Of a stretch of 33,404 bases of DNA, positions 1 to 33,404 are shown piece by piece. Each line of letters starts with the position of its first letter. Position 1 is the first letter of the stretch. Under the pieces are notes generated by a model, which was not told the origin of the DNA, did not search any database, and saw only the letters and a list, made by a program, of their open reading frames with translations. The DNA is from Granulosicoccus sp. (lineage in GTDB: Bacteria; Pseudomonadota; Gammaproteobacteria; Granulosicoccales; Granulosicoccaceae), in the NCBI GenBank assembly GCA_023300375.1, contig JALZWO010000145.1, positions 1 to 33,404 of the forward strand. Reading direction: 5' to 3'. The position numbers and the translations under genes were made by a program.

Positions 1-899
1 CACCAATACACATCACCGTCTTTGTAATCGAACACGTATTTGTGCGTCATTGCAGCGTAGACAATGTATCCGCCGCTGGTATGTAAAACACCTTTTGGCT
101 TGCCTGTTGAGCCTGATGTGTACAGAATGAACAGAGGGTCTTCGGCATCCATTTCTACCGCAGGACAGTCAGGAGAGGCGCCGTTAATCAGCTCGTGGTA
201 CCACAAGTCACGACCATCTTTCCATTCAACATCGTCGCCACCACGTTTGACAACGACCATGCGCTTGACGCTTTCTGCTTTTTCACAGGCGATGTCAGCG
301 TTGGCTTTCAAAGGCACTTTACGCCCACCGCGCAGGCCCTGATCAGCTGTTATAACGATTGAGCATTCAGCATCGTTGATACGATCTTTAAGCGCATCGG
401 GAGAAAAGCCACCGAACACGATAGAGTGCACAGCGCCAATTCGTGCACAGGAGAGCATGGCCACCGCTGCCTCTGGAATCATAGGCATGTAGATACAGAC
501 CCGATCGCCTTTCTTGACGCCTAGCCCTTTCAGTGCATTGGAGAAGCGACAAACTTCGTCGTGCAACTCGCGATAACTGATGTGCCTGGATTCGCTGGGA
601 TCATCACCTTCCCAGATAATGGCCGTTTGATCGCTACGATGTTCCAGATGTCGATCAAGGCAGTTGTAGGCAACATTCAGTTTAGCGCCATCAAACCATG
701 CAATGTCACCTGTGTGAAAATCCCAATTCTGTACTTGATCCCAAGGTTTGAACCAGTCAATAAACTCATCAGCTTGTTCCGCCCAGAAACCATCGGAATC
801 ACTCAGAGAGCGTGCGTAAAGCTCCTCGTATTGCTCCTGATTAATGTGCGCTAGTTCAGCAAATTCTGCTGATACCGGGTAGATAGGGTTTTCGGACAT
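1..899 (-). CDS. acs: acetyl-coenzyme A synthetase, N-terminal part (runs off left edge)
   Basis: Activates acetate with ATP and CoA to acetyl-CoA through an acetyl-AMP intermediate, in the cytoplasm. Reading leftwards from the ATG at 897-899, an uninterrupted frame of 299 codons reaches the window edge, so roughly the first half of a usual 650-residue enzyme is present. The N-terminal ACS region is clear: [19 protein letters not shown], then [15 protein letters not shown]. Near residue 265 comes the AMP-binding loop [16 protein letters not shown], characteristic of adenylate-forming enzymes. It lies 136 bases downstream of the CbrB-like regulator on the same strand, which suggests acetate use is the output of that two-component system. 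The C-terminal domain, with its regulatory acetylation lysine, is outside the window. Identification is firm; the symbol assumes that the rest of the gene is normal. Confidence 0.93.
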
Positions 900-930
900 T
901 CTTAATAGAAAGTATTACTTCGATGGCCGC

Positions 931-958
931 AGTTTACCTGCCTGAAAAATTCCGTCAA
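931..958 (-). promoter_or_regulatory. possible sigma-70 promoter of acs
   Basis: On the minus strand TTGACG (953-958) is followed after 16 bases by TAAACT (931-936). This is a five-of-six match to the -35 box and four of six to the -10 box, and it lies about 30 bases before the acs start. I found no TGGCAC-N5-TTGC sigma-54 element in the 136-base gap. That fits the loss of sigma-54 motifs in the adjacent regulator. The call rests on sequence similarity only. Confidence 0.4.
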
Positions 959-1035
959 TTGGATTGATGAATTTAAGTTAAGAGACTGAAAAATAGCTGA
1001 TTATTTCTTCTTGACATGTTGGTAAAAACTTGAAA

Positions 1036-2394
1036 CTAGTCAGCGTTGTCATCGATTCGATCACGCAATAGTTGCATTTTCTGCCGCCGTTCCCAAAGTG
1101 CCTTGCGGCTAATTCCCAAACGTGAGGCTAATTCGGTTTCGGAGAGCTTAGCTTGATTGCGAATGACAAAGTATCTGAAATATTCATCCAGGTTAAGGTC
1201 ACGACCCTCGTGTGTGCCCTCGGCCATCTCTGAGCTTAAGCCCAAATCGTTTAGTGAGAGTGTTTGCGTTCTACACGTAAATACAGCATGGTTCAGAACA
1301 CTTTCAAGCTCGGCCACATTGCCGAGCCATGCGTTCGCTCTGAGAGCCGCCATGGCGTCGTCATTGATTTTGAATTTACTCCACCCGTACCGCTGCTCAA
1401 GTCGCAGAAGGTGTCGTTTGACTAGCGTGTCGATATCATCGGGGCGCTTTCGCAGTGGGGGCACTTCAAATTCACAACCAGCAAACAGGTCGCTGAATTC
1501 CGGTATCAGCCGATTTGCATCGATAGATGACTGCAATTCGTTTTCACTGATACAGATCAGTTGTACGTGTTTTGTTCCGTTGCTCATGTTGCCCAAAGAT
1601 ACGGGTATGCCTACGACAACAGCCTTGTACAGTAACTGCTGAGCCTCAAGTGCTAGTAGTTCTGGATTACGAATAACCAGAGTGCCATTTTGTGCAGCTT
1701 GCAAATAGCCACCGTTAGGTAAGTCAAAGTTCAATTTTGTAGACGGCTTGATTGCCAAATCAGAAGGGGCAGTTGTGCCAAATAGCAATGTGGCCATTTC
1801 ATGGTGATCTTCAGATGCATCCAATACCAGTAGTGGTCCTTCGCTATCGGTACCTAAGCTATGGATAGCCTTGGCTACCGATTCGCGTTCTGTGCCTCTT
1901 TCGCCATGTAGGTACACGAAACGTTGCTTTAGCGATTCATGTGTGATGCGCTCTAGAATGCTGGATAAACCTGTGTCATAAACGTAGTGCTCCAAAGGGT
2001 GCTGTCTGTGCACATCCAGTTTTAGAGCGCGGTTTTGTGCATGCATGAGATTTTGTTGTAATGATCGTTGTATGACTATCAACAATTCATCATGATCAAA
2101 TGGCTTTGCAATGTAGTCGATGGCTCCATGGCGCATAGCATCTACGGCAGAACGTACACTGGCATGACTTGTCATAATAACCACAGGTATAGGGTCTGCG
2201 GGGGCTATCAGTGTGGTGCCTAGTTCTCCAGGAAGGCGTATGTCTGCAAGTATCAGATCAAATGAATGCAACTTATAGGCAAGAGCCTCTTGCACTGAGC
2301 CTGCACAATGAACCTCGTAGTGGTTTCTCTCAAGCAAGCGTTTTAATGCCTTGAGAATGACGTCTTCATCCTCGACGACCAATAGTCTTTTCAT
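1036..2394 (-). CDS. CbrB-like response regulator with degenerate AAA+ domain
   Basis: NtrC-type architecture of 452 residues. The receiver domain (1-115) is intact, with acidic pocket E8/D9, phospho-acceptor D51 in ADIRLP, T75 and K97. The central AAA+ region (about 140-370) is recognisable from LHGERGTERE, PPLRKRPDDID and WLGNVAELE, but it is badly eroded. The Walker A lysine is replaced (ER at 169-170 where GK is expected). The Walker B acidic pair reads RN (GTLVIRNPE). The GAFTGA loop after LFG (204-206) is absent. The C-terminal FIS-type helix-turn-helix (LASRLGISRKALWERR) is intact. It should therefore bind DNA and be phosphorylated, but is unlikely to remodel sigma-54 polymerase. The start overlaps the kinase stop by 4 bases (ATGA). 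Position after a CbrA-like kinase and a dksA-gluQ block points to a CbrB ortholog, with acs the probable target. Confidence 0.88.
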   Translation of the reverse strand: MKRLLVVEDEDVILKALKRLLERNHYEVHCAGSVQEALAYKLHSFDLILADIRLPGELGTTLIAPADPIPVVIMTSHASVRSAVDAMRHGAIDYIAKPFDHDELLIVIQRSLQQNLMHAQNRALKLDVHRQHPLEHYVYDTGLSSILERITHESLKQRFVYLHGERGTERESVAKAIHSLGTDSEGPLLVLDASEDHHEMATLLFGTTAPSDLAIKPSTKLNFDLPNGGYLQAAQNGTLVIRNPELLALEAQQLLYKAVVVGIPVSLGNMSNGTKHVQLICISENELQSSIDANRLIPEFSDLFAGCEFEVPPLRKRPDDIDTLVKRHLLRLEQRYGWSKFKINDDAMAALRANAWLGNVAELESVLNHAVFTCRTQTLSLNDLGLSSEMAEGTHEGRDLNLDEYFRYFVIRNQAKLSETELASRLGISRKALWERRQKMQLLRDRIDDNAD

Positions 2395-5336
2395 TCGGGT
2401 GTAACCAACGGTAAGCTGAATGTCATGCAGGTGCCTGTTTCGCTATTTGCCACACGTAGTCGCCCACCGTGTTTGCTTACTATGCTGTAAGCCAGTGATA
2501 AGCCAAGGCCAGTACCTTGTCCTACTGGCTTAGTTGTGTAGAAAGGTTCGAATATATTCTCACGGTGCGCCAAGTCGATTCCACTGCCTTGATCCTTCGT
2601 GTTAACTAGTAAACAGCCGTCGTTTATTGAGCCTTCAACCTCAACGGTTGCCCCATCAGGTGACGCATCGCAGGCATTGTTAATCAGATTAACAAACACT
2701 TGCATTAGTAGATTCGGGTTGGCGTTGACCATGGCATTGGCAGGTAATGAGCATTTGAAAGTGAGTCGATGTGTGTCGGGTGACAAGCGTACAAGTCGCA
2801 GTGCTTCGTGCGCTATGTCGGCCGCATTGACGTGAGTATGTGGGCTGTCGTCCACAGAGTCAGCATGTGAGAATGCTAACAACGATCGAACAATAGTGTT
2901 AATACGATCAACTTGAGACAGGATGTCGTCTGTTTGTTCACCAACAAGACCTTGTATCAGTTCCTCTGTTGGCGCATCAACCAAAGCGTCTGCTATGTCG
3001 TAGTGAATGTTCTGCGCGATGCTGGCAATTCCCGTTAGCGGGTTGCCTATTTCATGAGCAACACCTGCGGCTAGTCGGCCCACCGACGCTAAGCGTTCTG
3101 TATGCGCAAGCTCGGATTCAAGCGTGTGCAGATTGGTCTGATCCTCCATAAGAATAACCAGACCAGCAAGTGTCGTATCGTTTTGTTGTTCTGTTGTATC
3201 AATGTTTGCTTTATGTAAATTGATAGTTGCGGCGCGTCCAGCAACGCTTACTCGCTGACGAAATCGTGTGTTGTCATCTGAGAGAGCAAACTCATTGAGC
3301 AGTTCACCCCAAGGTTGGACCAGTTCAGGTAAGAGTTTTTCATAAGCATCACGATCATTGATGTCAGTCAGCGAGCGCATGGCAGAATTCCAAATATTAA
3401 TCCTGCCCTCTGAAGTGATAGAACATACGCCCAGCGGTAACTGTTTTAGTACTGTTTGCAAGTACTGCCGTAGATCGTCAAGTTGTTTGGTCAACCCTCG
3501 CATCTGTTCACGAGAGTCGCGCAAGCGCCTTTCTAGTTGACGCACATCGGGTGAGTAATTTGACGTCTTGCCGCTGTTGTTAACTTGTCGTTCGAGTATT
3601 TCTCTTGCTATGGCTGGGCCGAGTAGGCCGGTCAGGTTCCGTTCCAAGCGGTCATGCAGTGCTCGTAACTCTGAACGCCTGTTGTCGTTAATGTTTATTC
3701 CTGTTTCTTGTACTGCGCGTTGCATTTCTTGAGTAGCCACTTTATTTCCAAGGAATTGCTGCAATGCATATTGGTAATGTGCGACCGAGCGGCCCACGGT
3801 GTATCCGCCTGTGCGTAAGCCGGTATTTTCCAAGCTTGCTAGCGCGGCAAACTGCTCTTTATCTGATGGGCGCGTGATAAGCGAACCAATAACAAATAGG
3901 GCGAAGTTGAAGCTCAGCGTGCTGAATGTTGATAGGGTCCAGATATCCGTATCAACAGGAAACCAGCTCTGTGAGTCATAGCCTGGACTCAGTAGTGGCA
4001 ATATAAGGATCAAAAACCAAAGTGCTGCGCCACCGGCTAAGCCCGCAATAAATCCCCTTTGGGTGGCGCGAGACCAAAAAAGCAACCCAACCATGCCCGG
4101 TAGTAGTTGCGCTGCAGCCACGAAGGAGATGAGCCCGATACTAGCAAGACCGTCGTTGAGTTCAATCAGAATATAAAAGCCGTAACCTGCACCAATAATG
4201 ATGGCAATGATGGCACGTCGGCCCCACAATAATCGACTGTAAAAATCTTTTGCCTGATTAGCCGACAAAGCAGCGGGTAAAAAAAGATTGTTCATGCACA
4301 TGGAAGACAGTGCCAGTGTGGTGACTATCATCATGGCACTGGCTGCAGATAACCCACCGATAAACACCAAGGCAGCTAGCCATTGATGCCCTAACGTTGT
4401 TGTCATACCCAATACATAGAAGTCTGGTTGCATAGATAGAGACAAATGCCTGCCAGCAAAAAGAATGGGGATAATAGGCAGGTTTAATAGCAGTAAGTAC
4501 AGGGGAAACAGCCAATAGGCTGTGCGCAGAAATTTTGGTTTCTGGTTTTCTGTAAACATCATGTGAAACTGCCGTGGCAGCATGAAGGCTGCACAAAACG
4601 CTAGTAGCAGTAGTGTGCTCCACAAGCCAGAATCACCCGAAGAATAAAGCTCGTTGAGCATTTCTGGCTGAGCTTTTGCCCACTCGTTCATTGCCATGGG
4701 AGAGTCAAATATTTGCGTTACTACAAACAAACCAGCAATTACCATAGCGAGTAATTTCACAGCTGACTCGAAGGCTATGGCGAGCACTAAACCTTTATGT
4801 TTCTCGCGAGGCGTTAAATGTCTAGCCCCGAACAGAATGGTAAATAAGGTGATAACAACGCAGAAAGTGAGAGCTAACAAATCGGGTAGTTCTGTTCGAC
4901 TCAGCACTTGGATTGATTCGGTGACTGCACGTATCTGCAATGAGATGTAGGGAAGGGTGCCGACTAGCATGAACAGCGTGACGACAAAGCCTGTGGCGCG
5001 CCCCCCGTACCGAAATGCAAACAGATCAGCAATGGAATTAATTTGATGCTCAATACTTAGTCGCAAAATGGGTTTCAGCACATACGGACCAAGCATAAAG
5101 GCTGCGGTAACGCCCAGATAGATAGTCAGGAAGGCTAGTCCACTTCTGTCGGCTAGACCCACGCTGCCATAGTAAGTCCACGATGTTGCATACACGCCAA
5201 GAGAGAGCGAATAGACGATGGGATTTGAAACTATGAATTCAGGTAGCAATCCGGTGTCTGCACACCAGGCAATAACAAACAGTAATGCAAGATAGGCTAA
5301 AGCAATGGCGAACAACCAGCCAAGCTCAATCCCCAT
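2391..5336 (-). CDS. cbrA: CbrA-like sensor histidine kinase with Na+/solute symporter domain
   Basis: A 981-residue inner-membrane sensor kinase. Residues 1 to about 490 form a multi-spanning sodium:solute symporter (SSSF) domain, with typical stretches such as SLGVYATSWTYYG and LTPREKHKGLVLAIAFES. A linker with coiled-coil character (about 570-630) leads to a PAS domain (about 635-745). The HisKA domain has its phospho-histidine at H761 in GVAHEIGNPLTG. The ATPase domain has the N box (NLINNACDA), G1 (DQGSGID), F box (FEPFYTTK) and G2 (GQGTGLGL). All catalytic motifs are intact. Length matches Pseudomonas CbrA (about 980), and the upstream dksA-gluQ-small-ORF order is the same. In Pseudomonas CbrAB controls carbon/nitrogen balance, whereas related symporter kinases (CrbS/MxtR) control acs. 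The adjacent acs here leaves either regulon possible. The start overlaps the preceding small gene by 11 bases. Confidence 0.9.
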   Translation of the reverse strand: MGIELGWLFAIALAYLALLFVIAWCADTGLLPEFIVSNPIVYSLSLGVYATSWTYYGSVGLADRSGLAFLTIYLGVTAAFMLGPYVLKPILRLSIEHQINSIADLFAFRYGGRATGFVVTLFMLVGTLPYISLQIRAVTESIQVLSRTELPDLLALTFCVVITLFTILFGARHLTPREKHKGLVLAIAFESAVKLLAMVIAGLFVVTQIFDSPMAMNEWAKAQPEMLNELYSSGDSGLWSTLLLLAFCAAFMLPRQFHMMFTENQKPKFLRTAYWLFPLYLLLLNLPIIPILFAGRHLSLSMQPDFYVLGMTTTLGHQWLAALVFIGGLSAASAMMIVTTLALSSMCMNNLFLPAALSANQAKDFYSRLLWGRRAIIAIIIGAGYGFYILIELNDGLASIGLISFVAAAQLLPGMVGLLFWSRATQRGFIAGLAGGAALWFLILILPLLSPGYDSQSWFPVDTDIWTLSTFSTLSFNFALFVIGSLITRPSDKEQFAALASLENTGLRTGGYTVGRSVAHYQYALQQFLGNKVATQEMQRAVQETGININDNRRSELRALHDRLERNLTGLLGPAIAREILERQVNNSGKTSNYSPDVRQLERRLRDSREQMRGLTKQLDDLRQYLQTVLKQLPLGVCSITSEGRINIWNSAMRSLTDINDRDAYEKLLPELVQPWGELLNEFALSDDNTRFRQRVSVAGRAATINLHKANIDTTEQQNDTTLAGLVILMEDQTNLHTLESELAHTERLASVGRLAAGVAHEIGNPLTGIASIAQNIHYDIADALVDAPTEELIQGLVGEQTDDILSQVDRINTIVRSLLAFSHADSVDDSPHTHVNAADIAHEALRLVRLSPDTHRLTFKCSLPANAMVNANPNLLMQVFVNLINNACDASPDGATVEVEGSINDGCLLVNTKDQGSGIDLAHRENIFEPFYTTKPVGQGTGLGLSLAYSIVSKHGGRLRVANSETGTCMTFSLPLVTPE

Positions 5337-5514
5337 GTTCCTGTCTCATCTGATTCCACGCAACCAACACAATAATGACCGCCCAGAGAACGAACACCAT
5401 ATACCAAGGTAACGATAGGCTCGACCACCAACTATTCAGTGGAGAGTTGAATAAAAAAACGGCCAAAGCGAAAATCAGTAACGTGTAATCGGTTCTACCT
5501 AGCTTGCGGCTCAT
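5326..5514 (-). CDS. small two-helix membrane protein upstream of the sensor kinase (CbrX-like)
   Basis: A 62-residue protein with a basic N-terminus (MSRKLGRTD), a first hydrophobic segment (about 12-24), a tryptophan-rich turn (NSWWSSLSLPW) and a second membrane segment (about 36-53, MVFVLWAVIIVLVAW), ending in a charged tail. Its ATG overlaps the gluQ stop by 4 bases and its 3' end overlaps the kinase start by 11, so it is translationally coupled on both sides. In Pseudomonas a small ORF called cbrX occupies the same place before cbrA. Similarity here is by position, size and topology only. A role in assembly or signalling of the kinase is an inference. Confidence 0.78.
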   Translation of the reverse strand: MSRKLGRTDYTLLIFALAVFLFNSPLNSWWSSLSLPWYMVFVLWAVIIVLVAWNQMRQEHGD

Positions 5515-6419
5515 TCGAAGCTAACCTCGGTTCTAACGCTTTTAGGCACATCACTGAGTTGCCAATGATCTACAGCTGCGGTCCAGAAAGACGGAATATC
5601 GCTTACCGTAATGGGTCGCTGGCCCAAAAATTTCCACGCTCTGTTCAAGGTGGCTAGTTTATCCATGTCATCTATTGCGGTAGCTTTTGAATGCTTGCTG
5701 AGTTTGTCGTTGTTTGCATCAACTGCAATGGGTATGTGCGAGTAGTTTGGCGGTGTCATATGCAGATATTGCATGATCGCTAGTTGCGCTGCTGTGCTAG
5801 ATAATAGATCAGCTCCACGAACAACGTCTGTGCAATCTAGCGCATCATCAACGGCGCAGGCAAGCGAATACGACACCAGCTTGTCGCGGCGCCAGATAAT
5901 AATGTCACCTACCGTATCCGATGTGGCCACTTGTTGCATGCCCTGAACGCCGTCTTCGAAATTGATGGACGCCGGTAGAATTAGGCGCAGAGCAGAATTT
6001 TCTTTGATGTCGTTGATACTGTGCAGGCGATTGCTACGACACGAACCGGGGTAAGGCTGGCCTTGTGGTAGCTGACGCCTACTACAATGGCAGGTGAACA
6101 CACAACCGGTTTCAATCAGAGTGCTCAAGGCACTTAAATAGCGCTGGGCGTGTAGGCTTTGTAAGAGCAGCTCTCCGTGCCAGTGTAGCCCGTAGTCTTT
6201 CAGCGAGCTTTGGATTCGTTCAGCAGAGCCAGGTACGCTTCGAGGGCCGTCGATGTCATCGATTCTGAGTCGCCAGAGAGCGCCCATACTGCGAGCATCA
6301 CAAAAACTTGCCATCGCCGCTAGTAGCGATCCAAAATGCAGGTCGCCAGTAGGCGAAGGTGCGAAGCGGCCTGCATGGCCGCTTTTTTCCATTTCGTTAT
6401 CAGTTGCTGAAGGGACCAT
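5511..6419 (-). CDS. gluQ: glutamyl-Q tRNA(Asp) synthetase
   Basis: A 302-residue class I synthetase paralog that transfers glutamate to the queuosine base of tRNA(Asp) rather than charging a tRNA end. The N-terminal nucleotide-binding signature FAPSPTGDLHFGSLLAA corresponds to the HIGH region. A zinc-site candidate CHCSRR...C lies around residues 108-130. NDKLSKHSKA is the KMSKS counterpart near residue 235. The tRNA anticodon-binding domain of true GluRS is absent, which separates GluQ from GltX. It follows dksA after 34 bases, the order also seen in E. coli and Pseudomonas. The second methionine (MEKSGHAGR, ATG ending at 6392) is an alternative start, since the catalytic domain begins just after it. 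Confidence 0.93.
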   Translation of the reverse strand: MVPSATDNEMEKSGHAGRFAPSPTGDLHFGSLLAAMASFCDARSMGALWRLRIDDIDGPRSVPGSAERIQSSLKDYGLHWHGELLLQSLHAQRYLSALSTLIETGCVFTCHCSRRQLPQGQPYPGSCRSNRLHSINDIKENSALRLILPASINFEDGVQGMQQVATSDTVGDIIIWRRDKLVSYSLACAVDDALDCTDVVRGADLLSSTAAQLAIMQYLHMTPPNYSHIPIAVDANNDKLSKHSKATAIDDMDKLATLNRAWKFLGQRPITVSDIPSFWTAAVDHWQLSDVPKSVRTEVSFE

Positions 6420-6453
6420 TAGCGGACGACGAAGGGCCCCTTGCAGTGGGTAA

Positions 6454-7413
6454 CTAGGCGGTTTGTCGCTCGCGAATCTCTTCCAGAGTTTTACAATCTA
6501 TGCACAACTCTGCAGTGGGTCTGGCTTCCAATCGGTTAACACCAATCTCGATACCACACGTTTCGCAATAGCCGTATTCATCATCATCGATACGCTTTTG
6601 CGCTTCGTTGATTTTTTTGATCAATTTTCGCTCTCGATCGCGAGTACGTAGTTCCAGACTAAACTCTTCTTCCTGAGTGGCCCGGTCGTTAGGGTCAGGA
6701 AAATTGGTGGCATCATCTTTCATATGGCCCACGGTACGGTCAACTTCTTCCATGAGTTGTTGCTTCCACTCAGCCAATTTTTTGCTGAAGTGATCTAGCT
6801 GACTGACGTCCATATAGTGCCCAGCATTTCTTTCGTAGGGCACTGGTGCTTTTGATAAGCCGCTCGGCAAATCATTCGAATCGATGTCGTCGTCTTGATC
6901 GAAGTCTGGCTTTTCAGCAACTTCAGCAATGTCTTCGTGAACTTTCTTAGCTACAGCTTTTTTCGCCACTTTTTTCTTTGCCACAGGGTTACTTACAGAG
7001 TTGTCGTCCGCCTTGTCTGCTGTTTTAGCGGCAGTCTTGCGGTTCTTTGTCGTCTTCGGACTTGCCTTATTTGCAGATTTTTTGCCAGACTCATCAGCAG
7101 TCGCGATTTTTTTCGACGCTGAGGTTTTTTCTGTGGCTGCCTTGGAAACTGCTTTTTTTGAAACAACTTTCTTGGACGCTGTTTTCTTCGCAGAGCTCAC
7201 CTTTGAGGCCACTTTTTTGGTCGCCGTTTTTTTGGTCACCGTCGCGTCAGTCGTTACTTTCTTCTTAGCAGCCGATTTGCTGGCAGTTTTCTTTTTTTGT
7301 TCAGATTCACTCAACTTAGCTTTCTCCGCGGCTGCCGTGCTAGCCGTTTTCTTTGCGCCAGCTTTTGTTAGCTGAACGGCAATTTTCTTGGACCCGGCGA
7401 CATAACTGCCCAC
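6454..7413 (-). CDS. dksA: RNA polymerase-binding transcription factor DksA with long Lys/Ala-rich N-terminal tail
   Basis: Residues about 185-319 are a normal DksA. They hold the coiled coil with the tip motif DPNDRA (D240, D243, matching E. coli D71 and D74), ERKLIKKI, and a four-cysteine zinc finger (C283, C286, C304, C307). DksA binds the polymerase secondary channel and with ppGpp redirects transcription. In front of it is an extension of about 170 residues, very rich in Lys, Ala, Thr and Ser in short repeats (KKTASK, KKAVSK), followed by an acidic stretch (about 165-185). E. coli DksA is 151 residues, so the total is more than doubled. The start is a GTG at 7411-7413. No in-frame ATG exists before one at about residue 201, and homology to DksA begins upstream of that ([11 protein letters not shown]), so the tail is probably translated. 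No good ribosome site is visible. The tail resembles histone H1/AlgP-like domains and may bind nucleic acid (inference). Confidence 0.9.
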
Positions 7414-7446
7414 CGAGCTTGAAGCTGTCTTTCTCTAAAAACTTTT

Positions 7447-7465
7447 ACAGCAGATTCCCTGCTGT
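7447..7465 (-). terminator. weak terminator-like hairpin in the dksA leader
   Basis: ACAGCAG/CTGCTGT is a perfect 7-base stem with a 5-base loop. On the minus strand it is followed by AAAAG and then TTTTT. It lies after the xseA stop and before the dksA GTG, downstream of the possible dksA promoter. It could end xseA transcripts or act in the leader. The stem is short and the T-run is not adjacent, so support is modest. Confidence 0.35.
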
Positions 7466-7487
7466 GACCAAAAACTGGGAGCCGAGC

Positions 7488-7493
7488 GTTATA
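7488..7493 (-). promoter_or_regulatory. possible -10 element of dksA
   Basis: On the minus strand TATAAC matches five of six -10 positions, 75 bases before the GTG of dksA and just after the xseA stop. No good -35 box sits at 16-18 bases. The predicted leader of about 68 bases contains the 7447-7465 hairpin. Confidence 0.3.
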
Positions 7494-7543
7494 TCAGAAA
7501 TTTGACCTGTTGACAGCAAAAAGGTGGCAAAATCGTATAAAAA

Positions 7544-8974
7544 TTATTCAATAGCATCGAACTTTCCCGCTGATGGGAGTGCACTTTTTTCAACTGGTTC
7601 AGTTCCTGATAGACGAACTGCGCTCACAACGGCCACAACTTCGCCTGTTGCCAGTCGCGCGCTGATTTCATCTCCCAAGCGCACGCTGGCGGCGTTTGTG
7701 AGAACAGAATCATATTGTTTTACAACGGCATAGCCACGATCTAACACCGCAAGCGGGCTTATGTTGTGCAAAGATCGAGTCAGCATTTCGAAGTGACTAC
7801 GGGCGTTTTTTTGCACTTGCACAGCGGCAATGGCCAGTCTTCGCTCCAGTTCGCTCACCGCCATTTTCTGGCGTTTTACTGTTAATTTGGGAGAATGAAA
7901 ATTTAGCTGGCTGGCGAGCTCTTTCATCCGGTGACGCTGTTGATCTGCACGCGAGTCCCACGCCCTTTCAAGGCGCGAATAAAGCTCGTCGATACGCTGC
8001 ATCTGGTCGCTGATGGCGCGATTTGGGTGCCTTAGTTGCAAACGCGTGTTCTGTTGATGCAGTCGCTCTTTGCGTTGTTGCAACAATTTGTGTTGACTGT
8101 AAGTTAGGTGCCGCAGCGCTTGATCGAGGCGCAGCTGCAGATCGCCAGTGTCAGGGGTTGATAATTCAGCCGCAGCCGATGGAGTGGGGGCTCTGACATC
8201 GGCCACCAAGTCGCTAATGGTGATGTCAACTTCATGGCCAATGCCGGCCACTATGGGCAATTGACTATCTCGTATTGCTTTTGCTACCTCTACCTCGTTG
8301 AACGCCCAGAGATCCTCCAGTGAACCTCCACCCCTAACTAGCAGCAAAACGTCTACTTCCGTCCGTTCATTGGCTCGTCGAATCGCTGCAACGATGCCGG
8401 GAGCCGCTGCAGCGCCTTGTGTAGGAGTGGGGTAGATGACCACATTGGCTTGCCGATAACGGCGTTTAAGCACCTGCAGTACATCGCGTAAGGCGGCACC
8501 AGTGGGGGATGTGACCACACCTATACTGCGTGGTGCTGACGGCAGCGCTTTTTTGCTGGAATGATCAAACCAACCTTCATTGAACAATTTTTTCTTGGTC
8601 GCCTCGAAAGCCGCCTGCAACTGTCCTTCGCCAGTAGGCTCCATGTGTTCCACTATAAGCTGGAAATCACCGCGTGCTGCGTACAGGCCGAGCTTGCCGC
8701 GCACGATCACCGCATCGCCGCTTTGCGGGGCAAAATTGATGTGCCGATTGTGTCCTTTGAACATAGCGCATCGAATCTGCGCCTGGCTGTCCTTCAGCGT
8801 GAAGTAGAAGTGGCCACTGCCGGGTTTGCTGAAATTTGACAACTCGCCCTGAAGCCAAACGGTGCCGAAGCCGGATTCTATGATCCGATGAACTTCCTGA
8901 TTGAGTCTGCTGACAGTAAAAACTTTGCGTTTTTCAACAGAATTTTCAGCAATGTTTAGCTCACCTTGATTCAT
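7544..8974 (-). CDS. xseA: exodeoxyribonuclease VII large subunit
   Basis: A 476-residue catalytic subunit of ExoVII, which with XseB degrades single-stranded DNA to oligonucleotides in the cytoplasm. The N-terminal OB-fold (about 18-120) contains [20 protein letters not shown]. The central nuclease domain carries [31 protein letters not shown] and VAGIGHEVD, all characteristic of XseA. The C-terminal half is a long helical region (about 280-410) and ends with [14 protein letters not shown]. Length is usual for the family (about 450). It is transcribed away from guaB, the common gammaproteobacterial arrangement. xseB is not in the window. Confidence 0.96.
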
Positions 8975-9064
8975 GCGAGGTTCAAATCAGGGTTAGCAGG
9001 GTAACTTGTGTGCGATGCAGTGAAATTCATCGCGTAAGCATACACGCTGATGCACACTTCACTG

Positions 9065-9070
9065 TAGAAT
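9065..9070 (+). promoter_or_regulatory. possible -10 element of guaBA
   Basis: TAGAAT matches five of six -10 positions in the short space between xseA and guaB. No convincing -35 box is seen at the right spacing. A transcript starting near 9077 would exclude the longest possible guaB reading frame (GTG or ATG near 9010) and supports the start at 9094 or 9109. Confidence 0.3.
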
Positions 9071-9108
9071 GCCATCGCAACCTGTATCTACCGATGGTAT
9101 CCCAGCCC

Positions 9109-10566
9109 ATGCTCGTCCCCCAGGAAGCACTCACTTTCGACGATGTACTATTAACGCCTCGTCATTCCACCGTCTTGCCCCGCGATGTTGATCTGTCCAC
9201 ACGGCTAACCCGAAAGCTCACACTCAACATTCCGTTGGTGTCTGCAGCTATGGATACTGTTACCGAATCTCGGTTAGCCATAGCGCTCGCGCAGGAAGGT
9301 GGGGTCGGTATTATTCACAAAAACTTGTCTATTGAGGAGCAGGCGGGTGAAGTCTCCCGCGTGAAAAAGCACGAAAGTGGCGTTGTAACTGAACCGATTA
9401 CCATCGCACCTAACACCACGATCCAGCAAGTGATCGATCTTATTGCAAAATACGGTATCTCCGGGTTGCCCGTAGTCGAAGGCACCACGTTGGCTGGAAT
9501 CGTTACCCAGCGAGATCTTCGGTTTGAAACGCGCCTCGACCAGCCAGTGTCAGCCATCATGACTCCGCGTGAGCGATTGGTTACTGTTCCCGAGAACGCG
9601 ACGCGCGAAGTTGCCATTGAGCAACTGCACAAGCACCGCATTGAAAAGGTGCTCATGGTCAACGACGCTTTTGAATTGCGCGGCATGATTACGGTTAAAG
9701 ATATTCGAAATGCTCAAGATTTTCCTAACGCCTGTAAAGATGATCGTGCTCGCCTACTTGCTGGTGCAGCTGTAGGCACGGGTGCAGACACTGAAGAGCG
9801 TGTTGCGGCTTTGGTTGAAGCTGGCGTAGATTTACTCATTGTTGACACCGCTCACGGACATTCGCAGGGTGTGCTGGATCGCGTGGCTTGGATTAAGGAG
9901 CACTTCGACGTACAGGTCATTGGTGGCAACATCGCGACTGGTGAGGCTGCAACTGATCTGGTAGCGCGAGGCGCAGACGGCGTCAAGGTCGGCATAGGTC
10001 CTGGCTCCATTTGTACTACTCGAATTGTTGCAGGTGTTGGCGTTCCTCAAATCAGTGCTATCCACAACGTCTCTACTGCGCTTGAAGGCACTGATGTGCC
10101 GATGATTGCTGATGGCGGTATCCGTTTCTCTGGTGACATGGCAAAAGCTATAGCCGCTGGTGCATCCTCAGTCATGGTTGGTGGGATGTTCGCCGGCACA
10201 GAAGAGGCTCCGGGTGAGGTCGTTCTTTATCAAGGCAGTTCTTACAAGTCCTACCGCGGCATGGGGTCTGTTGCTGCGATGCGTTCTGGTTCCAGCGATC
10301 GCTACTTCCAAGATGACGAAGACGTAGAGGACAAACTTGTACCTGAAGGTATTGAAGGTCGAGTGGCATACAAAGGTGCTTTGTCCGCGATCGTGCATCA
10401 GATGACTGGCGGCGTGCGATCCAGTATGGGTTACTGCGGTGCGGCGAATATCGAAGCGATGCGCCGCGATGCTGTGTTTGTGCGAGTAACTGGTGCAGGT
10501 ATGGCTGAGAGCCATGTGCACGACGTTCAAATGACCAAAGAAGCTCCTAACTACCGAATTGGCTGA
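9109..10566 (+). CDS. guaB: inosine-5'-monophosphate dehydrogenase
   Basis: Oxidises IMP to XMP with NAD+, the committed step to guanine nucleotides. The N-terminus [14 protein letters not shown] matches the family start closely. The barrel contains AAMDTVTE and the catalytic loop [13 protein letters not shown] with its active-site cysteine. Two CBS domains interrupt the barrel (about residues 85-200 of the full frame). The flap region follows at [10 protein letters not shown]. The frame is open from 9010, but IMPDH similarity begins at the ATG at 9109 (MLVPQEAL), giving 485 residues against 488 in E. coli. An ATG at 9094 ([10 protein letters not shown]) is the alternative. Neither has a strong ribosome site. 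It is followed after 23 bases by guaA, the standard purine operon. Confidence 0.95.
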
Positions 10567-10589
10567 ATAAGCCCAGCAGACAAAAAAAC

Positions 10590-12164
10590 ATGGCAGACCT
10601 TCACGACCAGCGCATCCTGATAATCGATTTTGGTGGGCAAACAACGCAATTAATCGCACGTCGAGTTCGAGAGGCGGGCGTATATTGCGAAATACACCCT
10701 TGGGACATCAGTAACGAGGCAGTAGCGCAGTACCGCGCTAGCGGCGTCATTTTGTCGGGCGGACCTGAGTCGGTTACCCAAGCAAATTCACCGACTATTC
10801 CGAGTGCTATCTTGACGCTTGAGGTGCCAATATTGGGTATTTGCTATGGCATGCAAGCCATGGTCAATCAGCTCGGTGGTGAGGTGCAAGCTCAGGCCGC
10901 TCACAGTGAGTTCGGTTACGCCAAGGTGGAGTTGGTTGCTGACACACCGTTGTTTCTAGACTTGCGCGATGAGCGCAACAACGACACTGATTACCTTGAT
11001 GTCTGGATGAGCCATGGTGATCGAGTTGAGTCGCTTCCTGATGGCTTTGAACGAGTAGGTACCAGCGAAAACGCACCTATGGCGATCATAGCGAATACGC
11101 AGGCCCAACGGTATGGCATCCAGTTTCACCCGGAAGTTACGCACACGGTGCAAGGTGAACAGATTCTGAAGCGCTTTGTCTTGGACATTTGCGGTTGTGA
11201 CGGCTTATGGAATGCCGGCAATATTATTGAGGATGCGATAACGCGCATTCGCAAACAGGTGGGTAAGGAAGAGGTTCTGCTGGGTCTGTCTGGCGGTGTG
11301 GATTCATCAGTGGTTGCGGCCATGCTGCACGAGGCTATTGGTGACCAGTTAACTTGTGTTTTTGTTGATAACGGTTTGCTTCGCTTGAATGAAGGCGATC
11401 AAGTGATGGAGACGTTTGCAAAAAATATGGGTGTGCGTGTTATCCGTGTTGATGCAGAAGATCGCTTTCTTGATGCGCTTGCTGGTGTAAGTGACCCAGA
11501 GCGCAAACGCAAGATCATTGGCAATCTATTTGTTGAGATCTTTGAGCAAGAAGCTGCAAAACTGGTTAATGCTAACTGGCTAGCGCAAGGCACTATTTAT
11601 CCCGATGTTATCGAGTCAGCGGCTAGCACGAGTGGCAGTGCGCATTTGATTAAGTCGCACCACAATGTGGGTGGCTTGCCTGCGAACATGCGACTCAAAT
11701 TACTTGAACCACTTCGTGAATTATTCAAAGACGAGGTTCGGCGCATAGGTGTGGATCTTGGTTTGCCACCGGCCATGGTGCAGCGACATCCGTTTCCAGG
11801 TCCCGGCTTAGGTGTTCGTATACTGGGGGAAGTGAAAAAAGAATATGCCGACATTTTGCGCGCAGCTGATGCCATTTTTATAGAGGCGCTGTATGCGCAC
11901 GATTTATACGACAAGGTATCGCAAGCGTTTACCGTGTTCTTACCCGTCAAGTCTGTTGGTGTTACTGGCGATGGTAGACGATACGATTATGTTGTCGCTC
12001 TGCGAGCAGTAGAAACCGTCGATTTCATGACGGCAAGAGCTGCGCGCCTGCCTTGGGACATGCTTGATGAGGTTTCAAGAAACATCTGCAACTCCATTCC
12101 TCGTATCTCTCGCGTTAGCTACGATATTTCAAGCAAACCGCCTGCAACCATTGAGTGGGAATAG
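10590..12164 (+). CDS. guaA: GMP synthase (glutamine-hydrolysing)
   Basis: Converts XMP to GMP using glutamine and ATP. The 524-residue protein begins with a class I glutamine amidotransferase domain (1 to about 200): nucleophile C85 in GICYGMQAM, and the His/Glu pair in [11 protein letters not shown]. The ATP-pyrophosphatase domain follows with its P-loop [16 protein letters not shown], and then the dimerisation domain ends in the family-typical [17 protein letters not shown]. All catalytic residues are present and the length is standard. It forms an operon with guaB. Confidence 0.97.
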
Positions 12165-12192
12165 TTATTCTAGCTACCTGAAATATTGCAAG

Positions 12193-12222
12193 CTTGATGT
12201 GGAGCTTGTCTCCACAGTCGAG
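12193..12222 (+). terminator. hairpin after guaA without a T-run
   Basis: TGTGGAG/CTCCACA (12198-12204 and 12210-12216) is a perfect 7-base stem with a 5-base loop. It can be extended by about five pairs around one bulged base. It lies 34 bases after the guaA stop. No T-run follows, so it may be a processing or partial termination site, leaving the downstream island open to read-through. Confidence 0.4.
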
Positions 12223-12269
12223 ATGCAAAAAGGTGCATTGGCTTAAGGTCGACAAAAGAAAAGTGAAAT

Positions 12270-12878
12270 ATGAGGTGCCTTAGCGACGTTCAACATCCTA
12301 AGAAAAAGATTCTATTCTTAGGCTACGATGAAACACAAACATCAATAATAAATGCACTCGTTGCTAGCAACTGCACGGTCTATCATACTGACAAGAAAGT
12401 AGACGGGGATGCTAGCTACGATTTTGTCGTTAGCTATGGTTACAGGCATATCTTAACGCCTGATGTTATTGCAGCATTTAGCTGCCCAATTTTTAATCTC
12501 CATATTTCTTATTTGCCTTTCAATCGTGGCGCCCATCCGAATTTTTGGTCATTCTATGAGAACACCCCATCTGGTGTGACTCTGCATCTCATCGATGATG
12601 ATGTTGATACTGGTCCAATAGTTGCTCAACGGTATGTCAATTTCAAAAAACAAGACGATACGTTCGTTAAAACTTATGCGGTTTTGGTGACAGAGATCGA
12701 GAGTCTTTTTTTGGATAATTTGGACTCGTTATTGTCCGATCAATGGACTTCAACAAGGCAAAGTGGCGATGGTAGTCATCATTATGTAAGAGATCTCCCT
12801 GCTAATTTTTCTGGTTGGAATTCAAACATTCGGCAAGAAATCGAAAAATTGCAAAGCGAGAGCTTAAAGTATGACTAG
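12270..12878 (+). CDS. formyltransferase-family protein (methionyl-tRNA formyltransferase fold)
   Basis: A 202-residue single-domain protein with the N10-formyl-tetrahydrofolate transferase fold. The catalytic set is visible: N76 and H78 in FNLHISYLPFNRGAHPNFW, and D113 in LIDDDVDTGPIVAQ. It lacks the C-terminal tRNA-binding domain of Fmt (usually about 310 residues), so tRNA is not the likely substrate. Small enzymes of this type formylate amino-sugars. The next gene, overlapping by 8 bases, is a pseudaminic-acid-synthase-type protein. Formylation of a nonulosonic acid or its precursor is therefore a reasonable inference, since N-formylated pseudaminic acids are known in Pseudomonas. Base composition is visibly richer in A and T than guaA upstream. 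Substrate is unproven. Confidence 0.8.
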   Translation: MRCLSDVQHPKKKILFLGYDETQTSIINALVASNCTVYHTDKKVDGDASYDFVVSYGYRHILTPDVIAAFSCPIFNLHISYLPFNRGAHPNFWSFYENTPSGVTLHLIDDDVDTGPIVAQRYVNFKKQDDTFVKTYAVLVTEIESLFLDNLDSLLSDQWTSTRQSGDGSHHYVRDLPANFSGWNSNIRQEIEKLQSESLKYD

Positions 12879-13935
12879 GCAAAAATTTTTTATCGGTGAT
12901 CGAGAGATCTCTAGCAATCTTCCGCCTTTCGTCATTGCTGAAGTGTCTGCTAACCACAATGGTTCAATACAGCGAGCAAAGGACACAATCTTAGCCGCAA
13001 AACATGCGGGTGTTGATGCGGTTAAAATCCAAACCTACACGCCAGATACGATGACCATTGATGTTGAAAATGCTGATTTCTACATCAAAGATGGGTTGTG
13101 GAAAGGTAGGTCGCTTTATGATCTATATGGAGAAGCTTTTACCCCTTATGAGTGGCATGAAGAGCTCTTTAGGTTTTCACGAGAAATAGGCGTGACGTTG
13201 TTTTCATCGCCTTTCGATGAGACTGCAGTAGATCTCTTGGATTCATTAAACGTACCTGCCTTTAAAGTGGCTTCTTTTGAAATAGTAGATTTGCCGCTCA
13301 TTAAATACATTGCATCAAAAAAGAAACCTATTTTAATGTCTACTGGAATGGCGTCTTTGGACGAAATCGGAAATGCCATTGAGAGCGCCAAATCAGCTGG
13401 TAATCAAGATTTAGCGCTATTCCATTGCATCAGTAGCTATCCAGCGCCAATAGGTGAATCTAATTTAAATTCAATTCCATTATTGCGTAAAGAATTCGGC
13501 ATTCAGGTAGGACTGTCAGACCACACTATTGGTCACCTGGCAAGTGTCGTGGCAACATCATTAGGTGCATCAGTAATTGAGAAACACTTTACTTTGAATC
13601 GTAGTGATGGAGGTGTTGATAGCAGCTTTTCGCTTGAGCCGAAAGAGATGGAGGCGCTCGTTAACCAGACGAGACAGGCGTTCTCTGCCCTGGGGTCTGA
13701 CGATTTTGCACGTTCTGAAGTGGAGGAGCCTAACAAGGTATTCAGGCGTTCTCTTTACTTTGTTAACGACGTGTGTGCAGGAGAGATATTGTCGGAAGAC
13801 AGTGTGCGGCGAATTCGGCCAGGCTTTGGGTTGGAGGCAAAATATTACGAACAGGTTATGGGTTCTAAATGCCTTAAAGCCGCGAAGAGGGGAGATCGCG
13901 TCACCATAAACCACTTCAAGGTGGATGATTTGTGA
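12871..13935 (+). CDS. pseudaminic acid synthase-type NeuB family enzyme
   Basis: A 354-residue enzyme that should condense phosphoenolpyruvate with a 6-carbon amino-sugar to make a nine-carbon nonulosonic acid. The NeuB TIM barrel (about 18-275) shows FVIAEVSANHNG, AVKIQTYTPDTMT, FKVASFEIVDLPLI, STGMAS and GLSDHTIG. The stretch DGLWKGRSLYDLYGEAFTP is typical of the PseI branch rather than NeuB proper. A SAF (antifreeze-like) domain closes the protein (about 290-350: RRSLYFVNDV, RRIRPGFGL). No other pathway gene (PseB, C, H, G or F) is near, so substrate must be made elsewhere or the product differs. It overlaps both neighbours (8 bases before, 4 after), so the three genes are one translation-coupled unit. 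pseI is the likely symbol but is not certain. Confidence 0.85.
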   Translation: MTRQKFFIGDREISSNLPPFVIAEVSANHNGSIQRAKDTILAAKHAGVDAVKIQTYTPDTMTIDVENADFYIKDGLWKGRSLYDLYGEAFTPYEWHEELFRFSREIGVTLFSSPFDETAVDLLDSLNVPAFKVASFEIVDLPLIKYIASKKKPILMSTGMASLDEIGNAIESAKSAGNQDLALFHCISSYPAPIGESNLNSIPLLRKEFGIQVGLSDHTIGHLASVVATSLGASVIEKHFTLNRSDGGVDSSFSLEPKEMEALVNQTRQAFSALGSDDFARSEVEEPNKVFRRSLYFVNDVCAGEILSEDSVRRIRPGFGLEAKYYEQVMGSKCLKAAKRGDRVTINHFKVDDL

Positions 13936-14507
13936 AATGTCTTGTCGTCTTATCGCACCTGATGTCGCAAGATTGCGTTTTGGGTGATGAATCTGTTGCT
14001 CGTGCCAAGCTAGCGATTGACTCATTCAACGCAGAAAACTATGCACATCTAATCACAATTGGCTGGGCTTACCGCTTAGATTGTGACACGCCAATTTCAG
14101 ACGTGTTTAGGCAATATATAGTTAAGAATTCTGATATTGACCCTAGCTCGGTTGTTTCCTTGCCTTACTCGAGAGATACCGTCGGCGACGCCTTTTTTAG
14201 TCTAAAATTTTCGCAGCTTAACGGTGTAAAAGAGCTGTTGATTGTTACTTCGGATTATCATGTCAATAGAACACAGCGAATATTCGACACATTCTTTAGT
14301 GATCGATTAAGGGTAAGCGTAATAGGCGCGAAAACAGCCTTAGCGAATGAGGTAAGTGTCCAAGAACACGAGATGCGATCAATAGCAGCATTTGATAAGA
14401 CGTTTTCCCAAACAAATTGTGATGATGTTGCATGCTTATGCGAAACGCTTTCAACTCTACATCCATTTTACAACGGTGAGGTATATCCAAAAATTGAATG
14501 TAAATGA
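13932..14507 (+). CDS. DUF218/YdcF-like domain protein
   Basis: A 191-residue protein starting at a GTG that overlaps the previous stop (GTGA). The DUF218 pattern is visible. A first strand (CLVVLSH) is followed by a block ending in GDESVARAKLAI, then SLPYSRDTVGDAFFSLK with the conserved Ser-Arg-Asp-Thr. VTSDYHVNRTQRIFDTFF is the family's typical 'SDYHxxRA' element. No membrane segment or signal peptide is seen, unlike ElyC or SanA, so it is probably cytoplasmic. Members of this family act on envelope or sugar precursors, but the reaction is not established. Coupling to the formyltransferase and synthase suggests a role in the same sugar-acid pathway. Confidence 0.75.
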   Translation: MKCLVVLSHLMSQDCVLGDESVARAKLAIDSFNAENYAHLITIGWAYRLDCDTPISDVFRQYIVKNSDIDPSSVVSLPYSRDTVGDAFFSLKFSQLNGVKELLIVTSDYHVNRTQRIFDTFFSDRLRVSVIGAKTALANEVSVQEHEMRSIAAFDKTFSQTNCDDVACLCETLSTLHPFYNGEVYPKIECK

Positions 14508-14946
14508 GTGATAGGCTAAGCAGTCGTCGTCGGACGCCACAATGTTCTCCACAGCGAGTGTCGCGTCTGAAAATTCTCGACCCCTTCACAAAAACGCATT
14601 GGTATTGTCAGATTCTATGGTTTTTTGCACCTCTATTGTACAAATGAATAGTTGGAAAGCTCTTGTAAAATAGGCAGTAAAAGTTATATAAAACAATGTT
14701 TTAGAGTGGTTATGTCTCTTAACTAGTGCGAATATTGACACGGAGTTTGCTGATATCCGACCCGAATCCTGCGAAGTGTAAGATAATGGACCGTAGGGCC
14801 AGTTGTCAGGAAGGTTGAAATCGCACCAGCGGTAAGAATGGACATTCGCTGCTGAGCCTGCCAATCATCCGCAGTTTTGCGTTGTAGAGCGGGTGCTTTA
14901 TCGTCAAAAAGTCCACGCTCACTATTGAAAGAGAGAAGCTTGTAAC
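14508..14946 (+). other. 439-base intergenic stretch without a convincing gene
   Basis: No tRNA, strong terminator or clear promoter is seen. A TTGACA at 14735-14740 has no matching -10 box. A minus-strand frame (14586-14864) encodes a 92-residue protein with no recognised motif and biased composition. The part from about 14780 to 14880 (aatggaccg..., aatggacattcgc...) looks like a decayed intergenic repeat of the kind scattered in marine proteobacterial genomes, but I cannot test that here. It separates the AT-rich island from the core genes that follow. Confidence 0.5.
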
Positions 14947-15528
14947 ATGAAGACAGGTAATTGGATCGTCATAATTTTTGGATTTGCCTTGCTAGCAGGG
15001 TGTGCTACAACGCCATCCCTGCCATCACTGCCGTCTGCTGATGGCTCAGCTAGTTCTTCCACATTGGGTGGGCTAAGCACTGCCGGTTCAGATGCAGACC
15101 AAGATTCTATTGGTGATTCACAGGATGCCTGTGCCGATACTGCCCCAAATGTCATGGTTGATCTTAGAGGCTGTGAACTTGCCACAGGAGCAATCCCGGG
15201 TATTAGATTTAAACCTGCGGTATCAGATCTGGATGCCGGTGGGCAGCAGGCCCTTGATGCTTACGTAGAAGCCATGCTGCGTTACCCTGAGGTGGTGTTA
15301 AATGTAGAAGCACACACCGATAATAGAGGTACAGCGGCAGCTAATCTCGAACTATCTAAGGAGCGAGTGCTCTCAGTGGTGCGATATATGCTGTCAGGTG
15401 GTGTCAGTCCTGATCGTATCAAGCCTTTTGGTTATGGCGAAAGCCGCCCACGTGCTGCTAATGCCACTTCAGAGGGACGCGAAGAAAATCGCCGAATCGA
15501 AATCAAGGTACTTGAAGGCTTGACCTGA
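14947..15528 (+). CDS. OmpA-family peptidoglycan-associated lipoprotein
   Basis: A 193-residue lipoprotein. A short signal peptide ends in the lipobox LLAGC (C19). A serine-rich linker with a calcium-binding thrombospondin-3-like repeat (DADQDSIGDSQDAC, about 49-62) follows. The OmpA C-terminal domain (about 85-190) has VEAHTDNRG and the helix LSKERVLSVVRYML, then GYGESRP and NRRIEI, the peptidoglycan-binding signature. It should be anchored in the outer membrane and hold the cell wall non-covalently. The start ATG has a purine-rich stretch (gagagaag) 8-15 bases upstream. It differs from Pal in lacking a tol-pal neighbourhood. Confidence 0.87.
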   Translation: MKTGNWIVIIFGFALLAGCATTPSLPSLPSADGSASSSTLGGLSTAGSDADQDSIGDSQDACADTAPNVMVDLRGCELATGAIPGIRFKPAVSDLDAGGQQALDAYVEAMLRYPEVVLNVEAHTDNRGTAAANLELSKERVLSVVRYMLSGGVSPDRIKPFGYGESRPRAANATSEGREENRRIEIKVLEGLT

Positions 15529-15574
15529 ATCTGCTGTCTTGGCTAAATCGCGATAACAATCCAAAGAAAAAATT

Positions 15575-16129
15575 ATGAACATGACTAGTCCCGGTAGTGC
15601 GCTAAAGTTGGTTTTTTCAAGACATGCCGGTTTCTCGCTACGCCGTTCAGCGCGCTCCGCTGTTCAGGTTTTCTGTCTGGCAGCGGTAAGCGTTGTGTTA
15701 ACTGTTGGCTGCTCTTCAACGAAATCCCCCGAAAGAGCGGCATCGTTACCTGAAGCGCCTATATTCACACGCCCTGATGGATCTGTTCGTACCGATACGA
15801 CAAACCAAGAAGTGGCGCAGTTATGGGCATCAGCGGAAAGTGCGAGAGCTAAAGACAAACCGGCTGTTGCACTTGAATTACTTTATGAAGCATTGGAAAT
15901 TGCCCCAGACAACAGTCTGGTGTGGAGCCGTGCTGCAGAAATTCAGCTCGATAACCTCGAACCTGCATTAGCTGAGGATTTCGCTGTGCGCTCTAATTCG
16001 TTCGCCAGTGAGAACCGGCCGTTGCTACATCGTAACTGGCTTATCATTGAACACTCGCGCAGCATGCGTGGTGATCTTCTGGGTGTTCGAAGTGCGCGCA
16101 AAGAGGTCGAAGCGTACAAGATCCGGTAA
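15575..16129 (+). CDS. small lipoprotein with TPR-like helices
   Basis: A 184-residue protein. The N-terminus is unusually long for a lipoprotein (basic region to about residue 27), then a hydrophobic run ends in the lipobox LTVGC (C46). After a short linker, residues about 78-165 form helix pairs of TPR type (LWASAESARAKDKPAVALELLYEALEIAPDN, then LVWSRAAEIQLDNLEPALAEDFAVRSNSFA; cited in two parts). I do not recognise the specific family. It lies 46 bases after the OmpA lipoprotein and 38 bases before the helicase, so co-transcription is likely. Its role is unknown; an envelope scaffold is a guess. Confidence 0.72.
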   Translation: MNMTSPGSALKLVFSRHAGFSLRRSARSAVQVFCLAAVSVVLTVGCSSTKSPERAASLPEAPIFTRPDGSVRTDTTNQEVAQLWASAESARAKDKPAVALELLYEALEIAPDNSLVWSRAAEIQLDNLEPALAEDFAVRSNSFASENRPLLHRNWLIIEHSRSMRGDLLGVRSARKEVEAYKIR

Positions 16130-16167
16130 GGCGTAAGCTCCAGCCGGAGCACGGAGGCACCGGAAGC

Positions 16168-18129
16168 ATGCACCCCAATAGTTCTATCAGTGACGTACTT
16201 GGAGACGATGGTCCCATTGCGCGTCACTTGACGGGCTTTGCCCCTCGGCTCGAGCAACAACATCTCGCGGAAGCTATTTTTACTACGCTTGAGCAAGGCG
16301 AGACCTTGATTGGTGAGGCAGGTACTGGCACAGGTAAAACATTCGCCTATCTGGTGCCAGCTATTCTTAGTGGCAAGACGATTATCATATCCACTGGTAC
16401 GCGCCACCTCCAAGATCAGCTGTTCTATAACGATTTGCCGTTGGTAAAACGTGCGCTTAGTTCAGGGGTAACAACGTGTCTTTTGAAGGGGCGTGCCAAC
16501 TACCTTTGTAAGCATCGTTTGCAACGAGCTATGCGGCATCCTGCGCTGCTCAATGAAACTCATCAGAAGCATTTAAGAATTCTAGCTGACTGGGCTGGCC
16601 GGACAAAATACGGTGACATTGCCGAGGTTATCGGTGTGCCAGAAGACTCCATGGTGTGGAGTTTTATTGTTTCCAATGACGAATTTTGTTCCAAGCACGA
16701 ATTTGAGGATCTTGCGGATTGCTTTATTCACAAGGCGCGAAAGCGTGCTCAAGAGTCCGATATTATTGTCGTCAATCATCATTTGCTTTGCGCCGATCTC
16801 GCTCTGAAGGACTTAGGTTTTGGTGAATTACTCCCTAGTGCAACTGGCTTCGTCATAGATGAGGCACATCAGCTACCTGACATTGCTGCCCAGTTTTTCG
16901 GTCGAAAACTCAGTAGCCGCCAACTGCTTGATCTGGCTCGCGACACCGTAGGAGAGCAACTGCACGAAGCGCCAGATAATCGAGAGCTTCGCGAGTTGGC
17001 GCAAGAACTGGAAACCGGCGTTAGACACCTCAGACTGGCATTTGCCATAGAGCCCGAGCGTGGGCCGTGGGTGTCGGTTAGAAGCACAGCAGCAATGGAC
17101 AGAGAGCTAGAACGATTGGAGATGTTGCTGGGAGCGTTAGAAGAGGCACTAGCCGATGTAGCAGCAAGAGGCAAAGGCCTTGAGGCATGCCACAAGAGGG
17201 CTCAACTACATACCGAGACGCTGGGTTACTTCATGGAACTAGATCCTGCACTAGATTATGTGCATTGGTACGAGACGTTTCGCAACGGTTTCAGTCTCAA
17301 TATGACGCCTATGACAGTAGCTCAGCCCTTTCAGAAAGCCATGCAATCTATGGATGCTAGCTGGGTGTTTACTTCAGCTACTTTGGCGGTTGGCGGTGAC
17401 TTCAGTCATTTTCAGAGTCAACTGGGTTTAGAGGACGCTCGAGAGCTGCAGGTTGATAGCCCATTCGACTATCGCCACAATGCCTTGTTGTATTTGCCGG
17501 GTAATCTTCCAGAACCGCAACACAGCAACTACACCAGGAGCATTGTTGACACTATGGTGCCAGTGCTAGAGGCGAGTGGTGGTCGAGCATTTTTGTTGTT
17601 CACCAGCTACCGAGCTATGCACGAGGCTCAAGGCTTACTTGAGGGACGTATCAATTACCCTATCTTGGTTCAAGGTCAGATGCCTAAACGCGAGCTCATA
17701 GAAGCCTTTCAATCTGTAGGAAATGCTGTTCTGCTGGGTACCAGTAGTTTCTGGGAAGGCGTAGATGTGCGTGGTGAAGCGTTGTCTCTTGTCATGATAG
17801 ATAAACTACCTTTTGGCTCCCCGGGCGATCCAGTGATGAGCGCCCGTATCGATCACATGAAGCAAGGAGGTGGTAATCCATTTTTTGAATATCAGGTGCC
17901 ACAGGCAGCCATTGCTTTGAAGCAGGGAGTCGGCAGATTAATACGTGACGTTACAGACAAAGGCGTTTTAGTGTTGTGCGATCCTCGCATCAGATCCCGT
18001 CACTACGGCGAGGTGTTTATCACAAGCCTCCCGCCCATGCCAATTACCACCGACTTGGAAGAAGTCACCGAGTTCTACCGTCAGGAACGTGTTGCATTGC
18101 GTGATGAATTGGAAGAGGTAGAGGAGTAG
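16168..18129 (+). CDS. yoaA: ATP-dependent DNA helicase, YoaA/DinG (XPD-like) family
   Basis: A 653-residue superfamily 2 helicase. Motif I GEAGTGTGKTFAYLVPAI is at residues 49-66, motif Ia STGTRHLQDQL follows, and motif II is DEAH (IDEAHQLPD). Motif III-like TSATL and the C-terminal motif VGRLIRDVTDKG complete the set. XPD-type enzymes carry a 4Fe-4S cluster held by four cysteines. Here C114 (GRANYLC), C174 (NDEFC) and C185 (LADCF) are in place, but the position of the usual third ligand, C174+5, is F179 (codon TTT, one base from TGT). C104 or H177 could substitute. E. coli YoaA works with the polymerase III chi subunit in repair of blocked forks. tsaB follows 2 bases later, as in E. coli where yoaA and the tsaB (yeaZ) gene are neighbours. 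Confidence 0.9.
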   Translation: MHPNSSISDVLGDDGPIARHLTGFAPRLEQQHLAEAIFTTLEQGETLIGEAGTGTGKTFAYLVPAILSGKTIIISTGTRHLQDQLFYNDLPLVKRALSSGVTTCLLKGRANYLCKHRLQRAMRHPALLNETHQKHLRILADWAGRTKYGDIAEVIGVPEDSMVWSFIVSNDEFCSKHEFEDLADCFIHKARKRAQESDIIVVNHHLLCADLALKDLGFGELLPSATGFVIDEAHQLPDIAAQFFGRKLSSRQLLDLARDTVGEQLHEAPDNRELRELAQELETGVRHLRLAFAIEPERGPWVSVRSTAAMDRELERLEMLLGALEEALADVAARGKGLEACHKRAQLHTETLGYFMELDPALDYVHWYETFRNGFSLNMTPMTVAQPFQKAMQSMDASWVFTSATLAVGGDFSHFQSQLGLEDARELQVDSPFDYRHNALLYLPGNLPEPQHSNYTRSIVDTMVPVLEASGGRAFLLFTSYRAMHEAQGLLEGRINYPILVQGQMPKRELIEAFQSVGNAVLLGTSSFWEGVDVRGEALSLVMIDKLPFGSPGDPVMSARIDHMKQGGGNPFFEYQVPQAAIALKQGVGRLIRDVTDKGVLVLCDPRIRSRHYGEVFITSLPPMPITTDLEEVTEFYRQERVALRDELEEVEE

Positions 18130-18131
18130 GG

Positions 18132-18824
18132 ATGAAATTTCTTGCTATTGATACATCAACAGATGCATGCAGTGTTGCACTGCAAATTGATGGCTCGATA
18201 ATCAGCGATCATAGAGTTGTTGCTCGACAACATGGTGCTTTGGTACTGCCTATGGTAGACGCGCTGATGGCTCAGGCTGGCTGTAAGGCTGCTGAACTTG
18301 ATGCACTTATTTATGGTCGTGGCCCAGGAAGTTTTACCGGTGTACGTATAGGTATAGCCACTGCTCAAGGTATTGCATTGGGTGCAGACATTGGTGTTGT
18401 GGGAGTCTCTACCTTGCAGTCCATCGCGCAAGCCTGTTGGCGTGAGTATGCAGACGAGTCAGTTGCTGTGAGCGTCGATGCAAGAATGGATGAAGTTTAT
18501 TTTTGTAAATTTTTCATCAATGAAAAACAATTAATGCAGTCAAAGTTTGATGAACAGATTGGCCCGCCTGAGCAAGTGAGAGGCGATATGTGTGCGGTTT
18601 GGGCAGGCTCCGGCGCTGAGCGTTACAGCGAGCTGTTGCAAGAAAATGCGCCTGCGTCAGCGGTATGCGTCCGATCAGGGTGCTTGCCAAATGCTGTTGA
18701 TCTGTTAACTTTGGGTGCTGATAAGGTGAGTGATGGTCAGTTGCAAGCTGCTGAATTTGCCAGCCCTGTTTATCTTCGCAACAAAGTGGCATTAACAACC
18801 GCTGAACGTGGTGTCAAACAGTAA
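18132..18824 (+). CDS. tsaB: tRNA threonylcarbamoyladenosine biosynthesis protein TsaB
   Basis: A 230-residue ASKHA-fold protein. With TsaD and TsaE it transfers the threonylcarbamoyl group to A37 of ANN-reading tRNAs. It acts as the TsaD dimerisation partner rather than the catalyst. The N-terminal strand FLAIDTSTDACSVAL, the block LIYGRGPGSFTGVRIGIA and GVSTLQSIAQ are diagnostic of TsaB (YeaZ). Its ATG comes 2 bases after the helicase stop and uses a GGAG inside the end of that gene. Length is usual for the family (about 230). Confidence 0.95.
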   Translation: MKFLAIDTSTDACSVALQIDGSIISDHRVVARQHGALVLPMVDALMAQAGCKAAELDALIYGRGPGSFTGVRIGIATAQGIALGADIGVVGVSTLQSIAQACWREYADESVAVSVDARMDEVYFCKFFINEKQLMQSKFDEQIGPPEQVRGDMCAVWAGSGAERYSELLQENAPASAVCVRSGCLPNAVDLLTLGADKVSDGQLQAAEFASPVYLRNKVALTTAERGVKQ

Positions 18825-18850
18825 AGTGTTTTTTATGCATCTTACATTGC

Positions 18851-18869
18851 AAGCAAAGTCGTTGCTTTT
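18851..18869 (+). terminator. weak terminator-like hairpin after tsaB
   Basis: AAGCAA/TTGCTT forms a 6-base stem with loop AGTCG and is followed by two further T and A. It lies 27 bases after the tsaB stop. Short stem and short T-run keep confidence low. Confidence 0.3.
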
Positions 18870-18945
18870 AAGACTGAATTAAGTCATTAGCAATAACATC
18901 TGCATCTCTGACTTTCATACATTTAACTGAGCCAGATCAAAACTC

Positions 18946-20280
18946 ATGAATAAATTGCTCATTGCAGTTCCGTTTGCCCTAGGCACTATGGGGGCTGTTG
19001 CCCTTGCTGCAACTTCACAGTTTTCGGGTGAACAAACAAAAGCCGAATACGAACAGTTATTAGCTCAATTAAATGCTACTGCGCCTGCCATATTTGTCAA
19101 TGAGTCCTACGAGACTGGTTTGGGTAAGAGCACCGCTGTCACGCGAGTTCAGAGCACTCATGCTGATGATTCAGATGTGTGGTTCTTTCTGCATCATGAG
19201 ATTGATCATTCTGCGGTGAAGAAGGACGATGATGGTCTTCACATCGGAACTGTGACTATTAGCACGACGTTGCATCAAGAAAATTCTGAGCAAAAGGACA
19301 TAGTGGAGATGTTCGAAGATTCAACACCGTTTCGCCTCGTTACCGACATTCAACATACGGGAGAGATGCGTAATCGCTTCACGGTAAATGCAAGTACTCC
19401 TGAGCTGGCAGCTGATGGAATATCATGGGATGGTCTTGAGCTGGATGTCGTCACAAAAGATCAGGCCATCGTTGGCAGCGGTAAGTTGGGTAGGTTGAAT
19501 TTCACTGATCCAAAGGACGGCATGGAGTTCTCAATTGAGGATAGTCCATTTGATCTTGACCTCGTCTTACACGAGTCGATCGGATATGTCGGTGATGTCA
19601 GTTCAGTCATCAACGAACTAACGATGAGCTCTCCGCAGCGACCGGAGATGCGCATTAAGCAAGTTGATATAAAATCAGAATCAACCATCGATGACAATTC
19701 GCTTGATACCGCACTGTCATTTGATGTGCAGGGCATTCAATCAATCATGCCTATAAGCAATGCATCTCTCGATGTTTCACTCGATGGTTTAGGCGTTAAG
19801 GGCATGAGCTTGTTAAGCGATCTGCTTCAGCCTGAAAATGCAGAATTGGGTGAAGATCAGATGCAAGCCGAAATATTGAGAGCGTTGAAAGATATGCTTC
19901 AGCCAGGTTCGTTATTGAATCTCAATTTGCTGCTTAATAACCGTGGTGGCGATGTTGTGACTGACTTGAACATAGCGATAAAAGAAGAGGGCGAACAAGG
20001 TATGAGTGCGGATGCGCTAGACAACATTGTTACGCAACGCGATGTACTCAATGTTATCAATCTCAATGGGGTGCTGAATGCCGACAGGTCGGCTCTCGAT
20101 CTGACACCCGTTATGATTTTTATAGGTGCAGCAGGCAAGTACGTAACAGTATCCGAGGAGTCGGTAACGTCGAGTGTCACTCTGGAAGGCAGCACGCTCA
20201 ATATTAACGGTGTGATGCTTCCACTGGAGCAATTGATAGGTTCACTGGATCAGCCATTTGCTGATATTTTCCGCCGCTAA
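18946..20280 (+). CDS. DUF945 family protein (YdgA-like)
   Basis: A 444-residue protein with an N-terminal signal or anchor helix (NKLLIAVPFALGTMGAVALAA) and a long beta-rich region without cysteines, typical of DUF945. The repeated 'F.G.L....' type strands, MSFLLSDLLQ-like helices and the ending ITLEGSTLNINGV-type pattern (here SSVTLEGSTLNINGV) match the E. coli YdgA family. It is probably periplasmic and tethered to the inner membrane. No enzyme motif is visible; the function of the family is unclear. It stands alone with 121 bases in front and a strong terminator 12 bases behind. Confidence 0.75.
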   Translation: MNKLLIAVPFALGTMGAVALAATSQFSGEQTKAEYEQLLAQLNATAPAIFVNESYETGLGKSTAVTRVQSTHADDSDVWFFLHHEIDHSAVKKDDDGLHIGTVTISTTLHQENSEQKDIVEMFEDSTPFRLVTDIQHTGEMRNRFTVNASTPELAADGISWDGLELDVVTKDQAIVGSGKLGRLNFTDPKDGMEFSIEDSPFDLDLVLHESIGYVGDVSSVINELTMSSPQRPEMRIKQVDIKSESTIDDNSLDTALSFDVQGIQSIMPISNASLDVSLDGLGVKGMSLLSDLLQPENAELGEDQMQAEILRALKDMLQPGSLLNLNLLLNNRGGDVVTDLNIAIKEEGEQGMSADALDNIVTQRDVLNVINLNGVLNADRSALDLTPVMIFIGAAGKYVTVSEESVTSSVTLEGSTLNINGVMLPLEQLIGSLDQPFADIFRR

Positions 20281-20292
20281 GCGTTTAAACAT

Positions 20293-20336
20293 GTAAAGCC
20301 TGCTGTGTTTATCAGCAGGCTGATTTACACGTTTTT
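20293..20336 (+). terminator. rho-independent terminator after the DUF945 gene
   Basis: AGCCTGCTG (20297-20305) pairs perfectly with CAGCAGGCT (20313-20321) around a 7-base loop. GTAA/TTAC on the outside extends the stem. A run of five T at 20332-20336 follows. It sits between two converging genes and overlaps the last bases of the ThuA gene on the other strand. Confidence 0.85.
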
Positions 20337-21843
20337 ACTCTATCGATTCCACTTCAAGGCCAGCAGCGTAGTTCATGCCGCCAAGTAGATGCGCTCTAAA
20401 ATCCGGCTCTGCATAGCTTTCTTGCGTATGGCCGCCACCGGTGTACCACGAACGCCCACCATCGAATTCGTGATACCAGGCACTGGGATGATCTGCACCC
20501 ATGCCGCCACCAGAATATGAATTTTCATCTAGTGTTAACAGAACATTCACTCGACCGCGTGGATTAGATTGGAAGTCATACCATTCGTCGGTGCGCGTCC
20601 ATGTTTCAGTCAAGTGACTGGTGGACACGTGAGAGCCATCTTCAACGATTTGTGTGGCGGTTTGTATGACAGGATGTCGGTCGAAGTAGGCGCCTACCAA
20701 CTCCCCATACCAAGGCCAGTCATACTCTGTATCACTGGCTGCATGTATGCCTGCGTAGCCGCCACCGCCTCGTATATAACGCTCAAATGCTGCTTGTTCA
20801 TCCTCATTCAATACATCACCAGAAGTTAGGACCCAATAGACAGCATCGTAGTTGGCAAGATTTTCATCTACGAATACACCAGTTGAATCACTTGCACGAT
20901 CTGTCTGTATATTTACAGATGCTGCTAATTCTTCAAGTGCTGTGAGTGCATTGGGAATTGAATCGTGTGCGAAGCCACGAGCTTCACTAAACAACAACAC
21001 GCGTGTGGTTTGCGCAGATGAGGTACCCGCTATGAGCTCGTCTAGATTGCTTTGACCATCATTATCATCGTCCCATCTCTGGGAGTTGAATTGAGCGCTT
21101 GTGATGACAAAATCTTCTGCCGAGTTGATACCTGTTCTGAATTCAGTCTCAAAGCTTGCGAGGGTAATGTCACCGTTATTATCGAAAAACGTGACCGTTA
21201 ATAATTGTTGGCTGTCTGTTGGAAACGAATCTGAAACGGACCAAAATTCATCACCAACAAACGAAGCCGTTATGTCTCTATCACCCCAGGTGAGTTGAAC
21301 CTTGAGTGCATTCGATTGGTAGGCAGGCACTTGAATGTCAAAGGTGACAAGCGTTGAGTTGGGTATGAGAGGGTCTTCACCATTTCCCGGATCGTTGTTG
21401 GTAGAATCAGTGGTATCTATCTCATCTGGATTGCCTTCGTCACCTGATCCGGGCTGACCAGTTGTGTCATCGGGATTACCTGTGTTATCGGGATTACCTG
21501 TGTTGCCGGATGCACCCTCGCCATCTGGTGCGGTTGTTCCACCTGCGTCGCCACTACCAGTAGAGTCACCGTCAAGAGTTTGATCGGTTGTCTCATCTGC
21601 GCCACCATTGCCAGCTGTTCCACCTGCGCCGTCTTGACCAGTCGATTCATCTGTACTTGATATGCCCTCACTACCCGTATTGGCACCATCCTGACTAGAG
21701 TCAGTTGTGCCCACAATGCTATCTTCAATAGCGGTACTGTTCGAGCTAGAACTAGAGCTAGAACTAGAGCAGGCTGCCATGCTAGCCAGAAATACAAGGT
21801 ATGTTCCCTGCGTACACAGTGTTTTTAGTGAGGTCGTTTTCAT
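20335..21843 (-). CDS. ThuA-domain lipoprotein with low-complexity linker
   Basis: About 502 residues from the ATG at 21841-21843, which gives a clean lipoprotein signal (KTLCTQGTYLVFLASMAAC, lipid cysteine C25). The frame is open to 21879 but the extra 12 residues would spoil it. After a run of nine serines comes a Gly/Asp/Thr/Asn-rich linker (about 40-155) with short repeats such as NPDNTGNPDD. A beta-sandwich region follows (about 155-255). The ThuA domain (about 275-495) shows VLLFSEARGFAHDSI, YDAVYWVLTSGDVL, GGGGYAGIHAASDTEYDWPW and WYTGGGHTQESYAEP. ThuA-like domains have a class I glutamine-amidotransferase fold and are linked to sugar metabolism. The secreted, tethered form suggests action on a carbohydrate outside the cell, but the substrate is unknown. 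Confidence 0.85.
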   Translation of the reverse strand: MKTTSLKTLCTQGTYLVFLASMAACSSSSSSSSSNSTAIEDSIVGTTDSSQDGANTGSEGISSTDESTGQDGAGGTAGNGGADETTDQTLDGDSTGSGDAGGTTAPDGEGASGNTGNPDNTGNPDDTTGQPGSGDEGNPDEIDTTDSTNNDPGNGEDPLIPNSTLVTFDIQVPAYQSNALKVQLTWGDRDITASFVGDEFWSVSDSFPTDSQQLLTVTFFDNNGDITLASFETEFRTGINSAEDFVITSAQFNSQRWDDDNDGQSNLDELIAGTSSAQTTRVLLFSEARGFAHDSIPNALTALEELAASVNIQTDRASDSTGVFVDENLANYDAVYWVLTSGDVLNEDEQAAFERYIRGGGGYAGIHAASDTEYDWPWYGELVGAYFDRHPVIQTATQIVEDGSHVSTSHLTETWTRTDEWYDFQSNPRGRVNVLLTLDENSYSGGGMGADHPSAWYHEFDGGRSWYTGGGHTQESYAEPDFRAHLLGGMNYAAGLEVESIE

Positions 21844-21965
21844 GATGTGTGTTGCTTTTTTTTGAAACTGCGGTTGCAAGCATCAATACATCGGAAAGCT
21901 TGGTCGGTTTAAAACCTAATCCGAACTACTCACGAAAAGCATACTCTTTTCATGAATAATTTGGT

Positions 21966-22328
<363 letters not shown>

Positions 22329-22400
22329 TCAGCCGAACATCGATGTACGGTTGATATGTCGATAGTGAGCGAACCGGTTATGAACGCTTGTTGGTACAAC

Positions 22401-23594
22401 TTAACGCGATGAGATGGATGATATCTTGTGGATAGATAAGTCGGCCCCGTTGTATTCTTCTTCTTCAGTCAATCGTATGCCAACTGTGCTTTTCAGTACA
22501 CCGTAGACGATGAATCCGCCCAGTGTGGCAATGATGATCCCAGCCACAGTGCCAATAATTTGACTTACTAAGCTGACTCCACCGAGTCCTCCTAGTGCTT
22601 CCATACCAAAAATGCCCGCAGCGATACCGCCCCATGCCCCACACAAACCGTGAAGTGGCCACACACCTAGCACATCGTCTATTTTCCAGCGATTTTGAGC
22701 TGCTGTAAAAGCGACAACGAACAGGACACCGGCAATAAGTCCAACCACCAGTGAGCCAATGGGGTGCATGATGTCGGAGCCAGCACACACAGCAACTAAT
22801 CCTGCCAGAGGTCCGTTGTGTAAAAAGCCTGGATCAGCACGTCCTGCTAATAGTGCAGCAATTGCACCACCGGCCATTGCCATCAGAGAATTCAGAGCCA
22901 CTAGACCGCTCACACCTTCAACACTTTGCGCGGACATGACGTTGAAACCGAACCAGCCTACCGTTAAGATCCATGCTCCCAGCGCAAGAAAGGGGATGCT
23001 GCTCGGTGCAAAGTTTGCGCTCGTACCTCCAGTGGCTGAGTAGCGGCCTTGTCGTGCTCCCAGCAGTATGACAGCTCCAAGAGCAATCCAGCCGCCCATT
23101 GCATGGACCACAATGGAGCCTGCGAAGTCATGGAATGGGGCGCCTGTGAGTTCTTCTAGCCAGGCTTGAAAACCGAAGTTGCCATTCCATACAACACCTT
23201 CGAAAAATGGGTATATGAAAGCCACGATAATGACTGAAGCTACAATTTGCGGATAAAAGCGAGCTCGTTCTGCAATACCACCAGAGATGATGGCTGGAAT
23301 AGCTGCGGCAAAGGTCAGTAGGAAAAAGAATTTGACCAATTCATAGCCGTTGTTGATGCCAAGCTCTGCGGCTGGAGCCAGGAAATCTATCCCGTACGCG
23401 AGTGGGTATCCAATGAAAAAGTAAATGACAGTACAAAAGGCGAAGTCTGAAAATATCTTGACCAGCGCGTTGACTTGGTTTTTCTGTCGAACAGTACCGA
23501 CTTCCAGAAAAGCAAAACCTGCGTGCATAAAAAGAACGAGGATTGCACCCAAGAGCACAAACAACACATCGCTACCGGCTACCAGAGATTCCAT
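22401..23594 (-). CDS. amtB: ammonium transporter (Amt family)
   Basis: A 397-residue inner-membrane channel with about eleven hydrophobic helices. The pore twin histidines are H164 (IVVHAMGGW) and H315 (VWPLHGLCGAWGG). Other conserved blocks are LFMHAGFAFLEVGTVRQKN, FAAAIPAIISGGIAER and WFGFNVMSAQ. No signal peptide is visible and the short C-terminal tail (LTEEEEYNGADLSIH) is where PII docks. It is transcribed before the PII gene, the reverse of the usual glnK-amtB order. No sigma-54 promoter typical of nitrogen-regulated genes was found in the 174 bases upstream. Confidence 0.93.
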   Translation of the reverse strand: MESLVAGSDVLFVLLGAILVLFMHAGFAFLEVGTVRQKNQVNALVKIFSDFAFCTVIYFFIGYPLAYGIDFLAPAAELGINNGYELVKFFFLLTFAAAIPAIISGGIAERARFYPQIVASVIIVAFIYPFFEGVVWNGNFGFQAWLEELTGAPFHDFAGSIVVHAMGGWIALGAVILLGARQGRYSATGGTSANFAPSSIPFLALGAWILTVGWFGFNVMSAQSVEGVSGLVALNSLMAMAGGAIAALLAGRADPGFLHNGPLAGLVAVCAGSDIMHPIGSLVVGLIAGVLFVVAFTAAQNRWKIDDVLGVWPLHGLCGAWGGIAAGIFGMEALGGLGGVSLVSQIIGTVAGIIIATLGGFIVYGVLKSTVGIRLTEEEEYNGADLSIHKISSISSR

Positions 23595-23605
23595 TGATTC
23601 GTAAT

Positions 23606-23624
23606 ACCCTATTAAAATTAGGGT
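23606..23624 (-). repeat. inverted repeat in the amtB leader
   Basis: ACCCTA and TAGGGT flank the 7-base AT centre TTAAAAT between the possible promoter and the amtB start. It could be an operator or a weak leader hairpin. A second inverted pair (AGTGGTT at 23668-23674, AACCACT at 23706-23712) lies further upstream. No regulator is implied. Confidence 0.35.
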
Positions 23625-23627
23625 TAG

Positions 23628-23636
23628 ATCATACCA
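23628..23636 (-). promoter_or_regulatory. possible extended -10 promoter of amtB-glnK
   Basis: On the minus strand TGGTATGAT combines the TGn extension with TATGAT (five of six). It lies about 35 bases before the amtB ATG. The -35 region is poor, as allowed for extended -10 promoters. This would be a sigma-70 promoter; no TGGCAC-N5-TTGC element was found. Confidence 0.4.
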
Positions 23637-23768
23637 ACCTCACACGTTAAATGTTTCAGGAACACCAAGTGGTTGTTCGATTGTCGACCGGTAAATTGAC
23701 CAAAAAACCACTGATGAGGGCCTAATTGCAATGCTAGAGCAATGATCTTTAGATTATGGCCTAAATTT

Positions 23769-24725
23769 TTATGGCTCATTGGATCGAGTGCCGTAGATGT
23801 CTGCGCGCGCTAACGTGCGCGTCGCCCAAGCGCGATGAGTTGCAGGTTCTAGCATGGCTCCATCGCGTTTGAACACAGCGGGTGCTGATGCGTCTAGTAC
23901 TTGCCGGGCATCGTTGAGCATGGAATCGGTGACGGCAAAACACTGTTGAATTATTTCGATTTGGCACGGATGAATAGCGGTCTTCCCCACGAAACCGAAA
24001 TTGACATCCTGCATGCATTCTCGGGTTAGTGTTTCTGGATCGTCGGTGATGTCAAAGACAGGCGCTGTTAGAGCGAAGCCATTGCCGCTCAAATTGCACA
24101 TAAGCTGAGACAAGCAGCCTGCTAAGGGGCCGTCGTACAGAGTTTGCCCACGCACGCGTCGCAGTGCCAAATGTGACAGCAAATCATTGCCACCTATGCG
24201 TAGTGCCAGGATGCGATTCTCGGCTGTCTGCGCTAAGGTTCTGGCAAAATGACTAACCGCTACTGCATCGAATACCCAGGCATTCTCAAGAGTGGGCATT
24301 AATAGAATGTCAGCTTGATGGGCAAGATTGACCCAATGGGAAAGGGTAGCTATATCAAGCTTGGGTACCACAAAGCCATCGATCTTTCCAATGCCATGAA
24401 AGGCCACAATTTCTTTAGCCATATTTAGATCCCGTGGTCGAACGAACACCAAAGGGCCTTCGGACATGTGGTTGTCGTCGTTTGCTAACAGATCGCGAAC
24501 CACATTAAGTCCTTGGCTAACATCGTCGTGATGTAATGCGTCTTCAAGGCAAAGCACCACAGAGCGTAGTTGCGGGTAACGCTCGCCAGTCACTATTTTT
24601 GTCACCAGTGGGTGAATAACGGGCACATACATTGTTGCGCCCAGTTGCAACGGATCAATTTTTTTGATGTCCACAGCCGTTGTCTTATCCATTGTCATTG
24701 TTGTCGAGCTTGCCACGATTGGCAA
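23769..24725 (-). CDS. CitE-like HpcH/HpaI aldolase/lyase of the Ter biosynthetic module
   Basis: A 318-residue TIM-barrel protein of the citrate-lyase-beta/HpcH family, which make or break C-C bonds next to a carboxylate or CoA thioester using Mg2+. Family blocks are visible: VVLCLEDALHHDD, LVFVRPRDLN, GFVVPKLD, LLMPTLENAWV, LALRIGGNDLLS and FGFVGKTAIHPCQ. It is the last gene of the minus-strand operon whose other members are the Ter-linked phosphoribosyltransferases and HAD protein. Published genome analysis places such a lyase in that module. The given start overlaps the previous gene by 41 bases. The ATG ending at 24698 (MTMDKTTAV) would cut the overlap to 14 and is equally plausible. Confidence 0.85.
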   Translation of the reverse strand: MPIVASSTTMTMDKTTAVDIKKIDPLQLGATMYVPVIHPLVTKIVTGERYPQLRSVVLCLEDALHHDDVSQGLNVVRDLLANDDNHMSEGPLVFVRPRDLNMAKEIVAFHGIGKIDGFVVPKLDIATLSHWVNLAHQADILLMPTLENAWVFDAVAVSHFARTLAQTAENRILALRIGGNDLLSHLALRRVRGQTLYDGPLAGCLSQLMCNLSGNGFALTAPVFDITDDPETLTRECMQDVNFGFVGKTAIHPCQIEIIQQCFAVTDSMLNDARQVLDASAPAVFKRDGAMLEPATHRAWATRTLARADIYGTRSNEP

Positions 24726-25920
24726 TGATAGTGATAGCCCGATAGGGTGCTATGGACTCACCACGCTCATCAATATATACGCCCGCTTGCGTTGCCAGAT
24801 GAACAAGTGCTGCAAGATCTTCTTCATCTTTTGAGGACACAATGATGCGCTCAGGTACACGTCGCAGCACAGCACGTGTAGCTTCTGCGATACCGGGCTT
24901 AATACGATTGATGTTATCTATGCTGAATTCTGTACCAATGCCAGTGATGACCGCTTTTGCTTGCGTGGCTACATCGGTGGATGCTGCATCTGTCTTACTC
25001 ATTGATTGATGAGTTGCACTGTTGTCACTGGCGGCAGCTAAAGCCACAAGTGTGTGGGCGTGAATGGTATCGACAAATTCTCGAGAAAGATCAAAGCTTG
25101 TCAGGTAGTCCAGCTGTGCACAGGCATGAAATTCAGTACTGGTCTGCCAACCTTTACGTAGTACCGATCGGCTAACCAGTCCAGACACCGTACTTCCAAG
25201 GATGCCCGAGGGGATGAGCCAGTCTTCACACGAGGCGCTGAGCCATGCACGACCGGCAGGGTCTGCCAAAGTTACAAGCCGTGGTTCTATACCCAAGTGC
25301 GCATGTGTGGCTATTGATGATTCAAGTTCGTCGCTAATAGCACCTTTGCCTGTCCAGCCATCAACAAATACAACACTGCTTGCTTCATGCATAGTCAGTA
25401 CATGGTTGAGTGCGTTTGCATCGATGCCTCTGTCCCTGATAATAGAGATGCCATAGTGCGTGGATTCACGTCCCAGTTGTTGCAGTGCTCTGTGTATCAG
25501 CACGCCAACAGGCACACCTGCTCGCACCAACGATAAAAGCGTAATGGGGCCTTCAACTCTATCGCTTAATTGTTGAGCCAAGCACGCGATGTCCTCGCCC
25601 ATACGTTTGCCAAAGCGTGTCACTGCCTGCTGGAAAATCTTCACGTAGCGCTCATCTGGCTCACTCTCGCGCGAGAGCATGTCAGAGTAATGGGCGATGC
25701 CTTGTTGAATCAATCTTTCTTTGTCTGTGGTGGGCGTGTAATAACTTTCAATTTCTTCAGGCGATAATGCACTCAACAGAAACGTAATGTCCTCACTTGA
25801 ATAGGTGCCTAAGGTGTGCTCTTCAGAGTATTGTGGTGTTTCTTGGTTAGTGGTTTTCGGCGTGCTTTTATTTGTGTTCATACGCGATGTATTCACGTTT
25901 TTGTCGTAGGTGAAAAACAT
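24685..25920 (-). CDS. phosphoribosyltransferase-like protein with C-terminal PELOTA-type RNA-binding domain (StiP family)
   Basis: About 411 residues. An orotate-phosphoribosyltransferase-like domain (about 60-290) carries TLLSLVRAGVPVGVLIHRAL and a PRPP-binding-like loop VFVDGWTGKGAI (184-195). After an Ala/Ser/Thr linker, residues about 320-405 look like the PELOTA-type RNA-binding domain described for these proteins (VITGIGTEFSIDNINRIKPG, IIVSSKDEEDLAAL, GVYID). Databases sometimes label the family 'cysteine protease StiP', a name with little functional support. In Ter-linked operons it is thought to help make a ribosylated, nucleoside-like metabolite. The frame opens at 25920, overlapping the HAD gene by 28 bases. 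The ATG ending at 25881 (MNTNKSTPK) gives no overlap and may be the true start. Confidence 0.82.
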   Translation of the reverse strand: MFFTYDKNVNTSRMNTNKSTPKTTNQETPQYSEEHTLGTYSSEDITFLLSALSPEEIESYYTPTTDKERLIQQGIAHYSDMLSRESEPDERYVKIFQQAVTRFGKRMGEDIACLAQQLSDRVEGPITLLSLVRAGVPVGVLIHRALQQLGRESTHYGISIIRDRGIDANALNHVLTMHEASSVVFVDGWTGKGAISDELESSIATHAHLGIEPRLVTLADPAGRAWLSASCEDWLIPSGILGSTVSGLVSRSVLRKGWQTSTEFHACAQLDYLTSFDLSREFVDTIHAHTLVALAAASDNSATHQSMSKTDAASTDVATQAKAVITGIGTEFSIDNINRIKPGIAEATRAVLRRVPERIIVSSKDEEDLAALVHLATQAGVYIDERGESIAPYRAITIIANRGKLDNNDNG

Positions 25921-26678
25921 TGGTCAAGCTGCGATTGTGTGGGCGTTAGCCATAAATCACACAAACGCATAAATGCAAGATCACTCGTGCTATCGCCAAC
26001 ACCGATGGATACGAAATCTGCATCTGTCTGCCACTGTGTAATCAGATAACTCACAGCTTCTGCCTTGTTGATTCCACCCGGCATGATAGATAAGTTATTG
26101 CCATTAATGTGGTATTGCCACGCGGCTTGCACATGCTCAGCTGATTGCGAAATGTGACTTTTAAACTGTTCTAAAAGTGTATTCAAGCCAGATCCGTCGG
26201 AGTGGCTGTTGGATTTGGCCACCGCGTACACCGCTCCACAGGAGGGTTCCATCACCGCCCATGTTCGAATGTCCATCGTGTTGTTATCGGCAAGTTGTTG
26301 AAGTATGTCTGGCAGTTCTTGAATTAAGCTCTGCGTGGCCGCTAATGTGGCGCGAACCTGTGTGGCCCATGTTGAGTTTATTGATCCATCACGATCGAGT
26401 ATGACCGCACCATTCGCGACAACAGCTGCTGGGCCTGCGAAGGGTATCGCAACTCGCGAGTAAGCTTCAGTGCCTCTTGCGGTTACTGGTACGCAGCGCG
26501 ACACATCCAACCATTTTAATACCGAGGCTTGCTTGCGGTTCATATAGCTGTCTTTACCACCGGCAGCACGTGCGGCAATAGTTAGCTCTTGCTTTTCAGA
26601 CTCTGGAAATTTTCTCAAGGTTTTGAACAGTGAGTCGTCCAGATCGCTAAAGACTAATACTTCAGGTAAATTCGTCAT
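25893..26678 (-). CDS. HAD-superfamily phosphatase of the Ter biosynthetic module
   Basis: A 261-residue HAD hydrolase of the Cof/sucrose-phosphatase type. Motif I is FSDLDDSLF with nucleophile D12 and acid/base D14. Motif II is the threonine in PVTARG. The motif III lysine is in GGINKAEAV, and motif IV is GVGDSTSD. A cap domain fills about 90-180. It starts 5 bases after the PRTase-TRSP gene and is followed by the PRTase-PELOTA gene, so it is part of one operon. The likely job is removing a phosphate from a ribosylated intermediate; the substrate is not known. Confidence 0.86.
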   Translation of the reverse strand: MTNLPEVLVFSDLDDSLFKTLRKFPESEKQELTIAARAAGGKDSYMNRKQASVLKWLDVSRCVPVTARGTEAYSRVAIPFAGPAAVVANGAVILDRDGSINSTWATQVRATLAATQSLIQELPDILQQLADNNTMDIRTWAVMEPSCGAVYAVAKSNSHSDGSGLNTLLEQFKSHISQSAEHVQAAWQYHINGNNLSIMPGGINKAEAVSYLITQWQTDADFVSIGVGDSTSDLAFMRLCDLWLTPTQSQLDQCFSPTTKT

Positions 26679-26683
26679 TGGCT

Positions 26684-27976
26684 TTAACTGTTATCTGTAG
26701 TTAATTGTTGTAATAACAAGGACTCAACACCATTAGTGGTGTGTTCATACTTTATAAACTGATCATCAAACAGGATGTGCGCACGAAGAGCACTGATCAA
26801 TCTGGGGTCAACATTTTCTACAGAAGTGTCAAGGCAGATAATAATGCTGGAGTAGTGATCAGGGTTAACGTTGTACAGATAGTTTGTGATACCCAAACCT
26901 TCGTGATCATTAAAACTGAACGCGTAGTGTATGTCGTGACCCAGTTTAATAGGCGAGCGAGTGGTGGAGCTGAATAGCACTTTATGCGATTCGTGTTCCA
27001 ATGCTTCAGCCAGTAGTAGTGGCTCCCACACGTGTTCACCAGTACCGAGTACTAGTAGTGGGCGTTCGTCTTTCTTCCACTCTTCAGCAGCCACCAATAG
27101 AGACTGGGGCACGATAAAGGGTGTTTGTGCAGAGTTACCGATACGCGCGTCCCCGGCTCTGTTTAAGGGTTGGCTTGCCAACAATGATGGCGTGTCTGGA
27201 TCAGGCAATGTTTGTGTCGGCGCATTTTCATCTGCATGCCATTCATAGGTGCCGTTGAGTAATGCGTGTCTTTGTGCCAGCACATACCCACTAGGCGCTG
27301 TCTCACTGGGCACGGTAATGTCGCTGGAAGACCAATCCGTGAGTGTTAGAGCGTAGACCTGTTCAAGGTGAGAGATGCCAGCCGCGTGAAGGGCTTGACC
27401 CAACGATTTCATAGTGTTGCCAGAGCTGGTTTCATCATCCACCATCACAAGTGTGCGGCACGTTTTCAGCAGTTCGCGATCATGCTCTGCGGCAGGTTGG
27501 TACAAACAGTGTCCAGAAGCGTGACTATGATCTTCAGAAAATCGCGCAAACAATACCTGATCACGTTGAGCGCGGGTACTGGACACGTTCAGCACATCAT
27601 TGCGTGATGTTTGGCGTAAGTACGCATCATGTACACCCGCACCTAAGCCTACGGCAGTTTCAGCCATGCTCGTCATTAATATGGGCCCGGGAAGATCGTT
27701 TGGCAGGTAGTGGGCCAGATCGGTGAATGATTGACGAACCTTGGCAGGGGTGACAGGAATATGACGTCCGAGCACGCGTGATACAAAAACGAAAGATCGG
27801 CGAGGGTTGATGCGTTCTCCAAAGCCAAAAAGCAGTTCGCTATCAACACCTTCTTCAAAACTGGTTTCGATAGTGCCGGTTTGTAATGTTGCAGCGCGTT
27901 TGCGCGGTTTGTTGGCATCGACACTATGTTGAGTGTCGTTCGTATTTGCGTCGTTATCTTGGTTAGAACGTGTCAA
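26684..27976 (-). CDS. phosphoribosyltransferase-TRSP domain protein of the Ter biosynthetic module
   Basis: A 430-residue protein. After a polar N-terminal tail (1-28) comes a phosphoribosyltransferase domain (about 30-230) with GFGERINPRRSFVFVSRVLG and the PRPP loop VMVDDETSSGNT (178-189). A Pro/Thr-rich linker leads to a C-terminal TRSP domain (about 290-430: LLVLGTGEHVWEPLLLAEAL, TRSPIKLG, FNDHEGLGITNYLYN), named for the TRSP motif seen here as TTRSP. It is the first gene of the minus operon, diverging from terD. The only in-frame start is TTG (27974-27976), with no clear ribosome site. The conserved region begins near residue 30, so the exact start matters little to function. Assignment follows the published Ter-associated module. 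Confidence 0.85.
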   Translation of the reverse strand: MTRSNQDNDANTNDTQHSVDANKPRKRAATLQTGTIETSFEEGVDSELLFGFGERINPRRSFVFVSRVLGRHIPVTPAKVRQSFTDLAHYLPNDLPGPILMTSMAETAVGLGAGVHDAYLRQTSRNDVLNVSSTRAQRDQVLFARFSEDHSHASGHCLYQPAAEHDRELLKTCRTLVMVDDETSSGNTMKSLGQALHAAGISHLEQVYALTLTDWSSSDITVPSETAPSGYVLAQRHALLNGTYEWHADENAPTQTLPDPDTPSLLASQPLNRAGDARIGNSAQTPFIVPQSLLVAAEEWKKDERPLLVLGTGEHVWEPLLLAEALEHESHKVLFSSTTRSPIKLGHDIHYAFSFNDHEGLGITNYLYNVNPDHYSSIIICLDTSVENVDPRLISALRAHILFDDQFIKYEHTTNGVESLLLQQLTTDNS

Positions 27977-28012
27977 GGGAGCAATGAATCTTTGTGTCGG
28001 CTAAGCGCCGTG

Positions 28013-28018
28013 AGTATA
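28013..28018 (-). promoter_or_regulatory. possible -10 element of the Ter biosynthetic operon
   Basis: On the minus strand TATACT matches five of six -10 positions and lies 37 bases before the TTG start, implying a leader of about 30 bases. The -35 region is weak, which suggests help from an activator or another sigma factor. Confidence 0.35.
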
Positions 28019-28043
28019 CACAGCCGCCTTACGAATATTTTCT

Positions 28044-28058
28044 CGATGGAGTACATCG
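28044..28058. repeat. inverted repeat between the two Ter arms
   Basis: CGATG-GAGTA-CATCG, with a third CGATG at 28066-28070 followed by GTATAC. It lies between the two divergent -10 elements and could be a regulator site. No regulator gene is present in the window. Confidence 0.35.
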
Positions 28059-28110
28059 AAAACCACGATGTATACCAGCGCATGTGGATTCTCGAATTGC
28101 TGCTAAGGTG

Positions 28111-28127
28111 CTTGAAATCAAGCGCTT
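28111..28127. repeat. overlapping palindromes at the -35 region of terD
   Basis: CTTGAAATCAAG (5-base arms, centre AA) overlaps the perfect palindrome AAGCGCTT (28120-28127). Both lie where a -35 box would be for the TATAAT at 28140. That is a position suited to activator or repressor binding. Confidence 0.4.
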
Positions 28128-28139
28128 GCGCCCCCAATT

Positions 28140-28145
28140 TATAAT
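28140..28145 (+). promoter_or_regulatory. -10 element of the terD arm
   Basis: A perfect TATAAT, 53 bases before the terD ATG. No -35 consensus is found 16-18 bases upstream; palindromic sequence is there instead. A transcript would begin near 28152. Confidence 0.5.
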
Positions 28146-28197
28146 CGGTGTGGAGGCGATTCTGCACAACCCTGCGAAACTACACGGAGATCAGCCA

Positions 28198-28800
28198 ATG
28201 AGCGTCAGCCTATCAAAAGGACAGAAAGTCAGTCTTGAAAAGCCAGGTGGCGGTGGTATCGCAAAGCTGCACATGGGGCTAGGTTGGGATCCTGCAGAGA
28301 AAAAAAGCGGTGGATTTTTCAGCAAGTTGCTCGGTGGTGGCGGCGACTCAATCGATCTGGATGCCTCTTGCATTGTTTGCGCAGCAGACGGCTCTCCCAT
28401 TGATCTTATCTGGTTTCAAAAATTGAAGGCCGATGACGGCTCTATATTACACACCGGTGACAACCTCACTGGTGAAGGCGACGGTGACGATGAAAGCATC
28501 AAGGTTGACACCGCCAAGTTACCTGCCAATGCGGCGCACTTGGTATTCACTGTCAATTCTTACCGTGGTCAGACATTCAACGAAGTGGCTAACGCGTTTT
28601 GCCGAATCCTCGATGAAGGGTCAAACCAAGAGATTGCTCGCTACACCTTAACCGAGCAGGGAACGCATACTGGTGTGGTTATGGGCGTATTGTCTCGTGA
28701 CGGGTCTGGCTGGTCATTCACAGCAAAAGGTACACCTGCAACAGGGCAATCAGCGCAGGATATGTACGCTGCGGCCAAAGCTGCTATAGCTGGCGCATAG
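28198..28800 (+). CDS. terD: TerD-family calcium-binding stress protein (first copy)
   Basis: A 200-residue TerD domain protein. The family start SVSLSKGQKVSLEK, the strand DLDAS (53-57) and the acidic calcium loop [15 protein letters not shown] (85-99) are intact. TerD proteins bind Ca2+ and take part in resistance to tellurite, phage and other stress. A Gly-rich, partly hydrophobic insert (SGGFFSKLLGGGG, 37-49) precedes DLDAS and is missing from the second copy at 32630. A C-terminal tail (AQDMYAAAKAAIAGA) is added. The frame is open from 27994, but the ATG at 28198 has ACGGAGA 7 bases upstream and matches the family start. Confidence 0.92.
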   Translation: MSVSLSKGQKVSLEKPGGGGIAKLHMGLGWDPAEKKSGGFFSKLLGGGGDSIDLDASCIVCAADGSPIDLIWFQKLKADDGSILHTGDNLTGEGDGDDESIKVDTAKLPANAAHLVFTVNSYRGQTFNEVANAFCRILDEGSNQEIARYTLTEQGTHTGVVMGVLSRDGSGWSFTAKGTPATGQSAQDMYAAAKAAIAGA

Positions 28801-28850
28801 TTTCAAAAATTTCGTTACTCGGCACTTGAGCCGATGCAGAGGTTTGTAGC

Positions 28851-30089
28851 ATGACAGCGTTGGTGCAAGGACAGAACACGGCTCTTTCGGGAACCGCATT
28901 CACAGTAAAGGTCATCTGGCGCTGTGATCCGCAGTCGCCAGAGATCGACGTCAGCGCGTTTATGCTGGAGGCGTCTGGCAAGGTGTCGGGTGACGAGGAC
29001 ATGATTTTCTATGGGCAAAGTGCGTCCAGAGATGGCAGTGTTTCAATTAACACGGGTTCAAGTAGCCCTGCAGTTTCTACTGGCGGCGATACACAGTTCG
29101 CTGTCGATTTGCCTATTGTCTCGACGAGTGTCGAGCGCATTGCCTTCACAGCGACCACACCTGCTGCCACTTCCCAGTCATTGAGTGCTATCAATTCACT
29201 GAGCATTAGAGTGAGTTCAGATTCTGGAGACGACTTCTCTTTTGAGATAGACACACGCTCATCAGCTGAAGCTGCCATGATTTTGGGTGAGTTATATCGT
29301 CGCAACGATCAATGGAAGTTTCGTGCGGTCGGGCAGGGCTTTGAAGGCGGGCTTGCGCCATTGGCTGAGCACTTCGGTGTGGAAGTGGATGACGCTGGTG
29401 CTGAACCAACGCCCGCTGCTGGCAACGTGCAGACAAGTACAAGTGCGCCACCAGCACCCGCAAGTGCGCCACCGGCGCCCACTATCAATCTCGACAAAAT
29501 CTCGCTTTCCAAGAACAAGCCATCAGTGAGTTTGGAAAAGCGCGGAGCGTCGCTTGGTGAGGTTCGCGTTAATCTTAACTGGAACCAAAGTAAGGTAATG
29601 ACCAAAGGCTTCTTTGGCATTCAGAAAGAAAAAGCTATTGATCTGGATCTAAGCTGCTTGTTTGCCTTGAACGACGGTGGCAAAGGCGCTGTTCAAGCGT
29701 TGGGGCATAATTTTGGTGCTTACGAACAAGCGCCGTGGATTCATCTTCAAGGTGACGATAGAACAGGTGGGGTGAGTGACGGTGAGTGGTTGCGCATCAA
29801 TGGTGCACAATGGTCGAATATCAAGAAGATTGTTATATTTGCTTTGATCTACGAAGGTGTCCCCAACTGGGCATCGACCGATGGCGTGGTCACCTTACAT
29901 GTTCCTGATCACCCTTTGATTGAATCCAGAATGGACGGCGAATCCAATTCAAGAGTATGCGCAGTTGCTGTATTAGAGAATGATTCAGGGCGGTTAAAGA
30001 TGACGCAAGAAAACAAATACTTCAAATCGGCCAAGGAACTCGATGAGCATTATGGCATTGGTTTAGCTTGGACAGCTGGCCGTAAGTAA
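28851..30089 (+). CDS. terA: TerA: tandem TerD-domain protein
   Basis: A 412-residue protein with two TerD-type domains. The first (1 to about 185) begins MTALVQGQNTALSG and keeps the core (DVSAFMLEASGKV, GDEDMIFYGQ, EAAMILGELYRRN, VGQGFEGGLAPLAEHFGV). Its calcium loop is replaced by NTGSSSPAVSTGGD. A Pro/Ala-rich linker (about 195-215) leads to the second domain (about 217-405): KISLSKNKPSVSLEK, IDLDLSCL, HLQGDDRTGGVSDGEW and the end YGIGLAWTAGRK. This second domain keeps acidic loop residues. Two-domain layout and length match TerA of tellurite-resistance operons. It follows terD after 50 bases. Confidence 0.88.
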   Translation: MTALVQGQNTALSGTAFTVKVIWRCDPQSPEIDVSAFMLEASGKVSGDEDMIFYGQSASRDGSVSINTGSSSPAVSTGGDTQFAVDLPIVSTSVERIAFTATTPAATSQSLSAINSLSIRVSSDSGDDFSFEIDTRSSAEAAMILGELYRRNDQWKFRAVGQGFEGGLAPLAEHFGVEVDDAGAEPTPAAGNVQTSTSAPPAPASAPPAPTINLDKISLSKNKPSVSLEKRGASLGEVRVNLNWNQSKVMTKGFFGIQKEKAIDLDLSCLFALNDGGKGAVQALGHNFGAYEQAPWIHLQGDDRTGGVSDGEWLRINGAQWSNIKKIVIFALIYEGVPNWASTDGVVTLHVPDHPLIESRMDGESNSRVCAVAVLENDSGRLKMTQENKYFKSAKELDEHYGIGLAWTAGRK

Positions 30090-30187
30090 TCTCGAAAATG
30101 CTTGTGGTTTTCCTCAGTATTACCGCTTTGATGGTGCACGAAAAAACGCTTTTATCGCTCACAGATAAACTTTAGGGTGTAGTTCGC

Positions 30188-31405
30188 ATGGTAGAGCTAG
30201 TTCAAGGGCAGAACACAGACCTGGCTGGAAACTCATTTAAAGCACGTGTGCTTTGGACAGGGGGTTCACCTTCTTCGCCTGTAGATGCCAGTGCTTTCAT
30301 GCTGCAAAGCTCCGGCAAAGTGTCGGGTGATGAGGATATGGTGTTCTACGGGCAGAAAAGCTCAAGCGATGGCAGCGTTTCTATTGTTGCTGAACAGGCT
30401 GAGACAGGTAACAGCGGTGGAGAAGTAGAGTTCTCCATCAATATCTCAAAGGTTGCAGGGTCAGTTGAGCGTATTGCTTTCACAGCCACCACGCCCGCTG
30501 AAAGCTCTCCACCTTTAAACACTGTCGATTCGCTCAGCATCAAGCTCACCCCTGAATCAGGTGATGCAATTGCATTCAATATAAACACAGCTTCGTGCAC
30601 TGAGGCGGCGATGATTCTTGGCGAATTCTACCGGCGTAATGGTCAATGGAAGTACCGAGCGGTAGGTCAAGGGTTTGAAGGCGGCTTGGCACCGTTGGCG
30701 ACACACTTCGGTGTGATGGTGGATGGCGATGAGAAAAGTACTCCTCCACCTACTGAGCCAAAAACGGCGGACGAAAATCCTCAGCCGAGCTTGAAAAGCG
30801 CACAAGAGAACAGACATTCTGACACAACAAAGGTAGACACAGCTAGCAGTACGGTTAGTCAAAATCCGACCCCCGTGCCGCCAGCTAGTCCTATCCAGCA
30901 GCAAACCCAGACACAGACTCCACCTTCAAACTCAACAACTAGGGACAACTCAATGCTCGACTGGCTCAAGAAAAACACAGAAACCGCGCGTGCTGCATTG
31001 ACTGCAGAGATCGGCAAATACAAGAACAAAGGCTTCATGGAAGCTGTGGTATCGGCTTGCGCGCTAGTAGCAGCAGCAGACGGCAACGTCAGTTCCGAAG
31101 AGAAGCAAAAGATGATGGGTTACATGCAATCGTCTGACGAGCTAAAGGTGTTCAAGACGCTGGATGTTATGAATGCATTCAACGATGCGGTAGCCAAATT
31201 CGAGTTCGATGCTGAGATTGGAAAAGCTGAGGCATTGAAGACGATTTCTAAATTGAAATCTGATGAGGGTGCTTCGAAGCTACTAGTTCGTGTGTGTTGT
31301 GCCATCGGTGCTGCAGACGGTGAATTTGATGCCCAAGAGAAAGCGATGGTAGCTCTGATTGCAACTGATCTGGGCCTGAATGCTGCAGAGTTTGATTTAG
31401 CGTAA
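30188..31405 (+). CDS. TerD-TerB fusion protein
   Basis: A 405-residue fusion. The N-terminal TerD-type domain (1 to about 185) is a close paralog of the TerA N-terminal domain (AFMLQSSGKVSGDEDMVFYG, EAAMILGEFYRRNGQWKYRAVG) and likewise lacks the acidic calcium loop. A Pro/Gln/Ser/Thr-rich linker (about 190-255) follows. Residues 256-405 form a complete TerB: MLDWLKKNTETARAALT, FKNKKFM-like YKNKGFMEAVVSAC, the two DG motifs AADGNVSSEE (D298) and AADGEFDAQE (D377). TerB is a helical metal-binding protein, usually about 150 residues on its own, exactly the size of this part. An AGGGA (30941-30945) stands 7 bases before the ATG of M256, so a free TerB may also be made. It lies 98 bases after terA. 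Confidence 0.9.
   Translation: MVELVQGQNTDLAGNSFKARVLWTGGSPSSPVDASAFMLQSSGKVSGDEDMVFYGQKSSSDGSVSIVAEQAETGNSGGEVEFSINISKVAGSVERIAFTATTPAESSPPLNTVDSLSIKLTPESGDAIAFNINTASCTEAAMILGEFYRRNGQWKYRAVGQGFEGGLAPLATHFGVMVDGDEKSTPPPTEPKTADENPQPSLKSAQENRHSDTTKVDTASSTVSQNPTPVPPASPIQQQTQTQTPPSNSTTRDNSMLDWLKKNTETARAALTAEIGKYKNKGFMEAVVSACALVAAADGNVSSEEKQKMMGYMQSSDELKVFKTLDVMNAFNDAVAKFEFDAEIGKAEALKTISKLKSDEGASKLLVRVCCAIGAADGEFDAQEKAMVALIATDLGLNAAEFDLA
30941..30955 (+). promoter_or_regulatory. possible internal ribosome site and start for free TerB
   Basis: AGGGA at 30941-30945, a 7-base spacer, then ATG at 30953-30955 inside the TerD-TerB frame. The ATG falls exactly where stand-alone TerB proteins begin. Translation from here would yield a 150-residue TerB in addition to the 405-residue fusion. 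Confidence 0.45.
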
Positions 31406-31421
31406 GTCGTTCTATGTTTAA

Positions 31422-31452
31422 CCAGCGTTTGGGCTAGAGGCCTGGGTGCTGG
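31422..31452 (+). terminator. 13-base hairpin after the TerD-TerB gene, no T-run
   Basis: CCAGCGTTTGGGC pairs with GCCTGGGTGCTGG around a 5-base loop. The middle five pairs are G-U, so it forms only in RNA from the plus strand. It starts 17 bases after the stop. Without a T-run it is more likely a partial terminator or mRNA end protector than a full stop for the operon. Confidence 0.4.
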
Positions 31453-31558
31453 ACATGTCCTTATTGTAAAGAAACTTGACATGGAGCATTACAGTCGGTC
31501 TGTAGCAAAGCTCATTTACCTTTTGCCCGTTTAATGTTTGTAAGAGACGTTTTGAAGA

Positions 31559-32518
31559 ATGATTGAACTATCAACTTATGAAGTCGGCGTACTCGCCGCA
31601 GGCGCTATTGTTGCCGGAATCTGGCTATTGGTTAAGGGCGGGGACTGGACTATTGATGCTGCGGTTGCGATAGCCCAACGAGCCAAACTGTCACCAATGT
31701 TTATCGGTGCAACGATAGTTGCGTTTGGTACGTCCTTACCTGAGTTGTTCACTTCAATCAACGCTAACCAAGCTGGTTTTCCTGGGATCAGCCTAGGTAA
31801 TATCGTGGGTTCCAACATTGCCAATGTATTACTGGTGTTGGGTGCTGCGGCTCTGGTTATCCCGCTCACTGCAAACAAAAAAGAGGTTGCCCGAGACCTC
31901 ACTCTCATGCTGGTCGCCACTGCAATCCTAGTAGCCGGTATGCTCTACGGCGTTTTTGATCGCTGGCTTGGTGGTCTTATGTTTCTTATGCTTGCAGGTT
32001 TTACACTATGGCAATACCTGCGAAGAGAGATTGATACCAGCGAAGTAGAGGAGCATGAAATGACTGCTATGAACGCGGCAGGAATTCTTGCTGCAGGCTT
32101 CGTAGCATTGATGGTCGGCTCTGAACTATTGGTTCGAGGGGCAGTTGTTGCAGGTGGTGTTATTGGTGTTCCAGAAGCTATTATCGGTATGACTGCTGTT
32201 GCCCTAGGTACTTCCTTACCGGAACTCACCGCATCGCTTGCGGCTGCTGCTAAACGTGAGACCAGCTTGATGTTCGGCAACATTATTGGTTCTAACACTT
32301 TTAATATCTTGTGGATTGTGGGTGCAACTGCGCTTGCGAAACCACTGGTTGTAGACTCATCATTACTCGGCCTAGAGCTTGGCTTTATGGTTGCAGTGAG
32401 CGTTGGTTTTGCTGCGATGCTTTGGATGGGAATTACCATTTCACGCAAAGTAGGTTTTGGGTTCCTCGCAGCTTACATAGCGTTCACTCTGTACCAGTTC
32501 AGATCCACCATTTTCTGA
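31559..32518 (+). CDS. CaCA-family Na+/Ca2+ antiporter inside the ter cluster
   Basis: A 319-residue inner-membrane exchanger with ten hydrophobic segments in two inverted halves. Both alpha repeats are intact: GTSLPELFTSI with GNIVGSNIANVLLVLG (about 57-95), and GTSLPELTASL with GNIIGSNTFNILWIVG (about 217-260). The conserved glutamates and Ser/Asn that bind Ca2+ are present. The family (YrbG/CaxA type) exports calcium in exchange for sodium or protons. It lies between the TerD-TerB fusion and the last terD, where other ter clusters often carry TerC. Since TerD proteins bind Ca2+, a role in setting calcium for the Ter proteins is a fair inference. A TTGACA at 31476 has no good -10 partner. 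Confidence 0.9.
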   Translation: MIELSTYEVGVLAAGAIVAGIWLLVKGGDWTIDAAVAIAQRAKLSPMFIGATIVAFGTSLPELFTSINANQAGFPGISLGNIVGSNIANVLLVLGAAALVIPLTANKKEVARDLTLMLVATAILVAGMLYGVFDRWLGGLMFLMLAGFTLWQYLRREIDTSEVEEHEMTAMNAAGILAAGFVALMVGSELLVRGAVVAGGVIGVPEAIIGMTAVALGTSLPELTASLAAAAKRETSLMFGNIIGSNTFNILWIVGATALAKPLVVDSSLLGLELGFMVAVSVGFAAMLWMGITISRKVGFGFLAAYIAFTLYQFRSTIF

Positions 32519-32617
32519 TTCACTCTTAAAATCTAGATTCGAAAGGTTGCTTGCGAATAGCAGGTGGCCAAGTCCTCAACCATTTACTCGTTTTATCACA
32601 TTTACTATTTAATCAAC

Positions 32618-32632
32618 AGGAGATAGACCATG
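32618..32632 (+). promoter_or_regulatory. strong ribosome binding site of the second terD
   Basis: AGGAG (32618-32622) with a 7-base spacer before ATG (32630). It is the best ribosome site in the cluster and suggests high expression of this TerD. Confidence 0.7.
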
Positions 32633-33208
32633 GGAGTTTCACTGTCCAAAGGCGGTAACGTTTCACTGAGCAAAGAGGCCCCGGGCCTTAGCAATATTGT
32701 CATTGGTCTTGGGTGGGATGACCGCTCAACAGATGGCTCTGATTTTGACCTAGATGCATCACTGCTTATGCTTGCAAGCACTGGCAAAGTACGTAACGAT
32801 AAAGATTTTATCTTTTACGGTAATCTGAAGTCTGGCGACGGATCTGTTGAGCACACTGGTGATAACCGCACAGGTGAAGGCGACGGGGACGACGAGAAAA
32901 TTAATGTTTCTCTCAACCAAGTGCCTGCCGACGTTGAGAAGCTAACAGTTGTGGTAACTATCCATGAAGCTGAAAGCCGTAACCAGAACTTTGGTCAGGT
33001 TAGCAATGCTTTTATGCGTATCGTTAATGGCGACGGTGGAACTGAAATCGCACGTTACGACTTAAGTGAAGATTTCTCAACAGAAACGGCTGTTATTTTT
33101 GGCGAAGTTTACCGCAACAACGGTGAGTGGAAATTCAAAGCAAACGGGCAGGGTTATGCTGGTGGTTTGGCCAAAGTTGCAACCGACTTTGGTATTAACG
33201 TAGGTTAA
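32630..33208 (+). CDS. terD: TerD-family calcium-binding stress protein (second copy)
   Basis: A 192-residue canonical TerD/TerE protein. It has [38 protein letters not shown] (25-43), [23 protein letters not shown] and the full acidic loop [15 protein letters not shown] (75-89). The end [18 protein letters not shown] followed by FGINVG is typical. Compared with the first copy it lacks the Gly-rich insert and C-terminal tail. It follows the calcium exchanger after 111 bases and precedes a strong terminator, so it closes the operon. The closest named relatives are TerD and TerE; the sequence alone does not separate them. Confidence 0.93.
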
Positions 33209-33222
33209 AATTTAGATCTACG

Positions 33223-33273
33223 GCGGCGGTGCGTTTAGGGGTTTTGCTCCTGAATGCACCGCCGCTTTTTTTT
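33223..33273 (+). terminator. strong rho-independent terminator after the ter arm
   Basis: GCGGCGGTGC (33223-33232) pairs perfectly with GCACCGCCGC (33256-33265). Inner GTTTAGG/CCTGAAT continues the stem, with two G-U pairs, around a short loop. Eight T follow. No gene is seen in the remaining 131 bases of the window. Confidence 0.93.
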
Positions 33274-33404
33274 GCCTGGAATTTGGTTACGGAATTGTGA
33301 AGGTGTTTGTCAGGGGGGAGTGGGGTCTAATCGCAATTAATTTTTTGTAGTCCTTGTCTGGCCTAGTGCCAATGGAGATTTCTCAGTAAGTGTATGTGGT
33401 GCGG

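Follow-up and report, generated by a model that had tools for sequence, protein, structure and literature searches.

A Ter Locus with a Na+/Ca2+ Exchanger Gene at the Position of TerC in Granulosicoccus

Results

Organization of the Locus

The window, the whole 33,404-nucleotide stretch of Granulosicoccus DNA analysed here, contains nine genes that were confirmed as full open reading frames at the positions at which they had been predicted (Table 1). A minus-strand module (PRTase_2–TRSP, HAD, StiP/PRTase_1–PELOTA, and C-C lyase) and, on the plus strand, a TerD/TerB arm in the order TerZ–TerA–TerB–[exchanger]–TerD, diverge from 221 bases. The original prediction had assigned the four minus-strand proteins to Ter-linked families, and Pfam profiles placed all four there; the scores likewise agree with its reading of the plus strand as TerD, TerA, TerD–TerB, exchanger, and TerD, and the gap between the start codons bears out a single region of divergence. 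PF11202 (StiP) is presumably the PRTase_1 family of that prediction. A longer, GTG-initiated reading frame of the TerZ-like gene, from position 27994, probably reflects mechanical extension. Among named relatives, a Granulosicoccus MAG is the closest. The locus is almost certainly a Ter stress-response locus.

Table 1. Genes and intergenic region of the Ter locus, with positions in the window and profile scores.
Feature	Position	Strand	Evidence
CitE-like TIM-barrel C-C bond lyase	23769..24725	-	PF15617 (C-C_Bond_Lyase) 273.7 bits
StiP (PRTase_1)–PELOTA protein	24685..25920	-	PF11202 302.2 bits; PF15608 (PELOTA_1) 85.4 bits
HAD phosphatase	25893..26678	-	PF08282 (Hydrolase_3) 25.4 bits; weak, yet above cut-off of 20.9
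PRTase_2–TRSP protein	26684..27976	-	PF15609 168 bits; PF12500 73.9 bits
Divergent intergenic region, 221 bases	27977..28197	.	Gap between start codons
TerZ-like TerD-domain protein	28198..28800	+	PF02342 157.4 bits
TerA-like protein, two TerD-type domains	28851..30089	+	PF02342 167 bits, two stretches
TerD–TerB fusion, TerD domain degenerate	30188..31405	+	PF02342 125.7 bits; PF05099 74.3 bits
CaX, YrbG-type Na+/Ca2+ exchanger	31559..32518	+	PF01699 (Na_Ca_ex) 187.7 bits
Canonical TerD	32630..33208	+	PF02342 286.4 bits

The TerD-domain proteins were compared at nine acidic positions, chosen by us from the alignment. Acidic residues occupy all nine in the canonical TerD, which matches the solved TerD structure 2kxt (E 1.9e-89), and most are kept in the TerZ-like protein (8/9). 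Both TerD-type domains of the TerA-like protein are partly degenerate, with acidic residues at three (first domain) and five (second domain) of the nine, and the degenerate TerD domain of the TerD–TerB fusion has three.

The intergenic gap is presumed to be a shared regulatory region. It is identical at 196 of 221 positions to that of a second Granulosicoccus genome (G008). The TerZ and CaX genes, by comparison, agree at 72–74% of their third codon positions. Folding of the plus-strand leader was slightly better than that of shuffled sequences (z −2.0), and that of the minus strand hardly so (z −1.2). No sigma-70-like site was found in the 221 bases. Two candidate features were discarded: a riboswitch or other known RNA in the gap, as an Rfam scan of positions 23500–33404 returned nothing up to E=1, and a small conserved open reading frame in the same stretch, where the differences between the window and G008 lack codon periodicity (9, 10, 6).

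Linkage of the Two Arms across Genomes

The predicted linkage of the two arms extends beyond the window: in 19 of 25 PRTase_2 genomes, Ter genes lie no more than about 10 kb away from PRTase_2. By our reading, the arms are divergent in 10 of these 19 loci; those of G023, G153, and G999 are co-directional. Among the six genomes without close linkage, G048 and G058 have PRTase_2 on short contigs and TerD on another contig, G542 has Ter-type matches about 14 kb from PRTase_2, and G306, G720, and G496 yielded no Ter genes in the stretches fetched around PRTase_2. A PRTase_2 relative was present in 2552 of 72,556 plasmid records. A single-protein scan of viral contigs returned no PRTase_2; alignment scans of viral sequences brought up two cases, the phage ME3 and a single contig with a ter locus of Pseudomonas-like type.

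Absence of TerC and ATP-Grasp

Because the window is an entire contig that ends 196 bases past the final TerD stop codon, the absence of TerC from it alone said little. The absence nevertheless held genome-wide, where the best TerC match scored 23.2 bits, below the cut-off of 27.8 (genome 97.5% complete), and a scan of 4.5 kb on the downstream side of the near-identical G008 locus (L030) found no TerC match. Relative to the canonical terZABCDE set, TerC is missing and CaX occupies its position. The original prediction listed the exchanger but missed that it occupies this position.

The ATP-grasp enzyme is missing as well, as predicted. The ATPgrasp_Ter model matched in the genome only inside a 1081-amino-acid reading frame (31.2 bits, cut-off 29.1), which from its length we infer to be carbamoyl-phosphate synthase; the match was taken as unspecific because the model also matches in 13 of 14 control genomes. 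The suggested compactness of the set is not unusual: a search with two reference proteins as queries, accepting E up to 1e-4, found an ATP-grasp relative at only 5 of 25 PRTase_2 loci, and for this reason ATP-grasp is not treated as required for a Ter system.

An Exchanger Gene Adjacent to TerB

CaX scores 219.3 bits against TIGR00367, above the curated cut-off of 179.65, and aligns with NCX_Mj over residues 11–307 (E about 1e-34). Both alpha-repeat glutamates are kept (E62 and E222) and are conserved in all 10 CaX-type rows of the alignment. The second-repeat aspartate of NCX_Mj, presumably D240 in its numbering, is replaced by Asn249 in CaX, and asparagine is also found in three unlinked Granulosicoccus exchangers that were aligned. 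Unlike NCX_Mj and YrbG-type Na+/Ca2+ exchangers, CaX is encoded in a Ter operon.

CaX adjoins TerB in six genomes, namely, that of the window (G000), three others from the same genus (G008, G023, and G026), and two from another class (G153 and G999). TerD flanks the other side of CaX in all but G026, whose contig ends after CaX. In a tree that leaves out one duplicate (L062) and one fragment (L067), the six Ter-linked proteins and one unlinked plasmid protein, from Roseicitreum and not beside Ter genes, form one clade (support 100/100), separate from the ordinary Granulosicoccus exchangers. Within it, the protein of G023 groups with that of G999, from the other class, at 92/78, below the starred level. 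Among 398 drawn Pseudomonadota genomes, the only relatives of CaX at E<=1e-60 were the window's own protein and the Ter-linked one of G153. Of 36 matches to ordinary exchangers, 27 were examined, and none had TerD, TerA, or TerB within about 1.5 kb. A CaX relative occurs in 95 plasmid records; in the five inspected (H44, H45, H50, H63, and H68), chosen among 40 listed, none lay beside TerD or TerB in the stretches shown. Record H50 has a TerC-family gene near its CaX relative.

A second, distant CaCA clade also adjoins TerB, in the order TerB–exchanger–TerD in G886 and StiP–exchanger–TerB in G134 and G158. Its three rows are long-branched and of odd composition in the tree, and the two second-type rows aligned carry E and D at the alpha-repeat acidic positions. 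That the second exchanger does not lie between TerB and TerD in G134 and G158 speaks against replacement.

Transporter Families at TerD Loci

Among 46 genomes with TerD loci, TerC was found in 17 (including a very weak case, G155, with a 28-bit match 761 bases away), DUF475 in 7, an exchanger of the first or second clade in 6 + 3, and no transporter in 13; no locus contained two of these families. This tally omits three genomes with Ter-type genes and no recognised transporter (G615, on a 3.7-kb contig, G1072, and G542), as well as the TerD places G048:C1 and G349:C229 near 54957. Since 13 of the 46 genomes and the three omitted ones have no recognised transporter, the transporter slot is not obligatory. 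The mutual exclusion of CaCA exchangers and TerC/DUF475 gave p=0.0005 in a Fisher test that counts related genomes as independent, four of the six CaX loci coming from one genus, and 0.004–0.006 once relatives were merged into six loci. TerC was sought in eight genomes that bear a CaCA exchanger: five (G000, G008, G026, G999, and G134) have none above the cut-off, and three (G023, G153, and G886) retain TerC elsewhere. Eight PRTase_2 genomes have no transporter at the locus; in two of them (G048 and G058), a different contig carries DUF475 or TerC next to TerD.

Based on these comparisons, CaX is probably a functional replacement of TerC. Alternatively, CaX could be an accessory Ca2+/Na+ housekeeping gene caught in the operon, bringing calcium homeostasis to the TerD proteins without doing the job of TerC, which would have been lost for other reasons. 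The window's genome has a single CaX at E<=1e-15, which could maintain calcium balance in general, no transporter was recognised in 13 of the 46 TerD genomes, and one member of the CaX clade is not Ter-linked. However, CaX stands next to TerB in genomes of two classes, exchangers of a separate clade likewise adjoin TerB, and two transporter families never share a locus among those examined, so that the housekeeping origin appears unlikely. On balance, a Ter locus with a dedicated calcium/cation exchanger in the place of TerC would best explain the whole, with somewhat less assurance than the replacement itself.

Enzymes of the Minus-Strand Arm

The PRTase_2–TRSP protein is a predicted APRT-like phosphoribosyltransferase: its PRPP loop residues D180, D181, E182, G186, and T188 are invariant in 11 of 11 aligned sequences, and structure comparison returned the APRT fold (Z 12.1). 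The DxD and GDSxxD motifs of the HAD protein are invariant in 8/8 aligned sequences, as are E147, D181, and R96 of the C-C lyase in 9/9.

In StiP, a PRPP-like loop (D187, G188, W189, K192, G193, and I195) is invariant in all 10 aligned sequences. The low-confidence StiP model (mean pLDDT 52) gave HGPRT-like matches with Z about 10 and no Foldseek match at E<=0.001. All 50 rows listed by VIA-align, which re-aligns Foldseek's own matches to this model, belong to phosphoribosyltransferases or to relatives of PyrR type, with Z reaching 10.0; the Foldseek list for the same poor model also includes aminotransferases and MurQ-type proteins. StiP–PELOTA is described here as a predicted phosphoribosyltransferase with an RNA-binding-type domain. 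Among the matches listed, a literature search returned no recognised paper on StiP of this kind, and a search combining TerD, PELOTA, and phosphoribosyltransferase found nothing.

Together, the minus-strand enzymes may produce a small compound resembling a nucleoside or nucleotide. The APRT-like and HGPRT-like phosphoribosyltransferases would couple a base to PRPP; removal of a phosphate would fall to the HAD enzyme, and editing of a side chain to the CitE-like lyase. A different role, the salvage or repair of damaged bases or nucleotides with a Ter arm that only senses stress, would draw on the resemblance of the phosphoribosyltransferase domains to purine-salvage APRT and HGPRT, and the HAD and lyase enzymes would suit the clean-up of modified nucleotides. 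The association with Ter genes in 19 of 25 genomes, together with occurrence in a jumbo phage, would accord better with a function dedicated to stress or conflict, which makes salvage rather improbable.

The annotated name, cysteine protease StiP, appears wrong, given the purine-phosphoribosyltransferase-like, low-confidence model and the lack of an invariant cysteine. That StiP truly is a protease, so that the minus-strand arm includes proteolysis, is very hard to credit: the label is attached to PF11202 and to plasmid annotations (RefSeq), but no cysteine is invariant among the 10 relatives (best column 7/10), the PRPP-like loop is conserved, and the 50 listed VIA-align rows for the low-confidence model are confined to phosphoribosyltransferase and PyrR types.

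Discussion

Anantharaman, Iyer, and Aravind reportedly predicted in 2012 that Ter systems have a nucleoside-like product and a membrane complex of TerD, TerB, and TerC. PMC7824862 restates this model. Both the nucleoside product and a link to defence remain predictions of the literature. None of the nine locus proteins matched a PADLOC model at E<=0.001.

Adapted to the window, the TerD/TerB proteins, some with cation-binding TerD domains, would form an inner-membrane complex around CaX, which on triggering would move Ca2+, or possibly a different divalent ion such as Mn2+, in exchange for Na+ or H+, as TerC or DUF475 would do elsewhere. This cation-signalling mechanism is put forward tentatively, at rather less than even chances. 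More speculative still is a general form, in which Ter systems with a membrane arm would need an inner-membrane divalent-cation transporter of no particular family, TerC, DUF475, and the two CaCA clades are interchangeable, and Ter signalling is a calcium (or manganese) circuit of a nucleoside-like messenger, TerD sensors, and an exchanger. An exchanger in the TerC slot hints that the Ter membrane part works by moving metal ions, and a natural replacement by a transporter with structurally solved relatives (NCX_Mj) would narrow the likely job of TerC to divalent-cation movement. According to PMC12054061, loss of terC in Klebsiella lowers tellurite, zinc, and phage resistance.

The locus is a variant of a known system, with CaX in the TerC slot, and its novelty in print is not established: no paper on exchangers in Ter loci was recognised among the literature matches listed, the founding 2012 paper being outside the coverage, and a search pairing DUF475 with TerD found nothing. 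Plasmids of enteric bacteria commonly carry Ter loci of this kind. The IncHI2 plasmid NZ_CP122916.1 of E. coli matches the window in its two divergent arms and their gene order, as well as in the TerD/TerB proteins and the metabolite module; its terZABCDE–ATPgrasp–PRTase–HAD–StiP–CitE locus has TerC, ATP-grasp, TerW, and VWA genes, whereas here CaX stands at the position of TerC and ATP-grasp is missing. The Granulosicoccus loci offer a short version, lacking ATP-grasp, in which to seek the metabolite. The ter locus of Klebsiella pneumoniae is described as two operons on opposite strands (PMC8115787).

As in the window, PRTase_2, HAD, StiP, and TerD occur together in the Acinetobacter jumbo phage vB_AbaM_ME3, whose Ter system has already been described (PMC7824862). 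Unlike the window, the phage stretch gave no lyase match; it encodes a DUF475 membrane protein, and VWA, macrodomain, and NAD synthetase genes lie in the vicinity.

Architecture of the Ter Locus

All nine open reading frames of the original prediction were found in the window, and the Pfam search bore out the family of each, as did the coordinates the 221-base gap between the two divergent arms. The window is one entire contig of a 4.58-Mb genome (247 contigs, 97.5% complete), and among the named relatives found, a Granulosicoccus sp. MAG is nearest, with a PRTase_2 protein of 89% identity. The plus arm comprises, in order, TerZ, TerA, a TerD–TerB fusion, the YrbG-type Na+/Ca2+ exchanger CaX, and TerD.

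On an IncHI2 plasmid from E. coli, terZ-A-B-C-D-E occupy one strand and genes for ATP-grasp, PRTase_2, HAD, StiP, and CitE-like proteins the opposite strand; a Pseudomonas aeruginosa plasmid carries the same gene set, but all co-directional. In Klebsiella, the locus is described as a pair of oppositely oriented operons (PMC8115787), and the signal model of Ter systems is restated in PMC7824862. Because the layout occurs on an IncHI2 plasmid and in Klebsiella and the signal model is in print, both the two-armed layout and the product hypothesis were already known. The PRTase_2 protein of the window has relatives in 2552 of 72,556 plasmid records.

In the window, CaX stands where both plasmids have TerC. 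TerB, a stand-alone gene on the two plasmids, here shares one protein with a degenerate TerD domain, as it also does in the congeneric genome G008 (stretch L030). A limited literature search, with the 2012 survey by Anantharaman, Iyer and Aravind outside its scope, found no published case of an exchanger placed in a Ter locus.

CaX as a Probable Dedicated Component

At E≤1e-60, a CaX search of 398 genomes returned, apart from CaX itself, only the Ter-linked protein of G153, a genome of another class. Among 39 relatives, 39 matches were obtained at E≤1e-15, with the top scores belonging to the three Ter-linked proteins: that of the window, that of G008 (98% identity), and one of two in the congeneric G023 (52%). 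None of the other 36 exceeds 43% identity, and no Ter gene lay within ~1.5 kb of the 27 of these that were examined. In a 40-protein tree, the six Ter-linked CaX proteins fall into one clade (100/100), which also holds a Roseicitreum plasmid protein without linkage to Ter genes. Within this clade the G023 protein pairs with that of G999, from a different class (92/78), a grouping suggestive of transfer between lineages. E62 and E222, the two acidic residues of the alpha repeats, are kept in all ten aligned CaX-type rows.

A second, distant CaCA exchanger type groups in a clade apart (100/100), whose members are long-branched and of unusual composition; its two aligned rows have E and D at the acidic sites. 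This divergent subfamily, with an acidic loop, adjoins TerB in three Ter loci, lying between TerB and TerD in G886 and between StiP and TerB in G134 and G158. TerC above the cut-off was absent from five of eight CaCA genomes checked; in G023, G153, and G886 it is present elsewhere in the genome.

At Most One Transporter Family per Locus in the Sample

PRTase_2 sampling yielded 5 of 57 relatives above the cut-off and, at E≤1e-15, 12 of 398 Pseudomonadota, 9 of 369 genomes of the same class, and 4 of 385 from the class to which G153 belongs; these overlapping draws combine to 25 genomes. With new transporter types assigned by Pfam, the loci had TerC (5), DUF475 (3), CaX (6), the second CaCA type (3), or no recognized transporter (8) at or near them; in two of the last group (G048 and G058), DUF475 or TerC adjoins TerD on a separate contig. 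CaX directly follows TerB in 6/6 CaX loci and is followed by TerD in five, the contig of the sixth (G026) stopping there. ATP-grasp relatives occur at 5 of the 25 loci.

A second sample, independent of PRTase_2, consisted of the 36 of 344 genomes with TerD at E≤1e-30 (40 stretches, annotated by HMMs made from loci already collected). It gave TerC in 15, DUF475 in 4, CaX in 2, the second type in 2, and none in 13. With ten genomes from the first sample, the 46-genome tally is TerC 17 (including a very weak match in G155), DUF475 7, CaX 6, second type 3, and none 13, and no locus among the 46 has two transporter families. Three Ter-bearing genomes outside the tally, G1072, G542, and G615 (the last on a contig of just 3.7 kb), show no recognized transporter. 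A hydropathy scan of 25 loci, mainly no-transporter cases, picked up, in seven of them, membrane open reading frames of at least five predicted spans lying no more than 3.5 kb from Ter genes; one is the CaX of G008, and the others carry no family label. For exclusion of CaCA and TerC/DUF475 from the same locus, Fisher p=0.0005, or 0.004–0.006 with close relatives collapsed, values that are only rough because related genomes are not independent.

Enzymes, TerD Domains, and a Working Scheme

Alignments show that PRTase_2, StiP, the lyase, and HAD retain catalytic-type motifs. In AlphaFold2 models built on four-sequence alignments, PRTase_2–TRSP (mean pLDDT 70) matched APRT (Z 12.1, rmsd 2.9, 166 residues) and StiP (mean pLDDT 52) matched HGPRT (Z 10.0, rmsd 4.1, 169 residues). 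Foldseek gave StiP no match at E≤0.001; the majority of its best 50 rows were HGPRT or PyrR, alongside aminotransferases, MurQ, and CsdA. Given the HGPRT-like matches and the lack of an invariant cysteine among aligned relatives, StiP is read, with reserve, as a phosphoribosyltransferase-fold protein.

Nine acidic positions were picked from the TerD alignment; the number at which each of the five TerD domains in the window is acidic is 9 (TerD at 32630), 8 (TerZ at 28198), 5 (second of TerA), 3 (first of TerA), and 3 (TerD–TerB). Starting from what is directly observed, namely the gene set, the position and clade of CaX, exclusivity in the sample, and the motifs, a working scheme would have the minus-arm enzymes produce a nucleoside- or nucleotide-like compound, with TerB/TerD sensing either it or an ion and CaX moving that ion.

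The Inter-Arm Region and Neighboring Genes

The gap is identical to that of G008 at 196 of 221 positions (89%), compared with 72–74% at third codon positions of TerZ and CaX. Only 10 of the 25 differences fall in the first 160 bases, on the PRTase_2 side, which at ~94% identity also exceeds third codon positions nearby. The plus-strand RNA fold of the whole gap is modest (z −2.0), and no sigma-70-like site was found in it. The gap is likely a shared control region of both arms.

Coordinates of features in the window and in other fetched stretches
Feature	Stretch	Positions	Assigned by
Inter-arm gap	window	27977-28197	
Gap, PRTase_2 side	window	27977-28136	
TerD–TerB fusion	window	30188-31405	
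Second CaCA type	L057	6857-8005	
Second CaCA type	L043	12579-13727	
Second CaCA type	L044	6511-7659	
DUF1523	L029	11005-11649	Pfam
DUF1523	L058	7330-7965	Pfam
DUF1523	L059	from 8988	tblastn
PP2C/InaA-type kinase relatives	L034	2621-5393	
PP2C/InaA-type kinase relatives	L042	14846-17421	
PP2C/InaA-type kinase relatives	L116	from 3128	
ME3 Ter genes	L046 (KU935715.1)	849-10880	

In three genomes from two classes, a small membrane protein, DUF1523, is encoded beside the metabolite arm or TerB. Relatives of the plasmid genes for a PP2C phosphatase and an InaA-type kinase were found near CaX-type and TerC-type loci alike and may form a conserved phosphorylation module. One contig classified as viral (IMGVR_UViG_2660238583_000003; L109/L111) carries a Pseudomonas-like ter locus, including TerC and ATP-grasp, and may be a misfiled plasmid. 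In the Acinetobacter jumbo phage ME3, whose Ter part was noted earlier (PMC7824862), PRTase_2, HAD, StiP, and TerD are accompanied by a DUF475 transporter. Close by are genes for VWA, macrodomain-type, and NAD synthetase proteins, and the latter two may hint at NAD-related chemistry.
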